Shown in pieces: positions 1 to 64,000 of a stretch of 64,000 nucleotides of DNA (the first letter of the stretch is position 1; each line of letters opens with the position of its first letter). Below the pieces are notes generated by a model, which was given only the letters and a program-made list of their open reading frames with translations, ran no database searches and was not told the DNA's origin. The stretch comes from Bacteroidia bacterium. Lineage in GTDB: Bacteria; Bacteroidota; Bacteroidia; Flavobacteriales; Flavobacteriaceae. The position numbers were made by a program, and so were the translations under genes. The stretch covers positions 1 through 64,000 of the forward strand of contig JAUIMB010000002.1 in NCBI GenBank assembly GCA_030432635.1, in the 5' to 3' direction.

Positions 1-218
1 CCAATACCTCAATCGCGTTCGGGCGGCAAATATACAACCTATAAAACTCTTTATCCAAAAAAATTATTGAATTTTTTTAAGTCAAAAGAACATAAAATTA
101 CGAATAGCTTAAAATGAGACAATTACAATCAATTGTAGCATAAAAATAGTGTATCACACCCTACAATAAACCGATTTCAATACAATATAATATTATTGTA
201 TGTGATTATTAAAGATAT

Positions 219-226
219 TATCTTTG
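219..226 (+). promoter_or_regulatory. Promoter -7 box upstream of thrS
   Basis: TATCTTTG matches the Bacteroidota sigma consensus TAnnTTTG and lies 27 bases upstream of the thrS start. A TTG codon at 196 is in frame with thrS but lies upstream of this box, so translation cannot begin there if this is the promoter. Bases 1-195 hold no recognisable gene. Confidence 0.6.
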
Positions 227-252
227 CCTCCTTAATATATATAGGTCAAGCC

Positions 253-2196
253 ATGATAAACATCACTTTGCCAGATGGCACTGTAAAGAAATTTGAAGTA
301 GGTACAACTCCTTTGGATGTTGCAAAGAGTATCAGTGAAGGGTTTGCTAGAAATATAATTTCAGCAAGTTTCAATGAGGAAACCATTGAAATCTCTACTC
401 CCTTAGGTAAAGACGGAGACTTGGTGTTGTACACTTGGTCTGATGACGAAGGTAAAAAAGCTTTTTGGCATTCTAGTTCTCATGTTTTGGCTCAAGCACT
501 GGAAGAGCTTTATCCAGGTATAAAATTATCGATTGGGCCAGCTATTGAAAACGGGTTTTATTATGATGTGGATTTTGGCGAGAATAATATCTCTGAAAAA
601 GATTTCAAATCCATTGAGAATAAAATGCTTGAGATTGCTCGAGGCAAACATGATTTCAAAATGAGAGCTATTTCTAAGAATGATGCGTTATCCTTCTACA
701 AATCCCAGGACAATGAATACAAGGTTGAACTCATTGAAAATTTGGAAGACGGTACAATAACCTTTTGCGATCATTCGACGTTTACCGATTTATGCCGTGG
801 CGGTCATATCCCAAATACAGGAATTATAAAAGCTGTTAAGTTATTGTCTGTTGCTGGAGCCTATTGGAGAGGTGATGAAAACAACAAACAACTTACGCGA
901 GTGTACGGTATTTCTTTTCCAAAGCAAAAAGAATTAACACAATACCTCGAACTTCTTGAAGAGGCAAAGAAACGCGACCATAGAAAACTCGGTAAGGAAC
1001 TTGAACTATTCACATTTTCACAAAAAGTAGGACAAGGCTTACCTTTATGGTTGCCAAAAGGTGCTGCTCTAAGAGAAAGACTTGAAAACTTTTTGAAAGC
1101 TGCTCAAAAAAAAGCAGGTTACGAAATGGTAGCTACACCTCACATAGGTCAAAAAGAACTATATGTAACATCAGGGCATTTTGCAAAATATGGAGAGGAC
1201 AGCTTTCAGCCCATTAACACTCCTGCAGAAGGGGAAGAGTTCTTATTGAAACCAATGAATTGTCCTCATCATTGTGAAATTTACAATACTAAACCGTTTT
1301 CTTATAAGGATTTACCAAAACGATATGCGGAATTTGGAACGGTATATAGATATGAGCAAAGTGGTGAATTACATGGACTTACCAGAGTAAGGGGTTTCAC
1401 ACAAGATGATGCGCACATTTTTTGTACACCAGACCAATTGGATACAGAGTTCAAAGAAGTTATCGATTTGGTTCTCTATGTGTTTGGATCGTTAGGTTTT
1501 GAAAACTTTAAAGCACAAGTCTCATTAAGAGACCCTAACAACCCTGAGAAATATATTGGTAGTGATGAAAATTGGCAAAAAGCAGAACAAGCAATCCTAA
1601 ACGCTGCAATTGACAAGGGCTTAGATTATGTTGTTGAGACAGGCGAAGCTGCTTTCTATGGTCCAAAATTAGATTTTATGGTTAAGGATGCTCTAGGCAG
1701 AAATTGGCAATTAGGAACCATACAAGTTGATTATAATTTACCCGAACGTTTTGACCTTACATATAAAGGTAGCGATAATGAACTACATAGACCTGTCATG
1801 ATACACCGTGCGCCTTTTGGAAGCATGGAACGCTTTGTTGCTATTTTATTAGAGCATACTGGTGGAAACTTCCCAATTTGGCTCATGCCTGAGCAGGTTA
1901 TCATACTGTCTCTTAGTGAGAAATATGAAAAATACGCTGAAAAAGTTTTAAATTTGTTAGAAAATCACGAAATTCGCGCCCTTGTTGACAATAGAAATGA
2001 AACGGTAGGAAAGAAAATTCGCGAAGCCGAAATGAACAAATTGCCTTTCATGATTATTGTCGGCGAAAATGAAGAGCGTGAAAGTAAGATTTCTGTGCGT
2101 CGCCATGGAGGAGAAGATTTAGGCATGATAAGTGTAGATGATTTTGCAGAAATAGTTGAACAAGAGATAAATAAAACGTTAAAGACATTCAAATAA
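253..2196 (+). CDS. thrS: Threonyl-tRNA synthetase
   Basis: Charges tRNA-Thr with threonine in the cytoplasm. The 647-residue protein has the usual order: an N-terminal TGS domain ([14 protein letters not shown]), the SAD editing domain with HxxxH ([17 protein letters not shown]) and the DLCRGGH segment, the class II catalytic core with the MNCPHH motif, and a C-terminal anticodon-binding domain. The ATG at 253 starts the TGS domain exactly; the in-frame TTG at 196 only adds 19 unrelated residues upstream of the promoter box. It heads the thrS-infC-rpmI-rplT cluster, all on the + strand. Length and motifs are typical. Confidence 0.97.
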
Positions 2197-2223
2197 AAAG
2201 TTTAATTAAAATATAAATAAGCC

Positions 2224-2775
2224 ATAGCAATACGTAGAAGACACAACTCAAAACGAGTACAACGGGAAGATCAACATAGAATCAACTCCAAAATCAGAGC
2301 TGAAAAAGTTCGAGTGGTAGGCGACAATGTTGAAGTTGGAATTTATTCAATTAAGGAAGCCTTAGCTATTGCAGATGATCAGGGTCTAGATTTGGTTGAA
2401 ATTTCACCCAAAGCCGATCCTCCTGTGTGCAAAGTTATGGATTACAAGAAGTTTCTTTACGAACAAAAGAAACGTGAAAAGGCTCTAAAGGCGAAAGCTT
2501 CCAAAGTTACCATAAAGGAAATTCGATTTGGTCCACAAACAGATGATCACGATTATGAGTTCAAAAAGAAACACGCTGAGAAGTTTTTAAAAGATGGTGC
2601 AAAACTGAAAGCCTTTGTATTCTTTAAGGGACGCTCAATCATCTTCAAGGAGCAAGGTCAAATTCTATTGTTGCGATTGGCTCAAGACCTTGAAGAACTA
2701 GGAAAGGTTGAGCAAATGCCCAAATTGGAAGGTAAGCGAATGACCATGTTCATCGCTCCTAAGAAAGCAAAATAA
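2224..2775 (+). CDS. infC: Translation initiation factor IF-3, apparent AUA start
   Basis: IF-3 binds the 30S subunit, discriminates against non-standard initiation codons and prevents premature subunit joining. The frame encodes the N-domain ([21 protein letters not shown]), a lysine-rich linker and the C-domain ([24 protein letters not shown]). No ATG lies in frame before the conserved start. A GTG at 2314 would delete the universally conserved RINxKIRA segment. The family N-terminus (MAIRRx) aligns with ATA GCA ATA CGT AGA at 2224, so AUA is the probable start, giving 183 residues. Non-AUG starts are the known basis of infC autoregulation (AUU in E. coli). Identity is certain; the start codon is inferred. 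Confidence 0.93.
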
Positions 2776-2864
2776 TAGCTGAATATTCAGCATATCAATA
2801 ACACACCTTCGCGCTTAATGCTAAGGTGTAAAATATAAGCGAAACGTAAATAAATCTAGGAACA

Positions 2865-3062
2865 ATGCCTAAAATGAAAACTAAATCAAGTGCTAAGAAA
2901 CGTTTTAAACTAACTGGCACTGGTAAGATCAAAAGAAAGCACGCTTTTAAGAGTCATATCTTGACAAAAAAATCTAAAAAGCGAAAGCTAGCTTTAACTC
3001 ATGACACTTTAGTACATAAAGCAGATGAGGACAATATTAAAACAATGTTACGCTTAAAGTAA
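2865..3062 (+). CDS. rpmI: 50S ribosomal protein L35
   Basis: Small basic structural protein of the large ribosomal subunit. The 65 residues start with [20 protein letters not shown], the family signature, and length is normal. It lies between infC and rplT, the near-universal order, and probably shares their transcript. In many bacteria this cluster is repressed by L20; no leader structure was traced here. Confidence 0.97.
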
Positions 3063-3169
3063 TAGTGTTTTAATCGGTTAAAACAAATTATAAACCATGG
3101 AGTTAGGCAAAAGTATTTAGCAAGTGTCAATTAAATTAGACCGCCTACTACAAAAAAACAATTTAAGAA

Positions 3170-3514
3170 ATGCCAAGATCAGTAAATTCAGTAGCTAAAA
3201 GAGCCCGAAGAAAAAAGGTTCTTAAGCAAGCAAAAGGTTACTTCGGAAGACGTAAAAACGTTTGGACAGTAGCCAAAAACGCGGTTGACAAAGCGATGCA
3301 ATATTCGTACAGAGACCGAAGAAACAAAAAAAGAACATTCCGTTCACTTTGGATCATGCGTATCAACGCAGGAGCTAGACAACACGGAATGAGCTATTCT
3401 AAGTTTATGGGGAAACTCAAAGCTAATAATATCGAATTGAACCGTAAAGTTCTTGCCGATTTAGCAATGAACAACCCTGAAGCTTTTGAAGCTATAGTTA
3501 ACAAAGTTAAGTAA
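3170..3514 (+). CDS. rplT: 50S ribosomal protein L20
   Basis: Large-subunit assembly protein and, in other bacteria, autogenous repressor of rpmI-rplT. The 114 residues begin [20 protein letters not shown] and include the [21 protein letters not shown] core. Last gene of the cluster; a strong terminator follows 37 bases downstream. Confidence 0.97.
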
Positions 3515-3550
3515 GGCATACGCCTAAATAATAACAACAATTCGCTTATA

Positions 3551-3583
3551 AAAACCGACTCCCTAACGAGTCGGTTTTTTTTT
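3551..3583 (+). terminator. Rho-independent terminator after rplT
   Basis: A 9-bp perfect stem (AACCGACTC with GAGTCGGTT), a 6-base loop and a run of nine T residues. It ends the thrS-infC-rpmI-rplT unit. Confidence 0.92.
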
Positions 3584-3624
3584 ATTAACTTAAGCTTTTA
3601 TTTTTTTCTCATACCCAACATACC

Positions 3625-3873
3625 ATGCGTTACTTCAAACGACCTCACAAACCCAAATTAAAATATAAAAAAGCGGTTAAGAAACCCATTCCCATTGAAT
3701 GTATTCAAATTGACGAACCTTTTGAGGTTGAAACACTTGAAGGCATGATGAAAGGCAAAAAGGGAGATTGGCTTATGATTGGTATCAATGGAGAAATGTA
3801 TCCTTGTGATAATACAATATTTGAAAAAACTTACGACATAATCAATGACAATAAATCAAATGAAAAAAATTAA
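3625..3873 (+). CDS. Small conserved protein, PGDYG-like
   Basis: 82 residues with a basic N-terminus and a core ETLEGMMKGKKGDWLMIGINGEMYPC. The GDWLM-GInGEmYPc pattern resembles the small PGDYG-type domain found in bacterial and phage proteins of unknown role. No signal peptide or membrane segment. It overlaps the start of the next gene by 14 bases, suggesting translational coupling. Function unknown. Confidence 0.75.
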   Translation: MRYFKRPHKPKLKYKKAVKKPIPIECIQIDEPFEVETLEGMMKGKKGDWLMIGINGEMYPCDNTIFEKTYDIINDNKSNEKN

Positions 3874-6800
3874 TCTCTTCTTCTACATTTTCTTCTTCAT
3901 GGTATTTACTTCAATAGCTCAGGAGAAAGCTGAAAAAGCATCTTGGGATGTTGCCAACCCTGAAGGTAATTGGGACTTCAAGGAAATTCCACTTTCCACC
4001 AATGAAGGCACATGGATGAACCTTGATGTAAGTCCTGATGGAAAACATATCGTCTTTGACCTTCTTGGTGATATCTATAAAATTGATATCAAGGGTGGAA
4101 ATGCGAAGATCTTAAGAGAAGGATTACCTTTTGAAATTCAACCACGTTTTAGTCCTGATGGCAAACATATTTCCTTTACAAGTGATGCTGGAGGTGGTGA
4201 CAACATTTGGATAATGGACAATGATGGTTCAAATGCAAAACAAATCACAAAAGAAGATTTCAGATTAGTGAATAATGCCATCTGGACACCTGATGGCAAT
4301 TACCTTATCGCCAGAAAACATTTTACATCAAGTCGATCACTTGGTGCAGGAGAACTATGGATGTACCACAAAACTGGCGGAAGTGGCATTCAACTCACAA
4401 AAAGAAAAAATGACCAACAAGATGTAAATGAACCTTCACTTTCGTCAGATGGAAAACACCTATATTATAGTGAAGACATGTATCCTGGAGGCTTTTTTCA
4501 ATACAATAAAGATCCAAATAAGCAAATTTATGTGGTGAATCGCTACCATATGGAGACTGGGGAAATCAAACGAATCACAGGTGGACCAGGTGGTGCGGCA
4601 AGACCTCAGGTTTCTCGAGATGGAACAAAGCTGGCTTTCGTAAAACGCGTTCGAACCAAATCTGTACTCTTTGTCCATGATCTGGAAACTGGCGAAGAAT
4701 GGCCAGTCTATGATCAATTAAACAAAGACCAACAGGAGGCTTGGGCAATTTTTGGTGTATATACCAACTTTAACTGGATGCCAAATAATGAAGAGATTAT
4801 TATATGGTCTGGCGGAAAAATCAATAAAATCAATATCAACACTCAACAAGTAAGCAACATTCCGTTTCAAGTGGATACCAAAATTAAAATTGCTAAAGCC
4901 ATTGAATTTGACACACCTGTTTCTCCTGTAACCTTTGATGCCAAAGTCATTCGACATGCTGTGACAAGTCCTGACGGAAAGTCCATTGTTTTTAATGCTC
5001 TTGGCCATCTATACCTTCAAAAGTTGCCTAACGGAAAAGCGCAACGCTTAACCACTGGAACCGATTTCGAATTTGAACCATGTTTTTCTCCAGACGGAAG
5101 TAAGATTACCTATGTGACATGGAATGATGAAGAACTTGGAGCAATTTATGCTGTATCGTCTAATGGAGGAACACCAACAAAATTATCTTCCGAAAAAGGG
5201 ATCTATAGAAATCCCTCATACTCCAAAAACGGAAAGCACATAGTCTACAGAAAGGAAGGTGGAAATAATGAACAAGGTCGCACCTTTTCAAAAAAAACCG
5301 GATTGTATCTCATGGATGCTGATGGTTCAAATGTAAAACAACTCATTGAGGAAGGTGATTACCCAATGTTCAACACTGATAATTCAAGAGTCATATACCA
5401 AAAAGGCGGTCAGTTTTTTGGTGCACTCATCAAAGAGCTCAAAAGTATTGACCTCAATGGTCATGAAGAGCAAACCCTTGTTAAATCAAAACACGGAAAT
5501 CGTCTTGTTCCAAGTCCTGATGGTAATTGGATTGCTTTTATTCATCTTCACAAAGTGTATTTGGCTCCAATGCCAAAAACGGGTCAGACACTCGACCTCA
5601 CCGATAAGAGTAAGTACGTTCCAATCACTCAACTTTCAAAAGATGCTGGCATCAATTTACACTGGTCTTCCAACAGTAAAACTGTACATTGGACACTTGG
5701 AAACCAGTATTTTTCTGCTAAAGTTTCCGAAGATTCTGAAATGGTCAAAGATGGAATTACGATAAACCTAGAAGTTAAAACAGACAAACCTTCAGGAAAA
5801 ATCGCCTTGAAAAATGCACGAATTATCACAATGGAAGGTGACGAAGTCATTGAAAATGGCACCATCATTATTAATGAAAATAGAATAGAAGCCCTAGGAA
5901 ATGTATCGGATGTGTCTGTGCCTTCCAACGCAAAAATCTACGACCTCACTGGAAAAACCATTATGCCAGGAATGGTTGATGCTCATGCGCATATTGGTGG
6001 TTTTCGCTACGGATTGACCACTCAAAAACATTGGCAGTTTTATGCCAACCTTGCCTTTGGTGTTACAACCGCTCATGATCCTTCGGCACATACTGAAACA
6101 GTTTTTGCGCTGTCTGAACTGCAAAAAAATGGGACACTGGTTGGTCCTCGCCTCTACTCGACCGGATTTATTCTTTATGGTGCTGATGGCGATTTTAAAG
6201 CAGTCATCAATAATTTGGAGGATGCACGTTCTTCTATTCGAAGAACAAAAGCCTTTGGTGCCTTATCCGTCAAAAGTTATAATCAACCTCGTCGCGAACA
6301 ACGTCAGCAGGTGCTTCAAGCTGCTCGAGAGGAAGGTATATTTGTTGTCCCTGAAGGTGGCTCAACTTTCTATCACAATATCACCATGGTCATGGATGGA
6401 CATACTGGTGTTGAGCATAATATTCCTGTCGCTCCTGCCTATAAAGATGTCTTAGAGCTTTGGGGAAATAGCAATGTTGGTTATACACCTACCCTTATTG
6501 TTAATTATGGTGGTATGAATGGTGAAATGTTCTGGTACCAAAACACCAATGTTTGGGAAAATGAAAAACTATTGAAATATACGCCTCGAAGCATTATCGA
6601 TTCTAGATCTCGACATCGAATTATGGTTCCTCAGGAAGAATACGTCAATGGACATATTTTGGTTTCAAAAACCTGTAAGGCACTTAGTGATGCTGGAGTA
6701 AAAGTGAATTTAGGAGCTCACGGACAATTACAAGGTCTAGGCGCACATTGGGAGTTGTGGCTCTTGCAACAGGGAGGAATGACCAACCATGAAGCATTAA

Positions 6801-7117
6801 AAGCTGCAACCATTAATGGCGCAGATTACATTGGTGCTGCAAACGATATTGGCTCATTAAAAGCAGGTAAATTGGCGGATTTGATTGTCATGGATAAAAA
6901 TCCTTTGGAAAATATCAGAAATTCTGAAAGTATTATTTATACAATGGTTAACGGAAGATTATATGATACGGAAACCATGAATGAGATTGGTAATCACCCA
7001 AAGGAACGTACAAAGTTTTATTGGGAAAACAATAAGTACAATCAAGCATTCCCTTGGCATGAAGAAAGCCAGAGTTTTACACGACCAGTGTGCGGTTGCC
7101 ATGTTGGGTCACATTGA
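3860..7117 (+). CDS. Secreted TolB-like propeller plus amidohydrolase
   Basis: A 1085-residue exported protein. A signal peptide (INLFFYIFFFMVFTSIAQ) is followed by about 600 residues of WD40-like PD40/TolB beta-propeller repeats (recurring sPDGkhI motifs). The C-terminal third is an amidohydrolase of the imidazolonepropionase-like group, with the metal-site motif VDAHAHIGG and the closing segment GSLKAGKLADLIVMDKNPLENI. The family is common in Bacteroidota as a periplasmic hydrolase of unknown substrate. The start at 3860 gives a clean signal peptide; the upstream in-frame start at 3845 adds five residues. It ends in a Cys-rich tail (PVCGCHVGSH), which is unusual. Confidence 0.9.
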   Translation: MKKINLFFYIFFFMVFTSIAQEKAEKASWDVANPEGNWDFKEIPLSTNEGTWMNLDVSPDGKHIVFDLLGDIYKIDIKGGNAKILREGLPFEIQPRFSPDGKHISFTSDAGGGDNIWIMDNDGSNAKQITKEDFRLVNNAIWTPDGNYLIARKHFTSSRSLGAGELWMYHKTGGSGIQLTKRKNDQQDVNEPSLSSDGKHLYYSEDMYPGGFFQYNKDPNKQIYVVNRYHMETGEIKRITGGPGGAARPQVSRDGTKLAFVKRVRTKSVLFVHDLETGEEWPVYDQLNKDQQEAWAIFGVYTNFNWMPNNEEIIIWSGGKINKININTQQVSNIPFQVDTKIKIAKAIEFDTPVSPVTFDAKVIRHAVTSPDGKSIVFNALGHLYLQKLPNGKAQRLTTGTDFEFEPCFSPDGSKITYVTWNDEELGAIYAVSSNGGTPTKLSSEKGIYRNPSYSKNGKHIVYRKEGGNNEQGRTFSKKTGLYLMDADGSNVKQLIEEGDYPMFNTDNSRVIYQKGGQFFGALIKELKSIDLNGHEEQTLVKSKHGNRLVPSPDGNWIAFIHLHKVYLAPMPKTGQTLDLTDKSKYVPITQLSKDAGINLHWSSNSKTVHWTLGNQYFSAKVSEDSEMVKDGITINLEVKTDKPSGKIALKNARIITMEGDEVIENGTIIINENRIEALGNVSDVSVPSNAKIYDLTGKTIMPGMVDAHAHIGGFRYGLTTQKHWQFYANLAFGVTTAHDPSAHTETVFALSELQKNGTLVGPRLYSTGFILYGADGDFKAVINNLEDARSSIRRTKAFGALSVKSYNQPRREQRQQVLQAAREEGIFVVPEGGSTFYHNITMVMDGHTGVEHNIPVAPAYKDVLELWGNSNVGYTPTLIVNYGGMNGEMFWYQNTNVWENEKLLKYTPRSIIDSRSRHRIMVPQEEYVNGHILVSKTCKALSDAGVKVNLGAHGQLQGLGAHWELWLLQQGGMTNHEALKAATINGADYIGAANDIGSLKAGKLADLIVMDKNPLENIRNSESIIYTMVNGRLYDTETMNEIGNHPKERTKFYWENNKYNQAFPWHEESQSFTRPVCGCHVGSH

Positions 7118-7165
7118 TAAACATAGGAAGTTATTGGCAAAGAGCTAAAGACGTTTAATCTATAA

Positions 7166-8425
7166 TCAGGTTTTCTGCTTCTTCTTTTTAGCCGCTGGAA
7201 ACAGAACATTGTTCAAAATCAATCGGTAACCTGGTGATGTTGGATGTAAGTCCAATTCAGTTTTTGGGTCTCCAACTTTGTGTGTATAATCTTCAGGATC
7301 GTGACCTCCATAAAATGTAAAAAAGCCCTTGCCTTGGATTCCATGGATGTATTTGGCCTCTCCATTGGTTTTGTTCTCACCCATTACCAATACATTAGAC
7401 TTGATTTCTTCTCGTGTAAATGAAGTTGTTTGTCCCATAAACCCTTTAACCAAGGCCGTATGGTTTTGACATAACATCGACGGAATAGGATCCCATTTTG
7501 CTGAAAATTCCATCAGAGAAAAATAATCAGTCGTCATTGGAATACGCCTTTTTCTAGTCATGTCTATAGAAGAAAACTCATAGACATTCGGACTGCGTTC
7601 TAAAATAAAATCCTTGAACGCAAAGGTTTTACTGTAATCAATTTTATTCTGATAACCAGCATCACTCCCATCACCATCAAACATTGGTTCACAAATATCA
7701 ACACCATCAGCAGATAGTGCGATGTCAAAACTATCAGTAGCACTGCACATAGCAAACATAAATCCACCACCAATGACATACTCTCGAATTTTTTTAGCGA
7801 CAGCTAGTTTTTCTTCGGAAACTTTCGAGTATCCTAATCTCGCTGCGAGTTCTTCAGCCTCCTTTTTCTCTTGTATATACCATGATGCCGAACGATAGGC
7901 GCGATAAAATTTTCCATACTGACCTGTAAAATCCTCATGGTGTAAATGCAGCCAATCATACAATAAAAGCGCATCGTTTAACACTTCTTCATCATATACT
8001 GTTTCATAAGGAATTTCAGCATATGTCAACACCATAGTCACTGCATCATCCCAAGGCTGTAATCCTTTGGGTGTATAAACAGCTATTTTTGGAGCCTTTT
8101 CCAAAACAACAGCTTCCATGTTTTGTGACGGACTTGCAATCATTTGAAGGATCTCTTCAGCTTTGCTATTGGAAATCACTTCAAAACTTACGCCTCTAAT
8201 TTGGCATTCGCGTTGAATTTCCTCTGAATCTGGTAATAAAAACGAACCGCCTTTATAGTTTAATAGCCACTTGACTTTAAGTTGTTTTTCCAAAGTCCAA
8301 TAGGTCACTCCATACGCCTTCAAGTGGTTATTTTGGCCTTCAGCATCCATAGGAATCAAGATATATGATGCAAAAGAAGGCAAGCTCATTAACAGAAAAG
8401 CGATAAAAAACAAAATTCGTTTCAT
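7166..8425 (-). CDS. Conserved secreted protein of Bacteroidota
   Basis: 419 residues with a signal peptide (RILFFIAFLLMSLPSFA). The family is widely conserved in Flavobacteria and, as I recall, often carries the database label asparagine synthetase B, but I see neither an N-terminal Cys glutaminase domain nor an ATP-pyrophosphatase loop. The middle (VIGGGFMFAMCSATDSFDIAL, GVDICEPMFDGD) resembles a class I glutamine amidotransferase-like fold of unknown activity. The tail is strongly basic (AAKKKKQKT). First gene of the leftward block. Confidence 0.75.
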   Translation of the reverse strand: MKRILFFIAFLLMSLPSFASYILIPMDAEGQNNHLKAYGVTYWTLEKQLKVKWLLNYKGGSFLLPDSEEIQRECQIRGVSFEVISNSKAEEILQMIASPSQNMEAVVLEKAPKIAVYTPKGLQPWDDAVTMVLTYAEIPYETVYDEEVLNDALLLYDWLHLHHEDFTGQYGKFYRAYRSASWYIQEKKEAEELAARLGYSKVSEEKLAVAKKIREYVIGGGFMFAMCSATDSFDIALSADGVDICEPMFDGDGSDAGYQNKIDYSKTFAFKDFILERSPNVYEFSSIDMTRKRRIPMTTDYFSLMEFSAKWDPIPSMLCQNHTALVKGFMGQTTSFTREEIKSNVLVMGENKTNGEAKYIHGIQGKGFFTFYGGHDPEDYTHKVGDPKTELDLHPTSPGYRLILNNVLFPAAKKKKQKT

Positions 8426-8543
8426 GTGTTCTAGGTCATATTCAAAAATGAAATATACTCAAAAATTATTCCTAACAATACCTGTTTAATATAGATTTAA
8501 GGTTTTTTGCTGAACCGTTAGATTTTCAGAAGAAAAATTAAAT

Positions 8544-9275
8544 TCACTGTAATGCCGCCTTTTGAAGTTGTTCATAATAGGGTTGGCACTCTTGTAACAA
8601 CGGAACTAAATGTTCTGGAAAAGGTTCGGTTTTTGGTTTGTACTCGGAAAAACCCGAAGATTTATGGACATTATCATACCAATATTTGGCCCAAACACCA
8701 TCCTCTTTACGCTTTGAGGGTGTCCAATTTAGCATATTCGCATCAAATGGAATACCCGTATTGTTGCAAAGTTGCTTTAAGACACCTTCTGGATTAAGAA
8801 GTACATTCTTTCCGTCCAATACCGTAAAACCTATGTTTCTTTTTTTTAAACTTTCAATCAAGTCAACATGCAGCTTGTAGCCAACATCATTCAAATTTGG
8901 GTTCTTGATAACTTTATCAAACGAAGGTAGCATTTCTACAGGATCCCTTGTCAGGATCACATTATGCACATACGCTGTAAACTCAAGATTCAAACCTAAA
9001 AGATGGTGCGTCATATTCTTGAAGAACAGCACTGGCTTGTCCTTTGTGGTCAACATCATTTTCACAACTTTGTCTCCGTTATTTTCCATAGTTGCCAATA
9101 TCTCATCGGCTCCAGGATGATAGGTTTTAGCATCAGAATTATTGAGGTAGTGTGCATACAGAGGTTCATCAAATACCTTTGTATCCTTACGCTGTGCGAA
9201 ACTGTACATCAAAGCCGTAGAAATGTTCCGTGGTCCAGACCACAATGAAATTCGTGTGGTTTTATTGTTTGGCAT
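8544..9275 (-). CDS. Sulfotransferase-like protein
   Basis: About 243 residues. The N-terminus RISLWSGPRNISTALMYSF corresponds to the PAPS 5'-phosphosulfate-binding loop of the sulfotransferase family (SxPRsGST-like), and VHNVILTRDPVEMLPSF to the 3'-phosphate-binding region. Its start overlaps the end of the class IV aminotransferase gene upstream, so the two are probably co-translated and act together. Substrate unknown. Confidence 0.8.
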   Translation of the reverse strand: MPNNKTTRISLWSGPRNISTALMYSFAQRKDTKVFDEPLYAHYLNNSDAKTYHPGADEILATMENNGDKVVKMMLTTKDKPVLFFKNMTHHLLGLNLEFTAYVHNVILTRDPVEMLPSFDKVIKNPNLNDVGYKLHVDLIESLKKRNIGFTVLDGKNVLLNPEGVLKQLCNNTGIPFDANMLNWTPSKRKEDGVWAKYWYDNVHKSSGFSEYKPKTEPFPEHLVPLLQECQPYYEQLQKAALQ

Positions 9276-10185
9276 TGGCAACTGTTTCTATAATGAGTTG
9301 ATGGTATAAATCGCTCAAATGTCGTGTCATATCTCCATAAGGTTTGTTTCCTATGGATCTACCGTCAATTTTTCTCACAGGTGTCAATCCGCCAAAGGTT
9401 CCAGTCACAAAGGCTTCTTCTGCTCCATAAACATCAAAAAGTGAGAAATTCTTTTGGTGACATACAATTCCATGTCGTTCACATACTTCGATAACCTTGG
9501 CTCTGGTAATGCCATTCATACAATACTGACCTGTTGATGTCCATACTTCACCTTCCTTAACTATAAAAAAATTGGTTGCATTACAGGTTGATACAAAACC
9601 ATTAGCATCCAACATCAAGGCTTCGTCAGCTCCTGCTTCGATAGCTTGAATTAATGCTTGAACTTCGTGCAGCTTACTATGGCAGTTTAATCTTGGATCA
9701 AGATAATCGGGAGCACCACGTCGAATGGTACTTGTAAACAAGGTAATCCCTTTTTCCTTACTATCTTCCGAAGCTTTTTTATACTCTGGAATGATCACCA
9801 CATTGGGTCCCGAAATGGTCAGCCTAGGATCTTGGGATGGTGTTTTCTTGATGCCTCGAGTGACCATAATCCTTACATGAACATGATCTTCCATTTGGTT
9901 TTCATTGAGCACCTTCCATATAATTTCTGTAAGTTCAGTTTTAGAAAACGGAAATATCATTCCCACAGCTGCAGCCGAAGTCCATAAGCGATCCAAGTGA
10001 TCGTCTAGAAACACCAATACTCCTTGATGCAATCTCATGGCTTCCCATATACCATCACCAACAAGATACCCACTATCAAAGACTGAAATCTTAGCTTCAT
10101 CACGTTTGTGGAAACTTCCGTTTACATAAATTTTTATGTCTTTATTTCTGTCATCATGGACAGCATTGTGCGTTCCGTGGACCAT
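9262..10185 (-). CDS. Class IV aminotransferase (PLP), branched-chain type
   Basis: Fold-type IV PLP enzyme of about 307 residues: VFDSGYLVGDGIWEAMRLHQG near the N-terminus, DYLDPRLNCHSKLHEVQALIQA carrying the Schiff-base lysine, EALMLDANGFVSTCNATNFFIV, and GITRAKVIEVCERHG. These features fit a branched-chain or D-amino-acid aminotransferase-like enzyme. The ATG at 10185 avoids a 15-residue extension of non-conserved residues. It overlaps the downstream sulfotransferase-like gene. 186 bases upstream are noncoding with nothing recognised. Confidence 0.88.
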   Translation of the reverse strand: MVHGTHNAVHDDRNKDIKIYVNGSFHKRDEAKISVFDSGYLVGDGIWEAMRLHQGVLVFLDDHLDRLWTSAAAVGMIFPFSKTELTEIIWKVLNENQMEDHVHVRIMVTRGIKKTPSQDPRLTISGPNVVIIPEYKKASEDSKEKGITLFTSTIRRGAPDYLDPRLNCHSKLHEVQALIQAIEAGADEALMLDANGFVSTCNATNFFIVKEGEVWTSTGQYCMNGITRAKVIEVCERHGIVCHQKNFSLFDVYGAEEAFVTGTFGGLTPVRKIDGRSIGNKPYGDMTRHLSDLYHQLIIETVANAKQ

Positions 10186-10411
10186 AATAATTTGATTAGA
10201 TATGATTTTGAAAGATAAATAATCATGCACTACTTAACAAGAAATAGATGACTAATCAATGGATGCCACAAATTCATTGTGTGTGAGGTATCCTAAGACC
10301 AAACCTATGATAACCCTAGTTCATAATAGCGTAAAATCTAGGTTGTAACATTCTTTCCGTCAACTAAAGGAAATTGGATTTTCCATCAGTGATATTCTGA
10401 TGGTTTGAACT

Positions 10412-11458
10412 CTATTTCTTGAGTGGCTTAATCGATCGTTCAGGACCAGAGAGCAAAGAAGCAATGATTTTGGTATTTGGAAACTGTTCAAAAATGATCT
10501 TGAGAAAAACAGTAATCGGAATCGCCATTATGAGTCCTGGAATTCCCCAAATAAAACCCCAAAGCATTAACATGATCAATACTGTAATCACATTTATTGA
10601 AAAGGATTTTCCCATAAATATCGGTTCAAGGATTGCTCCAAATACAATTTGAACACTAGTAATGGAAATGATGAAAAACAGTAAGGTACTTGTTGGATCC
10701 AATTCAACAAAGGCGAAAATAGACAATAAAATAACAGCAACAAAAGACCCAACCATTTGCACAAAATTAATCAAGAAGGCAAATAATCCCCAAAAAATAG
10801 GAAAACTCACATCAAAAAATACACAAGCCAATCCTGTAAAAATCCCAGTCAATAAGCTTACCAAAAACTTCACTTTGATAAAGGTGATCAAATCCTTCTC
10901 AATTTTCATGAACGCCTTAATTGAGGTATGTTTACGCTTCAAAATGGTATTGTTCATGACTTTGTGCATGTTTATGGATTCTGAAAGCCATAAGATGGTG
11001 AAGAACACAATCATCAAGAGATTGGTGAGAAATTTACGTATAAAATCGAAGGTGGACCCAATATTCTCTTGCTGAAAGAGATTGGTAATGATGTTTCCTT
11101 CCGTTTCATAGACCAAACCGTACTCTTCTTGCAAATAAAGCATTAAATCCTTGATCTTGATTTCAGCTTTAGCAAACACATCGGCATTATTTGATAAAAT
11201 TTGCCGACTTGATAGCTGAACCAATTCTACGCCAATAAAAACCACAACCGCGAACAAGCCTATAACAATTAAAATACTGGCCAGTCTAGGAATATTGCGT
11301 CTTCCCAACCATCGCATTAACGGTAAAAAAAGTAACGCAATGAACATTGATGAAATCAGCGGAATGAAAATAAAAGACAACAATTTAAGTAAGTAAAACA
11401 CCAACGGAACCACAATGAACAGTAGTAGGATATTGGTGGTACGTCTTTCTTCTAACAT
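10412..11458 (-). CDS. AI-2E/PerM family membrane permease
   Basis: About 348 residues with an N-terminal pair of membrane helices, a soluble stretch (SSRQILSNNADVFAKAEIKIKDLMLYL) and five or more C-terminal helices, the layout of the UPF0118/AI-2E exporter family. Members have been linked to autoinducer-2 export or ion/proton antiport; the substrate here is unknown. The start at 11458 (MLEERRTT) places charged residues before helix 1, as is usual. Confidence 0.85.
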   Translation of the reverse strand: MLEERRTTNILLLFIVVPLVFYLLKLLSFIFIPLISSMFIALLFLPLMRWLGRRNIPRLASILIVIGLFAVVVFIGVELVQLSSRQILSNNADVFAKAEIKIKDLMLYLQEEYGLVYETEGNIITNLFQQENIGSTFDFIRKFLTNLLMIVFFTILWLSESINMHKVMNNTILKRKHTSIKAFMKIEKDLITFIKVKFLVSLLTGIFTGLACVFFDVSFPIFWGLFAFLINFVQMVGSFVAVILLSIFAFVELDPTSTLLFFIISITSVQIVFGAILEPIFMGKSFSINVITVLIMLMLWGFIWGIPGLIMAIPITVFLKIIFEQFPNTKIIASLLSGPERSIKPLKK

Positions 11459-11512
11459 GAGGCGTAAATTTAATAGCAAACACAAATTTAGGATAAAATA
11501 TCCTAAACCCTT

Positions 11513-13051
11513 CTAAAATGGGACATCATTGTCATCATCCTCTTCTGGAGCTCCAAAGGCATCAGAAGCCGATGGGAAATTATCTGGCTTAAAGGTATCG
11601 TCGTTAGCTGCATTCATTTTAGAATGGAACTCACCAAAAGGTGTATCAAAATCATCAAGGTTATCAAACTTACCTAGATGACCAATAAATTTCAATCTAA
11701 TGTTCTCAAGGCCTCCATTTCTATGCTTAGCTACAATAAATTCACCTTGACCTTCAGTTGGAGAGCGCTCTTCGTCGTCCCATTCTTCAATTTTGTAATA
11801 CTCTGGTCGGTAAATAAAGCTAACAATATCAGCATCTTGTTCAATAGCACCAGACTCACGCAGATCAGACAGTAATGGACGTTTACTTCCACCACGAGTC
11901 TCAACAGCACGTGACAATTGTGATAACGCAATCACAGGCACATCAAGCTCCTTTGCCAAGGCCTTAAGGTTACGTGAAATCATGGATATTTCCTGTTCAC
12001 GATTACCACCTTTCTGACTTCCTCCAGCGGTCATCAACTGCAAGTAATCGATAATGATCATCTTTATGCCGTATTGCGATGCGAGACGTCTGGCTTTTGC
12101 CCTGAGGTCAAAAATGGACAAAGATGGAGTATCATCGATAAATAACGGAGCCTTTTCAAGGGTTTTCACCTTTACATTGAGTTGCTCCCATTCGTGCTTT
12201 TCAAGTTTTCCAGTTCTTAATTTTTCTGAAGACAAGCCCGTTTCCGAGGATATCAATCTCGTAATCAATTGAACCGATGACATTTCCAAGGAAAAGAATG
12301 CCACAGGAATGTTTGAATTCACTGCAATATTTCTCGCCATGGTTAATGTAAGAGCAGTTTTACCCATACCTGGACGTGCTGCTACGATAATCAAATCACT
12401 TGGCTGCCATCCCGAAGTCAATTTATCCAATTTTGTAAATCCTGATGGAATTCCACTAAGACCTTCCTTGTTTGAAATCTCCTCAATTTTCTTTTTGGCT
12501 TGAATGACTAAACTCTGTGCTGTTTCGGTAGATTTCTTGACATTTCCTTGGGTTACTTCGTACAGCTTAGCTTCTGCATTATCCAAAAGATCAAATACAT
12601 CTTTTGTTTCATCGTAAGCTTCTTCAATAATTTCATTGGAAATTTTGATGAGACTACGTTGAATATATTTCTGAAGAATAATTCGCGCATGAAACTCAAT
12701 ATGTGCCGAAGAAGAGACACGCTGTGTCAACGAAATCAAGTAAAAATCGCCACCAACCAAATCTAATTTGGCATCTTTTTTAAGCTGACTGGAAACGGTT
12801 AATAAGTCAACAGGTTCACTATTTTCAAATAATTTGAAAATTGCCTCAAAGATGTGTTTATGGGATTCCTTATAAAAAGCTTCAGGACTTAAGATGTCAA
12901 TGACTTCGTCAACACCTTTTTTATCAATCATCATCGCTCCAAGCACAACTTCCTCTAAATCAATAGCTTGAGGTGGTATCTTACCCTTCTCCAAGCTAAT
13001 AATTGTGCTTTTATCGACTTGATATCCTTGTATTGAGTTGGGTTGTTTCAT
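11513..13051 (-). CDS. dnaB: Replicative DNA helicase DnaB
   Basis: Hexameric 5'-3' helicase of the replication fork. 512 residues: N-terminal DnaB domain (GKIPPQAIDLEEVVLGAMMIDKKGV), linker, then a RecA-like ATPase domain with Walker A ARPGMGKTAL, Walker B MIIIDYLQLM and ALSQLSRAVE, ending in an acidic tail (EEDDDNDVPF). Full length, no intein. Leftward, with accA transcribed the same way upstream behind a terminator. Confidence 0.97.
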   Translation of the reverse strand: MKQPNSIQGYQVDKSTIISLEKGKIPPQAIDLEEVVLGAMMIDKKGVDEVIDILSPEAFYKESHKHIFEAIFKLFENSEPVDLLTVSSQLKKDAKLDLVGGDFYLISLTQRVSSSAHIEFHARIILQKYIQRSLIKISNEIIEEAYDETKDVFDLLDNAEAKLYEVTQGNVKKSTETAQSLVIQAKKKIEEISNKEGLSGIPSGFTKLDKLTSGWQPSDLIIVAARPGMGKTALTLTMARNIAVNSNIPVAFFSLEMSSVQLITRLISSETGLSSEKLRTGKLEKHEWEQLNVKVKTLEKAPLFIDDTPSLSIFDLRAKARRLASQYGIKMIIIDYLQLMTAGGSQKGGNREQEISMISRNLKALAKELDVPVIALSQLSRAVETRGGSKRPLLSDLRESGAIEQDADIVSFIYRPEYYKIEEWDDEERSPTEGQGEFIVAKHRNGGLENIRLKFIGHLGKFDNLDDFDTPFGEFHSKMNAANDDTFKPDNFPSASDAFGAPEEDDDNDVPF

Positions 13052-13163
13052 AGAATGCGAAAGTAAATAATTTACGTTCTAAAAATGAAAATTTCACATT
13101 TTCAATCTTAACACGTCTTCAACAATTTAACTGTTGATAACTAGAGTATATTGTTAATAGCCA

Positions 13164-13196
13164 TAAAAAAACTGAAACCTGCAGTTTCAGTTTTTA
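13164..13196 (-). terminator. Terminator downstream of accA
   Basis: Inverted repeat of at least 8 bp (ACTGAAAC with GTTTCAGT) flanked by A-rich and T-rich runs on both sides, so it can work in either direction. It lies between the stop of accA and the start of dnaB. Confidence 0.85.
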
Positions 13197-13218
13197 TCAA
13201 TGCGTTAATTTATAAGGA

Positions 13219-14172
13219 TTATCCTTTAAAGACACCCATGTCTAAGTATTTTTCCATACGGTTATCAACCAATTCTTTTGGTGATAAGTTTTTAAGTTCC
13301 GCATAATTTTCCTCTATAGCTTTTTTCACTGCCAAAAATGTAGCCTCCCTATCAGAGTGTGCTCCACCAAGAGGTTCTTTGATGATACTATCCACAACTT
13401 TCAACTTTTTGGCGTCACTGGCCGTTAATTTCAAAGCTTCAGCTGCTTGCTCTTTTTGATCCCAACTCCTCCAAAGAATTGACGAACAGTTTTCTGGTGA
13501 AATTACAGAATACCAGGCATTTTCCAACATCAATACGCGATCTCCAACACCAATTCCCAAGGCTCCTCCAGAAGCACCTTCTCCAATCACAATTGTAATA
13601 ATTGGAACTTTAAGTCGTGACATTTCCAAAATATTTCTCGCTATCGCTTCTCCTTGTCCACGCTCTTCAGCTTCCAGTCCAGGATAAGCACCAGGAGTAT
13701 CAATTAAGGTCACCACCGGAATTCCAAATTTTTCGGCAGACTTCATCAGTCGCAAGGCTTTACGATAACCCTCAGGATTAGACATTCCGAAATTTCTATA
13801 CTGACGCGTTTTAGTGTTGTACCCTTTTTGTTGACCGATAAACATATAGGTTTGATCACCTATTTTACCCAAACCACCAATCATGGCCTTATCGTCCTTG
13901 ACATTTCGATCACCATGGAGTTCTAAAAAGGAGTCGCCACACAAGGCGTTGATATGATCTTTGGTATAAGGACGATCTGGATGTCTTGACAATTGTACAC
14001 GTTGCCATGCCGTCAAGTTTTTGTATATCTCTTTTTTAGTTTCAACTAATTTTTTTTCAATCTTCTTGCAGGTTTGAGTAACATCGACGTCACTCTCCTC
14101 TCCTATCAATTGGCATTTTTCAAGTTGTTCCTGAAGCTCTTTTATGGGTAGTTCAAAATCTAAATATTCCAT
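13219..14172 (-). CDS. accA: Acetyl-CoA carboxylase carboxyltransferase subunit alpha
   Basis: Catalyses, with AccD, transfer of the carboxyl group from biotin to acetyl-CoA at the start of fatty-acid synthesis. 317 residues with the family blocks [60 protein letters not shown] and [20 protein letters not shown]. Length normal. Confidence 0.97.
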
Positions 14173-14227
14173 TGAAATTTTGATTAAGTTACTTTTAGTA
14201 TTAGTTAGCTATGCAAATATAAAAACT

Positions 14228-15142
14228 TTAATCGGTATTGGTCATTACTGAAGTTTGGTTTTTACGGCTTTGTCTATTTTTAAGAATACCGTCTGCCAAA
14301 ACCGTAGCTAACACCAAACATGCACCATAATAAAACTGTGCACTCATGGTTTCATTTTCAGGAAACAACAACAATGCCATAGCAATACCGTATAAAGGCT
14401 CCAAATTATAAGTGAGTATTACAGTGTACGGACTAATATGACGCATAACATCAACCGAACCGATAAAAGCATAAGCTGTACAAACTGAAGCCAAAATGAG
14501 TAGATATATCCAATCGGTAGTAGATAGGGTAAAAAATTCCTTTGAAAATCCACCTTGAAAAACAAGTATAAATAGTGACAAAAACACCACACCACTTAGA
14601 AACTCATAAAACGAAATAACCGTCGCACGATGCTGCTCAATAAATTTTCCGTTGATCACAGCAAATAATGTTGAAAACAAAGCTGAAGAAATGCCCAAGA
14701 TTATGCCATTAAGATATTTGATTTCACTTTGAGTAATTAAAAACACGCCAAGGATGACAATCATTCCGAAGAGAATTTCATACCAAATGATCTTTCGTCT
14801 ATAAATTAAAGGTTCAATAAATGAGGCAAAAAAAGCTCCTGTAGAAAACATAGCCAAAGTAATTGACACATTGGATTGGTTGATGGCTTCAAAAAAAGTA
14901 ATCCAATGTAAGGCAATAATGATTCCGGCTCCAAAAAACTGCAATTTAGTTTTTGTAGACACCTTGATTTTCAGTTTGATAATTTTAATGTAAATAAACA
15001 TTAAAATTCCTGCAATGAGCATGCGATACCATACCAAAGCGGTTGAACCTATGGAAATCAACTCGCCTAAAATAGCCGTAAATCCAGCTATAACTACCAA
15101 AAAATGAAGATGAAAATAATTTTTGAGTTTAGCGTTTGGCAT
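14228..15142 (-). CDS. EamA/DMT family transporter
   Basis: 304 residues forming about ten membrane helices in two EamA repeats, typical of drug/metabolite transporters that move small solutes out of the cytoplasm. The start overlaps the stop of the upstream permease gene by 14 bases. Substrate unknown. Confidence 0.85.
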   Translation of the reverse strand: MPNAKLKNYFHLHFLVVIAGFTAILGELISIGSTALVWYRMLIAGILMFIYIKIIKLKIKVSTKTKLQFFGAGIIIALHWITFFEAINQSNVSITLAMFSTGAFFASFIEPLIYRRKIIWYEILFGMIVILGVFLITQSEIKYLNGIILGISSALFSTLFAVINGKFIEQHRATVISFYEFLSGVVFLSLFILVFQGGFSKEFFTLSTTDWIYLLILASVCTAYAFIGSVDVMRHISPYTVILTYNLEPLYGIAMALLLFPENETMSAQFYYGACLVLATVLADGILKNRQSRKNQTSVMTNTD

Positions 15143-16199
15143 GGTAGAGCAGATATACAGCTAATATACCAAAAACGATATTAGGAAACCACACAGCTAT
15201 AATTGGGCTAAAGCTCGATTGTTCTGCCATCACTCCAAAGACCTTGTCGAAAAAGACATAAACCATTGCAATGGTAATTCCGAAGGCAAGGTTAACACCC
15301 ATTCCACCACGTCTTTTTATTGAAGATACAGCTACCGCAATGATGGTGAGAATAAAAACAGAAACTGGTAAACTCCATTTCTTGTACTTCACAACCAAAT
15401 AACGTCCAATATTTGAGGATCCTCTTCGTTTTTCCCGCTCAATGAACTCTATAAGGTCATTATATTGAAGGGTCTCAGCAATATATTCTTCAGGAGTTAA
15501 ATCTTCACCTTCAAAGGGTAAAATCGTGTCCTTTCGCCTGGCGGTTTCGATGATATCTTCATGTGCTGTAAAAATGCGTTTTTCATAGGCATTTAAACGA
15601 TACATACTATCATTGTCCTTTATGGAGTTAGCTGTAATCTTATATTTGAGCACATTTCCTTCAAAGTGTTCCAAACTAAAATTTCGACCTGATTTAGAAA
15701 CAGGATCAAAGTTACTTACGAAAATGTAGTCATTATCATTTATTTGACGATAAATGTTTTCAGTTTGGACTACATTGGCATTATTCTTTAAATACTTGTA
15801 TTTAAATTCGTTAAATCCCTTACTCGCCTTAGGTGCGAGAAACAACGCCATAATCAGGGCAAAAATGGCAACAATGACACCACCTATCATATAAGGTCTT
15901 AAAAAACGCCAAAAAGAAACACCCGAACTTAAGAACGCTACAATTTCAGTATTATTTGCCAATTTGGAAGTAAACCAAATGACTGATAAAAACAAAAAAA
16001 TAGGAAACAATAAGTTTGCAAAATATATGGTAAAATCAAGGTAATACTGTGCTACAGCCGGAAACGGCACTTCGCGTTCGAGAATCTTGCCTATTTTCTC
16101 AGCGAGATTCACAGTTATTCCGATTGGAATAAACAGCAGCAACATCATCAAAAAAGTGAATAAATAGCGCTTTAATATGTACCAATCGAGTATTTTCAT
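15129..16199 (-). CDS. LptF/LptG family permease
   Basis: 356 residues of the YjgP/YjgQ family: three N-terminal helices, a soluble periplasmic beta-jellyroll-like region (about residues 110-260) and three C-terminal helices. LptF and LptG form the membrane part of the LptB2FG transporter that extracts lipopolysaccharide toward the outer membrane. The start DWYILKRYLFTFL is typical. I cannot separate LptF from LptG with certainty. Confidence 0.88.
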   Translation of the reverse strand: MKILDWYILKRYLFTFLMMLLLFIPIGITVNLAEKIGKILEREVPFPAVAQYYLDFTIYFANLLFPIFLFLSVIWFTSKLANNTEIVAFLSSGVSFWRFLRPYMIGGVIVAIFALIMALFLAPKASKGFNEFKYKYLKNNANVVQTENIYRQINDNDYIFVSNFDPVSKSGRNFSLEHFEGNVLKYKITANSIKDNDSMYRLNAYEKRIFTAHEDIIETARRKDTILPFEGEDLTPEEYIAETLQYNDLIEFIEREKRRGSSNIGRYLVVKYKKWSLPVSVFILTIIAVAVSSIKRRGGMGVNLAFGITIAMVYVFFDKVFGVMAEQSSFSPIIAVWFPNIVFGILAVYLLYHAKR

Positions 16200-16217
16200 T
16201 GTAACCTTTCTTTCTTG

Positions 16218-17348
16218 TTAAAGGCGTTTATCCATTTGTTTGACCATTTTATCCTTCCATTCCCTAAAGTCACCTTTAATTATGTGCTGTCTTGCCTCCC
16301 TTACTAACCATAGATAAAATCCTAAATTATGAATGGTCGCAATTTGTTTACCTAACAGTTCATTTACCGTAAATAAGTGTCTCACATAAGCTTTGCTATA
16401 TTCGGTATCAACAAATGTAATTCCCATCTCATCCAAAGGTGAAAAATCATCTGCCCATTTCAAATTTTTAATATTTATCGTGCCATGTGCGGTAAAAAGC
16501 ATCCCATTTCTTGCATTTCTTGTTGGCATAACACAGTCGAACATATCAACACCAAGTGCAATATTTTCCAATATATTGATTGGTGTACCAACTCCCATCA
16601 AATAGCGTGGTTTATCCCAAGGCAAGATATCGCAAACAACATCTGTCATTGCATACATTTCTTCAGCAGGCTCTCCAACTGACAAGCCTCCAATGGCATT
16701 TCCTTGTGCACCTGCATTGGCAATATATTCAGCAGATTGCTGACGCAAATCCTTATACGTACTTCCTTGGACTATAGGAAAAAAATTCTGCTCATATCCA
16801 TACTTTAGAGGTGTCTTTTCCAAATGTACCAAGCAACGATCCAACCAACGGTGTGTCATGTGCATGGATCGCTTCGCATAGTTGTAATCACATGGGTAAG
16901 GTGTACATTCATCAAATGCCATAATGATATCGGCTCCGATTGTACGTTGTATTTCCATCACATTTTCAGGTGTAAACACGTGGTAACTTCCATCAATATG
17001 TGATTTAAATTTCACACCTTCCTCTTTGATTTTCCTATTTGCAGATAAGGAATATACTTGATATCCTCCAGAATCGGTAAGGATATTACGATCCCAATTC
17101 ATAAACTTATGCAAACCTCCAGCCTGCTCTAGAATTGGTGTTTGCGGTCTCAAATATAAATGGTAGGTATTTCCTAGAATGATATCCGGATTGATATCAT
17201 TTTTTAACTCGCGTTGGTGCACGCCTTTCACAGAAGCAACTGTACCCACAGGCATGAAAATAGGTGTTTCTATTTTGCCGTGATCTGTAGTAATTGTTCC
17301 TGCTCTCGCTTTACTTTGAACGTCTTTTGCTTCTAATTCGAATGTCAT
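16218..17348 (-). CDS. tgt: tRNA-guanine transglycosylase, zinc cysteines absent
   Basis: Exchanges guanine for preQ1 at tRNA position 34 in queuosine synthesis. Catalytic segments are present: LTDSGGYQVYSLSANRKIKEEG, IMAFDECTPYP, QGSTYKDLR, GGLSVGEP and MFDCVMPTRNARNG. The ATG at 17348 (MTFELEAKD) is the family start; eight extra upstream residues are spurious. In the C-terminal zinc region (around 16395-16436) the usual CxCxxC is replaced by DEMGITFVDTEYS; only the His of TIHNL remains. I believe Bacteroidota homologues share this, so the enzyme probably lacks structural zinc. Confidence 0.95.
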   Translation of the reverse strand: MTFELEAKDVQSKARAGTITTDHGKIETPIFMPVGTVASVKGVHQRELKNDINPDIILGNTYHLYLRPQTPILEQAGGLHKFMNWDRNILTDSGGYQVYSLSANRKIKEEGVKFKSHIDGSYHVFTPENVMEIQRTIGADIIMAFDECTPYPCDYNYAKRSMHMTHRWLDRCLVHLEKTPLKYGYEQNFFPIVQGSTYKDLRQQSAEYIANAGAQGNAIGGLSVGEPAEEMYAMTDVVCDILPWDKPRYLMGVGTPINILENIALGVDMFDCVMPTRNARNGMLFTAHGTINIKNLKWADDFSPLDEMGITFVDTEYSKAYVRHLFTVNELLGKQIATIHNLGFYLWLVREARQHIIKGDFREWKDKMVKQMDKRL

Positions 17349-17503
17349 AAAAAATCGATACTCAGTGGGCAAAGATAATTATCTCAATGTATTAACATCT
17401 TAAACATATAATAAATTTACCGTGTCAATATCGAAAATAGCGGGTATTGCTTTTCCATTGTTAGCAACTGCCTAAAATCGTTAATAAGTGCCTCGTGCCA
17501 ATT

Positions 17504-17534
17504 TTTGATTAGCCTATTGAAAACTCTACATTTG
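17504..17534 (+). promoter_or_regulatory. Promoter of the split transketolase operon
   Basis: TTTG at 17504-17507 and TACATTTG at 17527-17534 with a 19-base spacer, the full Bacteroidota -33/-7 consensus, 27 bases before the transketolase start. Confidence 0.75.
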
Positions 17535-17560
17535 TTGCTCAATTTACTCAAGTTCTATTT

Positions 17561-18406
17561 ATGCCAAACACACAACAGTTACAAGATTTAACAATTCAAG
17601 TCCGTAGAGATATTTTACGGATGGTACACAAAGTGAACTCAGGGCATCCTGGAGGTTCTTTAGGCTGCACCGAATTTTTCGTTGCGCTCTATCAAGAAAT
17701 TATGGATCGAAAAGCAACCTTTTCGATGGATGGGATTGGTGAAGATTTGTTCTTTTTGTCAAATGGACATATTTCTCCAGTATTCTATAGCGTACTTGCC
17801 AGGTCAGGATACTTTCCAGTAGAGGAACTAAACACCTTCAGGCTCATTGATTCTCGCTTACAAGGTCATCCAACAACACATGAAGGTTTGCCAGGAGTTA
17901 GAGTGGCTTCAGGATCTCTCGGTCAAGGTTTTAGTGTGGCTATAGGTGCCGCAGAAACCAAAAAGCTTAATAAAGAAAAACATATTGTATATAGTCTTCA
18001 TGGAGATGGCGAATTGCAGGAAGGACAAAACTGGGAAGGGATTATGTATGCCGCAGCCAATAATGTAGACAATATCATTTCTACCATTGACTTGAACGGC
18101 CAACAAATTGATGGTTCTACAGATGATGTATTACCTATGGGAAGTTTAAGGGCAAAATTTGAAGCATTTGGATGGGTCGTTGTTGATATTGAGGAAGGCA
18201 ATAGTATTGAAGCCATCCTTTCAGGAATGGCAAAAGCGAAATCATTGACAGGACAAGGTAAGCCTGTTTGCGTACTTCTAAAAACAGTGATGGGCAATGG
18301 TGTGGATTTTATGATGCACACTCATGCTTGGCATGGCAAAGCTCCTAATGATGAGCAATTGGAAATAGGTTTAGCACAAAATGCTGAAACTTTAGGAGAT
18401 TACTAA
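17561..18406 (+). CDS. Transketolase, N-terminal (thiamine-binding) half
   Basis: 281 residues covering the thiamine-diphosphate domain: SGHPGGSLGCTEFFVALY, LSNGHISPVFYSVLARSG, HGDGELQEGQNWEGIMYAA and DLNGQQIDGSTDDVLP. It works with the protein encoded 41 bases downstream in the non-oxidative pentose phosphate pathway. A two-gene transketolase is normal for many Bacteroidota and archaea, so this is not a broken gene. Confidence 0.93.
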   Translation: MPNTQQLQDLTIQVRRDILRMVHKVNSGHPGGSLGCTEFFVALYQEIMDRKATFSMDGIGEDLFFLSNGHISPVFYSVLARSGYFPVEELNTFRLIDSRLQGHPTTHEGLPGVRVASGSLGQGFSVAIGAAETKKLNKEKHIVYSLHGDGELQEGQNWEGIMYAAANNVDNIISTIDLNGQQIDGSTDDVLPMGSLRAKFEAFGWVVVDIEEGNSIEAILSGMAKAKSLTGQGKPVCVLLKTVMGNGVDFMMHTHAWHGKAPNDEQLEIGLAQNAETLGDY

Positions 18407-18447
18407 TTTAGTTAATTAAATAGATAGCCATAACGACGGCGAATACT

Positions 18448-19401
18448 ATGAAAACATATACAAATACAGGAAATAAAGATACACGTTCTGGCTTTGGTGC
18501 TGGACTTGCTGAACTAGGAAAAACCAATGAAAATGTAGTAGCGCTTTGTGCTGATTTGATTGGTTCATTAAAAATGGACGAATTTAAAACCAATCATCCT
18601 GAACGTTTTTTTCAGGTTGGAATTGCAGAAGCAAACATGATAGGTTTGGCGGCAGGTATGACTATAGGAGGAAAAATTCCGTTCACAGGAACTTTTGCCA
18701 ATTTCTCCACTGGACGTGTCTACGACCAGATTAGACAGAGCGTTGCCTATTCAGGAAAAAACGTAAAAATTTGTGCCTCGCATGCTGGTTTAACTTTAGG
18801 GGAAGATGGAGCGACCCATCAAATTTTGGAAGATATCGGTTTGATGAAAATGCTTCCTGGAATGACCGTTATTAATACTTGTGACTTTAACCAAACCAAG
18901 GCTGCCACAATCGCCATTGCAAAACATCAAGGCCCTGTATATTTACGCTTCGGAAGACCAAAAGTTGCCAACTTCACTCCAGAGAACCAAACCTTTGAAA
19001 TTGGAAAAGCTGTTCAATTAACTGAAGGCAATGATGTGACCATTGTAGCTACAGGACATCTAGTTTGGGAAGCTTTAGAAGCTGCAAAACAGCTGAATGA
19101 TAAAGGAATCTCAGCCGAAGTCATCAATATACACACCATAAAGCCTTTGGATACTGATGCCATTTTAAATTCTGTAAAAAAGACAAGGTGTATCGTCACT
19201 GCTGAAGAGCATAATTATTTGGGTGGTCTTGGTGAAAGCGTTGCAAGAGTTTTGTCGCAACAGCACCCAACACCACAGGAGTTTATCGCAACAAATGACA
19301 CGTTTGGTGAGTCGGGAACACCAGCACAACTTATGGCCAAATATGGCCTAAATGCAGACGCAATTGTTAAGGCTACAGAAAAGGTCCTCACACGAAAATA
19401 A
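18448..19401 (+). CDS. Transketolase, C-terminal half
   Basis: 317 residues: pyrimidine-binding domain (RSGFGAGLAELGKTNENVVALCADL, FFQVGIAEANMIGLAAGM with the catalytic Glu) and the C-terminal domain (VTIVATGHLVWEALEAAKQL). It pairs with the N-terminal half upstream to make the two-subunit enzyme. Confidence 0.93.
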   Translation: MKTYTNTGNKDTRSGFGAGLAELGKTNENVVALCADLIGSLKMDEFKTNHPERFFQVGIAEANMIGLAAGMTIGGKIPFTGTFANFSTGRVYDQIRQSVAYSGKNVKICASHAGLTLGEDGATHQILEDIGLMKMLPGMTVINTCDFNQTKAATIAIAKHQGPVYLRFGRPKVANFTPENQTFEIGKAVQLTEGNDVTIVATGHLVWEALEAAKQLNDKGISAEVINIHTIKPLDTDAILNSVKKTRCIVTAEEHNYLGGLGESVARVLSQQHPTPQEFIATNDTFGESGTPAQLMAKYGLNADAIVKATEKVLTRK

Positions 19402-19540
19402 TGCTATCAAACATACGGTAGTTCGATAGATTTGTGATTTTCAGATAATTCACTCACTCTTTAAATATCACGTTTAAAGAAATAATATTCGTTTGGCAAC
19501 GTTTTTGATATCATAGATCAAATCTCAAAAAACGAATATT

Positions 19541-20182
19541 ATGAAATTATTGAAAACAGTTTCTGCCTACAATCTAGACAATCGTGTTCTTGGCAACAAG
19601 TGGTTAATCTCATTAATTGTCTTAGCCTTTGTCTCATTCACTGCTCAAGCGCAAAAAGGTTCTGCATTCGGAATTAAAGGTGGTCTCAATTACAATGCTA
19701 ATGGTGACTATTTTGAGTCTGTTGGCGAAAATTCCAAAAGTCCTGATAGGAATATTGGATACCATGTTGGACTATTCGGTAAATTCGGTAACAAGTTCTT
19801 TTTTAGACCTGAATTGGTTTATACCAGTACCAAAAGTGATTATGAGAACAATGTATTCGACATGAAAAAAATGGATGCTCCCTTATTGTTTGGTTTCAAG
19901 GTTATTGGACCAGCTACTGTGTTTGCTGGACCATCGCTTCAGTATATATTGGATACTGAATTTGCTGGTATTGATATCAACGACGTGGAAAATGAATTTT
20001 CAGTTGGATTAAATTTCGGCATTGGTGTCAACCTTAACAGAATAGGTATCGATTTACGTTATGAAAGAGGGTTTAACAACAATGAAGCAAACTTCATCAA
20101 CAGCAATTTTGGGCCAAATGCTGTCAGTAGAATAGATACCAGGCCTGATCAATTGATACTGAGTTTATCTGTAGCCTTGTAA
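19541..20182 (+). CDS. Outer-membrane beta-barrel protein
   Basis: 213 residues with a signal peptide (WLISLIVLAFVSFTAQAQ) and alternating amphipathic strands rich in G, Y and F (FGIKGGLNYNANGDY, YHVGLFGKFGNKFFFRPELVY), ending ILSLSVAL as a final barrel strand. This matches the PorT/outer-membrane beta-barrel family common in Bacteroidota. A terminator follows. Confidence 0.85.
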   Translation: MKLLKTVSAYNLDNRVLGNKWLISLIVLAFVSFTAQAQKGSAFGIKGGLNYNANGDYFESVGENSKSPDRNIGYHVGLFGKFGNKFFFRPELVYTSTKSDYENNVFDMKKMDAPLLFGFKVIGPATVFAGPSLQYILDTEFAGIDINDVENEFSVGLNFGIGVNLNRIGIDLRYERGFNNNEANFINSNFGPNAVSRIDTRPDQLILSLSVAL

Positions 20183-20197
20183 CAAATATGTCTTATA

Positions 20198-20232
20198 AAA
20201 AAAAGACGCTCTTGATTGAGCGTCTTTTTTTT
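20198..20232. terminator. Bidirectional terminator
   Basis: An 11-bp perfect stem (AAAAGACGCTC with GAGCGTCTTTT), a 6-base loop and A/T runs on both sides. It separates the convergent outer-membrane protein gene (+) and FKBP lipoprotein gene (-), whose stop codon lies inside it. Confidence 0.93.
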
Positions 20233-21247
20233 AATCTTCATTATAATTTATTGTAATACTTGAATCTAGATAATCATCCAATCCATCATCATTAGAATCC
20301 ATAATTTTAACTGTTCTTATGGTAATCACACCATCAACTTCAGTTCTACTTAGTTCGAATTCCCCTTCAGCTAAAGTTGGTTCTACCTCTCCCATATTAG
20401 TATCTACCACATACTCGTTTGGCATCAACTCGTCTAGAGTCAATACACCATCATTATCATCATCGGCATCGAAGAAATTAGGTATTAAATCACCATCAGT
20501 ATCATCATCTCCTACATCTCCATTATCATTGATGTCTTCAAAATGAGTAAAAATACCATCCTCATCGTGATCGTTTTCTTGAGCCCTATATAATTCAAAC
20601 TTGAAGATAAGATTTGAATACACTGGAATTCCGAAAGGTGGATTTGAGAAATATGCCAACCCAGAAGGTAAGAACATCACTCCCAATCCATAACCGCTAT
20701 AATCTACGGTACCATCAGGATTGATTTGAAACGAGCTAGCCGTTCTAAACTTTGGCATTACTTGTCTCCAACCTTCTATAAGACCTACCATATCGAATGG
20801 GTCATTTGGATTTACAGCACTATCAAACACTTCTTCATCCATAAGGTTTCCTGAATATACCAATTCAATCAAATCGGTAAAGTTTGGCATATAGTCGCCA
20901 GACCCTTCATTGATTTTCAAAACATAATATTCATATTCCACATCCAGATACATCGTTGTATGGGTTTCAACAGCATCTATAAGCAAGGTATGGTTTTCAG
21001 GTAGCGTTTCATCTTCTCCTAATTCCATAATGACGATTTCATCTATGGTATAGTCGGTACCAGGAGTTAAATCTCCCGAATTATAATAATGTGTCTCCAA
21101 ATAACCGATTAAAGAATCTCGGTCAACTACTTGCTGCTCTGTCCTGTCTCTATCTGGTACAGGAATAAATAAAGGTTCATCTTCCTTACAGCCTACTAAG
21201 GTCAAAATGGAAAGTATACAAATACTGAGGTAATTTCTCAATGTCAT
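20231..21247 (-). CDS. FKBP-type peptidyl-prolyl isomerase lipoprotein
   Basis: 338 residues. A lipoprotein signal (ICILSILTLVGC) is followed by an FKBP-like domain (DLIELVYSGNLMDEEVFDSA, GWRQVMPKFRTASSFQINPDG, GYGLGVMFLPSGLAYF) and then calcium-binding thrombospondin type 3-like repeats (DHDEDGIFTHFEDINDNGD, DDDTDGDLIPNFFDADDDND). Gliding-motility PPIases of Bacteroidota have similar FKBP domains, but the specific role is unknown. Confidence 0.85.
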   Translation of the reverse strand: MTLRNYLSICILSILTLVGCKEDEPLFIPVPDRDRTEQQVVDRDSLIGYLETHYYNSGDLTPGTDYTIDEIVIMELGEDETLPENHTLLIDAVETHTTMYLDVEYEYYVLKINEGSGDYMPNFTDLIELVYSGNLMDEEVFDSAVNPNDPFDMVGLIEGWRQVMPKFRTASSFQINPDGTVDYSGYGLGVMFLPSGLAYFSNPPFGIPVYSNLIFKFELYRAQENDHDEDGIFTHFEDINDNGDVGDDDTDGDLIPNFFDADDDNDGVLTLDELMPNEYVVDTNMGEVEPTLAEGEFELSRTEVDGVITIRTVKIMDSNDDGLDDYLDSSITINYNED

Positions 21248-21396
21248 AATGTGTTATTTTTCTTTGAAAAGGCATTAGCCGTTTCCGTGATTCAAATTAT
21301 CTTTGAATCGTTCAAGATTGCTTATTTTTAAGGCGCAAGATACGATTTTAAAAAATGTTTGCGCAATACTATTAACGTCAATTTCACAGTTTTTAT

Positions 21397-21783
21397 ATGC
21401 GAATCGATAAATATCTTTGGTGTATCAGATATTGTAAAACCAGAAGCATTGCTACGAATGCCTGTAAAAAAGGTCAGGTCAAAGTCAATGGTCAGGTTGT
21501 AAAACCAAGTCGTGAGGTCTATCCAACCGATTCCATAGATTTTAGGAAAGATCAAATTAATTATAAAATCATTGTAAAGGATTTACCTGAAAGTCGTGTA
21601 GGTGCCAAATTGGTGGACATCTACCGCACCGACATCACACCAAAAGAAGCCTTTGAAGCTCAAGAGCTTTTAAAATATTCTAAAGATTATTATCGCAAAA
21701 AAGGTGTCGGGCGACCTACGAAAAAAGACAGAAGGGACATCGATGACTTTTTTGAGGATTCTGAAGAGGATTATTCTACTTAA
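21397..21783 (+). CDS. S4-domain RNA-binding protein, Hsp15-like
   Basis: 128 residues with an N-terminal S4 RNA-binding fold (MRIDKYLWCIRYCKTRSIAT, GQVKVNGQVVKPSREVYPTD) and a charged tail (KKGVGRPTKKDRRDIDDFFED). Hsp15 binds stalled 50S subunits with attached peptidyl-tRNA; the same role is inferred here from the fold. Confidence 0.88.
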   Translation: MRIDKYLWCIRYCKTRSIATNACKKGQVKVNGQVVKPSREVYPTDSIDFRKDQINYKIIVKDLPESRVGAKLVDIYRTDITPKEAFEAQELLKYSKDYYRKKGVGRPTKKDRRDIDDFFEDSEEDYST

Positions 21784-21896
21784 AAATGAATGTATCGCGC
21801 AAACTAACGATGCAACAACCTTAAATTTAGTATTTCAATTCGCAAATAAAAGGTCAATCAACTGAAGTTTTAGGCCAATAAAAAAAAAGTGTTTTT

Positions 21897-21904
21897 TATC
21901 TTTG
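21897..21904 (+). promoter_or_regulatory. Promoter -7 box of the phosphoribosyltransferase gene
   Basis: TATCTTTG, a perfect match to TAnnTTTG, lies 17 bases before the ATG at 21921. Confidence 0.6.
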
Positions 21905-21920
21905 AACAAATACGCCGTTT

Positions 21921-22424
21921 ATGAGCATTACAAAAAACATCATATTAAATCATCAAGAAATTCAGCATAAAATAAGACGTATCGCATATCAAATTTACGA
22001 GAGCAATGTAGATGAGGATGTTATTATTTTGGCAGGAATTGAAGCCAATGGCTATATTTTAGCGAAAAAGCTCAAAAACAATCTCGAAAAAATTTCTCAA
22101 ATCAAACCTATTCTATGCAAAGTGAACATCGATAAAAAACATCCCCTTTCGACCATAGAAACGTCCTTAAAAAAAGAAGAATATACCAATAAGTCTATTG
22201 TATTGGTAGATGATGTTTTGAATTCGGGTAGCACATTGATTTATGGTGTCAAACATTTTTTAGACGTTCCATTAAAACAGTTTAAAACTGCGGTTTTGGT
22301 CAATAGAAATCATAAGAAGTTTCCAGTCAAAGCCGACTTCAAAGGTCTGTCTTTATCTACATCATTGCACGAGCACATTGAGATTGTGCTTACTGGATCC
22401 ACTTATAAGGCCTACCTAAAATAA
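21921..22424 (+). CDS. Phosphoribosyltransferase domain protein
   Basis: 167 residues with the type I PRTase PRPP-binding motif (SIVLVDDVLNSGSTLIYGVKHF) and the upstream strand VIILAGIEANGYILAKKL. Closest in layout to PyrR/ComF-type short PRTases; the base substrate is unknown. It converges with aroK, overlapping by 9 bases. Confidence 0.85.
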   Translation: MSITKNIILNHQEIQHKIRRIAYQIYESNVDEDVIILAGIEANGYILAKKLKNNLEKISQIKPILCKVNIDKKHPLSTIETSLKKEEYTNKSIVLVDDVLNSGSTLIYGVKHFLDVPLKQFKTAVLVNRNHKKFPVKADFKGLSLSTSLHEHIEIVLTGSTYKAYLK

Positions 22425-22934
22425 TTGTAGTACAATTGACTCTGCGATATCGCGTACAGATTTGTTGTCTGTCTGGACAATGATTTTACTTTGCTCGTAG
22501 AATGATGCACGTTCAAACAGGTGTTTCCCGATGAATTCTGAAAGGGCTTCCTTGGATTCTATGTGCGAAATCAAGGGTCGTTTATGTCGTTCCTCAAACA
22601 AACGGTCAACCAATACAGGTATAGACGTTTTCAAATAGATACAGGCGGTATTTTCTGCTTCAATAAGGCTTTGCATATTGTTTCCATAACAAGGTGTTCC
22701 ACCTCCTAAAGATATGACGGTATCTTCTAATTGTATGATCTCATTTAAGTATTTATGCTCTACTTTTCTGAAGTACACCTCTCCACTGTTCTCAAAAATA
22801 GAGTTTATTGTTGCGTTTTCATTCGCTTCAATAAAACTGTCAAGATCAACAAATTGAAAGTTCAAAATTTCTGCTAAAGTTTTACCTACAACCGATTTTC
22901 CAGAACCCATATAACCGATCAAAAAAAGAGTCAT
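22416..22934 (-). CDS. aroK: Shikimate kinase
   Basis: Phosphorylates shikimate in chorismate synthesis. 172 residues with Walker A LIGYMGSGKSVVGKTL, the shikimate-binding DLDSFIE and FRKVEHKYL, VISLGGGTPCY, and a lid with ERHKRPLI. Full length. Confidence 0.95.
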   Translation of the reverse strand: MTLFLIGYMGSGKSVVGKTLAEILNFQFVDLDSFIEANENATINSIFENSGEVYFRKVEHKYLNEIIQLEDTVISLGGGTPCYGNNMQSLIEAENTACIYLKTSIPVLVDRLFEERHKRPLISHIESKEALSEFIGKHLFERASFYEQSKIIVQTDNKSVRDIAESIVLQLF

Positions 22935-23010
22935 AATAGTATTACGATTTGATAATTAAAAGTCTAAGATTATCGATCACAAAAAAACAAAAAATTTATC
23001 CAATAATAGG

Positions 23011-23041
23011 TTTGGAATGTAAATTAAACCTTTTATATTTG
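23011..23041 (+). promoter_or_regulatory. Promoter of tRNA-Lys
   Basis: TTTG (23011-23014), a 19-base spacer and TATATTTG (23034-23041): a perfect Bacteroidota promoter 25 bases before the tRNA. Confidence 0.85.
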
Positions 23042-23066
23042 CACCCTCGTTTAGAGAAACTTTTTT

Positions 23067-23139
23067 GACTTGGTAGCTCAGTTGGTAGAGCATCTCCCTT
23101 TTAAGGAGAGGGTCCTGGGTTCGAGCCCCAGCCAAGTCA
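23067..23139 (+). tRNA. tRNA-Lys (anticodon UUU)
   Basis: Complete cloverleaf: acceptor GACTTGG/CCAAGTC, D-arm GCTC/GAGC, anticodon stem TCTCC/GGAGA with loop CTTTTAA (UUU), T-arm CTGGG-TTCGAGC-CCCAG and discriminator A. CCA is not encoded. Its 3' end is the likely integration target of the element that starts immediately downstream. Confidence 0.98.
23110..23139 (+). other. Inferred attL core in the tRNA-Lys 3' end
   Basis: A tyrosine recombinase gene begins about 150 bases past the tRNA and the DNA beyond is phage-like, so the 3' half of the tRNA is the expected core of the attachment site. The matching attR copy was not found before 64000, so the exact core and the element length cannot be set from this window. 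Confidence 0.6.
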
Positions 23140-23148
23140 CATTCCTTT

Positions 23149-23175
23149 AAACCCTGCGTAAATGCAGGGTTTTTT
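23149..23175 (+). terminator. Rho-independent terminator after tRNA-Lys
   Basis: 9-bp perfect stem AAACCCTGC/GCAGGGTTT with a 6-base loop, running into a T tract. Its 3' arm is part of a 28-bp sequence repeated in inverted orientation at 33704-33731. Confidence 0.9.
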
Positions 23176-23192
23176 AGTTTTCAGCATGTTGT
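23165..23192 (+). repeat. 28-bp inverted repeat, copy 1
   Basis: Bases 23165-23192 are the exact reverse complement of 33704-33731, 28 of 28 bases, with mismatches on both flanks. It runs from the 3' arm of the tRNA terminator through its T tract and 16 further bases ending CATGTTGT. The pair encloses the integrase, switch, retroelement and replication genes. Confidence 0.95.
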
Positions 23193-23206
23193 GCCTGAAA
23201 CCGTCC

Positions 23207-23280
23207 ATTTGCATGTTTTTGAAAAAAAACTATAAATTTGTACAAAAAACATGCAAATTTTACGTGTAAAATTCGTGTAA
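23207..23280 (+). promoter_or_regulatory. Integrase promoter with flanking repeats
   Basis: A promoter (TTTG 23208-23211, 21-base spacer, TAAATTTG 23233-23240) has its -7 box between the arms of a perfect 14-bp inverted repeat (ATTTGCATGTTTTT at 23207-23220, its complement at 23245-23258). Two direct copies of CGTGTAA follow at 23263 and 23274, just before the ATG at 23286. These are good candidates for integrase arm-type sites or for an operator that controls integrase. Confidence 0.7.
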
Positions 23281-23285
23281 TTCGA

Positions 23286-24512
23286 ATGAAGGCATCAATA
23301 AATCTTTTAACAAAACAGAGAGTGACATCAAAAGGTTATCCTATTGTTGTTAAATTGTTTTACAATTCCCAAAACAAGCCTTCAAAAAACATTGGGCACT
23401 CATTTGAGGAAGATTGGGATTTCCAAGAGAAAAAGACGAGAGTAACCCACCCTGAACATTTTGAGTTGCTTCCAAAAATACTAAACTACCATGCCAAAAT
23501 CATAAAAATAAACAACAACAATTATTCTTTTGATGACGCAAGATCCTTATTGTTTGGTCCTATTGTTCAAAAAAGTAACAACAACACAAAGTTTATTTCA
23601 TTCTTTGATGTGTTTATAAAAGAACTCAAAGCAAAGAACAAGTCGACTAGAATGCACGAGCAAGTCAGGAATATTTTGTACAATTATCTTGATGGAAAGG
23701 ATATTGAGATAAACGATGTTACTTATGAATGGCTTAATAAGTTTATGATAGATAAAATAAAACCAGGAACAAATGGATCTGGAGTTATGACCTATCTATC
23801 AAAAATGCGTACTGTTTTTAAAGAGGCTCAAAGGCGCGAATCATTGAAAGTTAAGTCCATAAACCCTTTTAGCGGATTGATAGAAACCGTTCCGCGTAAA
23901 AAAGATGTTATAGACATTGAACCCGAAGAACTAAAAAAACTATTTAACTATCAGCCAAAAAAGGGAACCTCTAAAAAAAATAACCTTGTTACTCAAAGAA
24001 ATATAGAGTTGCTGCTGTTGCAATTTTATTTAGGCGGAATAGACTATGCAGATTTAGCGCTCTTGGAATGGAGCAAAATGAAGAACAAAAGAATAAAGTT
24101 TAAAAGGTATAAAAATAGGAGCAAAAAATCGTATTATGTGACAGCAGATAATATGATAACACCTGAAGCATTGGCCATAATCGAAAAATATGGCACCAAG
24201 GACAGTGATCGTATTTTTTCCTTCATACCTAATCCGTTTCCAGAAGGCAATGATGATTATCCCAATAATAGGAGAACATTTAACAAGAGTATAGCCAAAG
24301 TTTGTGAAAACCTTAAAATACCCAAAATGTCATCAAAAAGCATGAGGTATGTTTTTAGAACTTTCGCTGGAAACCTATTCATTCACGACTTGATAGTAAT
24401 GAATTTACAAGCACATAAATCAGAATCGGTTTCACATCGATATCAAGGAAAGATCCCAAACGACATTAAGGACAAAGAGCATCAAAAAATTATAGACTTA
24501 TTGCTTTATTAG
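23286..24512 (+). CDS. Tyrosine recombinase (integrase)
   Basis: 408 residues: an N-terminal arm-binding domain (INLLTKQRVTSKGYPIVVKL), a SAM-like core-binding domain (about 110-210) and the catalytic domain. FYLGGIDYADLALLEW corresponds to box I, MRYVFRTFAGNLF to box II, NLQAHKSESVSHRYQGK to box III with the nucleophilic Tyr. The box I arginine appears to be Asp and the box II histidine Tyr; the Bacteroidota integrase IntDOT also lacks the box I Arg. ATG 23286 is preferred over the in-frame codon at 23238, which overlaps the promoter. Expected to insert the element into tRNA-Lys. Confidence 0.9.
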   Translation: MKASINLLTKQRVTSKGYPIVVKLFYNSQNKPSKNIGHSFEEDWDFQEKKTRVTHPEHFELLPKILNYHAKIIKINNNNYSFDDARSLLFGPIVQKSNNNTKFISFFDVFIKELKAKNKSTRMHEQVRNILYNYLDGKDIEINDVTYEWLNKFMIDKIKPGTNGSGVMTYLSKMRTVFKEAQRRESLKVKSINPFSGLIETVPRKKDVIDIEPEELKKLFNYQPKKGTSKKNNLVTQRNIELLLLQFYLGGIDYADLALLEWSKMKNKRIKFKRYKNRSKKSYYVTADNMITPEALAIIEKYGTKDSDRIFSFIPNPFPEGNDDYPNNRRTFNKSIAKVCENLKIPKMSSKSMRYVFRTFAGNLFIHDLIVMNLQAHKSESVSHRYQGKIPNDIKDKEHQKIIDLLLY

Positions 24513-24938
24513 GTTTAGGTTTGAGTTAAGCGACTGCTGAAGCAATTCAAAAACCGTAAGATCAAACATCATGCCCATTGTGACACCAAGGCCTTCGTAA
24601 TCCTTCATGAATTTATCAAACAAAGCTTGATTGTTGAAAGGCAAACATAAGTATTTGGTTTTATCTTTCTTTAGTTTTGTGATCGTAATTAGTATGGCCT
24701 TAACATTGTCGGTATCTATTTCCATAAAAGATTCATACGTAAATTTCCAATCGTTGTTGCCTCTTGAGAAAATAGTTTTAAGTTCGTACCCTTTTTTTAT
24801 TTCCCTTCCGTTTTCAATGTCTCGTTCATAACCATTAGTGAGGTAGTTATATTCAGTTTCGGTAGTTGTAATTGGTGCTAAGTTTTGAGCCGAAACTGTC
24901 ATGGAGCATAACAGTAGAATGTAAAATAATGTTTTCAT
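24498..24938 (-). CDS. Secreted protein of unknown function (cargo gene)
   Basis: 146 residues with a signal peptide (LFYILLLCSMTVSAQ) and a mature domain without a family I recognise. It is convergent with integrase, their ends overlapping by 15 bases, and is one of only three leftward genes in the element. Its position next to attL and separate orientation are typical of lysogenic-conversion cargo expressed from the provirus. Role not inferable. Confidence 0.75.
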   Translation of the reverse strand: MKTLFYILLLCSMTVSAQNLAPITTTETEYNYLTNGYERDIENGREIKKGYELKTIFSRGNNDWKFTYESFMEIDTDNVKAILITITKLKKDKTKYLCLPFNNQALFDKFMKDYEGLGVTMGMMFDLTVFELLQQSLNSNLNLIKQ

Positions 24939-25045
24939 GAAAGTTTGATTTTTAGAATGTTAAACCATCAAATATATAATTTATAAAATTAGTGTGAATG
25001 TCAATTACTCGAATTTTAAAAAATTTTCGTTTTAGAACTATTTTT

Positions 25046-25360
25046 TTTGGTTTGGAAAAAAAATACTATTTTTGTTTTCCTCCCTTATAATTATGCTCGG
25101 TATTAATGAGCTATAACACTTGTTACCTGCAAGCTGAAAAATGAATTACGAGCAAGATTTCGAAATAACAAATGATGAAAATGGATAATTTCAATCTACA
25201 GAGAGTTGTTGGAAACCATTCCTTAGAACTAAAAAGCATTGTATGGTAAAACAGTAGGTTTTCAATTACCTACAGCTCCATGATAAGTGTTGTTTTAATG
25301 ACGCTTATGAGAAGTTGTAGAGTAGTTGAATTTTTAGATAACAATTAAATAGTAATAAAA
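25046..25360 (+). promoter_or_regulatory. Promoter followed by a long structured leader
   Basis: Part of a 422-base gene-free stretch (24939-25360). TTTG (25046-25049) and TATTTTTG (25067-25074) make a promoter with a 17-base spacer. About 285 bases with no ORF follow, containing hairpins such as GTAGGT/ACCTAC and ATAAGTG/CGCTTAT, before a 34-residue ORF. It may be a small RNA or a long 5' leader. No known RNA family was recognised. Confidence 0.45.
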
Positions 25361-25465
25361 ATGAAGTTTATAGCAGGCTTAGTTTTGATTGTAGGTTACG
25401 CAGGACTAATTTTTTCTGTAATACAATTGATGATAGCTGTTAAAGAGATATTTAAAAAAGAGTAG
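25361..25465 (+). CDS. Small membrane peptide
   Basis: 34 residues (MKFIAGLVLIVGYAGLIFSV, then QLMIAVKEIFKKE): one membrane helix and a basic C-terminus. It follows the structured leader and precedes the methyltransferase fragment by 5 bases. Function unknown. Confidence 0.45.
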   Translation: MKFIAGLVLIVGYAGLIFSVIQLMIAVKEIFKKE

Positions 25466-25470
25466 TTGCA

Positions 25471-25578
25471 ATGAGTGGAAAAACCTCAAAAAATATTGCC
25501 TTTAACTATTTCGGTGGGAAGTTTTCTTGGTTAGAACATCTTTACGATTATTTTCCAGCTACTATGGAAAAACAATAA
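25471..25578 (+). pseudogene. N-terminal fragment resembling a Dam-type methyltransferase
   Basis: The 35-residue frame contains IAFNYFGGKFSWLEHLYDYF, which resembles the first motif (YxGGKxxlxxxIxxxFP) of D12-class adenine-N6 DNA methyltransferases. It stops at once; the following bases (reading GLSAKPKVGTY then stop) do not continue the domain. A remnant of a phage methyltransferase is the simplest view; a genuine micro-protein is possible. Confidence 0.45.
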
Positions 25579-25764
25579 GGGTTAAGTGCCAAACCCAAAG
25601 TTGGTACATATTAACATTGAAAAGTAAGTGCATTTTAATCTCTTACTATTCTTATACTAGACCGTAGTGATATTGTTAAATCATTGTTTATAAACTAATG
25701 CACACCCATAACCAATAAAGACTATAATTTCATAATTTAATGTGCAATATTAAAACCGTTAATT

Positions 25765-25935
25765 ATGAAAAAGTACTTACTATTATTGATGTTGATGTGT
25801 GTTATTTCAATCACAAGCTGCACAAGCGAAGAACTAGATGAAAACGAACCACAACTCACAAACAAATGCAACTCAGTCAACTCAGGACACGTCTGTGGAC
25901 CAGATTGTGACGATGACGACAATGGAGAGGGTTAA
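25765..25935 (+). CDS. Small lipoprotein
   Basis: 56 residues: signal YLLLLMLMCVISITSC with a lipobox Cys, then an acidic tail (CGPDCDDDDNGEG). Its stop overlaps the start of the next gene by 14 bases. A phage-encoded surface lipoprotein at this position may act in superinfection exclusion, but that is only inference. Confidence 0.6.
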   Translation: MKKYLLLLMLMCVISITSCTSEELDENEPQLTNKCNSVNSGHVCGPDCDDDDNGEG

Positions 25936-26635
25936 ACTTTATTTTCCGTATTTGGTATATGCTGTGGCGTTAGTCACGGCATTTTTTATTCACGAAAGCT
26001 TTGTCCAGGAGAATACCACAATCGATCAATTGAGAACCGCATGGAAAATAGAAAAAGCCGAACGCAGTCAACATCTTGAAGCAATCAAATCATTGGCTGC
26101 CGGAACAAAGGAGCATGAAATGTACATGGTTGCAAAAAACCGTACCGATACAGCCTTTGAAAAATTAAAGGAAGCCAAACGCCAAGATGAATTTTTAGGG
26201 TTTCCAAACTTTCAAATATTTATGGGTGAATTTGGTTGGGCATTCGGTTTGCTATTGATTGGTGTTTATATGCTTTTCAAAGATCTATATAACAAGGGTA
26301 AAGCATTGATAGGAGAACTTATAGTAGATACAACCATCATTTGCATTTCGTTGTTTTTTATAAAATGGACATTCAACAACCAACAAGACTTTTCTAGGTT
26401 CTGGTACATTTTCGTAAATGTTATGAGCGCCTTATTGGTAACGTTAGGCGCGATATTAATAGTTAAGAGAAAAGAGATTGAAAAAATAAAAATAAAGCAG
26501 TTATTCGCAATATTATGGAGAGGGTACTATGAAGATTTGGAAAAAAAGAAATTGATCGACCCTAATAAGCCACATGAGTTTAAACAGTTTAGGGTAGAAT
26601 TAACCGAAGAATTTGTTGAGCATGAGCAAAAATAA
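25922..26635 (+). CDS. Polytopic membrane protein
   Basis: About 237 residues with four predicted helices: near the N-terminus (LYFPYLVYAVALVTAFFI), in the middle (FGWAFGLLLIGVYMLF) and two toward the end (TTIICISLFFIKWTF, VMSALLVTLGAILIV), with a soluble loop rich in K and E after helix 1. In-frame starts also exist at 25838 and 25913; the ATG at 25922 best fits the overlap with the upstream lipoprotein gene. Unknown function. Confidence 0.65.
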   Translation: MERVKLYFPYLVYAVALVTAFFIHESFVQENTTIDQLRTAWKIEKAERSQHLEAIKSLAAGTKEHEMYMVAKNRTDTAFEKLKEAKRQDEFLGFPNFQIFMGEFGWAFGLLLIGVYMLFKDLYNKGKALIGELIVDTTIICISLFFIKWTFNNQQDFSRFWYIFVNVMSALLVTLGAILIVKRKEIEKIKIKQLFAILWRGYYEDLEKKKLIDPNKPHEFKQFRVELTEEFVEHEQK

Positions 26636-26804
26636 ACCAAACATCAAAAAAAGTGAATACTTGCCAGATAAGTATAAAGATACTTATGAGGAAGATTACC
26701 AAAGGTATGCCAGAAAAAAAACCGAAGAAAACATATCAAAAATAAAGGATATCACCAAAAACATGTCTACAGATGAAGTTTTAAGCAAACTACGGTTTGA
26801 TTAA
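26622..26804 (+). CDS. Small charged protein
   Basis: 60 residues, highly charged (SEYLPDKYKDTYEEDYQRYA), no membrane segment. Overlaps the previous gene by 14 bases and converges on the repressor gene. Function unknown. Confidence 0.5.
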   Translation: MSKNKPNIKKSEYLPDKYKDTYEEDYQRYARKKTEENISKIKDITKNMSTDEVLSKLRFD

Positions 26805-26809
26805 ATCTA

Positions 26810-27181
26810 CTAATTTTCCAATATATTTTTAACCCACTGTGAAGCTCTAAAAGTAAAAGTCAACTTCACGGCCTCGTTTTTCATCAATTCTTCAAAATGG
26901 TGCTTTAAGGCACTTTCTACAGTCTTAATTTCTTCAATGGTCAATGGATCAACTTCGTATGGCGATACAGGTTCGTTAATAGGATTTTCATCATTTAAGG
27001 CTTTGTTGCCAGCGTTTAGTAGTTTTTCCTCAAGTTCTCTTTTTTCAAGATCAGTTAACGATTCTCTTTTAACAGCAAGCCTTATGGTAGCCTCTTTCAT
27101 GCCAATTACATCGCCAATATCTTTCCATTTTAAGGAATTTAAAGCTTTAAATGAAACAAGTTTATTGTAAAAATCGTCCAT
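26810..27181 (-). CDS. Putative HTH repressor of the lysogeny switch
   Basis: 123 residues. The N-terminus (WKDIGDVIGMKEATIRLAVKR) has the spacing of a helix-turn-helix, and the remainder is acidic and helical. It is transcribed divergently from the Cro-like gene, with three repeated operators between them, the classical position of a phage maintenance repressor. No LexA-type peptidase domain is present, so induction would need another route. Confidence 0.65.
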   Translation of the reverse strand: MDDFYNKLVSFKALNSLKWKDIGDVIGMKEATIRLAVKRESLTDLEKRELEEKLLNAGNKALNDENPINEPVSPYEVDPLTIEEIKTVESALKHHFEELMKNEAVKLTFTFRASQWVKNILEN

Positions 27182-27208
27182 ATTTTACTTGATATACATA
27201 CAGTTATG

Positions 27209-27261
27209 GAAATATTTTTCCTTTTTTATTAGAAATATTTTTCTAAAACGAAATTTATTTC
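27209..27261. promoter_or_regulatory. Three operators, GAAA-N4-TTTC
   Basis: Two identical 12-mers, GAAATATTTTTC at 27209-27220 and 27232-27243, and a third with the same half-sites, GAAATTTATTTC at 27250-27261. They fill the gap between the divergent regulators and abut the rightward -7 box, like a tripartite phage operator. Confidence 0.75.
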
Positions 27262-27269
27262 TATGTTTG
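27262..27269 (+). promoter_or_regulatory. Rightward early promoter -7 box
   Basis: TATGTTTG matches TAnnTTTG exactly. Operator 3 ends at the adjacent base and operator 2 covers the expected -33 position, so a bound repressor would block it. Confidence 0.65.
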
Positions 27270-27349
27270 TTCAAAGAAATGGGAATATCATTGTCAAATA
27301 TAACAAAACAACAAGAAATCCCAACACAAAACAACAAGATATCAACATA

Positions 27350-27601
27350 ATGAGTAGTGAAATAGTTACATATCAAGCAAAAGGGAGTGAGGACCTTAAA
27401 AATAAACTACTGCCAAACGATGTTTCCGATATCGCAAAAGCATTTGGCCATTCATACACTAAAGTCTACAATTGGATTTCGGGAAGAAACTTTGGTGATG
27501 GTAAAGTTATTGAAGCTGCTAAAGAGTTGGCAAAACTCTACGTCGATGCAGATGTTTTAGAGAAAAGAAAGCAAATACTAGATAAGTACAAGTCTCAATG
27601 A
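27350..27601 (+). CDS. Cro-like DNA-binding protein
   Basis: 83 residues from the ATG at 27350; the longer in-frame start at 27263 falls inside the promoter. The segment LPNDVSDIAKAFGHSYTKVYNWISGR is a good helix-turn-helix, followed by a helical tail. First gene of the rightward early operon and divergent from the repressor gene. Role by position: early regulator antagonising the repressor. Confidence 0.65.
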   Translation: MSSEIVTYQAKGSEDLKNKLLPNDVSDIAKAFGHSYTKVYNWISGRNFGDGKVIEAAKELAKLYVDADVLEKRKQILDKYKSQ

Positions 27602-27918
27602 GTAGCGTAGCAACTATATCTGAAGAAACAATGGATATTGTGGTCCAATCACTGAAAAAAGCAGGATTGTTGATTACAACAAATGATGTTGTTGTATTTG
27701 GTCATAAAATAGCGAATAAGCGAAAATTGTTAATGAAGATGGAATCAGTCACAGCATTCCAGGTTGCAAAGTATAAGCTAATAAATACCCACCCATCGTT
27801 ACCAACAATAAAAAATTGGGTAAGCACCAAAAAATTTGGAGTAAATGAAACTTTCTACAATGAACACGGAAAATTAGAAATTACCACAATGGCCATTAGG
27901 AGGCTAAATGGAGAATAA
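27598..27918 (+). CDS. Probable small DNA-binding protein
   Basis: 106 residues starting with an ATGA overlap with the previous gene. FQVAKYKLINTHPSLPTIKNWVSTKKFGVNE has a winged-helix or excisionase-like look, but no family is recognised with confidence. Candidate excisionase or second regulator of the switch. Confidence 0.55.
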   Translation: MSSVATISEETMDIVVQSLKKAGLLITTNDVVVFGHKIANKRKLLMKMESVTAFQVAKYKLINTHPSLPTIKNWVSTKKFGVNETFYNEHGKLEITTMAIRRLNGE

Positions 27919-27922
27919 AAAA

Positions 27923-27944
27923 GGAGCGTTTAACACAACGCTCC
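27923..27944 (+). terminator. Hairpin, possible terminator or attenuator
   Basis: Perfect 8-bp stem GGAGCGTT/AACGCTCC with a 6-base loop directly after the regulator gene, preceded by an A tract but with no T run. It may attenuate rightward transcription or terminate leftward transcription. Confidence 0.5.
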
Positions 27945-27945
27945 C

Positions 27946-27964
27946 ATAACTAAAAATTACCACA
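27946..27964 (+). repeat. 19-bp leader repeat, copy 1
   Basis: ATAACTAAAAATTACCACA, identical to 31648-31666. No gene starts directly after this copy. The following 80 bases (27965-28043) hold weak inverted repeats only. Confidence 0.7.
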
Positions 27965-28043
27965 CTTCGCTAAAAGTGAAGTAACAATAACCACTTACCA
28001 CAGCAGCTATTGGCTGTAAAGGTAAATAAATTATCTAAACAGC

Positions 28044-28301
28044 ATGACTGCACAATCATCTAAAAGAGGTCGAAAGCCACATAAGTCTTATGAGCAAAGC
28101 GACTACTCCAAATTCCATTTCGCATTCTTAGGATATAGATTTTTAGATAAAGCAACCCAAAGGGTAAAAACTAAGCTTCAGGTGTTCTTGATCAACAAAA
28201 AAGAGGCACTGTGTATGGCAGAGTTAAGAAGACCTACAGACAAGTATGATTTGGTAGATTCTCCAGGTTGGGAAAACGGAACTGAAAAATTAATACAATA
28301 A
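28044..28301 (+). CDS. Hypothetical protein
   Basis: 85 residues: a basic start (TAQSSKRGRKPHKSYEQSDY), then FHFAFLGYRFLDKATQRVKTKLQVFLINKKEAL. No family recognised. Its stop is 5 bases from the next start. Confidence 0.5.
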   Translation: MTAQSSKRGRKPHKSYEQSDYSKFHFAFLGYRFLDKATQRVKTKLQVFLINKKEALCMAELRRPTDKYDLVDSPGWENGTEKLIQ

Positions 28302-28306
28302 CAGAT

Positions 28307-28699
28307 ATGAATTACTCAAACGACCAAAAAAGAGAAATTGAGCACTTAGCCTCAAACACTCCAGGATTAAAAGACTATGGAACCAAAGGAAGAGAAAACG
28401 ATGGTTCGCCAAAAGAAGGTTTTTTTACCTTAAAGGATAACCGAACAATCAAGTTAATTGATCTCACAGACACGAGCACAAATCCAGACGACACCATACA
28501 AGATGGTATAAACATGGAAGAAGCTGCCAAATCTTTTCCAGAACTTCAAAGCTATGTTGGTATTGGTTGGGATAAACAACTCCAAAAGGCCAAAAAAGGA
28601 TTCTACAAAGTTAAGGCTGATGGTCGTGTGATAAGCATAAAACAGCTACGTGAAGCCATGACCAAAAAAGCTTCCGAAAAAAATATAAATACTGATTAA
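28307..28699 (+). CDS. Hypothetical protein
   Basis: 130 residues, soluble, with repeated blocks around GFFTLKDNRTIKLIDL and GFYKVKADGRVISIKQL that look like two copies of a short beta-beta-alpha unit (KxGFxxxKxxxRxIxxxxL). Family not recognised. Last gene before the structured noncoding stretch. Confidence 0.55.
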   Translation: MNYSNDQKREIEHLASNTPGLKDYGTKGRENDGSPKEGFFTLKDNRTIKLIDLTDTSTNPDDTIQDGINMEEAAKSFPELQSYVGIGWDKQLQKAKKGFYKVKADGRVISIKQLREAMTKKASEKNINTD

Positions 28700-28732
28700 T
28701 AACTCTATTCCCTAATTATTGATTAGTAGTTG

Positions 28733-28842
28733 TCCACATCGTCAGTGTGCGAAATGCACACTGCCCTTGTGGAAATTAAAACACCAACAGACGTAAGTTC
28801 GTCTAATCCCAGCAGCTCTACAGTTTTATATGCTGCTGGGAT
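28733..28842. ncRNA. Structured noncoding stretch with three hairpins
   Basis: Three consecutive inverted repeats in gene-free DNA. The first (28733-28773) is a 6-bp outer stem TCCACA/TGTGGA, a 4x4 internal loop and an 8-bp inner stem CAGTGTGC/GCACACTG with a 5-base loop. The second (28789-28804) is AGACG/CGTCT. The third (28806-28842) is an 11-bp perfect stem ATCCCAGCAGC/GCTGCTGGGAT with a 15-base loop. It could be a small RNA, an RNA tied to the retroelement downstream, or a replication origin. Confidence 0.5.
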
Positions 28843-28856
28843 ATTAAAAAATCACT

Positions 28857-29129
28857 ATGCCAGCAATTATCTTTAACGTTATTCAGCAACAAGATGTTAG
28901 TATCAACTTTTCTGACAAGATGATGTCAGATTTTCCGGTGCATGAACATTACATGATCGAGGTTAGAAAATTTGTTGTCATTTATAAATTCAAACCTACC
29001 AGGCGTACCGAAGCAAACATGGATCTATTTGTCAAGGCATTAGAACTATACTTCAAGAGGAAGTACAAGGCCTATTCGGTGACTTATGGAGGACTACAAG
29101 AGCAACTTCCTAAACCCAAGACACCATGA
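28857..29129 (+). CDS. Hypothetical protein
   Basis: 90 residues with a small alpha/beta appearance (IIFNVIQQQDVSINFSDKM, MIEVRKFVVIYKFKP). Overlaps the next start by 4 bases (ATGA). Family not recognised. Confidence 0.5.
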   Translation: MPAIIFNVIQQQDVSINFSDKMMSDFPVHEHYMIEVRKFVVIYKFKPTRRTEANMDLFVKALELYFKRKYKAYSVTYGGLQEQLPKPKTP

Positions 29130-29284
29130 AAAATTACAAATACGCATTATTAGGCATTATAGCTGTTTTAGCAGCATATCTGCTTTATGGTTTAGTGCCA
29201 TTTCTCATAATCATACTACTTGGTTCAATAGGCATATCATGCGTATTTCATGCTATTGAAAATGAGTTAAAGGAAGATGTATGA
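29126..29284 (+). CDS. Small membrane protein
   Basis: 52 residues with two hydrophobic segments (YALLGIIAVLAAYLLYGLV, FLIIILLGSIGISCVF) and an acidic tail. ATGA overlap with the previous gene; 24 bases before the first DGR target. Unknown role. Confidence 0.5.
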   Translation: MKNYKYALLGIIAVLAAYLLYGLVPFLIIILLGSIGISCVFHAIENELKEDV

Positions 29285-29308
29285 TATTACTTAACAAAAA
29301 ACTATAAA

Positions 29309-29776
29309 ATGGAAACATTAGAAATCAAAAAAAATGATGCCATAAAAGCACATTCAGCAGCTAACAAAAAAGGCAAAGTTCTTCTTGAAAATCTATTAGG
29401 AAAGAAAATATTTTTTAAAGATGTAAAAGAACGTATCAAGACAATTGAAGACGTATTAAAAGACAATGGCACAAGCCAAACGAAAGTTGACAACATGTTC
29501 AAATATTCACCCGAACATTTAAAGCACCAATACATTGCCGAATTGCTATGTAAATCACTAAATGAAGGTTGGGAACCAAATTGGGATAATAGCAACGAAT
29601 ATAAATATTATCCATGGTTCAAAATGTCTCCTTCGGGCTTTCGTTTCAGCGACTACGATTACTGGCATTCGATTTCGAATGTCGGCTCTCGCCTTTGCTT
29701 AAAATCAAGAGAGCTTGCCATCTATGCAGGTGAGCAGTTTACCGAACTATATGAAAAATTCATGATAACCAATTAA
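29309..29776 (+). CDS. DGR variable protein 1
   Basis: 155 residues. The N-terminal half is helical and lysine-rich. The variable segment (residues about 106-130) reads MSPSGFRFSDYDYWHSISNV and is followed by a constant helix (KSRELAIYAGEQFTELYEKF). The variable repeat differs from the template only at template adenines, so this protein is a retromutagenesis target. It shares WDN...SPSGFR...NVGSRLC...E...QF..LY with the next gene. The role is unproven; DGR targets usually bind ligands or receptors. Confidence 0.85.
   Translation: METLEIKKNDAIKAHSAANKKGKVLLENLLGKKIFFKDVKERIKTIEDVLKDNGTSQTKVDNMFKYSPEHLKHQYIAELLCKSLNEGWEPNWDNSNEYKYYPWFKMSPSGFRFSDYDYWHSISNVGSRLCLKSRELAIYAGEQFTELYEKFMITN
29625..29699 (+). 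repeat. DGR variable repeat VR1
   Basis: 75 bases aligning without gaps to the template at 30201-30275. Ten differences, all at template adenines (A to G four times, A to T five, A to C one). No difference at any of the 56 non-A template positions. Confidence 0.93.
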
Positions 29777-29785
29777 ATAGAAATA

Positions 29786-30172
29786 ATGGAAAAATATACA
29801 GACATTAAAACATTTGATGACGCATGCCAAATTGAAGGCTACGATCCTAAAGTAATCATACCAGACTTTTCTGCCTATCCTGAGAAGCACCGTAAAGCTG
29901 CTATTGCAGAAGCCAAACTGTTTATAGTTGTCGAAGCTGTGAACAAAGTTGCAAATGGTGGAAAAGAATACATTCCAGATTGGGATAATGGAAAATGGGA
30001 TAAATACGAACCATTGTTTTACATGTCTCCTTCGGGCTTTCGTTACTACGACTGCGATCGCTGGAATGCGTTTTCGAATGTCGGCTCTCGCCTTTGCTCG
30101 ATTTCAAGTGAGGTTTGTGAGTATATCGCAACACAGTTCATTGATCTATACAAGGACATCTACGTAAAGTAG
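29786..30172 (+). CDS. DGR variable protein 2
   Basis: 128 residues, 9 bases after variable protein 1 and paralogous to it over the C-terminal half. The variable segment (about residues 80-104) reads MSPSGFRYYDCDRWNAFSNV, then a constant helix (SSEVCEYIATQFIDLYKDIY). As in protein 1 the variable region is internal, with about 25 constant residues after it, unlike the usual C-terminal C-type-lectin arrangement. Confidence 0.85.
   Translation: MEKYTDIKTFDDACQIEGYDPKVIIPDFSAYPEKHRKAAIAEAKLFIVVEAVNKVANGGKEYIPDWDNGKWDKYEPLFYMSPSGFRYYDCDRWNAFSNVGSRLCSISSEVCEYIATQFIDLYKDIYVK
30024..30098 (+). repeat. DGR variable repeat VR2
   Basis: 75 bases aligning without gaps to the template. Eleven differences, all at template adenines. 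Four changes (template offsets 11, 60, 67, 71) are identical to those in VR1; the other seven are VR2-specific or at shared hot sites. Confidence 0.93.
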
Positions 30173-30200
30173 TATAAAACAGGTGGTGCAATATATGAGT

Positions 30201-30275
30201 TGTCTCCTTCAGGCTTTCGTTACAACGACTACGATAACTGGAATACGAATTCGAATGTCAGCTCTCACCTATGCT
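30201..30275 (+). repeat. DGR template repeat TR
   Basis: 75 noncoding bases between the second target and the reverse transcriptase, containing 19 adenines, many in AAC/AAT-type codons of the target frame (Y-N-D-Y-D-N-W-N-T-N). It is the source of VR1 and VR2 by adenine-directed mutagenic retrohoming. Its last part (offsets 60-75), differing from both VRs in the same way, is the likely IMH* segment. Confidence 0.93.
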
Positions 30276-30376
30276 AAATAAAATATGTATTGCAGACCTT
30301 GCTAACAAAGCAAAAAACAACGATAAAAATAAAGGCGTTGGTAACGAAAGTGAAAACGACTTTTATTAAGCAAAGT

Positions 30377-31333
30377 ATGAAACGAATAGGAAATTTATAT
30401 CAAAAAATAATAAGCATCGATAATCTAATTGAAGCCGACAAAAAAGCTCAAAAAGGTAAGTCGAAACAATATGGCGTAATTCTTCATAATAAGAATAGGG
30501 AGTTCAATATTTTGGAACTACATGATAACCTGAAAAACAAGACCTTCAAAACCTCAAAATATGATGTATTTAAGGTGTACGAACCCAAGGAACGTGAAGT
30601 TTATCGACTACCATATTATCCTGACCGAATTTTGCATCATGCTATTATGAATGTGCTTGAGCCAATATTCGTTTCAGTATATACGTCAGATTCTTATAGT
30701 TGCATAAAGAACAAAGGAATACATGCTGCACTTGAAAATGTAAAAAGAGCCCTAAAGAATGTGTCAGGCACTAGATACTGTTTGAAATTGGATATCACAA
30801 AATTTTATCCAAGCATCGACCATGATATTTTAAAGCAACTGTTGAGGAGAAAATTCAAGGATAATGATTTGCTATGGCTATTAGATGAAATAATCGAAAG
30901 TGCACCTGGTTTACCCATAGGTAACTATTTAAGCCAATATTTAGCAAATTTTTACTTGACCTATTTTGATCATTGGATTAAGGAAAATAGGGGAATAAGA
31001 TATTATTACCGATACGCCGATGATATTGTCGTTCTAGCTTCTAATAAGTCCTATCTTCATAAAACTCTTGGAGAAATAAGCTATTACCTTTCTTCAGAAT
31101 TGAAACTCAATGTAAAGCCAAATTATCAAGTATTTCCAGTGCAATCAAGAGGAATTGATTTTTTGGGTTATAGAATATTTCATACGCATGTTTTACTTCG
31201 TAAGCGTATCAAGAAGAACTTTGCTAAAATGCTTACTAACAACCCAAATGACGCATCAATAGCTTCATATTTAGGATGGGCCAAGCATTGTAATTCTCAT
31301 AATTTAATAAAAACGTTGCTACCACATGTTTAA
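30377..31333 (+). CDS. DGR reverse transcriptase
   Basis: 318 residues copying the template RNA with adenine infidelity. Catalytic motifs: LDITKFYPSIDHD (Asp139), the DGR hallmark IGNYLSQ at 181-187 in place of the QGxxxSP of other group II-like RTs, and YADD at 213-216, followed by GIDFLGYRIF. The start MKRIGNLYQKIISIDNL is the normal family N-terminus; the in-frame start at 30290 adds 29 unrelated residues. The next gene overlaps by 8 bases. No Avd-like accessory gene is recognised. Confidence 0.95.
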   Translation: MKRIGNLYQKIISIDNLIEADKKAQKGKSKQYGVILHNKNREFNILELHDNLKNKTFKTSKYDVFKVYEPKEREVYRLPYYPDRILHHAIMNVLEPIFVSVYTSDSYSCIKNKGIHAALENVKRALKNVSGTRYCLKLDITKFYPSIDHDILKQLLRRKFKDNDLLWLLDEIIESAPGLPIGNYLSQYLANFYLTYFDHWIKENRGIRYYYRYADDIVVLASNKSYLHKTLGEISYYLSSELKLNVKPNYQVFPVQSRGIDFLGYRIFHTHVLLRKRIKKNFAKMLTNNPNDASIASYLGWAKHCNSHNLIKTLLPHV

Positions 31334-31619
31334 ATTTAGTGAACTCAATATAGCGCCAATAAAACCTCATTTTACAGGAGATAAAATACAGTTAAAACGC
31401 CTTGTTGGTAAAGAGATTATCGTATTAAAATACACGATTGGACCGTCGTCTAAAACAGATGGAGATTGTCTAACACTTCAAATCTTTTATGATAACGAAA
31501 AAATGGTGGTGTTTACTGGAGCTAAATATTTATCAAGACAAATAGTTTCGATTCCTGAAGACAAATTTCCATTCACAACAACAATAAGTAACACTAATCA
31601 ATATTACGAATTTACTTAA
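31326..31619 (+). CDS. Small protein coupled to the DGR reverse transcriptase
   Basis: 97 residues, beta-rich (IIVLKYTIGPSSKTDGDCLT, MVVFTGAKYLSRQIVSIPED), overlapping the reverse transcriptase by 8 bases, which implies translational coupling. It does not look like the helical accessory protein Avd. Might be a retroelement accessory factor or an ssDNA-binding-like protein; unproven. Confidence 0.6.
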   Translation: MFKFSELNIAPIKPHFTGDKIQLKRLVGKEIIVLKYTIGPSSKTDGDCLTLQIFYDNEKMVVFTGAKYLSRQIVSIPEDKFPFTTTISNTNQYYEFT

Positions 31620-31647
31620 GGCAAGAGACAAGGTAAATGAACTTTTA

Positions 31648-31666
31648 ATAACTAAAAATTACCACA
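31648..31666 (+). repeat. 19-bp leader repeat, copy 2
   Basis: Identical to 27946-27964 and directly followed by the ATG at 31667, so it probably serves as a start-site leader. Confidence 0.7.
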
Positions 31667-31927
31667 ATGAACAATTCATCACAACCAGAACTAGAACACC
31701 GAATAATCGAGTTTGCTGGAAACACAACAACATTAAATGGTAGCATTACCAAGGACGACAAACTAATGTATGTAAAAGGCCATGTTCCAAAAAACAACAC
31801 TGTAGATATGCTAACTGTTTTAGGGTATTGTTCCGATCAAGGATACGATGCAAAACGCATAAATCATGACATAAGCACAGGTTATGTAGAAATGAAGCTG
31901 GTACAAAAACAACACACCCAACAATAA
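31667..31927 (+). CDS. Hypothetical protein
   Basis: 86 residues, soluble, with LEHRIIEFAGNTTTLNGSIT and YVEMKLVQKQHTQQ. No recognised family. Located between the retroelement and the replication gene. Confidence 0.5.
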   Translation: MNNSSQPELEHRIIEFAGNTTTLNGSITKDDKLMYVKGHVPKNNTVDMLTVLGYCSDQGYDAKRINHDISTGYVEMKLVQKQHTQQ

Positions 31928-31970
31928 CCAACAATAGATTGTTACCCTTCAAGACTTAAACATTACTAAA

Positions 31971-33704
31971 ATGAACCCAAGTGCAGTAAATACAAGTGTT
32001 TCAATACATAATGGCAACTTATGTTTTTTCAACAACAACACCAATAATAGTGTTGGTTCATCGTACACAAAGGCAGATTTGCTACCTAAAGTCATCGGAA
32101 AACAAAACCTATACTCAAAGCAAAGGAAACTAATTTTAAAAAACTACCAGAGGTTTGTGCATAATTACAATGACCAAATCAAAATATTGAACCAGGAAGT
32201 GAAAAACTATAACCAACAATGTCAAAAGTGTATTGTTGAAAACGAAATGAAAGACCAATCCAAAGCATTAAACCAAAAGTTAAGGTCAAAACTAGGTAAA
32301 GTCTCAATCATCGAATACAACAAGGCTGTTGAGATAGAAAATACTTTAAGCTCCAACCCTGTTTATTTGAAAAAGAAACACACTTCTATTAAGAAAATCA
32401 CCGAAACGACATTTTCATTGATCATTTTTAAATATGCGATGCAAATGCACTCCAAAAACAAAATTTTAGAAAGTGTTCCTGCCACAACAGTACGAAGCCT
32501 TCAAAAAGTACAAGTAAACCCGTATAATCTAGCCAATACCGTTATAAATGAGGTTCTAACGCTACCATACACAAAGCGAACCATCCAAAACCATGTAAAT
32601 AGACTTATTGATGCAGGTGTTTTGGTAGATCATGAATTTAAAGGCTACTATTTTAACAAAGACCCTAAAAAGAGAGCAGGAAAACCAAGTGAATATCATG
32701 TTAATAGTGAAATAATGGTGGTTTTTGACGACAAAACCAAAAAAACTTTAAGTATTGAAAATCAGCTTTTTAAATATGGAAGTGAGAAAAATTTTCATTA
32801 TGATAGTATAGTTACTAGAACAATTATAAATAATAATAATATAAATGAGATTGTTAACAAATCTCATAGTAACGAGAAAGAATTTGTACAACAAATTCTT
32901 CCAAGCTTTTTAAAATCGCCTAAAGTCGATAACAAGAACATTTACAAGAACACCAACTCCGTAAGTTCATCGAAAAAATCACCGAGGCAGCTCGAAAATT
33001 TTGATCAATCCAGCGAAATTTTAAGGGAATCTATTGATACAAAGTATGATTTATGCTATGACTTGGACCACAACAAGTACGATGACCATCGGTTTTGTAT
33101 GCAACGAGAGTTTGAACGCGAATATTTGTACGGAAATATGTCTAAAAGTGAGTTTTTAGAGTTGCTCCAGCATGAGTTTATGAAACTAGCTGCTCCATTG
33201 TACAAGAATAAGACTGTTTATTCCGGAAGTTGGTCAAAAGCATACAACGACATTAAGCGTCTATTTCTTAACAACAATGGATCCATACCAGGAAAGGCCA
33301 ACCTATTAAACACTTTTAATGCGTTGCATTGGCGCATCACTTATGCCAAAAGGTGCCAAAATAGTAAAAGAAAATCATGGAGAGCACTGTTTCCAACTCA
33401 ATATTTTGACCCTACACGAACTACCAACAAATCGGGTGGATTTGCACATACACTTGAATTTTGGAAGAAAGAACAAGAGAGACGACAAAATGAACATCTT
33501 CTAAAATCTAAAAGACGACAAGAAGCTGCTATTCGTAACCGAAGGTATAAGGCTATAGACGATTTCCATAAAAAAGTAAAGCACCTTACCCAAGGTAAAA
33601 TAACTATTGGCGAGTTACAGGATTTTATTTACAACAACAATGAATTGCCAGACAAATACAAGTTTAATATCACTCATTTTATAAGCCAGGCTTATATGTG
33701 TTGA
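31971..33704 (+). CDS. Probable replication initiator (winged helix)
   Basis: 577 residues. A coiled-coil-like N-terminal part (ILKNYQRFVHNYNDQIKILN) is followed by a winged-helix region (TLPYTKRTIQNHVNRLIDAG, then DHEFKGYYFNKDPKKRAGKP), an Asn/Ser-rich linker and a basic C-terminal domain (WRITYAKRCQNSKRKSWRAL). The layout resembles helix-turn-helix initiator proteins of Bacteroidota plasmids and phages. It is the largest early gene and the only replication candidate in the window. Its stop codon touches the second 28-bp inverted repeat. Confidence 0.55.
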   Translation: MNPSAVNTSVSIHNGNLCFFNNNTNNSVGSSYTKADLLPKVIGKQNLYSKQRKLILKNYQRFVHNYNDQIKILNQEVKNYNQQCQKCIVENEMKDQSKALNQKLRSKLGKVSIIEYNKAVEIENTLSSNPVYLKKKHTSIKKITETTFSLIIFKYAMQMHSKNKILESVPATTVRSLQKVQVNPYNLANTVINEVLTLPYTKRTIQNHVNRLIDAGVLVDHEFKGYYFNKDPKKRAGKPSEYHVNSEIMVVFDDKTKKTLSIENQLFKYGSEKNFHYDSIVTRTIINNNNINEIVNKSHSNEKEFVQQILPSFLKSPKVDNKNIYKNTNSVSSSKKSPRQLENFDQSSEILRESIDTKYDLCYDLDHNKYDDHRFCMQREFEREYLYGNMSKSEFLELLQHEFMKLAAPLYKNKTVYSGSWSKAYNDIKRLFLNNNGSIPGKANLLNTFNALHWRITYAKRCQNSKRKSWRALFPTQYFDPTRTTNKSGGFAHTLEFWKKEQERRQNEHLLKSKRRQEAAIRNRRYKAIDDFHKKVKHLTQGKITIGELQDFIYNNNELPDKYKFNITHFISQAYMC

Positions 33705-33731
33705 CAACATGCTGAAAACTAAAAAACCCTG
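33704..33731 (-). repeat. 28-bp inverted repeat, copy 2
   Basis: Exact reverse complement of 23165-23192, starting at the last base of the stop codon of the probable initiator gene. There is no complementary arm nearby, so this copy is not itself a terminator hairpin. Confidence 0.95.
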
Positions 33732-33786
33732 TATAACCTATGTATAGAAAAAGAATCATAATACGCAAACTGTTAAACCAACAACA

Positions 33787-34227
33787 ATGAAATCTTTAAT
33801 CAAAAACAATTTTGTACCAATAATCTTTGCTGTAGTTTCAATAATTATTTATTGGGCAATCTACTATCATTTTGAAATAGAAGGTATTAATACTGTGCTA
33901 TTAGCTATTTCAATACCAGCAGTTATAATCGCAGTAATCAATATCCCATTTATTAGCAAAAGATTGATTGCTATTCAGGATAAGTACCATGAAAGAAACC
34001 TAACTGAAAAATTTATTGTTGATCAAGCCAAAAAACGCGCTAAAAAAGAAGGTAAAAAATGGTTCGCTTTTGGACCAAAAAAGCAGCATACGGTGTGGGC
34101 ATCAACACATAAACTCGCTAACAATATTTGGGTAAATAAAGTCGAGCATTTAACAAAAAAATTCCCTAAAAAAGAATTTTATTATATCGATTCTAAAACC
34201 AACAATCTTAAAAATGGGAAGCAATAA
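33787..34227 (+). CDS. Membrane protein with basic cytoplasmic domain
   Basis: 146 residues with two N-terminal helices (FVPIIFAVVSIIIYWAIYY, VLLAISIPAVIIAVI) and a basic soluble part (DQAKKRAKKEGKKWFAFGPK). First gene of the small-gene block. Unknown function. Confidence 0.6.
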   Translation: MKSLIKNNFVPIIFAVVSIIIYWAIYYHFEIEGINTVLLAISIPAVIIAVINIPFISKRLIAIQDKYHERNLTEKFIVDQAKKRAKKEGKKWFAFGPKKQHTVWASTHKLANNIWVNKVEHLTKKFPKKEFYYIDSKTNNLKNGKQ

Positions 34228-34498
34228 ACGACGATGTAGCTGCACAGATGCCAAGGCATATTGCTCAAGACATTCAAAGATAAAAATGGCAATCATGTTG
34301 AAAACAAGCTATAAAAACACCAACCGGAATACAGTATTTTATTCATTCTTCAATGATGAAAGAAAACCTGAAGATCAAATAATAAAAAAGATGCTCGAGC
34401 GACTACCGAGACATTTTCGTAACAGTTTCAATTGCATCTTGTTTTTCAACAACACAAGCAACACAATGATAAAAAAAGTAATGTCAAATGATATTTAG
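34214..34498 (+). CDS. Small Cys-rich protein
   Basis: 94 residues with CSCTDAKAYCSRH near the N-terminus, a possible zinc knuckle, and RLPRHFRNSFNCILFFNNTS. Overlaps both neighbours. Unknown. Confidence 0.45.
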   Translation: MGSNKRRCSCTDAKAYCSRHSKIKMAIMLKTSYKNTNRNTVFYSFFNDERKPEDQIIKKMLERLPRHFRNSFNCILFFNNTSNTMIKKVMSNDI

Positions 34499-34673
34499 AA
34501 AAGTCATGCTATTCTTTTTTACATGCTGGTTTCTAAGCCTTTTAATGATGAAATATAGCTGCGAAAAAAATAAGCCAACCGAAGAAAAAACCAAAGAGGA
34601 CAGCATGGTTAATATTTTCATTTATGTTGTAGGGATTATCACACTATTGATTATTTACAGCATATACTATTAA
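34488..34673 (+). CDS. Small membrane protein
   Basis: 61 residues with two membrane helices (VMLFFFTCWFLSLLMMKY, IFIYVVGIITLLIIYSIYY). Overlaps the previous gene by 11 bases. Holin-like in size, but located far from the lysis genes. Confidence 0.45.
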   Translation: MIFRKVMLFFFTCWFLSLLMMKYSCEKNKPTEEKTKEDSMVNIFIYVVGIITLLIIYSIYY

Positions 34674-34712
34674 AAACTATTTCAAAATTCAAAATATTAA
34701 AACAGGCTTTTT

Positions 34713-34871
34713 ATGATACCAATTACTAACGCAGTATATGATTATGGTTCTACAGTTCCGATAGAGATATTTCATGCAAAAGAAAAAGATATGGTCCTTA
34801 AAAAGTATAAGGATATGCACCCTAATAAATTAGTTCGGATAGACGACAACAACAATATTCAAATACATTAA
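34713..34871 (+). CDS. Small hypothetical protein
   Basis: 52 residues (MIPITNAVYDYGSTVPIEIF...), soluble and charged. The downstream 170 bases (34872-35041) contain no gene I can support. Confidence 0.4.
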   Translation: MIPITNAVYDYGSTVPIEIFHAKEKDMVLKKYKDMHPNKLVRIDDNNNIQIH

Positions 34872-35041
34872 TTCTGGAACTTCTCCAGATGATTTGAAAA
34901 CGATTATTAACCAGAGAATAATATCTCTTAAAGAGTAGGTTGAAATTATTAATAAAAATATCAAGAACCATTAACAAGATGATAATATGGTTGGTTTGTA
35001 AAATCAACATCTTTTCATCCATTAATTAAATAGTAATTAAT

Positions 35042-35116
35042 ATGACAATTGGCGCAACAATAATCGTTTTATCAATTTGGTTTGCTCTTATCATGTCATC
35101 TAAAAACAAACAGTAG
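35042..35116 (+). CDS. Membrane micro-protein
   Basis: 24 residues (MTIGATIIVLSIWFALIMSS then KNKQ): one helix and a basic end. The stop is part of the CAGTAG start-site motif of the next gene. Confidence 0.4.
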   Translation: MTIGATIIVLSIWFALIMSSKNKQ

Positions 35117-35117
35117 T

Positions 35118-35219
35118 ATGAATAGAGATAATAGAATTTTTTTATGTGGCTTATTAGCTGGATTTGGACTTGGAATGATATTGACTGCGTTCTTTTTCGG
35201 GTGGTATTTTAATCTTTAA
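35118..35219 (+). CDS. Membrane micro-protein
   Basis: 33 residues with one Gly-rich helix (FLCGLLAGFGLGMILTAFFF). It starts one base after the previous stop, at the CAGTAGTATG motif. Confidence 0.45.
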   Translation: MNRDNRIFLCGLLAGFGLGMILTAFFFGWYFNL

Positions 35220-35229
35220 TACAGTAGTT

Positions 35230-35436
35230 ATGGCAATAGGAAAGAGAAAAGCAAGTCAAATAGCTAAAAGATACGTTTCGGCGTTAATAACTTATTATGA
35301 TCCTTTTTATAGCGAATCACTATCTGCTGAAGAAAACCAATTGGTTCATAATGAATGTATGAAAATAGCACTAAGAATATTTAATGGTGATAATAAACCA
35401 ACCACGGACGAAATTGTAAAAGACGTATTAAAATAA
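35230..35436 (+). CDS. Small hypothetical protein
   Basis: 68 residues (MAIGKRKASQIAKRYVSALI...), helical. Preceded by ACAGTAGTTATG. Unknown. Confidence 0.5.
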   Translation: MAIGKRKASQIAKRYVSALITYYDPFYSESLSAEENQLVHNECMKIALRIFNGDNKPTTDEIVKDVLK

Positions 35437-35452
35437 TAGTAAATAAAGAGAT

Positions 35453-35671
35453 ATGGCAGAAACCACAGAACAACAATGGCTTATCGGTCAAGAGGAATAT
35501 GATCGTACAGAAGTCGAAGCTATGCTTTCAACTCAACGAGCAATGATTTACAACGATGTAAAATATGCAATGATAGAAATGCAAGAGAAAAAAGGTATAA
35601 AAGGAAAGTTGTCAGAAGAACAAATTGTTATTTCTGAAACAATCCTTGCTTGTAGAAAACCAACTTATTAA
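35453..35671 (+). CDS. Small hypothetical protein
   Basis: 72 residues, helical and acidic (MAETTEQQWLIGQEEYDRTE...). Unknown. Confidence 0.5.
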   Translation: MAETTEQQWLIGQEEYDRTEVEAMLSTQRAMIYNDVKYAMIEMQEKKGIKGKLSEEQIVISETILACRKPTY

Positions 35672-35684
35672 ACAAAATAAAATT

Positions 35685-35906
35685 ATGGACACAATACACG
35701 TAAACACAACACATAAATTTGATTTTTGGAGTAGAATAAAAATACTTCTCGGAAAACCGCTACACTGTTCAACAGAAATTGATGTTGAACATAATGATGC
35801 AAAAGTAATAGGCAAGGCAAGGGTGGTTGGTAGAATAAATTCTTTATTTCCTAAAAAGTCAAAAGCAGTCGGTATATCGCTATCGAGTAATTCAGAAAAC
35901 CTGTAA
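35685..35906 (+). CDS. Small hypothetical protein
   Basis: 73 residues from the ATG at 35685 (MDTIHVNTTHKFDFWSRIKI...), with a basic tail. A longer in-frame start at 35625 overlaps the previous gene and is unlikely. Unknown. Confidence 0.45.
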   Translation: MDTIHVNTTHKFDFWSRIKILLGKPLHCSTEIDVEHNDAKVIGKARVVGRINSLFPKKSKAVGISLSSNSENL

Positions 35907-35911
35907 ATATT

Positions 35912-36148
35912 ATGTTAGCGTTTTCATCATTAGAAAAAATAGGATTCACTAGAAATAAAATGGTAGTGGATGAAGATTTGAAATATCAATCTTGTGATAT
36001 AACTAGGAACGAAAGTTACATATCTGTAATCAATGAGTATGATTCTTCAGGTCATGTAAAAGAGCAAATCATTGAAATGAATGATCGTACTCTACTCGGC
36101 AAAGAACCAACTATAGATACACTTAAATTACTAATTGAAATAATATAA
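35912..36148 (+). CDS. Small hypothetical protein
   Basis: 78 residues (FSSLEKIGFTRNKMVVDEDL...) with alternating strand pattern. Unknown. Confidence 0.5.
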   Translation: MLAFSSLEKIGFTRNKMVVDEDLKYQSCDITRNESYISVINEYDSSGHVKEQIIEMNDRTLLGKEPTIDTLKLLIEII

Positions 36149-36164
36149 AGCACAACCAATCGAT

Positions 36165-36905
36165 ATGGAGACACCGAAAATAAAATCTTCCAGCAATTAC
36201 AGCGATTTTAATACTATTCTAGGCAATAGAATAGTCAATCAAAAAAAAGTTGAGAAAATCGCAACGGATAATAAAAACGGCTTAAACATGCTTCCCTATT
36301 GCCCAATAGTCGTTTACCGCAACAAAAACAAATTTAAAATAGTTGATGGCCAGCACCGATTTAATGCAGCCATGATTTGTGGATTGCCAATATACTATGT
36401 AGAATGCGATCAATTGGATCTAGCTCTTATAGCTAGAATTAACAGCCGAAGCGATAAATGGAAAAATTCAGACTTCCTGGAGTGCTACATTCAATTAGGC
36501 GTTAAGGATTATGTCACACTACATGAATTCATTAAACAGAATAAGATAGTTTATTCTTCTTCCGTGTCTATGCTAATGTATAAAGAGATTCGTGAAGGAG
36601 GAAACAATAACAGCATGGAGTCATTTAGAAACGGTGAATTTGTTGTTAATCATTTAGAATGGAGCAGTTCTATTGCTGATAAAGCCTTAGAGGTTTTTGG
36701 GAGATATAAATTTTGGAACGATAGAGGTTTATTAGGTGCGGTAAACAAACTAATAGACTCAGGAAAGTGTGACTTTGAAGTTTTAAAAAGCAAAATAAAA
36801 TCTGCACCTAACATAATGGAGAAAAAGGCTAATGTTAAAGAGTATTTGTATTTGATAGAAAAGCTCTATAACCATAATAACTCTAAACGAGTAACATTAT
36901 TTTAA
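36165..36905 (+). CDS. ParB/sulfiredoxin-like protein with DGQHR motif
   Basis: 246 residues. The segment YCPIVVYRNKNKFKIVDGQHRF (DGQHR at 61-65) is the signature of the ParB/Srx nucleotide-binding fold, here without a recognisable ParB DNA-binding HTH or partner ParA. Phage proteins with this fold act in DNA binding, nicking or modification; the specific role is unknown. A PP-loop gene follows 2.5 kb downstream. Confidence 0.7.
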   Translation: METPKIKSSSNYSDFNTILGNRIVNQKKVEKIATDNKNGLNMLPYCPIVVYRNKNKFKIVDGQHRFNAAMICGLPIYYVECDQLDLALIARINSRSDKWKNSDFLECYIQLGVKDYVTLHEFIKQNKIVYSSSVSMLMYKEIREGGNNNSMESFRNGEFVVNHLEWSSSIADKALEVFGRYKFWNDRGLLGAVNKLIDSGKCDFEVLKSKIKSAPNIMEKKANVKEYLYLIEKLYNHNNSKRVTLF

Positions 36906-36918
36906 AACTGTAGTTACT

Positions 36919-37227
36919 ATGTTAGGCATCAGGACTAAACTCAAAAGAAAATCAAGATTAAAATCGGCAACAACCATTAGAAAAACTAGAGATTGTATTT
37001 TAAAAAGTCAATCCGAAAATGAATGCGTTTATTTTATAAGACAATATCTCAACTATCAAAATAACACGATTTCTCATGGAGGTAATTTTAGCAGATGTTG
37101 GGCGAACATTGTAACTGAATTTAGAACTTTTTCTGGATGGGGAAACACAGAGCTAGAAGCACTAAAAATGGCTGGAATTAATATTTATAAATCAAGAAGG
37201 AATTTTTCCCTTTCACAAAATCAGTAA
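36919..37227 (+). CDS. Hypothetical basic protein
   Basis: 102 residues with a strongly basic N-terminus (TKLKRKSRLKSATTIRKTRD), possibly nucleic-acid binding. Preceded by CTGTAGTTACTATG. Confidence 0.5.
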   Translation: MLGIRTKLKRKSRLKSATTIRKTRDCILKSQSENECVYFIRQYLNYQNNTISHGGNFSRCWANIVTEFRTFSGWGNTELEALKMAGINIYKSRRNFSLSQNQ

Positions 37228-37232
37228 TTATT

Positions 37233-37490
37233 ATGAGTAAAATTTTAGAAGCCCAGTATTCATTTACTGAAGGAGACGAATCAAATCCTAATGAAGTGGC
37301 AACCGTATTATTAAATATAGATTTTGACAATGAAACTTTCGAGGTTCATCCATTAGATTCAAGTCAACAAGGATTCGTTTTTGACCACAAGTATTGTACT
37401 CGTCAAAAAATGTGGAGAAACTTACTAATTGCAATTGATCATGCAATTGTATTTGCGGAATCAGAATTGAAAATGAACAAGTCAAAATAA
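37233..37490 (+). CDS. Hypothetical protein
   Basis: 85 residues, acidic (YSFTEGDESNPNEVATVLLN). Preceded by CAGTAATTATTATG. Unknown. Confidence 0.5.
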   Translation: MSKILEAQYSFTEGDESNPNEVATVLLNIDFDNETFEVHPLDSSQQGFVFDHKYCTRQKMWRNLLIAIDHAIVFAESELKMNKSK

Positions 37491-37498
37491 CAGTAGTT

Positions 37499-37870
37499 AT
37501 GGAAATATTGACAGCCACAACAAAGGACAAATTTCAAAGATGGTACTTTAAAAATCATTGTAATTCATCACTGAAGTACAAAGACCTTTTGCCTCATCAT
37601 TTTCACGATGTTTTTGGTTGGTTTTATGGTATTCATTGGAGATTCCAAATAGGAATATATGAAGCGTTTTTTGAGAAGCATGGATTTTTCCCAACGGTAA
37701 TTGATACCAAATTAGAAGATCCTGAAAACTCAGTTAAGGAAAAGCGTTACCACACTGTTTTGAGAACACATGAAAAATGGATGGCTTGTGGTTTTCATCG
37801 AACTAAGAAAAAAGCACAAAAAGAAGCTATTGAAGTTGCTAATGAAAAGTTTAATCTAAAATATCAGTAA
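37499..37870 (+). CDS. Hypothetical protein, aromatic-rich
   Basis: 123 residues with many Trp/Phe/His (HHFHDVFGWFYGIHWRFQIG), ending in a KK-rich helix. Preceded by AACAGTAGTTATG. No family recognised, although such aromatic blocks recur in small flavophage proteins. Confidence 0.5.
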   Translation: MEILTATTKDKFQRWYFKNHCNSSLKYKDLLPHHFHDVFGWFYGIHWRFQIGIYEAFFEKHGFFPTVIDTKLEDPENSVKEKRYHTVLRTHEKWMACGFHRTKKKAQKEAIEVANEKFNLKYQ

Positions 37871-37875
37871 AAATT

Positions 37876-38103
37876 ATGATAGGAATTTTTGTATTGATAA
37901 TAGTATGTGTTTTCATCTACATGATGGAGTGCAAAGATACAGAAACAAGAAAGGACACACCTTTTAAATGTCCTGTTTGTGATGGTAAAGGAATTGTCGA
38001 TTACAATTTTTATGAGGATGCCAACATGAATAAATTTGGCACCAATGAAACATGTAGAACCTGTGAAGGTGACACGATAATTTGGGAATCGGAATACGAG
38101 TAA
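37876..38103 (+). CDS. Membrane-anchored zinc-finger protein
   Basis: 75 residues: an N-terminal helix (IGIFVLIIVCVFIYMM) then two CxxC pairs in DnaJ-like form (FKCPVCDGKGIVDYN, CRTCEGD). Likely one zinc site held near the membrane. Role unknown. Confidence 0.6.
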   Translation: MIGIFVLIIVCVFIYMMECKDTETRKDTPFKCPVCDGKGIVDYNFYEDANMNKFGTNETCRTCEGDTIIWESEYE

Positions 38104-38124
38104 GAATAAATAACAGTAGTTACT

Positions 38125-38490
38125 ATGAGCGTACCATTTGATTATATCAATAATGAAAAAATAGACTTAACAAAACAGTCTCACCGAGACGAAGTGATTA
38201 AGCGCAACAAAAACCTCGAAAAAATTATGAGTGAAAGACTTGATTTTTCTTTTATAACGCAAGAGGTGACAGTAAGTTTTAAATGTGAATGCCCTAAGTG
38301 TGGTTCTGAAATTGAACATGAAACAGAAATTGAAACTTGCTGGACCAACGGACATATTGATTTGGAAAGTAATGTTGGGTCAATCGAATGCGGTTCATGT
38401 AATTTTAGATATTCTAAAATACTAAACCTACATGAAAATATTTGGGTAGGCAGAGTTAAAGAGGATAAGTTGAAACTAATTAAACAGTAA
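38125..38490 (+). CDS. Zinc-ribbon protein
   Basis: 121 residues with CECPKCGSE and ECGSCNF, a two-CxxC zinc ribbon. Preceded by AACAGTAGTTACTATG. The antiparallel ORFs here are shadows. Function unknown. Confidence 0.6.
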   Translation: MSVPFDYINNEKIDLTKQSHRDEVIKRNKNLEKIMSERLDFSFITQEVTVSFKCECPKCGSEIEHETEIETCWTNGHIDLESNVGSIECGSCNFRYSKILNLHENIWVGRVKEDKLKLIKQ

Positions 38491-38505
38491 TTAAAACAAT
38501 ACGAT

Positions 38506-38721
38506 ATGCAAGTAGAATTACAACTAACATTAAAAGTTGACATTAGTCAAATTTCAGAAATACCGAAAGAACTGTATGATAAAATTGTCGAAGCTGATAC
38601 AGATGACATTGATTTTAGTCATGACTTATATCATGAACTAGAATCAGTTGTTGATTTGACACAAGGATTTTCAATTGATGAATTTTCAGGTGTCAGTATT
38701 AAGGAGTTCAAGGAATCATAA
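38506..38721 (+). CDS. Small acidic protein
   Basis: 71 residues, strongly acidic (KIVEADTDDIDFSHDLYHEL). Could be a DNA-mimic type protein, but this rests only on charge. Confidence 0.45.
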   Translation: MQVELQLTLKVDISQISEIPKELYDKIVEADTDDIDFSHDLYHELESVVDLTQGFSIDEFSGVSIKEFKES

Positions 38722-38743
38722 ATACAGTAATAAAATTAGAATC

Positions 38744-38923
38744 ATGAAAATTCCAAGAAAACTTAAAAAAGAGCTAAAAAAGTCTCTTTTGAAATTAATT
38801 GATCCTGCATGGAAATCGAACGAAATAAGAATCGATAGTGTTGGTAAAACATCTTATCCCACTCAAAGAAGTGGTGTTGCTAAGTATAAAGGAACATATG
38901 TCACCTCTTATAGGTTAATTTAA
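38744..38923 (+). CDS. Small basic protein
   Basis: 59 residues from the ATG at 38744 (MKIPRKLKKELKKSLLKLID...), very basic. An upstream in-frame ATG at 38675 lies inside the previous gene. Confidence 0.45.
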   Translation: MKIPRKLKKELKKSLLKLIDPAWKSNEIRIDSVGKTSYPTQRSGVAKYKGTYVTSYRLI

Positions 38924-38937
38924 TAACTGTAGTTACT

Positions 38938-39204
38938 ATGGCAAAAACTTACAACTTTAAGAAAACGCTTTTAGTAGAGCAAGAAGTTCAAATGGATGGA
39001 ACATTGGAAGAAATTATCGCTTACAATGTTACTCGCCTAAGAAAAATAAAAGGATGGAATCAAGAAGATTTATCTGAAAGGATAGACTTGTCAAGAGCCA
39101 GTATTTCAAATATTGAAGTTGGCAGACATTCTATAACTATGAAAAATTTAGAAAAACTTTGTGAAGTTTTTGGGTGTTCATCATCTGACATACTTCCATT
39201 TTAA
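38938..39204 (+). CDS. XRE-family HTH regulator
   Basis: 88 residues. EIIAYNVTRLRKIKGWNQEDLSERIDLSRASISNIEVGRHSITMKN is a textbook HTH_3 domain, with an N-terminal extension of about 20 residues. Preceded by AACTGTAGTTACTATG. Regulates genes within the element or host; targets unknown. Confidence 0.85.
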   Translation: MAKTYNFKKTLLVEQEVQMDGTLEEIIAYNVTRLRKIKGWNQEDLSERIDLSRASISNIEVGRHSITMKNLEKLCEVFGCSSSDILPF

Positions 39205-39215
39205 TAGTTGTAAAA

Positions 39216-39359
39216 ATGGCAGACAACCAATCAATAGGAAAAATTCAAGCTTTAAAAAATAGGCTTTGTGATCAAAAAGATTACCAGTCACTTAGCATGC
39301 TAAGAGATATTGAAAAGGATATTGAAAATGTAAAACAACTTTTTTCACAAATTCAGTAG
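39216..39359 (+). CDS. Small hypothetical protein
   Basis: 47 residues, helical (IGKIQALKNRLCDQKDYQSL...). Its CAGTAG stop is part of the start motif of the next gene. Confidence 0.4.
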   Translation: MADNQSIGKIQALKNRLCDQKDYQSLSMLRDIEKDIENVKQLFSQIQ

Positions 39360-39364
39360 TTAGT

Positions 39365-40249
39365 ATGAATCTTCTAAAAGAAATAGATGTAGATAAAACA
39401 ATAGTTGTTGCTTTTTCAGGTGGTGAAAGTTCCGCATACGCTCTAATGCTAGTGTTAGAAAAATTCAAACAAACACATAACATTATTGTATGCTTTTGCA
39501 ACACAGGAGAAGAAGATGAAGAAACATTCATTTTTACTAAAAGGATAGCTGAATATTTAAAAATCAATGTTGTTTGGTTAGAGTACAGAAGCGAAAGAGG
39601 TTTTGAAATTGTTGATTTTGATACCGCTTACAGGATTACTGATTTTGAAAAAAACAATGAATACCCAAACCATCCTTTCCATCTATGGGTTAAGGATTAT
39701 GGGTTGCCACAATACCCAAAACGAACTTGCACAAGAGAAATGAAAGAGCGCACCATATCGAGATATTTGTCGTCAATTGGTGTTATGCCTAGAATGTGTG
39801 TAAGGGTTGTAGGTATTAGATTTGATGAAATTGCAAAAAGAACACCTAACGAAAAACAATACTATCCGTTAATAATTAATGGAGTTACAAAGTCTTTTCT
39901 GAATAGGTTTTTTGAATACGAAATGCCTTTTAGATTGAATTTGAAATCATATATGGGTAATTGTGGTGCTTGTGTATTAAAAGGATTGAGAAACCTATGT
40001 ACGGTATATAGAAAGCGTCCTGAGAAATTTGAGTTTTTCAAATTCTTAAACGACAAATACGGTGGTGGTAATCATAGTTTTTACATAAAATATAACACGA
40101 TAGATTCAATTATTGAAATGGCTAAAGACAAAAAAATTAAAAATGCAAAAGATAATAGGTTTGATTTTCAATACCAACAAGATTTATTTTTTGACCCAAT
40201 ATTAGATACTGAGGGTGCTTGTGGTGGAACTTGCGAGGCTTTTGCATAA
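39365..40249 (+). CDS. PP-loop (PAPS reductase-like) protein with Cys cluster
   Basis: 294 residues of the adenine-nucleotide alpha-hydrolase superfamily: VVAFSGGESSAYALML (SGGESS at 18-23), CFCNTGEEDEET, YPKRTCTREMK. Additional cysteines in GNCGACVLKGLRNLC and EGACGGTCEAF could hold an iron-sulfur cluster, as in DndC and phage PAPS-reductase-like proteins. Such enzymes act in sulfur transfer or nucleotide modification. It shares the block with a DGQHR protein, but no DndA, DndD or DndE is present. Role not proven. Confidence 0.8.
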   Translation: MNLLKEIDVDKTIVVAFSGGESSAYALMLVLEKFKQTHNIIVCFCNTGEEDEETFIFTKRIAEYLKINVVWLEYRSERGFEIVDFDTAYRITDFEKNNEYPNHPFHLWVKDYGLPQYPKRTCTREMKERTISRYLSSIGVMPRMCVRVVGIRFDEIAKRTPNEKQYYPLIINGVTKSFLNRFFEYEMPFRLNLKSYMGNCGACVLKGLRNLCTVYRKRPEKFEFFKFLNDKYGGGNHSFYIKYNTIDSIIEMAKDKKIKNAKDNRFDFQYQQDLFFDPILDTEGACGGTCEAFA

Positions 40250-40259
40250 AAACCGTAGT

Positions 40260-40433
40260 ATGTCTGAAACTGTAATTCATAATGACAGTAAAGAGTTTAA
40301 GCAATGGCAAGAAGATCATTCCATAACTAGAATAGAAGGAACTAATATTTATCAATGGAATAACTTTAAATATCAACGTGAGTTTTTCCTTGAGAAATTT
40401 CAAGAACATTTAAACAAACAGTTGAAAAAATGA
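40260..40433 (+). CDS. Small hypothetical protein
   Basis: 57 residues (EFKQWQEDHSITRIEGTNIY...). Start at 40260 follows CCGTAGTATG; ATGA overlap with the next gene. Unknown. Confidence 0.5.
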   Translation: MSETVIHNDSKEFKQWQEDHSITRIEGTNIYQWNNFKYQREFFLEKFQEHLNKQLKK

Positions 40434-40600
40434 AACATTTTTATTACTTAGAATGGCAAAACGCCAGGAAAGATGGTGACTTACAATATGCTAATCATTG
40501 TAAAGAAAAATACAAAGATTTAGTGATGAGTGATATTGTAAAACCTTTTCATTTCTACGATGTAAAACTAAGAATGTACCCAATAATTAATCTTAACTAA
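40430..40600 (+). CDS. Small hypothetical protein
   Basis: 56 residues (MKHFYYLEWQNARKDGDLQY...), soluble, coupled by ATGA overlap to the previous gene. Unknown. Confidence 0.45.
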   Translation: MKHFYYLEWQNARKDGDLQYANHCKEKYKDLVMSDIVKPFHFYDVKLRMYPIINLN

Positions 40601-40654
40601 TTGTAGGTTAAAGAGTGCGCCTACAAAATCCAGTACTCAACTAAATATAACACT

Positions 40655-40774
40655 ATGTATTTATTACAATTTTTCAAGTATGATCATCTTCCAGAGCAAT
40701 TACAGGAAGTATCAAAACCTTTTGGAGAAATGGCAAAAGATTGTGCAGTAAGATCATTGATTTTCAAAGGATAA
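40655..40774 (+). CDS. Shortened phage hairpin protein (HLPxxLQxVSxPF family)
   Basis: 39 residues: LLQFFKYDHLPEQLQEVSKP then FGEMAKDCAVRS. This matches the start and the end of a short phage family normally about 60-70 residues long (FxYeHLPxxLQxVSkPFxxLA ... LLEAKDCAVRA); about 20 middle residues are missing. I believe this family is related to the Acb2/Tad1-type hairpin proteins that sequester CBASS signals. Either an in-frame deletion or a minimal variant. Directly upstream of the tRNA-like gene. Confidence 0.5.
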   Translation: MYLLQFFKYDHLPEQLQEVSKPFGEMAKDCAVRSLIFKG

Positions 40775-40780
40775 ACGAAA

Positions 40781-40861
40781 GGCACGTTGGCGGTAAGGAG
40801 CACGCACCTATTTGATTAAGTTCATCGGGAACAAGCACAGGTTCGAGTCCTGTACGTGTCA
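40781..40861 (+). tRNA. Degenerate class II tRNA-like gene (Leu-like)
   Basis: Acceptor stem GGCACGT/ACGTGTC (7 bp, one G-U), D-arm GCG/CGC with GG in the loop, T-arm ACAGG-TTCGAGT-CCTGT, and a variable arm GTTC/GAAC. The TGGCGG start and long variable arm recall bacterial tRNA-Leu. No 5-bp anticodon stem can be drawn, so identity cannot be assigned. A decayed or unusual phage tRNA. Confidence 0.55.
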
Positions 40862-40873
40862 CTAAAATAGTAG

Positions 40874-41029
40874 ATGATGAATACTTTGTTTTCTGACATA
40901 AAAACATGCGATTACTGCAATTTAGCACCAAAACCAAAGCCGCATAGTCCTAATATATTTAATGGTTTTCGAGATACAAAAACAGGTCATTTAGTTTGTT
41001 GGAATTGCAGAGATATTCATTACAAATAA
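40874..41029 (+). CDS. Small zinc-finger protein
   Basis: 51 residues with CDYC near the N-terminus and CWNC near the C-terminus, a single four-Cys zinc site. 12 bases after the tRNA-like gene. Unknown role. Confidence 0.5.
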   Translation: MMNTLFSDIKTCDYCNLAPKPKPHSPNIFNGFRDTKTGHLVCWNCRDIHYK

Positions 41030-41046
41030 AAATAATAGCTAAAAAA

Positions 41047-41328
41047 ATGACATTACACCTAAACTTACATAAAGAGAATTTCGATAATATCGCTTCAGGT
41101 TTTAAAAAAGTGGAGTATCGAGAAATTAAAAAATACTGGACACAAAGGTTATTTAACAAACCTTATGATACAATTACATTCTCTAATGGATTTGCGAAAA
41201 ACCGAAGACAAATGGTTGTAGAATGGATCGATACAGATACAGGTCTAGGAAACCCACATTGGGGAGCGCCTATGAGTGTAAATGTGTACCGATTAAAACT
41301 CGGAAAAATATTAACTAAGAACTTTTAA
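41047..41328 (+). CDS. ASCH-like domain protein
   Basis: 93 residues: LHLNLHKENFDNIASGFKKV, then EYREIKKYWTQRL and YDTITFSNGF, the pattern of the ASCH/PUA-like fold that binds RNA or modified bases. The ATG at 41047 is preferred to the upstream in-frame codon at 40996. Frequent in phages; exact function unknown. Confidence 0.65.
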   Translation: MTLHLNLHKENFDNIASGFKKVEYREIKKYWTQRLFNKPYDTITFSNGFAKNRRQMVVEWIDTDTGLGNPHWGAPMSVNVYRLKLGKILTKNF

Positions 41329-41337
41329 CTGTAGAAC

Positions 41338-41477
41338 ATGAAACATTTAAAAACATCAAAAAAACAATCGATTGGATAGACGATTCAATTGATGACATTA
41401 AATATGGCGCCTATTTAGCTACTAGTGTCTTAATCTATATCGCAGTGATATTGACCCTTATCCTAATCAAAATGTAG
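41338..41477 (+). CDS. Membrane peptide read through a -1 frameshift at an A7 run
   Basis: From the ATG at 41338 frame 0 reads MKHLKTSKKQSIG and stops. A -1 shift on the A-AAA-AAA run gives a 46-residue peptide ending in a membrane helix (YLATSVLIYIAVILTLILIKM) whose stop abuts the next gene. Without a shift the helix has no start codon. Programmed slippage, transcriptional slippage, or an indel mutation are all possible. Confidence 0.4.
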
Positions 41478-41478
41478 T

Positions 41479-41709
41479 ATGAAAAGAATTATATCAATAG
41501 TGGCATTCACTGTATTATTTTCATGTTCTTCATATAAAAAAGTTGATCATAATGGGAATAAAAAACAAACACAATTAGTGAACTATGCAATAGTAATTAT
41601 GAAACAAGATGGCATGATTTTGTTTCGTGATGTAACTGGCTGGCATGAGCAAACATTTCATAAGCCAACAGTTAAAAAGTATAATATTGGAGATACCTTA
41701 AAATTGTAA
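41479..41709 (+). CDS. Small lipoprotein
   Basis: 76 residues with a lipobox (ISIVAFTVLFSC) and a mature domain with VNYAIVIMKQDGMILFRDVT. Likely on the host cell surface or periplasm; could be a lysogenic-conversion or exclusion factor. Unknown. Confidence 0.6.
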   Translation: MKRIISIVAFTVLFSCSSYKKVDHNGNKKQTQLVNYAIVIMKQDGMILFRDVTGWHEQTFHKPTVKKYNIGDTLKL

Positions 41710-41721
41710 ATATCAAATAAT

Positions 41722-41910
41722 ATGGAAGAAATAAAGAGAATGCAACATGACCTAGAATTGAATAGAGTTAAAATTTTAAGGCATCACAAAGTCTTCAATA
41801 TGATTTTAAATACGCTTTTTAGCTCACTAAAACCAGAAGAAAAGAATAAAAAGATAGGGTGGTTAATTGTAAATGAAAAAATAGATGATACTGAACAATC
41901 TCATGAATAG
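41722..41910 (+). CDS. Small helical protein
   Basis: 62 residues (MEEIKRMQHDLELNRVKILR...), charged and helical. Bases 41911-42036 downstream hold nothing recognisable. Confidence 0.45.
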   Translation: MEEIKRMQHDLELNRVKILRHHKVFNMILNTLFSSLKPEEKNKKIGWLIVNEKIDDTEQSHE

Positions 41911-42036
41911 TTATTCTAAACCAGTGGGAAATTTTTTACGCACCTATTCCTATAATGAATAGATATTGTCAAAAGTATAATAAAATCAATAGATAAGCAA
42001 TGAACTATAGCCATTGTTGTCAAATGTTTTTTAATT

Positions 42037-42534
42037 ATGAAAATATCATTTAATGAATGCTTAAATTTTAAACAAACGAATGTTGTTGAAAAAATTTGGT
42101 CTGGTCTTAATGAAAATGAATTGGACGAATATTTTAAAAGAGAATATAAAAAATATTTTTTTAAAGGAAACGCTTCTTTTTTTAATAGAAAACAGTTTAG
42201 TGAAATTTTTGAAAGATTAAATCACTATAACATTGATTGGCAAAAATATGATGAGTTTAGAAACAACAATATTTCAAAAAAAGCACATCTAATAAATATA
42301 AAAAATCACAAAAAAAGATGGGTTAAAAATCAATGGATTAATTGTTTTATGTTAAATAAAATAGGGATATATAATTCGTTTACATATCCTATTTATGTTG
42401 AATTTAAAGATTTTATGGTTAAAAGAAACGAAATAGACAAAACAGAACTTATAAATCTTGGTTTTGAGTATTTCGACGATATTTTAGAAATCAAAGAAGA
42501 AATTAAGTACAAAATAATTCAATGGAATACGTAA
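42037..42534 (+). CDS. Hypothetical cargo protein, very AT-rich
   Basis: 165 residues rich in N, K, F and Y (YFKREYKKYFFKGNASFFNR). Base composition is visibly more AT-rich than its neighbours. The noncoding stretch downstream (42535-42684) carries an inverted GCACAAC/GTTGTGC pair. It looks like a separately acquired cassette. No family recognised. Confidence 0.55.
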   Translation: MKISFNECLNFKQTNVVEKIWSGLNENELDEYFKREYKKYFFKGNASFFNRKQFSEIFERLNHYNIDWQKYDEFRNNNISKKAHLINIKNHKKRWVKNQWINCFMLNKIGIYNSFTYPIYVEFKDFMVKRNEIDKTELINLGFEYFDDILEIKEEIKYKIIQWNT

Positions 42535-42544
42535 CTCAAATATT

Positions 42545-42674
42545 GCACAACGTAAAAATATATGATTAGTAGCCGTAAATAAGCGACTACTTTCGGATTA
42601 AAATAAATTATTAAACACTTAATAGCCTTTAAAATAAGCACGACACAGGCCATTAATTATATATAGTGTTGTGC
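42545..42674. repeat. GCACAAC/GTTGTGC inverted pair
   Basis: GCACAAC at 42545-42551 and its complement GTTGTGC at 42668-42674 bracket about 116 noncoding bases that also contain AGTAG/CTACT. Possible recombination or folding element after the AT-rich gene. Confidence 0.4.
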
Positions 42675-42684
42675 ATAATACGGT

Positions 42685-43104
42685 ATGGAATTACAAAAAT
42701 TTTTAATAGGAGCACTACAAAAACGTTTAAAAGCAAACGCAACAGTTAGGGCTATTGAAAAGCAAATAACAAAGATAGCTGAACAAACCACTTTTAATAA
42801 TTACAAAGATAATATACTTCTTTCTGATGGTTTAGAATTTGAATTAGGTGGTGTAAATGCACGATTATCACATTGGCAAGATTCTCTAACCTTGGATAAG
42901 GTAGATTTAAGATTAGCCTATTTCTGTACTTCTAAACTGCCAAAAGCAAAAAGAGAAAAACTAAAAAAGGTTAAAGACGAGTACAACAAAACAAAGCATA
43001 TGGAATGGAATAACTACAAGGTTGCAATATGGCACGAACTAAGATATACTATTGACATTGAAAGCGTTTTATCTAGTAATATCAATTTAGAAATAGCATT
43101 GTAG
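42685..43104 (+). CDS. Hypothetical protein
   Basis: 139 residues, helical and basic (FLIGALQKRLKANATVRAIE, KLPKAKREKLKKVKDEYNKT). No recognised family. Confidence 0.5.
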   Translation: MELQKFLIGALQKRLKANATVRAIEKQITKIAEQTTFNNYKDNILLSDGLEFELGGVNARLSHWQDSLTLDKVDLRLAYFCTSKLPKAKREKLKKVKDEYNKTKHMEWNNYKVAIWHELRYTIDIESVLSSNINLEIAL

Positions 43105-43107
43105 CAA

Positions 43108-43263
43108 ATGATAATCATAATCACCATCATAGCAATATACTTTACCATTAATATAGTAACAACACTTTTTCTTAGCTATTTTGAAAAAATGAGCTTTTTG
43201 AGTTTGATTGCCTATTTCCTTTTTGCAACCATTTTTATAATAATTGCCTTATGCAAAAAATAA
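43108..43263 (+). CDS. Small membrane protein
   Basis: 51 residues with two helices (IIIITIIAIYFTINIVTTLF, LIAYFLFATIFIIIALC) and a basic end. Overlaps the next gene by 13 bases. Confidence 0.45.
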   Translation: MIIIITIIAIYFTINIVTTLFLSYFEKMSFLSLIAYFLFATIFIIIALCKK

Positions 43264-43451
43264 AGGTACTCATAACAAAAGCACAGCCTTCAATGTGGTA
43301 TAATGCACTAATCAACCAAACAATCGAAGTGTACGAAACAAGTTTAGATGATCCTTGCCAAAACATGTACTATTGCTACAATAACAATAAAATTGTTTTT
43401 AAGTGCGATGTTGTTGTTTTGGCTCCAGCTCACCAAACTCCTGAAGAATAA
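43251..43451 (+). CDS. Small hypothetical protein
   Basis: 66 residues (KIKVLITKAQPSMWYNALIN, KCDVVVLAPAHQTPEE), a compact beta-type protein. Its 3' end overlaps the leftward gene 43399-43626 tail to tail. Last rightward gene before the late operon. Confidence 0.5.
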   Translation: MQKIKVLITKAQPSMWYNALINQTIEVYETSLDDPCQNMYYCYNNNKIVFKCDVVVLAPAHQTPEE

Positions 43452-43626
43452 GAATCACTTCATTTTTTCTAAGAATTTTTTTTCGTTTGGCACTGTCAAT
43501 GTCAATTGATCTAACATCACTAATAATACGATTACATACTTCCTGAAAATCGTAAATAGGTATTCGGTTCAATACACTTCTCAACTTGTATTTAAAACAA
43601 GATTTAGGGTTATCTATTAAAGACAT
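43399..43626 (-). CDS. Small leftward protein, possible regulator
   Basis: 75 residues, basic (DSAKRKKILRKNEVILILQE). It has its own promoter box (TATATTTG, reverse strand, 43687-43694) preceded by two 14-bp repeats, which argues that it is real. Being isolated and opposite to the late operon, it may regulate it. Confidence 0.55.
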   Translation of the reverse strand: MSLIDNPKSCFKYKLRSVLNRIPIYDFQEVCNRIISDVRSIDIDSAKRKKILRKNEVILILQEFGELEPKQQHRT

Positions 43627-43686
43627 AGGTGGTAACTTTTAGTTACTCAAAACTAATTAAAAACCATCAACTGTAAAACACCAACC

Positions 43687-43727
43687 CAAATATAATTGAA
43701 CAAAACCTACGAAAATTGAACAAAACC
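43687..43727 (-). promoter_or_regulatory. Leftward promoter with tandem 14-bp repeats
   Basis: On the reverse strand TATATTTG (43687-43694) matches TAnnTTTG. Upstream of it are two exact direct repeats, AATTGAACAAAACC in + strand sense, at 43694-43707 and 43714-43727 (20-bp period, two helical turns), as for an activator or repressor. The wider gene-free stretch is 43627-43915. Confidence 0.6.
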
Positions 43728-43859
43728 AATAAAAAAGCACCATTAAATACGATTAAAAACCAAAATCTAAAAACCTAAAATTTAATCAACAGATATTTAA
43801 GCCTGTTAAGCATTCAAGCTATTTCATAAGCCATGAAAGTTGATTAAAATTAGTTGAAC

Positions 43860-43889
43860 AAATAAGCTTGCATTTACGCAGGCTTATTT
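43860..43889 (+). terminator. Hairpin before the late operon
   Basis: A 12-bp stem (AAATAAGCTTGC with GCAGGCTTATTT, one G-U) and a 6-base loop, followed by TTGTTG. It lies 26 bases before the first late gene and could be a terminator that early transcripts must pass, or an antitermination target. Confidence 0.6.
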
Positions 43890-43915
43890 TGTTGATGTTC
43901 ATTGAAATTTTAGGT

Positions 43916-45445
43916 ATGACAACACCACAGGAAATTAATCAAACGTTATACAGGCCACTTTTAAGTGGAACGAAGTATGACAGTTTAATTAAAAAAAGCA
44001 ACTGTGATCCTGTAAATCTCGGAAAAGGCAATACCAAGGTAACGCTTAATGAGATGCAAAAATGGACATACAAACATGCTCACGAGGCCAAAGGAATTGC
44101 CAAGGAAATACAAAAAAACTCAAAATCGCTAAAACAATTAGTAGACAATGTTCACTTTTTTGTGTTCAACCATTTCCAATATGCAATTGACGAAAGTGAC
44201 CAACTATTGCGCTCACCAAGTTGTGCATGGCAAAACGAAAGGCAATCTGGCATAGACTGTAAATCCTACAGTATCATTGCTTCGAGCATATTGTTATGTT
44301 TAGGAGTTAGGCACTTTTTTAGACGCATCCAACAATCCGAACTACCAGGAGTTTACACCCACGTTTACATTGTCGTACCAAAAGACCAAAAAACCAAAAG
44401 ACTAAAATCAACAGCAAGGTTCAATCAAGATTATTACATCATCGATGGAACAATTGCCCACAACAACGAAGTAGCATCAATAAAAAAAGATGACCTATTA
44501 ATGATAGCCGAACCAAAATTAAATATTGTCGGACTAGCATCACCTCACGTGGGATGCAAATGTGGCGGTCAATGCCACTCATGTTCGAGTAACAACCATT
44601 TGCCTCATGCAGCAATGGGTATTTCATTTGATGACTTTTCAAACTTATTTGGTGATGGTTGGTCCTTTAATTGCTTTGGAGGTTCATACGATACGTCAGA
44701 CCTCGAAGCTTTTGTAGACCTAACATCAAGAGGTTTTTTGCTTAATGTAGCAATATACAATGAGTTTTTAGAAAGATATTTGACATCTGGTTACCCAGGG
44801 CAAATACTTAATGTCCAAATAGGGATTTATAGATTGATGTCATCAGCACATGCGCTTTATGATAAAGCCTACCAAACATCAGGTCATAGTTGGAGCAGCA
44901 ATTGTTCTGCCAGAGCTACTCAAGGATTTTTGGACGTTGCGACATTTTATAAAAACGTTATCGATGAAGCATTTGTGCCATACGTACAAAAGTACTTTGA
45001 ATTTGATTCCCAAAACTTTCGATTAAGTAACGATGCTTATGTATTCCCTTCTAGGGAAAACGATAAAGGCATGGACCAAAATCAATTCACAAGAGACTTT
45101 GACAGTGTTAGGTTTGTGAACCTTAGACTAAAAGAAGGCGTTTCACAAGTTCCAAAATTTGTAATAAACACCTACGCAATAGATAACATTGGATCTTCCG
45201 GATTTAATGTTAACAGCTTTCTTAACCTGTTAACAGATACGGTTGTCAATACATTTTTTGAAGGTGAAGATCCAGGAAATAATAACCAAAACAACAACCA
45301 AAACGGCAATAACAACAATGGTATCAATGATAATATTGAAGCCATACCAAGCACATCGGCTGCCTCATCTTCAGGTTTGGCAATCGGCATAGCAGTATTG
45401 GCCATTGGTGGATTTGTAGTTTCTAAAATGAAAAAGTCAAGTTAA
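43916..45445 (+). CDS. Transglutaminase-fold protein with C-terminal membrane anchor
   Basis: 509 residues. A transglutaminase-like cysteine peptidase core has a triad visible as Cys115 (GIDCKSYSIIASS), His149 (VYTHVYIVVP) and Asp177 (YYIIDGT). A Cys-rich stretch follows (CKCGGQCHSC), then a long domain, an Asn-rich linker (NNNQNNNQNGNNNNG in outline) and a final helix (SGLAIGIAVLAIGGFVV) with a KMKKSS tail. ATG 43916 is chosen; the TTG at 43868 lies inside the hairpin. First late gene; probably a virion or assembly protein that crosslinks or processes partners at a membrane. Confidence 0.75.
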   Translation: MTTPQEINQTLYRPLLSGTKYDSLIKKSNCDPVNLGKGNTKVTLNEMQKWTYKHAHEAKGIAKEIQKNSKSLKQLVDNVHFFVFNHFQYAIDESDQLLRSPSCAWQNERQSGIDCKSYSIIASSILLCLGVRHFFRRIQQSELPGVYTHVYIVVPKDQKTKRLKSTARFNQDYYIIDGTIAHNNEVASIKKDDLLMIAEPKLNIVGLASPHVGCKCGGQCHSCSSNNHLPHAAMGISFDDFSNLFGDGWSFNCFGGSYDTSDLEAFVDLTSRGFLLNVAIYNEFLERYLTSGYPGQILNVQIGIYRLMSSAHALYDKAYQTSGHSWSSNCSARATQGFLDVATFYKNVIDEAFVPYVQKYFEFDSQNFRLSNDAYVFPSRENDKGMDQNQFTRDFDSVRFVNLRLKEGVSQVPKFVINTYAIDNIGSSGFNVNSFLNLLTDTVVNTFFEGEDPGNNNQNNNQNGNNNNGINDNIEAIPSTSAASSSGLAIGIAVLAIGGFVVSKMKKSS

Positions 45446-45446
45446 T

Positions 45447-46304
45447 ATGAACACCCAATTAACAACATATCACCAAAACAGACCAATTGCAATGGCTGGT
45501 TTTTTTTCATGGTTAGGCAAAGCTGTAAAGGCAGTTGCCCGATCAGTTGTTAATGTAATTACAGGCCAAAACGGTGGACTTTGGGGAGTTATTGAAGATT
45601 TTACTAATGGTGATGGTCAGTTCGGTGGAGAAAACTTAGGAGGCTGGAGTTTTGGACAAAATGCAATATCCAGTTTTATTGGACGACAATCCAATCAAGA
45701 TTACCCATTATCCCAAACCGAAGAAACCATTTTAGATAATTGGGTAGAACAAAATTTCATTCCATTTTTTAGGGCAAAACTAGAAGCTATAAAAACGGCA
45801 AATGATTACGGTTTGTCTGTTAATGAATTTGTAGAACTCTATAATTCCATACACCAAACAATCGGATTTTTTAAATGGCTTCACCAGTACTCCCTATCAC
45901 AATCACAGCAAAGTTTTGGAGCTCTTTCTCAAAATGCCATTAATGCCAGAGGCAGTTTGGTCGACTTGAAAATGGAACTTTTAAAAGAGCAGTTAGATGC
46001 CTACATGCAAAACAAGCAAATTAGTGTCACAGCAGTAAAAAGAACATTCGATGTATCATCTTTCGACTACGGAAATCTAGGCTTTTTGTTACCACAAAGC
46101 ATCAGAATATCAGCATATCAAGTCGATGGAGAAAACGATATTACCGAATCAAGCAATACAACTTCAAACAATGGCAACGATGCAGTTAATACATCGTCAC
46201 CAGGAACAACAATAGAGGGCAAACCTAATTACTTAGCATACGGCATTGCTGCTGTAGCATTAGGTGTTCTTTATAAATCTTTTAACAAAAACAAAAAACG
46301 ATGA
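45447..46304 (+). CDS. Membrane-anchored structural candidate
   Basis: 285 residues: N-terminal amphipathic segment (FFSWLGKAVKAVARSVVNVI), a Trp/Gly-rich part, a helical middle, a Ser/Asn linker and a C-terminal helix (YLAYGIAAVALGVLYKSF) with NKNKKR tail. The anchor-plus-basic-tail layout repeats in at least three other late proteins. ATGA overlap with the next gene. No family recognised. Confidence 0.6.
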   Translation: MNTQLTTYHQNRPIAMAGFFSWLGKAVKAVARSVVNVITGQNGGLWGVIEDFTNGDGQFGGENLGGWSFGQNAISSFIGRQSNQDYPLSQTEETILDNWVEQNFIPFFRAKLEAIKTANDYGLSVNEFVELYNSIHQTIGFFKWLHQYSLSQSQQSFGALSQNAINARGSLVDLKMELLKEQLDAYMQNKQISVTAVKRTFDVSSFDYGNLGFLLPQSIRISAYQVDGENDITESSNTTSNNGNDAVNTSSPGTTIEGKPNYLAYGIAAVALGVLYKSFNKNKKR

Positions 46305-46747
46305 AATTCAAAAAACCCACAAAAAAAACGATGACTAACACGGCAGCAACTACTGCTGGAGTGGTCGTAGGAGTAAAAGCTTCAAAGGCAGCAGAAGGGT
46401 TAGTGCCATCAAATTACGAAACCGCAGGAAAAGCAGGTGTCGCAGTTGTGGGTGCAGCTCTAGCTTTAGGAGTTGAAGGATCAGGACCTATTGAACATTC
46501 TGTTCGAGGTGTAGGTATTGGAATGGTCATAGACCAAGGAATTAAAGCACTTGACAAAGCCTTGTCTGGCAAATTGCCAAAAGACAACAAGGTTTTAAGC
46601 GCTATGTTTCCAGGCGGAACACAGCCAGTGTCGCCAACCGTAAGAGCAAAACTAGCTGCACGATTGGCTAATCCATCTTACCCATATAACGGACATTTGC
46701 GAATGGCAAGTCCATTAGAAAGTAATACTGGGCTTCAAGCGCAATAA
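46301..46747 (+). CDS. Small Gly/Ala-rich membrane protein
   Basis: 148 residues with a Lys-rich start (MKFKKPTKKTMT) and long Ala/Gly/Val stretches able to insert in a membrane (AATTAGVVVGVKASKAAEGL, AGVAVVGAALALGVEG, VRGVGIGMVIDQGI), then a Pro-rich tail. Resembles small virion-membrane proteins in composition only. Confidence 0.55.
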   Translation: MKFKKPTKKTMTNTAATTAGVVVGVKASKAAEGLVPSNYETAGKAGVAVVGAALALGVEGSGPIEHSVRGVGIGMVIDQGIKALDKALSGKLPKDNKVLSAMFPGGTQPVSPTVRAKLAARLANPSYPYNGHLRMASPLESNTGLQAQ

Positions 46748-46798
46748 GATCAATCAATACCATTATAAAAAGTAAAAAAAATCAAAAAACGAACAAAA

Positions 46799-47392
46799 AT
46801 GTATCCAAAAGCAAACACAGAACAATTTTATAAAATCAGAGGATTTATAGATGAAAACAAACATTTGTTTCATGATAACATGCAAAAGTTAATAGATCAG
46901 AAAAGAGTTGTGCCAAGAGCAACCTCTTTGGTCTTAAGAACCGAATTCACTCCAGGAGGAACAGTCGATCTTTTCGATGGCGTAGGTGCATCTTCATCAA
47001 CAGGAACAAACGACTATGACGGTAAAGAATTAACGAATGGACGAAATATTATTGGTTATGGTTTAACCATTAACTGTGGTATTGCAACCACTGGAACAGA
47101 TCCAGGCGCAGTTCAATATACTACAGCTCTTCCACCAGCAGTGAGAAACGGAAACTTTTACATACTGCAAAATGAAAACGTGCTTCGAAGGTTCTCTATT
47201 GCAGAGATTAATGAGCATAAATCAACCGATGGTCGATTCTTGCCAATTGAATCATTCTTAGCGCTAATTGAACAGCGTACCAATGGAGCCAAAATAGAAA
47301 CAGCCAAGGGTGTTGCTTATGATCCAGGAGCAGGAAACTCTCTTTATATTGAATACATCTTAAGAGGTTTTGAAACCGCTGTAAAATCCTAA
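46799..47392 (+). CDS. Candidate major capsid protein
   Basis: 197 residues: a helical N-terminus (EQFYKIRGFIDENKHLFHDN) and a mostly beta body (SLVLRTEFTPGGTVDLFDGV, NIIGYGLTINCGIATTG, LYIEYILRGFETAV). Preceded by a 51-base gap and followed by a strong terminator within the operon, the usual sign of a very abundant product. Size and beta content suit a single jelly-roll capsid subunit. No detectable similarity to HK97 capsid proteins. Inference from context, not homology. Confidence 0.45.
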   Translation: MYPKANTEQFYKIRGFIDENKHLFHDNMQKLIDQKRVVPRATSLVLRTEFTPGGTVDLFDGVGASSSTGTNDYDGKELTNGRNIIGYGLTINCGIATTGTDPGAVQYTTALPPAVRNGNFYILQNENVLRRFSIAEINEHKSTDGRFLPIESFLALIEQRTNGAKIETAKGVAYDPGAGNSLYIEYILRGFETAVKS

Positions 47393-47414
47393 AACAAACA
47401 GTTAATTAACATAT

Positions 47415-47451
47415 AAAAAGCCTTTGCCTTTAGAGGTTAAGGCTTTTTTTT
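47415..47451 (+). terminator. Terminator after the capsid candidate
   Basis: Stem AAAAGCCTT/AAGGCTTTT (9 bp), 14-base loop, T run. It lies inside the late gene block, so it probably lowers downstream expression relative to the gene before it. Confidence 0.85.
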
Positions 47452-47464
47452 AAATCATAATTCA

Positions 47465-47821
47465 ATGAGAAAAATTGTTTACGATACCATTAAATTTAAT
47501 ATTCCTATAGGCCAAAATGCTTTTGATTATGCCAAGGACTTAAGAGATGGTACATGTACAGGTGTAAAGATTATCCCTTACGACAATTCAGCTAGAGTTG
47601 GATCAATAAGTGTTAGTGTACAATCTTCAGATACAAGCGAGCTTGTAGGAAAGACCGATTATCGAGATTATCTAGGTGGAAATGGAGGTTATGAAGAGTC
47701 CTACAAGCCTTGTCTATTTAGAACGGATGCCCAAGTAAGATTGGCAATCTTGGCTGAAGCTGCTATTGCTGGGACAGCTTTTGAAGGTGAAATGATCTTT
47801 AAAATTGAATGTAAAGAATAA
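47465..47821 (+). CDS. Small beta-rich structural candidate
   Basis: 118 residues, predicted almost all beta (IVYDTIKFNIPIGQNAFDYA, GSISVSVQSSDTSELVGKT, FEGEMIFKIECKE). Directly after the terminator; stop and next start overlap by one base. Candidate minor or second capsid protein. Confidence 0.5.
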   Translation: MRKIVYDTIKFNIPIGQNAFDYAKDLRDGTCTGVKIIPYDNSARVGSISVSVQSSDTSELVGKTDYRDYLGGNGGYEESYKPCLFRTDAQVRLAILAEAAIAGTAFEGEMIFKIECKE

Positions 47822-48150
47822 TGTTTCAACAACTCATTAACACGATCAAATCATTAGTTGATAGACCAGTCGAAACGAGAGCAATCCGTTTTGCCAACAA
47901 TCAAATTTTCAATTTTCTGGAAATGGGAAACGGCAGAGGCATAAGGTCTATCACTATTCGCAACCAAGGCAATTATAACTTGGTGCTAAAAGATGTTAAC
48001 GAGATTGTTAGGCCAGGCGAATATTTTGTGACCAGCCATAAGAGGCATTGCAACAAACAATTCGAGGTAGAATTTGGCGAAGTAGATCCAACTGCGGTAA
48101 ACCCTATAAAGGATGCCATATTTCGATATGATGTTGATGTTAATTATTAA
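47821..48150 (+). CDS. Small beta-rich structural candidate
   Basis: 109 residues, beta-rich after a short helix (IRSITIRNQGNYNLVLKDVN, EIVRPGEYFVTSHKRHCNKQ). Translationally coupled to the preceding gene. Candidate capsid, spike or vertex protein. Confidence 0.5.
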   Translation: MFQQLINTIKSLVDRPVETRAIRFANNQIFNFLEMGNGRGIRSITIRNQGNYNLVLKDVNEIVRPGEYFVTSHKRHCNKQFEVEFGEVDPTAVNPIKDAIFRYDVDVNY

Positions 48151-48170
48151 ATATAAAATCCCTTCAAACC

Positions 48171-49064
48171 ATGCAAGATGCCATTCAAATTATTGAAGAA
48201 CATTTACAAAAATCAAACCATGCCGTAAAAATAAGCCAAGGCTCCAAAAAACTCGATAATGGTGACGCAATCAATAAATACGATTGGACGATCAATCATA
48301 TTTTAAAAAACCATTCAAACGTTGAGGAGTTTTTGAAATCGTTGCCCAAAAAAGGTTTTACATCTGGAGCAACTTTAAAGCTTACCACAGGCAACGGTAG
48401 CAATTTTAAGTCAGTCGGTTCAATAGACCTTCAGTTTTCCGAAGAAACTATTAGTAGAACCCAAACACCAAACCCAACACCAACACCACAGCCAGTAGCG
48501 CATCAACCAAACCCAGCACACCAAAACATGAATCATCAAGAAAATCCAATGGCAATGATGGGATATGTAACAACTACCCAACAAGAGATCGTTGATATGA
48601 AGGTGAAATGCGCTAGGTTTGATGAAATGAGGGATCAGCTAGATAGAACAAGAAAGGAGCGCAATAAAGCCGAAGACGAATGCAGAGCTGTAACCAGAAA
48701 GCTCGAAGATGCCGAGCGAAAATTGTCGCTTATTAATGACAAGCATGAGTTTGAGATGCTGGTCGCTGAAAAAAACCGTAAGAGTTGGTTTGAAAGTGAC
48801 GCTGGAAAGCAAGTTCTTTCAGAAGGTATGTCTGCACTTCCTCAACTAGCAATGGCACTATCTAAAAGAGGCGCAGGAAATGAAGCTTTAACTAGTGGAA
48901 TGGGTAATCCGATGGAAGGCATGACTGAGATGCAAAAGGTATTTGCATCAATGATCAATGAATATGATGATACAACCATCGAGCTATTATCAAATGTTGC
49001 CGATGCTGTAAAGCGAGATCCAAATTTTTTCGAATATATCAATCAATCATTAGCACAAGTATAA
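48171..49064 (+). CDS. Coiled-coil protein with Pro/Thr linker
   Basis: 297 residues: a small N-terminal domain, a Pro/Thr/Gln linker (TQTPNPTPTPQPVAHQPNPA), a charged coiled coil (DEMRDQLDRTRKERNKAEDE) and an acidic helical C-terminus. Plausible scaffold or connector. No family recognised. Confidence 0.55.
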   Translation: MQDAIQIIEEHLQKSNHAVKISQGSKKLDNGDAINKYDWTINHILKNHSNVEEFLKSLPKKGFTSGATLKLTTGNGSNFKSVGSIDLQFSEETISRTQTPNPTPTPQPVAHQPNPAHQNMNHQENPMAMMGYVTTTQQEIVDMKVKCARFDEMRDQLDRTRKERNKAEDECRAVTRKLEDAERKLSLINDKHEFEMLVAEKNRKSWFESDAGKQVLSEGMSALPQLAMALSKRGAGNEALTSGMGNPMEGMTEMQKVFASMINEYDDTTIELLSNVADAVKRDPNFFEYINQSLAQV

Positions 49065-49065
49065 C

Positions 49066-49269
49066 ATGTCAGAGCGAATCTACACAGTAAAAGGAGCCAA
49101 TAATAATGACCTTGAAAAAAGGTATAAGGCATTTGAGGCTTTGGGCGATCAGCCAACAATTGTTTTAGAACGATTGGTAGAGTTGAGCGAAATGGAATCG
49201 GCTGTTAAGCATTTAAAAAATTCGTTCTTGTTTGGAACGATGAAAGCGTTATTAAAAACCAAAAACTAG
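49066..49269 (+). CDS. Small hypothetical protein
   Basis: 67 residues (ALGDQPTIVLERLVELSEME...), helical. Packed one base after the previous stop and one before the next start. Confidence 0.5.
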   Translation: MSERIYTVKGANNNDLEKRYKAFEALGDQPTIVLERLVELSEMESAVKHLKNSFLFGTMKALLKTKN

Positions 49270-49270
49270 A

Positions 49271-50050
49271 ATGTCAAAAAAAGCAAAAAAATCAATGTCC
49301 AACCCTTTAGCTGTTGCTACTGTTGCAAACTCAAAAGAAGGACAAAAAGCCATATCGAATACCACAAATGCAATCAAAACATTATTTATTGTTGGTGGTG
49401 CCGTATGGTCTTTAAGATTTGCGTGGACAAAATACAAAGAATGGAGATCAGAAAAGTATGCTAATGAAAATGCGGGTAATCCAAATTTGACTGCTGCAGC
49501 AATAATTTATAATTCATTTAGTCGATTTGAGCCAACAGGGTTTCTCAGTTATATTTTACCCTCTTTCGATATTTCGACCAATGAAGCTGCTCTTTACAAC
49601 ATAGCAGCTCAAGTTAACAATGTTCAATCTGTTGCAGAGGCCTACTCTATTCTATTTGACAGAAACTTATTCTTTGATGTTCAAGATGGTTTAAATACGG
49701 AAGAACTTAATACATTCTGGAACATAATCAATGCACCTGATAACAATGTCGACACGGATACATTTTACCCTATAGGCTCAAAGCTCTATGCTGCAAACAA
49801 TAACCTATTGATCAATAAAGCAGTTTTTGAAAATGGCAAATGGAAGGGTACAAATGAGCTGTATGGTCAATATGGTATCAATGATCTAGTAGGTGAAGTC
49901 GTTGCACATGGAAAAGTAAGTAATGAAGATGAAGGAGATCCAAACTTAGTAGGGCAAAACTATTACATAATAAAAGAATGTGGCCTTTTTAAAATATGGT
50001 GCAACGATGGTGTAGTTGTGCAATCACAAATTAGAAACTCACCTCTTTAA
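49271..50050 (+). CDS. Membrane-anchored structural candidate
   Basis: 259 residues with an N-terminal helix (AIKTLFIVGGAVWSLRFAW) after a Lys-rich start, then a mixed domain ending in beta strands (YYIIKECGLFKIWCNDGVVV). N-anchored counterpart of the C-anchored late proteins. Family unknown. Confidence 0.55.
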   Translation: MSKKAKKSMSNPLAVATVANSKEGQKAISNTTNAIKTLFIVGGAVWSLRFAWTKYKEWRSEKYANENAGNPNLTAAAIIYNSFSRFEPTGFLSYILPSFDISTNEAALYNIAAQVNNVQSVAEAYSILFDRNLFFDVQDGLNTEELNTFWNIINAPDNNVDTDTFYPIGSKLYAANNNLLINKAVFENGKWKGTNELYGQYGINDLVGEVVAHGKVSNEDEGDPNLVGQNYYIIKECGLFKIWCNDGVVVQSQIRNSPL

Positions 50051-50061
50051 AGGATAAAACC

Positions 50062-50454
50062 ATGAAAAACACAAGACTAAACACATCTTTTCTACCAGAA
50101 TACATAACCGTTCATGGACAAGTTGTTGACACACTTGGAGAACCTGTTATGGCCAATGTGTACATAGCTGATACTGCTAGAGGTGTGTTGGCCGATTTTG
50201 ATGGAAACTTTATTCTAACCGATGTGCATTTTAGTGATACGATAGTAGTTTCATTTCAAGGTAATGAAGTTAGAGTGCCAGCAACAGAAGCAAGCTCAAC
50301 TATTGTTATGGAAGTAGAAAGTCTTGATGAAGTAGTGATAAATGCGCCAAGTAATTCAAAAGCAGGATGGATTGCGACAGGAATAGGCATATTGGTTATT
50401 GCTGGTATTTATGCTTTATCAAAAAAAAACAATCCGATTTATGTTGAATTATAA
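50062..50454 (+). CDS. SusC-like N-terminal domain on a membrane anchor
   Basis: 130 residues. The body is a carboxypeptidase-regulatory-like beta sandwich exactly as found at the N-terminus of SusC/TonB-dependent receptors (VHGQVVDTLGEPVMANVYIA, GVLADFDGNFILTDVHF, ending ESLDEVVI), followed by a membrane helix (GWIATGIGILVIAGIYALS). No barrel or plug and no signal peptide. Probably a virion membrane protein that borrowed a host surface module. Overlaps the lysin by one base. Confidence 0.75.
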   Translation: MKNTRLNTSFLPEYITVHGQVVDTLGEPVMANVYIADTARGVLADFDGNFILTDVHFSDTIVVSFQGNEVRVPATEASSTIVMEVESLDEVVINAPSNSKAGWIATGIGILVIAGIYALSKKNNPIYVEL

Positions 50455-51074
50455 TGGCCAAATTCTCAAACTACATACCATTGCTGATAGCTGCTGAAGG
50501 TGGCTATCAAAACTATCCTTCCGATGGAGGCAACTACAATAGCCTTAATCAATTGGTTGGTACAAATCATGGTATTAGTGCGCCAGTCTATGAATCATGG
50601 ATAGGATCAACACCTTCTGCAAGCGACATGCAATCTATCACCAAAGATGAAGCACTTGAAATTTACAGATTATGGTATTGGGATCGTGTTAATGCTTCAT
50701 CTATACAAAACCAAAGCATAGCAAATATTATCGTTGACCATGCAGTAAACGCTGGAGTTGGTGCTGCTGGAAAGTTGGTACAAGGGGTTTTAAACGATTT
50801 TTTTGGGTATAATCTTGCTATAGATGGTGCAATAGGTGCAATGACAGTTGCAGCAATAAACAATTCTACTTCACAATCATTGCACGATCAAATCAAGGAA
50901 GCGAGAAAGCAACATTATGAAAGTATAAGCGGAGAAGTTGCTAATGATTTTTTCGATGGATGGATTAATCGACTAGAAAAGTTTGTTTTTAAGCCAACCA
51001 ATTTAGCGATAGGAGGTTTTGTTCTATTCGCCACTATAGTTACAGTAATCTTTTTAATACACAGGAAGCGATGA
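50454..51074 (+). CDS. GH108 muramidase with C-terminal membrane anchor
   Basis: 206 residues. GH108-type catalytic domain (LLIAAEGGYQNYPSDGGNYN, Glu15 as the likely acid) and a peptidoglycan-binding-3 type domain (IIVDHAVNAGVGAAGKLVQG, FFGYNLAIDGAIGAMTVAAI), then a helix (AIGGFVLFATIVTVIFLI) and HRKR tail. Cuts peptidoglycan glycan strands. The anchor and position among structural genes suggest a virion-borne entry lysin rather than the release endolysin. Confidence 0.85.
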   Translation: MAKFSNYIPLLIAAEGGYQNYPSDGGNYNSLNQLVGTNHGISAPVYESWIGSTPSASDMQSITKDEALEIYRLWYWDRVNASSIQNQSIANIIVDHAVNAGVGAAGKLVQGVLNDFFGYNLAIDGAIGAMTVAAINNSTSQSLHDQIKEARKQHYESISGEVANDFFDGWINRLEKFVFKPTNLAIGGFVLFATIVTVIFLIHRKR

Positions 51075-51370
51075 CAATGGTAGGTCAAAATATGGTAAGC
51101 ACAGGTGTTCTGGTGCCAGCTCTAGGTGCCAGCACAGGCAATGTTAATATAACCACAGGCAATATTGTAACAGACGAATTTGATTATGATGGTGTAGACA
51201 ATGATTTCGAATTAACATATCCTGCTGCATTAATCCTTAACATTTTCATTGAAAACGGTGTGCATAGAGAGTATGTACCAGCAGGACCAGGACCATTTAA
51301 CAATGTTGTAATAGAACAAGAGGTCTTATTAGAAGACAATAAAATTTACATTCAATACATACGTGCATGA
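51071..51370 (+). CDS. Small structural candidate
   Basis: 99 residues, beta-rich (GNVNITTGNIVTDEFDYDGV, VVIEQEVLLEDNKIYIQYIR). ATGA overlaps with both neighbours, placed between the lysin and the fibre gene. Possibly an adaptor. Confidence 0.5.
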   Translation: MTMVGQNMVSTGVLVPALGASTGNVNITTGNIVTDEFDYDGVDNDFELTYPAALILNIFIENGVHREYVPAGPGPFNNVVIEQEVLLEDNKIYIQYIRA

Positions 51371-53961
51371 AACTAAGAAATCAAATATTTGTTGTTGGTA
51401 TATTTCTAATAAGTCTTATCGTTCAGGCGCAAACACCTTTTAAAAAAGGAGTAAGACTTCCACAAGCTACCGAAGCAATAAGTGCAGACAGTATTCCGGT
51501 AATGGATGGCAGAGGCGTGATCAATAGTTATATAGCTGCCTCCAACCTTACAGGTGTCGATATTAATCAAGATAATATATACAGAGCTATTGAGGCAACA
51601 TCTGTAGATTTTGAAATGCAATCTTTGGTAGACGCTATCAATGCCTTGCCTGAATTTACGATTACTGAAACCGATATTGTTTTTTTTAAGATTGGCCAAA
51701 CAAATGATCCTAGTATGGGATTTATTGTCGCCACATTGAAAGATTTAGGAAAAGGGACGTATGGGTCTGGAGGCACAGTGTTGACAATTAATGATATAAA
51801 TATCATTTCTACGCTACCACTTACTGTTGGTGATATAGAAGGATTGGCATCAACACAAGTAATAGATCTTGGAAACATAGGAGTATCTTCTATTGAAGAT
51901 GGTTTTAATGCACATACATTTACAGGAGATGAAGATCCAGTTCAAATACAGGATGATGGCTATGTATTGGTAAATGCAATACAAAATGGCAATGCAACGC
52001 AACACTTGTTTGTTGGTTTAGGAGGTGAATATGGAACCACAGGAAGTTTAACTTCAATCAATGAGGATTTTGCACTACTCAACACTGAATATCCAATTTA
52101 TGATGTTTGGCGTGATCGATGGGGAAATAATATCGCAACCAATTATAACGAATTTATAAGCCATGAAGGAAGCGTTAATCTAGGCGAAGACTTAAACGTA
52201 ACTGGAGTTGTGGGTGGTCCTTATGATGTTGCAGGAGGAAGACTTCTTATAGGAGGAAATTATGGAGCCGATTTTATAGGAGGCAACAAAAACCATTCTA
52301 CATATAGGTTTAATATGGAAGCACCTACAGGAACTTTTCCGGCTGACAGAACATTTCAAAACGTCATCATTGGAAGAAACTTTTCCTTCATTAGTGCAGC
52401 AACAGTGCAAAACAGGAGCCTAACGATCAATCCTACAGTAGACTTTGCTAATACTACTGTTTCAGGATCTAGTCACCGTAGTATTCATATTAATCCGAAT
52501 TACCAGAATGAAGCTGGCGCAGACCTACATGCTATTTATTCAGAAGTTGGTGATGTTTATTTCGCAAATGGAGATTTGTATTTGCCTGACATTACTTCAG
52601 GTACTGCTGTAAATGGTTTGGGCATAGATGCGAATGGCAAGGTTATAACAGCATCTTTTGGTGGTGTTAGTGACGACATTCCCTTAGCCGGAACAAATGT
52701 AGGCGAACCAGTAACAGGCGATATAGAAATTTCCCAAACCACAGTTACAAATGATGCTTGGTATATTAAGTACGGAGATTTTGATGATACCGATTTAGAT
52801 TACGGACTTATCGGGTTTAATGATGATGAGTACATACGCTTAAATAGAAAATTAAATGATGATGATTCTAAAATAGAAGTATTTGCTCATAGTGTAGGAA
52901 TAGAAAGAAGGGATCATTCAACGGGATTTGTTCATTCTATTCTTGTTGGTGATGATACTCCAGGCGGTATTATTATTACAGATGAGATTAATAATAAAGG
53001 TTTGGTTGGGGATTCTTATTATGGAGCTAATTATGATGACAACACTTACACTCAAGCAAAGTTTCTTTTTGATAATTTTTTACAATTACCAACAGAAGGT
53101 ACTAATGGGCAGGTTTTAACTACAGATGGTTCGGGTACTTATACTTGGGAAGACGCATCTGGTGGAGGAACAGACGACCAAACAGCAGCAGAAGTTGTAA
53201 GTGACGATGCTACTTTTGATGTTATCTCAGGCACAGATGTACAGGCAAATTTAGTAAGTGCGGACAATGAACTTTACGAGCTCACACCCGAAACAGAAGG
53301 AACTGCCAACGCAAGTGCGCTTACACTAAAGACAGGTGGAAAAAACTACAATATACTTACTGCGGAATCTGCAAATACCAATACTTCATTTACAATAACA
53401 AATTCGGTTTATAGACCAAATCAATATGCAAGGATAAAGATCAATGTTTCATCACAGCCAACATTTCCAGCAGGTGTAAATCAAGAAGGTGGAGTGCCGT
53501 TTCAAGCTGATACAGATTTATATATGATTGTATGGAGCAAAGGAACAAGTGTGAATGATGTTGTTTTTTATTTTATTCCATTTTCAGTTCAAGCATCTTC
53601 ATACGATATTAAATACGTTCCCCTATACATTTCAGACGCAACATCTGACATAACCGTTGGAACATCAAAAGGTGGTCATTATAGAATGATGTATGGTGGT
53701 ACTCTATTGGGAGCAGAAGTATCGTTGGGTGATCCAGGAACGGTACAGGGCATAAGCATCGATATTTTAAAAGATGGTGTCTCTATCACAAGTACAGAAC
53801 TTACAACCGATGCAACCGAGGATTTTAGTGAAGATGCCACTACTCCACCTGTTTTTTCCGACACATCATTGCCCTATGGTTCTAAACTGACAGTAGATGT
53901 TACCCAAGTACCAACAGGAGCAACAAACGGAATAGTTTACCTAATCATACAGCCATTGTAA
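51367..53961 (+). CDS. Large fibre-like secreted protein
   Basis: 864 residues with a signal peptide (IFVVGIFLISLIVQAQ). Mostly beta, Gly/Asp/Asn-rich; the linker GTNGQVLTTDGSGTYTWEDA is the type of repeat seen in flavobacterial surface and phage fibre proteins. A distinct C-terminal domain follows (about 600-864). Reading frame continues from the previous gene by ATGA overlap. Probable host-recognition fibre. A signal peptide on such a protein is unusual. Confidence 0.65.
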   Translation: MKLRNQIFVVGIFLISLIVQAQTPFKKGVRLPQATEAISADSIPVMDGRGVINSYIAASNLTGVDINQDNIYRAIEATSVDFEMQSLVDAINALPEFTITETDIVFFKIGQTNDPSMGFIVATLKDLGKGTYGSGGTVLTINDINIISTLPLTVGDIEGLASTQVIDLGNIGVSSIEDGFNAHTFTGDEDPVQIQDDGYVLVNAIQNGNATQHLFVGLGGEYGTTGSLTSINEDFALLNTEYPIYDVWRDRWGNNIATNYNEFISHEGSVNLGEDLNVTGVVGGPYDVAGGRLLIGGNYGADFIGGNKNHSTYRFNMEAPTGTFPADRTFQNVIIGRNFSFISAATVQNRSLTINPTVDFANTTVSGSSHRSIHINPNYQNEAGADLHAIYSEVGDVYFANGDLYLPDITSGTAVNGLGIDANGKVITASFGGVSDDIPLAGTNVGEPVTGDIEISQTTVTNDAWYIKYGDFDDTDLDYGLIGFNDDEYIRLNRKLNDDDSKIEVFAHSVGIERRDHSTGFVHSILVGDDTPGGIIITDEINNKGLVGDSYYGANYDDNTYTQAKFLFDNFLQLPTEGTNGQVLTTDGSGTYTWEDASGGGTDDQTAAEVVSDDATFDVISGTDVQANLVSADNELYELTPETEGTANASALTLKTGGKNYNILTAESANTNTSFTITNSVYRPNQYARIKINVSSQPTFPAGVNQEGGVPFQADTDLYMIVWSKGTSVNDVVFYFIPFSVQASSYDIKYVPLYISDATSDITVGTSKGGHYRMMYGGTLLGAEVSLGDPGTVQGISIDILKDGVSITSTELTTDATEDFSEDATTPPVFSDTSLPYGSKLTVDVTQVPTGATNGIVYLIIQPL

Positions 53962-53963
53962 CC

Positions 53964-56213
53964 ATGAAAAGGATATGCCAGATATTATTATTGTTTACAA
54001 CGTTTTGTGTTCAGTCACAGGGTGCATTTATCAATGATGTTTCACTCATTAATGAAAACGAGATTTATCGTAACGAGTTCACATCATTAACAGGAATAAC
54101 GGTTGACGAGTACAGTAACGGTGATATTTCCTTTGAAGCACCTATTGGCACCAACACACTTGAAGGCACTGCCCTTACAATGGAGTGGACCAATTCTAGT
54201 GGCTCAAACCCTATGCTCGCTAGGATTCCTTTAGATAGTGTCTACAACGATATTTACGTGCAGTTCTATGGTGCTATAATAAATTCAGGGAGTGACAGTG
54301 ATTACACCGAATTTTTCTATGCGACAAACACATCACCTTTAAGTTCGGAAGCTTTTGTCCTGGAAACAAACCATTCCGCAGGTTATCACAGCTATTACAA
54401 GACCGAAACAGGAACTGCGTTAGTAAGCGATAGACTTGTGAAGCAAGGTGTTTGGGATATGTTCAGTATTCATATAGACAATGTGGCACACACGGCAACC
54501 TTTTTCTATAACGGAAAGCAGACACAATCAGTATCAATTCAGTCAAGGGAAGTGCAATGGCTTCAATTTGGTGGTTTCCATACCGAAGGCTATAAAATGC
54601 AGATAATGGACCTAACCGTTAATACAACCAATTTCAGCGCACCAACCGATAATCTTCATGGTATTGGTGATCATACCAGAATATATATTGATTCGTCTAT
54701 GGATAGTGGTATCGATGCAAGTGGTTTCTCAGGTCAACATAGTGAGCTGTATTCATTGGATGGTGGATCCACTTACATTGATGGGCCTCTAAGATACGCA
54801 GCCGACATGAACGCAAGTTATTTCCGTTATGAAGACGGATTTGTAATGCAGAAAGTCGATGGTACATATTACCAAAAGGACTTGGCGACATCAAACAAAT
54901 TGAACTTTGTAGGAAGTCCAACAAGTGCCACCGAAAACTTTACCGTTACATCTTATGGAAAGGGTGAAAAACCGATTATCCGCAATGGAATATTATATGA
55001 AGGTTCATGGGTTGAAATAGATGCAGTCAACAACGTTTGGGAAAGTGATCCTATTACAACAGGATTTGCCAATCTATCAAGTGTTAGGGTTTACGATGTT
55101 TCTCCTTTTGGTTTAAGGTTGAGCACAGATACCGACGACTTTGATACCGACGAAGGTATTTGGTATAAAGACACAGATACAGTCCAAATAAAACTTTGGG
55201 ATGATGTTGATCCAAACACATATAGCGAGATTGTCTTTGGGAGTAATGCAGGACTTTCATTTAATGACTATACAAAAGCAAAAAACCTACATTTTCAATT
55301 AGGTGGGTTGGTTGCTGGAACAGGAGTTGAAATAACTTATTGTGAATTTTCAAAAGGCGCTGGACTTGCATTGACAAATGGTACGGCTAAATACAATTAT
55401 TTTCACGACAATTGGACAGGTGGTAACTATCACGATAGCCATGTTTCAAGAGGTGGTGCCGTTGTAACATTAGGCGATTATGCACGGTTCGCTTATAACA
55501 CGGTTGAAGAAGCCTATATTGGATTAGAAGTGCCTTGGGGAACAAAAGACCCTATGATAGCATTTAACCTATTTCAGAACATCATTGTAAATACCGTGAC
55601 GTTTAATGGTGGTTCAACAGGGCATGCTGGTTTTAACGAATCCATTAAAATGTATTTCAACACAATACTTGTAAGTCCTAAGCACACACAAGATGATCCG
55701 TACAATATTCCACAGATTTCAATCGGGCATGGCGCTGTTTTTCAGGCCTCTGGTGGAAGTGATTATGTCGAAATATATGGTAACTTATTTCTCGGACATT
55801 ACAATACAAACGATCTTGGCGGTTCGGGTGGTGCCAACTTATTAGCTCATTCATCAAATGTGTTCGATGCTATTATAGATTATAACGCCTATTATAGAAC
55901 ACCGGAATCAGGTGCAAGCTTCACATTATTCCACAGTTCAGATGGTGATGACTTTGCGCTTCATAAAACCAGATTGGCAGCCTATGAGGGATTTAACTCA
56001 GGACCAGTTGAAGGCAATTCCATAATTCTAGGAAGTTTACCAATTCAATCAGCAGTTTATGGCATTGATACCGAATGGGGAGAAGTAGATATCACTCCTA
56101 CTGATCCATTATTAATTGGTGTCGTACCAAACATCGACTTGAGCGCATATAATCTTAGACATGATGGAAGTGGCAGAAAATTAACAGGCAATAGAAACAT
56201 TGGCGCGAAGTAA
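53964..56213 (+). CDS. Secreted LamG-like / right-handed beta-helix protein
   Basis: 749 residues with a signal peptide (ICQILLLFTTFCVQSQ), a concanavalin-like N-terminal region (about 30-210), and a parallel beta-helix in the C-terminal half (YNYFHDNWTGGNYHDSHVSR, AYNTVEEAYIGLEVPW). Such folds bind or cleave polysaccharide. Together with the next genes it forms a polysaccharide-directed set. Confidence 0.7.
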   Translation: MKRICQILLLFTTFCVQSQGAFINDVSLINENEIYRNEFTSLTGITVDEYSNGDISFEAPIGTNTLEGTALTMEWTNSSGSNPMLARIPLDSVYNDIYVQFYGAIINSGSDSDYTEFFYATNTSPLSSEAFVLETNHSAGYHSYYKTETGTALVSDRLVKQGVWDMFSIHIDNVAHTATFFYNGKQTQSVSIQSREVQWLQFGGFHTEGYKMQIMDLTVNTTNFSAPTDNLHGIGDHTRIYIDSSMDSGIDASGFSGQHSELYSLDGGSTYIDGPLRYAADMNASYFRYEDGFVMQKVDGTYYQKDLATSNKLNFVGSPTSATENFTVTSYGKGEKPIIRNGILYEGSWVEIDAVNNVWESDPITTGFANLSSVRVYDVSPFGLRLSTDTDDFDTDEGIWYKDTDTVQIKLWDDVDPNTYSEIVFGSNAGLSFNDYTKAKNLHFQLGGLVAGTGVEITYCEFSKGAGLALTNGTAKYNYFHDNWTGGNYHDSHVSRGGAVVTLGDYARFAYNTVEEAYIGLEVPWGTKDPMIAFNLFQNIIVNTVTFNGGSTGHAGFNESIKMYFNTILVSPKHTQDDPYNIPQISIGHGAVFQASGGSDYVEIYGNLFLGHYNTNDLGGSGGANLLAHSSNVFDAIIDYNAYYRTPESGASFTLFHSSDGDDFALHKTRLAAYEGFNSGPVEGNSIILGSLPIQSAVYGIDTEWGEVDITPTDPLLIGVVPNIDLSAYNLRHDGSGRKLTGNRNIGAK

Positions 56214-56337
56214 AAACATAAAGGCATCACCTTGTTGTAACGATTTCCTTTTGAACAAGGGAACTAAAAACGATAAGTTCTGTGCCTCTTGTGGAAAGAA
56301 CGTGACATTATTATTACACTATATAAATGAAGAATAA
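56200..56337 (+). CDS. Small zinc-ribbon-like protein, TTG start
   Basis: 45 residues from TTG (ARSKNIKASPCCNDFLLNKG, then KFCASCGKNV): CC and CxxC can form one zinc site. It overlaps the previous gene by 14 bases and its stop is directly followed by the next start codon, which supports its being translated. No ATG is available. Confidence 0.45.
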   Translation: MARSKNIKASPCCNDFLLNKGTKNDKFCASCGKNVTLLLHYINEE

Positions 56338-57948
56338 GTGAAAGCTATTAGATACATATTGATTTTCTTTTTTGCGATTTCATGCAGTAGTACTGGCGCA
56401 ATACATAGTGTTAAAAAATCACTGGAAACAACAACAGGTGTATTGAACATTACTGACTACGGAGCCGTTGGTGACAACAGGCAAAGTAGTGCCGAGACAA
56501 ACTACAATGCCTTTAGGACATGTATTGATATTATAAAATCAAAAGGATCTAAATCTTTGGTATATGTACCAAGCGGCATTTTTATAACTAGGTCATTAGC
56601 TGGTCTTGACCTTAGATATGTTTCTTTTAAAGGAGACACCAAGCGCAGAAGCATAATAAAGTTGGCCGACAATGAAAACAAGCCAATCATAGACACTAGA
56701 CAATATTTCGACTGCTTTATAGAGGACATTCAGTTTGATGGAAATTCAAAACAGAATCCCAATAGTGAGGCTTTGGTAAAATTTTCTTCAGGAAATGTTT
56801 ATGATATCGAACTCAATAGGGTTCATTTCAGGAACTACCAACATAACGGACTGTTTATTGATGGTGGCCAACATTTTGTTCTTAATAATGTTGATACCAG
56901 GTTCGGTGGAAAATTCTCAACAGGAATACGTATAAAGGACGCGTTAAACGTAACGTTGTTCACGCCAAGGTCCGAACAGAACGGAAGCGCAGGAATTGTT
57001 ATTGAATCCAGCGTTAATACAAAGGCAAAGTTTCGCTATTCCAATCCGCAGATCAAGGTTGTAAATCCTTATTTGGAAGGAAACCCGACAGGTATAATAT
57101 TGAACGGAGTTTGCCGTGTAAGCATTGATGGTGGTATGGCCAATGGAAATACCTTTTGTAAGATTAAAAATTCTGATGAACATTCCTATTCACTGTTCAA
57201 TACGATTAAGGGCAGACCTATTGGAACGGTCATAATCGAAAAAGGCAACTATGGCAATAAGGTCATTGGTAACGATGCAGATGGTCCGGCTTTGATAGAT
57301 CACGATGGAAGAAACGGACAAGCATTTTTGGAGTGGAACTATTTAAGCCAAAATTTTAACGGTAGTGCAATGTTCGTCAAAATGAACACCTGCGCTGCTG
57401 ATTATAAGTTCGAAAACTCTGGAGATAAGCGCGACACTATCAACTATAGGCCAAATGGTTTTTTGGGAAAACTAGGATACTCCAGCAATTTTAAAAAACC
57501 TATGTATGTCGAAGTTGTATCAAATGTTTCCAATAGAGGAAGTCGTGTTGTTTATTATCCAAAACAATACTGGAAAGCAAATACAACAGCATACTTCTAT
57601 ACGCTTTTAGAACTTGGCATTAGTGCCGAACTTATAGTAAAGGTCTATGATGTAGAAAATAAAGTGTTCTATAATTGGAATGACCCAAAGCACTATATCA
57701 ACGATGCCAACAACATTTCTACAAGCCTGAGAATACCTTCAAACGGAAAGTTACAGCCGTTAAAGATACCTATACACGTAGACCATATCGATAGAAAACT
57801 AATGGTCCAATTGATCATAAAATCAAAGGAGTTCGTACCATCAAAATCAAGGTGCTATTACTTTTTATTGTCTGAGAACGACAATATAGGCATGCTGCAC
57901 TACAACGATAAAAAACTAATAGGCAATGGATTTTTGCCAATAAAATAA
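56338..57948 (+). CDS. Pectate-lyase-3 type beta-helix lipoprotein
   Basis: 536 residues, GTG start immediately after the preceding stop. Lipoprotein signal (IRYILIFFFAISC), then the GH28/pectate-lyase-3 entry motif (LNITDYGAVGDNRQSSAETN) and a long beta-helix (FIEDIQFDGNSKQ, HFVLNNVDTRFGGKFSTG), then a C-terminal beta domain. Resembles phage depolymerase/tailspike folds; with a lipobox it would sit on the host membrane or outer membrane. Confidence 0.75.
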   Translation: MKAIRYILIFFFAISCSSTGAIHSVKKSLETTTGVLNITDYGAVGDNRQSSAETNYNAFRTCIDIIKSKGSKSLVYVPSGIFITRSLAGLDLRYVSFKGDTKRRSIIKLADNENKPIIDTRQYFDCFIEDIQFDGNSKQNPNSEALVKFSSGNVYDIELNRVHFRNYQHNGLFIDGGQHFVLNNVDTRFGGKFSTGIRIKDALNVTLFTPRSEQNGSAGIVIESSVNTKAKFRYSNPQIKVVNPYLEGNPTGIILNGVCRVSIDGGMANGNTFCKIKNSDEHSYSLFNTIKGRPIGTVIIEKGNYGNKVIGNDADGPALIDHDGRNGQAFLEWNYLSQNFNGSAMFVKMNTCAADYKFENSGDKRDTINYRPNGFLGKLGYSSNFKKPMYVEVVSNVSNRGSRVVYYPKQYWKANTTAYFYTLLELGISAELIVKVYDVENKVFYNWNDPKHYINDANNISTSLRIPSNGKLQPLKIPIHVDHIDRKLMVQLIIKSKEFVPSKSRCYYFLLSENDNIGMLHYNDKKLIGNGFLPIK

Positions 57949-57952
57949 AGCC

Positions 57953-59644
57953 ATGAAAACCATTAAAATAATACTTGTATTAATATTGACGTTTGGTTGC
58001 GCTGCTCAATCAACGACCAACAAAAGTGATATTACCCAAAGACGCTTTAGCGATGAAAGGGCAACTGCTTCAAACATAGAAGATGCAGCCGCATTGATTT
58101 CAAATATTGAAATGTATGATCGCGTTACCGATGAAAACAGCTATGAAGCTTTAAAGACCCTTAACCAAAACGACAAGTTGTTAAGTAATATTCTAGAGGA
58201 ATTGACCGAGTATGTTGAAGTGCGGTTCGATGATATGTGGGTTGTGATTGAAAAACTTAAAGCGACCAACGGAAATGGTAACGGTAACGAAACGCCTGAC
58301 ACACCTCCAAGATTTGCAGCTTTTCCAACAGCTTATGGAGCAGCTTACAATGCTACTGGTGGTCGTGGTGGTACGGTTCATAAGGTCACTAACCTAAACA
58401 ATAGTGGAGCAGGTAGTTTTAGGGATGCTGTAAATGGCGACAACCGTATCGTGGTTTTTGATGTCAGTGGTACGATTGAATTGACAACCGATTTGGTTAT
58501 CAACGATAACAACATATCCATTTTAGGACAGACAGCGCCTCAAGGTGGGATAACGATAACAGGAAGCGGTGAGTTTTATCTAAGCGGAAGCGATAACACA
58601 ATAATCAGGTATGTAAGGTTTAGGCCCAACTACGATTCTAGCGGAAGTGTCGATGCTGTTAATATTCAAAATGCGACAAACTTTATTTTTGACCATTGCT
58701 CAATATCCTACGGTGGTGACGAGGCAATGAGCGTTATTGATCAATCATACAATGTCACTATACAGAACTGTATCATGGCCGAAAGTGCAACAGGAATGTT
58801 GGCAGGTGACAGTAGTGAACCGAGTTCAACAAACTTTAGCATACTGAACAATCTTTGGTACAATATCAGCCATAGATTTCCAAACGTTGTAGCTGACCGT
58901 ACCGACCTAATTAACAACTTGGTCTATAACCACTACTCTACATTGAAAGTGGTTTCAAACCGTGATGGTGCGAAATTAAATGAGATCAATAACTATTACC
59001 AACCTGGAACAACAACCTACGGTGATCCTGAATCCTTGAATTATTTGGATATAGGGAGTGCAAGCCAAAGACCCAATATTAGAATATACACCGATGGGAA
59101 TGTATATCAAGGATATTTGACAGAGGCCCAAAATGATTGGAACCTATATGTACACCGTTTTGCAATTACCTCTGGAGCGTATGCCGGAACAAGTCAATTT
59201 GATCCTGCAAGTACGGATTTCCAAGTATTGACACCTTTCACATTGCTTGGTGACACACCTAATATTTTAACGGCCTCACAAGTAAGGAGTAATATTCTTT
59301 TAAATGCTGGAGCGAACAAATACATCGATGACAATGGTTATGTGCAGAAAGAATGGGATGATGTCGACAACATATACCTGACCAATGTAAACAACAATAC
59401 ATCTGAAGGATATGTGTACCCACCAACAGCGATCACAAGTAAACAGAGTTACATTGATTTCCATAATTCGGTAAGCAGTACGCCTATCATTACAAGACCA
59501 GGCAGTTATGATACTGATAACGATGGAATTTCAGATGCTTGGGAAATGAGGGAATATGGAACCCTATCAAACAGTTACAATGATGTATTGGGCGATGATG
59601 ATTATGATGTTGGGCACCTGTTTTGGAACAGTGTAGATTATTAA
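57953..59644 (+). CDS. PL1-like pectate lyase lipoprotein
   Basis: 563 residues: lipobox signal (ILVLILTFGC), a helical stalk-like region (about 20-100), then a PL1-type parallel beta-helix (GGRGGTVHKVTNLNNSGAGS, VFDVSGTIELTTDLVI, NFIFDHCSISYGGDEAMSVI) and a calcium-binding-type end (YDTDNDGISDAWEMREYG). Likely a polysaccharide lyase or binding protein. Third beta-helix protein in a row. Confidence 0.8.
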   Translation: MKTIKIILVLILTFGCAAQSTTNKSDITQRRFSDERATASNIEDAAALISNIEMYDRVTDENSYEALKTLNQNDKLLSNILEELTEYVEVRFDDMWVVIEKLKATNGNGNGNETPDTPPRFAAFPTAYGAAYNATGGRGGTVHKVTNLNNSGAGSFRDAVNGDNRIVVFDVSGTIELTTDLVINDNNISILGQTAPQGGITITGSGEFYLSGSDNTIIRYVRFRPNYDSSGSVDAVNIQNATNFIFDHCSISYGGDEAMSVIDQSYNVTIQNCIMAESATGMLAGDSSEPSSTNFSILNNLWYNISHRFPNVVADRTDLINNLVYNHYSTLKVVSNRDGAKLNEINNYYQPGTTTYGDPESLNYLDIGSASQRPNIRIYTDGNVYQGYLTEAQNDWNLYVHRFAITSGAYAGTSQFDPASTDFQVLTPFTLLGDTPNILTASQVRSNILLNAGANKYIDDNGYVQKEWDDVDNIYLTNVNNNTSEGYVYPPTAITSKQSYIDFHNSVSSTPIITRPGSYDTDNDGISDAWEMREYGTLSNSYNDVLGDDDYDVGHLFWNSVDY

Positions 59645-59698
59645 AAAAACTTTGCTATTAATACTGATATTGAGGGATTGAGGTGTTAAAAAAAAGAG

Positions 59699-60016
59699 AT
59701 GAAACTAGATAATTTATTCATTTTTATCGCATCAGTGTTATTGGTTGCGACAGCCGTGGCTAGGACACTAAAAAACGCTTATGAAAAAAAAGTGACTGGT
59801 AAATTAGGAATAGCGATGAGCCTATCCGTCAACATAATTGGCGGTGTGATGTTGGGTCTTTTGGTGTCGATATACACCGACGAGCCTAGATGGCAGATGC
59901 TCGCTGCTAGCGTGGGAGCGTGGAGTGGTGAAAAGAGCCTAGACTTTATAACGGACATTATTCAGGAAAAATTAAACATAAAGGACAAAACCGATGGAAC
60001 AGACAACCAACAATAG
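59699..60016 (+). CDS. Holin-like membrane protein
   Basis: 105 residues with two or three helices (LFIFIASVLLVATAVARTL, IAMSLSVNIIGGVMLGLLVS, and a weaker third) and a charged tail. Located at the head of the lysis genes. Overlaps the next gene by 23 bases. Confidence 0.6.
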   Translation: MKLDNLFIFIASVLLVATAVARTLKNAYEKKVTGKLGIAMSLSVNIIGGVMLGLLVSIYTDEPRWQMLAASVGAWSGEKSLDFITDIIQEKLNIKDKTDGTDNQQ

Positions 60017-60341
60017 CCGTCTAAAAATAGGCGTATTTATTTTTCTAGGGGTATTGGTCTTCAGTGTCTTTTATTCTGTTCTGAAATCGAACAGGGCTGA
60101 GACCAAAGCATTAGAGACACAAAAAAAAGTCGATAATAGATATACTTCATACGATAACCTTTTCTTTCATACCAATTCGATAGTTGTAGATTCCTTTGGG
60201 AATAAAATAGGTGAGGTCTACATACTAACCAATGATATCGAGATAGATAGTTTTTACAGTGATTCCACGAGAAATAAGACCATGTACTATTATAACCTTA
60301 TAAACAGAAAGCTAAAGATAAAGGAGAAGCCTTTGAAGTAA
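59994..60341 (+). CDS. Membrane-anchored small protein (possible spanin-type)
   Basis: 115 residues with one N-terminal helix (IGVFIFLGVLVFSVFYSVL) and a periplasm-facing domain. Position between a holin-like protein and an endolysin suggests a lysis accessory role; no sequence family confirms this. Confidence 0.5.
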   Translation: MEQTTNNSRLKIGVFIFLGVLVFSVFYSVLKSNRAETKALETQKKVDNRYTSYDNLFFHTNSIVVDSFGNKIGEVYILTNDIEIDSFYSDSTRNKTMYYYNLINRKLKIKEKPLK

Positions 60342-60392
60342 CGTTATGAAAACGGTTTATGAATCTCAAATAATACCTAGTATTAGAATAAA

Positions 60393-60971
60393 ATGGAATT
60401 ATCTATAAAATACCGAACAATTTTGACCAAGGCAGGAATTGATACGCCATTGCGTTTGGCTCATTTTTTTGCTCAAATTCATCATGAGAGCAATTTAAAG
60501 CCAGTACAGGAAAACCTAAACTATTCAGCTCAGGCTTTGATAAGAGTTTTTAAGCGGTATTTTAAATCATATACAGAAGCAAAAGAATATGCTAGAAAAC
60601 CTGAGAAAATTGCCAATAAAGTTTATGCCAATAGAATGAAAAATGGTCCTGAATCTTCAGGTGATGGTTGGAGATTTAGAGGCAGAGGATTTATACAGAT
60701 TACTGGTAGGTATAATTATACTGAGCTATCAAAAGACACAGGTATCGATTATGTCAGCTCTCCAAACTTACTTCTGACAGAGGCTGATAGTATGGTATCT
60801 GCAATTTGGTATTGGACTAGACGCAATTTAAACAAATATGCCGATAAAGACGACATCTATACCATAACCAAAAGAATTAATGGAGGTTATAATGGTTTTA
60901 GGCATCGTCAAAAGCTATTGAAGCATTATAAAGAAGTGTTTAATACAGAACAGAATCAATCCGAGCACTGA
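60393..60971 (+). CDS. GH19-type endolysin
   Basis: 192 residues of the chitinase/endolysin GH19 family: HFFAQIHHESNLKPVQENLN with the catalytic Glu32, WRFRGRGFIQITGRYNYTEL and ITKRINGGYNGFRHRQKLL. No signal peptide, so it needs a holin for export, unlike the membrane-anchored GH108 protein upstream. Cleaves peptidoglycan for release. Confidence 0.9.
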   Translation: MELSIKYRTILTKAGIDTPLRLAHFFAQIHHESNLKPVQENLNYSAQALIRVFKRYFKSYTEAKEYARKPEKIANKVYANRMKNGPESSGDGWRFRGRGFIQITGRYNYTELSKDTGIDYVSSPNLLLTEADSMVSAIWYWTRRNLNKYADKDDIYTITKRINGGYNGFRHRQKLLKHYKEVFNTEQNQSEH

Positions 60972-61003
60972 AGCTCACATCATAAATCAAAAAACGAATA
61001 ATC

Positions 61004-61465
61004 ATGAAAACATTCAAATTTTTATCAGTAAGTAAAAAACAAGCATTTTTAGCCTTATGGCTTATTGTTTTTTCAGTGTCTACAACATTTGCATTTACAA
61101 TGCAAGGAACAAGTTTAGGCTCTTTTTTTGAAGGACTGTCAAGCGTACAAGGTACGGTAACTTTAGTTTTAGTTATATCTGGATGGATAAACACTCAATT
61201 CAATGTGCCAGTAGATACAATTGTCTTAAAAATAATCAAGCTTCGCCAATTAATTGCATGGATTATAAGTCTAGCTATTGTGTTTTTATCAAGATATGCT
61301 TTGGAGGTTGGTTTCATAATGGAATACGAACAGTTTTATCAAGTATTAATTCAAGGTGTAGGCGTTGGTCTAGTTGCTAATGGTGTATTTGATATAAGTT
61401 TGGTTCAAACATTATTAGGAATTGTCGGTGCATTTAAAGAAAGTGCTCCCAAAAAAGCTAATTAA
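61004..61465 (+). CDS. Membrane protein, possible holin
   Basis: 153 residues with about four helices (ALWLIVFSVSTTFAFTM, TVTLVLVISGWI, LIAWIISLAIVFLSRYAL, VLIQGVGVGLVANGVFDI). Directly after the endolysin. Candidate holin or holin antagonist. Confidence 0.55.
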   Translation: MKTFKFLSVSKKQAFLALWLIVFSVSTTFAFTMQGTSLGSFFEGLSSVQGTVTLVLVISGWINTQFNVPVDTIVLKIIKLRQLIAWIISLAIVFLSRYALEVGFIMEYEQFYQVLIQGVGVGLVANGVFDISLVQTLLGIVGAFKESAPKKAN

Positions 61466-61472
61466 TAGGATC

Positions 61473-61517
61473 ATCACCCAACAAAAACTTCTGATTGATG
61501 GGTTGGCGTTGGGTGGT
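61473..61517 (+). terminator. Hairpin between membrane protein genes
   Basis: 10-bp stem ATCACCCAAC/GTTGGGTGGT (one G-U) with a 25-base loop that holds an alternative GGGTTGG arm. No T run, so it may be an attenuator or RNA-stability element rather than a terminator. Confidence 0.45.
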
Positions 61518-61546
61518 GTATTCGATAATTAAAAAAACAAAAAACT

Positions 61547-61828
61547 ATGGAAAAATCCGATATTCTAGGCAGTATATCTACAATAGTAGAAAGTGTTGCA
61601 GTTATTACAAAAGGTAATCCAGAAAACAAGGATTTTCGTCTTAAAAAGCGAAAGAAAAAAGAATTGAGAAAGCATCTTGACAAGGCCGAAGACTATTTAG
61701 AGAACCTGCAAGAATGGCTTACAAATGACAGTGATGGATTTACCGAAAAGGATAAGGCAATGATAAAGCAGGCCGAAGATGCTATAGCGCAACAGCGTTT
61801 AGCATTAATTAAGATGGTAGTTTATTAA
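61547..61828 (+). CDS. Small charged helical protein
   Basis: 93 residues, lysine- and glutamate-rich (RLKKRKKKELRKHLDKAEDY). Coiled-coil-like. Unknown. Confidence 0.5.
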   Translation: MEKSDILGSISTIVESVAVITKGNPENKDFRLKKRKKKELRKHLDKAEDYLENLQEWLTNDSDGFTEKDKAMIKQAEDAIAQQRLALIKMVVY

Positions 61829-61838
61829 TACAGTTATT

Positions 61839-61964
61839 ATGAGTAAGGGTTTATTTCAAGCAGTATTAATTAGTGTAGCCAGTACAATTGCTGCGCACTA
61901 CATTATTAAGTATTTAGAAGAAAAGAGAAAGCAACGATTAAATGAAAAAAACGACACCATCTAA
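61839..61964 (+). CDS. Membrane micro-protein
   Basis: 41 residues with one helix (LFQAVLISVASTIAAHYII) and a basic charged tail. Start motif ACAGTTATTATG; overlaps the next gene by 23 bases. Confidence 0.45.
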   Translation: MSKGLFQAVLISVASTIAAHYIIKYLEEKRKQRLNEKNDTI

Positions 61965-62448
61965 AAAACGTAAGGGATCTATTGTTAAACTCGGAATTTT
62001 AGCATTATCGATATTTGGTATTTATAATTATCGAAAATTTGTTGCAGCTCAAACTGTAGTAAACAATTTAGAGGTTGAGATTAGCAGTATAAACGGTATT
62101 AATTTTCAGTTACCTTCAGTGTCGTTTAATGTTGTTTTTAAGTTGATAAATCCAACCAGTATCAATTTTGGAGCAACGTTGTCTTCCAAAATTTACTTAA
62201 AGAAAGTGAGTATATTTTCTACCGAAAATGAGTTTATTGGTGAGGCCAATACAAATGTTTCAAGTATTGATCTGCCAGCTCAATCATCAATGCTCCTTCC
62301 TTCGGTAAATTTAGATGTACGCTTAGACCAACTACTGCAAAACACTTTACAAGATTTAATCAACAACCAACCCGATAACATTGTCCAAAACTTAAAATTT
62401 CAAATAGATATTAGTGTTTTTGGAAAAACCTTAACTATGAACGTTTAA
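61942..62448 (+). CDS. LEA14/WHy-like membrane-anchored protein
   Basis: 168 residues: Lys-rich start, one helix (IVKLGILALSIFGIYNY), then a beta domain (SINGINFQLPSVSFNVVFKL, INPTSINFGATLSSKIYLKK, IDLPAQSSMLLPSVNLDVRL) with the N-P-[ST] strand pattern of LEA type 2/WHy domains. These domains occur in desiccation and pathogen-response proteins; a viral role is not known to me. Probably another virion or envelope protein. Confidence 0.65.
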   Translation: MKKTTPSKKRKGSIVKLGILALSIFGIYNYRKFVAAQTVVNNLEVEISSINGINFQLPSVSFNVVFKLINPTSINFGATLSSKIYLKKVSIFSTENEFIGEANTNVSSIDLPAQSSMLLPSVNLDVRLDQLLQNTLQDLINNQPDNIVQNLKFQIDISVFGKTLTMNV

Positions 62449-62460
62449 ATGAATTAAGAT

Positions 62461-64000
62461 GGAAAGTATAGATAGATTTAATAATCTACATGGAAAAAAG
62501 GTTTCACGCGCAGACCTCATTGAATTAATGTCTTTGGCAGACAATGAGGGCGAACCTATTGTTGCTAGCCGAATTCAAAATTTGCTTAACAAATACCCTG
62601 ATCTAAAAAGATTCAATATCTCGCTAAATGAGAAAAAACGCATTAAAAAAAAATCTTCAATAAAAAAAATGGCAGCACCAAGACATCAAGGAGTTGCTAA
62701 AGAAGCTTTAACAGAATGTGGTAGATTAAGAAAAGGGTACAGATACATTAAAGGAGGTAAAATTGTTAAAGCTGAACATGTTCGAACTAAAAAAAAGAAT
62801 TTAAAAAAAAAGCCAATATCAAAATCGATAGATAAGCAATATGCTCTTTTCGGAAAGATCCCAGAATTCAAAACAAGAAAACAGGCCAAAACATATTGTA
62901 TTCAATGGGCAAAAAAACATCTTAAAGGAAAATCCATATATCATGAGGAACTAAAAAAGAAAGTTGTTTTTAGCATGAAAGGGATTGATCATTCAATATC
63001 TTCAAATTTAACCATACCAAAGGCTCTTTTGATATTCCAAGCTGAAAGTATGTTAATAAGCTCGTCTTTACTAAAAATAGAGGCAGACAAAAAAGGCCGA
63101 AGTGAAATTAAAGCTATTTATCGTATGTCGGCAGTAGCGACCATTGATGAGAAGAAGGTGAAAGTAGTTTTAACGCTAAGAGAAGGTGAAAATGGTATCA
63201 TTTATTACGATCACAAATTTGCAACAAACAAAAAACCTTCTTCTCGATCCAAAGGCCTAAACAGCCCTTCAGTTTGTCGCAGAAAGAAGGTTAGCCGTAA
63301 AAAACAGCAATATAAAACTACAAAATCCAAACCAAATAAAAAAAATAAGAAGATAGGAACTCTAGTAATAAATACCAGTTCTGAACCAACTCCTGCTGTA
63401 GCTAAAGTTGAAGGGTTAGCTATGGCAGTTCAGTTGGGTGAGGAAGTTACTGTTAAAAATGATGATATCAAAAACCTTAATCATGGAGAGCAAATAGAAT
63501 TGCCAAAAAAAAACAAAGTCATTCCAGAAAAAAAAGAAGGTGTTTTAAATTCAAATGACCTTATGAGCATGAATTTTGAAACCATTGATTTGACTGGTAA
63601 ATGGAAAGATTTTATGCAAGAACCTGCTAAAATCATGAAAATAGGCATCATAGGCAGACCAAAAAACGGAAAGACTTCTGGTTCTACTGCTCTTGCAAAT
63701 GAATTGACAAACCACGGATCTGTTTTATATAATTTCGTGGACCAAGGTTTCAACAAAAACACCCAAAAGCTTTGGGAATTAAGTGGTTTGTCTCAAAAGA
63801 AAAATGCTTTTGCATGCGCATTTAGAGATTTAAATGAATTAGAAAAGCTATATGCGTCAGGTGACTATGATTATGTGTTTATTGACATGATAAATAATTA
63901 CATTCACCAAACCGGAATAAAGTATTTTGAATTCGAAGAAAGGTTTATTAAACAATATCCTAGCGTATCTCCTATTTTAGTTTTTGAATCTACTAAGGGT
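62461..64000 (+). CDS. Polyvalent-type protein: LPD3/BECR-like plus P-loop (partial)
   Basis: Open from the ATG at 62461 to the window end (513 codons, no stop), so 3'-truncated by the window. After a basic N-terminus with GRLRKGYRYIKGGKIVKAEH (about 88-107), residues about 130-255 (KTRKQAKTYCIQWAKKHLKG, VVFSMKGIDHSISSN, VKVVLTLREGENGIIYYDHK) resemble LPD3/BECR-like nuclease domains of polyvalent proteins. A basic linker leads to a P-loop domain with Walker A GRPKNGKTS (399-407) and Walker B-like YDYVFID (470-476). Such proteins are typically delivered into the cell with viral or conjugative DNA. Confidence 0.6.

Follow-up and report, generated by a model that had tools for sequence, protein, structure and literature searches.

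Does the reverse transcriptase (RT) locus in this Flavobacteriaceae contig hold an intact diversity-generating retroelement (DGR), and what might its two small target proteins be for? Within the window, by which we mean the whole 64,000-nt stretch that was analysed, the locus is best explained as a phage-borne, Avd-less DGR that looks intact, a reading to which we would assign a probability of a little under 0.9.

Realignment of the 75-bp template (TR, 30201-30275, + strand) confirmed that it pairs gap-free with two variable repeats, VR1 (29625-29699, +) and VR2 (30024-30098, +). There are 10 mismatches to VR1 and 11 to VR2, all at the 19 template adenines and none at the 56 other positions. 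The chance of such adenine-only placement is 1.1e-7 for VR1 and 1.5e-8 for VR2 (hypergeometric; the two values are not independent), and with these probabilities an origin of the repeats by chance or duplication was rejected. The alignment places IMH* in the 3' portion of TR (from about 30260) and IMH in the 3' portions of VR1 (from about 29684) and VR2 (from about 30083). No further TR/VR copies were found in the 64,000-nt window, and beyond TR, VR1 and VR2 the 3.5-Mb genome contains only short, chance-level matches.

The RT gene (30377..31333, +, 318 aa from ATG) carries both motifs that had been reported for it, IGNYLSQ and YADD, and matches phrog_1423 (E 1.9e-123). The ATG at 30377 is the likelier start, since the alignment of relatives begins there. 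By its sequence the enzyme belongs to the DGR clade, with a motif of the form [IVL]GxxxSQ; YADD occurs together with IGNYLSQ in 144 of 155 RT ORFs, and a PADLOC run matched the protein to many general RT models. Among the named phages listed, the closest RT by identity (57.0%) is that of the crAss-like phage cr52_1, in which, unlike here, the VR lies in a 1.2-kb tail gene. The initial annotation had described a complete adenine-mutagenic DGR with two tandem targets; this is supported, because the locus combines a DGR-type RT with an intergenic template and with A-specific VRs in two tandem genes, in an architecture common to relatives.

The element resides in a prophage of ~41.7 kb at tRNA-Lys (23067-23140). 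A tyrosine-type integrase gene of the prophage (23238..24512, +) follows the tRNA, whose end region recurs as an 86% copy at contig positions 64685-64766, just past the window. Lysins of the GH108 type and of the chitinase/endolysin type are encoded, together with a pectate-lyase-like protein. No terminase, portal or capsid protein was recognised among the 20-odd late proteins scanned, and in the host genome a TerL model found a match only on another contig. The late block (43868-62448) combines the lysins and the pectate-lyase-like protein with several long fibre-like proteins, and possibly represents an unusual phage type. A phosphoadenosine phosphosulfate reductase-like gene occupies 39365-40249; its counterpart in LoVEphage lies ~1 kb after the family target of that phage.

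Relatives of the locus are numerous. A target-based scan of viral contigs yielded 12 loci, 8 of them with A-specific TR/VR pairs, and an RT-based viral scan yielded 276 relatives, the best 80 of which were retained; among these best 80 of 276, family target ORFs were present in 77 and TR/VR pairs in 76. Two family ORFs precede the RT in 64 of the 71 viral loci with sufficient upstream sequence (three in 5, one in 2), and the first is the longer in 59 of the 64 two-ORF loci. The GTDB scan added 65 loci, from Bacteroidetes groups (57), Ignavibacteria (3), Clostridia (4) and Desulfatirhabdium (1); as found here, the branch is mostly in Bacteroidota. TR/VR pairs were detected in 57 of these 65 loci and family target matches in 42, three of which (L143, L145 and L151) are long targets that match through the VR only. 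Where the family ORFs were assessable (57 GTDB loci), two were found in 30, three in 7, one in 2 and none in 18. Loci without small targets mostly have one target of about 430-480 aa, in which the match to the small-target profile covers only ~26 VR residues (seen in 9 of 13 long targets, with E from 2.1e-6 to 1.1e-4). With the match restricted to those residues, one variable module seems to occupy two different scaffolds. Two loci differ in layout: at L006 (2274-4462) the RT lies between two target genes whose VRs both match one template, and at L129 (157-594) an extra family target with its own VR (17/17 at A) is found ~3.3 kb from the template.

According to the initial annotation, differences at non-A positions should emerge on alignment of related strains if the reading was wrong. 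The locus came through this comparison largely, if not perfectly: template adenines hold 2012 of the 2035 TR/VR mismatches in 147 VRs from 74 loci (rows L024 and L026 dropped), a rate that is biased because the pair finder penalises non-A mismatches. In the same loci and VRs, core template adenines read A 834, G 630, T 450 and C 287 times.

A small companion gene (31326..31619, +, 97 aa) overlaps the end of the RT gene, and its product is a proposed accessory protein. It may instead be an adjacent phage gene with an unrelated function that travels with the RT through linkage, as its location on the same strand and in the same operon as the RT, its lack of a known domain and its absence from 8 of 151 assessable RT loci would allow. 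A clean profile for the ~98-aa protein detected it in the other 143, downstream of the RT in 133, upstream in 9 and in one ORF with the RT in 1; in 55 loci, the commonest arrangement, its start precedes the end of the last RT codon by 10 bases. The 9 upstream copies, which tell against linkage, sit between a long target and TR, and avd in BPP-1 has the same position, between the target gene and TR. The distribution across genomes also argues against linkage, the companion always lying near a close RT relative: in same-family genomes companion and RT occur in the same 2 of 199, and in phylum genomes the companion occurs in 4 of 345, and these are precisely the genomes whose RT reaches 49% identity (two of them have the companion ~0.3 kb after the RT), while 30 phylum genomes with more distant RTs only have no companion. 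It adjoins RTs of archaeal viruses too; a direct search of the phages collection detected it in two viruses only, ANMV-1 and vir525, in both beside the RT, and the profile found it at the LoVEphage RT. We therefore regard simple linkage as doubtful and think it likely that the companion assists the RT where Avd is missing. The gene's association with the RT is shown for the branch rather than for the window locus taken alone.

The model of the companion is confident (pLDDT 91.5) and beta-rich, unlike Avd, which is helical. Its likeness to OB-type ssDNA-binding proteins is weak and not significant. In Pfam searches, HRDC (PF00570) and MSL (PF01624), both named as DGR accessory proteins (PMC10053308), matched 0 of 89 companion sequences. 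None of 23 viral records, which include fragments, contained the Avd-like family PF05635, and its two hits in G000 are both on other contigs. At L130 (3782-5242), RT and companion form one 487-aa ORF, either a natural fusion or a MAG frameshift.

The two targets are small. Target gene 1 (29309..29776, +, 155 aa) belongs to phrog_11581, which has no functional annotation, and to no named family; target gene 2 (29786..30172, +, 128 aa) is a shorter paralogue. A search for relatives of the targets gave nothing convincing in Pfam, NCBIfam or PDB sequences, matches in BFVD at E<=0.001 were unnamed phage proteins only, and no PADLOC model matched the targets or the companion. In the model of target 1, confident helices lie within residues 8-85 and at 134-152, and the VR residues 111-123 are disordered (pLDDT below 50).

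These residues being unmodelled, the targets could be minimal C-type lectins misfolded by structure prediction. The VR module common to the long targets, which we infer to be lectins, points the same way; moreover, Roux et al. tie all annotated VR domains to C-type lectin folds and expect uncharacterised ones to be lectin variants (PMC8144416), and Benler et al. label both Quimbyvirus targets as lectin-containing (PMC8008677). However, on either side of the VR the model confidently predicts helices and contains no strand as long as 3 residues, and a fold search of the PDB with the model returned no match at E<=0.001. A hidden lectin fold is on these grounds rather unlikely; as modelled, target 1 is not a recognisable C-type lectin and is probably a non-lectin protein.

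We lean towards the two targets being cytoplasmic hypervariable binders rather than virion adhesins. Adhesins that alter host attachment would be in keeping with the usual role of phage DGR targets, and two further points agree with them: the LoVEphage TR also serves a tail gene, and 9 of 13 long targets have the VR module in common with the small ones. Against this, the proteins are small and a membrane-like 19-mer was found in 0 of 114 family targets. Their genes lie 14 kb ahead of those for the lysins and fibre-like proteins and precede replication-type genes too, and the family is kept across phages with other structural genes: it occurs on records with and without detected TerL (present in 10 of 23 viral records, and not in this prophage), and the 525-aa protein at 43868 has a match in 0 of 12 records. 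Since the early gene position and the occurrence on such records both speak against a place in the virion, we consider the adhesin reading unlikely. For the cytoplasmic binders, a role in phage-host or phage-phage conflict is perhaps somewhat short of an even chance. At L150 a single ORF bears both target types and both VRs, which suggests that the two targets act jointly.

LoVEphage offers a close parallel. One TR there fits both a tail gene (11/11 at A) and a homologue of the target family (10/10 at A), and a companion homologue overlaps the RT pieces; unlike the present locus, it has a single family member, 28% identical and ~16 kb from the RT, which is annotated in pieces. In the account of Benler et al., the second Quimbyvirus target is apparently non-structural and near defence-related genes, and a conflict role was inferred for it, yet it is called lectin-containing (PMC8008677). 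One Quimbyvirus target is probably a relative of the small-target family, and we infer that LoVEphage is such a Quimbyvirus-type phage; the surroundings of its gene fit the description by Benler et al.

Other known systems share parts of the arrangement. The BPP-1 DGR (mtd, avd, TR, brt) is alike in its A-specific TR-to-VR transfer, in the IMH/IMH* 3' ends and in a structured spacer RNA after TR, as described for it (PMC3240598, PMC12875486). It differs from the locus studied here, where no Avd was found, there are two small targets and a companion gene, and the target model is not lectin-like. A GC-rich hairpin of the BPP-1 type after the VR was also sought, and no perfect 6-10-bp stem with a 3-5-nt loop was present from -12 to +70 of the VR1 and VR2 ends. 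The crAss-like LMMB DGR is likewise described as Avd-less, in the order target, TR, RT (PMC7290462), but the companion was missing from the two crAss-like loci read, L024 and L025. In ANMV-1 a companion homologue begins 3 bases after the RT gene; a figure legend in the ANMV-1 report names an Avd ORF, which may or may not be that homologue, and the target there, adtA, differs in being modelled as an Mtd-like lectin protein near tail fibres (PMC4372165). Tentaclin-phage DGRs have one TR and two targets as well, though with lectin domains in both (PMC10743442).

The template itself appears to lie within a structured RNA (30182..30379, +), as covariation among relatives suggests. A covarying spacer is common to 72 TR-to-RT sequences (9 pairs, 8 with double changes), and with the 5' flank included (68 non-redundant sequences) a long-range stem, P1, encloses the template. 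Its arms map to 30182-30194 and 30288-30298, followed on the same strand by P3 (30299-30313) and P4 (30331-30345 with 30352-30363). Standard pairs make up 98.8% of P1, whereas slid versions give 29.0-50.5% and 500 shuffles reach 86.5% at best; the values are 94.7% for P4 (at most 73.5% in shuffles) and 98.2% for P3 (at most 58.5% slid), the structure having an advantage over slid versions because it was derived from the sequences it is scored on. P2 (90.7%) only equals the best shuffle. Across 73 loci, own arms gave a mean of -12.2 kcal/mol and exchanged arms -9.0, with the own arm within the best 5% in just 12. Taken alone, the window RNA folds no better than shuffles (z -1.11), and in the region 23000-34000 the tRNA alone passed the Rfam cut-off, the template RNA being without a match. 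The covarying RNA closed by a long-range stem is shown for the branch, not for this locus alone.

The initial annotation counted 14 of the 19 template adenines as differing in at least one copy. The count holds, but 4 of the 14 are not truly varying sites. TR offsets 10, 59, 66 and 70 change identically in both VRs (to G, G, G and T), and relatives almost always agree at the corresponding sites; these positions are fixed, template-only bases rather than products of random mutagenesis. This leaves 10 truly variable sites in the window, within offsets 21-48. Two of the window marks are synonymous (Ser TCA/TCG and Leu CTA/CTT), so selection on protein alone does not account for the marks.

Three of the four sit in IMH*, and at the window locus IMH (CGCCTTTGC) differs from IMH* (CACCTATGC). 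Of the 121 VRs in which the pattern was placed (26 others were unreadable), 110 have the former sequence as their IMH. Across all 121, the template departs from IMH at 2 bases in 77 cases, at 3 in 42 and at 4 in 2. Template IMH* forms include CACCTATGC (65), CACCTATGT (19), CACCTGAGC (15) and others, a variety which indicates that the marks are mostly, not exclusively, adenines. Nanoarchaeal DGRs described by Paul et al. have IMH TGGGGT and IMH* TGGAAT (PMC4372165). The 3' CAG template adenine reads G in 137 of 139 VR readings and the 5' CAG template adenines in 203 of 205.

Two candidate causes of these marks were set aside. Deterministic A-to-G editing is unlikely, as a core CAG adenine of L073 reads A, T and T in three VRs. 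RNA pairing has some appeal for the 3' CAG mark, since in 54 of 64 loci A forms the better pair there and in 7 G does, with 3 equal, but own partners are only weakly distinguished from exchanged ones (p 0.07) and the helix stays within the range of shuffles. RNA pairing gives no explanation of the 5' marks. The 5' template-only A at 30211 (TR offset 10), which in the window falls at a synonymous Ser codon, and its equivalents in relatives are explained neither by pairing nor by protein selection.

New here are the target family, its paired arrangement, the template RNA and the companion gene, the last two at the level of the branch. Two targets alone are not unusual, two-target cassettes being reported as ~13% of DGRs (PMC10743442), and nor is the absence of Avd, reported for about a quarter (PMC7290462). 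Among the published papers searched, none was found that announces the target pair, the companion gene or the template RNA. The branch is a compact system in which to study a candidate stand-in for Avd, the fold of the template RNA and a pair of targets that are probably intracellular and probably not lectins. An essential companion would explain one group of DGRs that have no Avd, and targets that bind inside the cell would mean that phages apply retro-mutagenesis beyond attachment. Because lectin folds appeared wherever Roux et al. could annotate VR domains, confirmation of a non-lectin target would be of note. More tentatively, and with odds clearly against the whole at present, this may be a distinct branch of retroelements in which the template is sealed in a covarying RNA, a beta-rich companion does the job of Avd, and a portable ~26-residue variable module is displayed by a pair of cytoplasmic proteins that are inherited together and have a new helical scaffold, giving retro-mutated intracellular recognition directed against host defences or rival phages.

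In the proposed mechanism, a transcript of about 30182-30379 would fold so that the long-range stem closes off the template, and the RT would copy TR with errors at adenines. The cDNA core would then replace the matching core of VR1 or VR2, each independently, and the flanking marks (IMH in the VR, IMH* in TR) would stay fixed, keeping the VR as recipient and TR as donor. The IMH/IMH* roles and the cDNA steps are borrowed from work on BPP-1 and apply here by analogy.

Recent change was sought among 46 locus pairs that share a 50-base template stretch. Nine pairs are identical over their whole aligned length, VRs included, and are possibly one element sampled twice. The near-identical prophage contigs L035 and L037 have 15 mismatches in 8945 bp. 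A VR1 segment of 31 bases, 13 of them template A, holds 11 of these, each at such an A; VR2 and the flank marks are unchanged, and the other 4 mismatches are at the edge (locus positions 15-30). The remaining pairs are 10-25% diverged or give no useful alignment. The L035/L037 pattern is what a single retrohoming event into VR1 would leave, and such a VR1-only, A-specific change indicates that the branch has been active. That the window copy is a decayed DGR, once active and no longer diversifying, would suit the nine pairs of relatives without VR change but is quite improbable given this recent VR1-only change and given that the RT, both target frames, TR, IMH/IMH* and the companion are all open or intact, in agreement with the intact appearance first noted for the element. 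A second sign of activity in the branch comes from the template of L055 (2730-2813), which has 10 adenines (L073, 23). Of 81 positions compared with the L094 template 8 differ, each of them an adenine in L094, as if the L055 template had been overwritten by a mutagenised copy.
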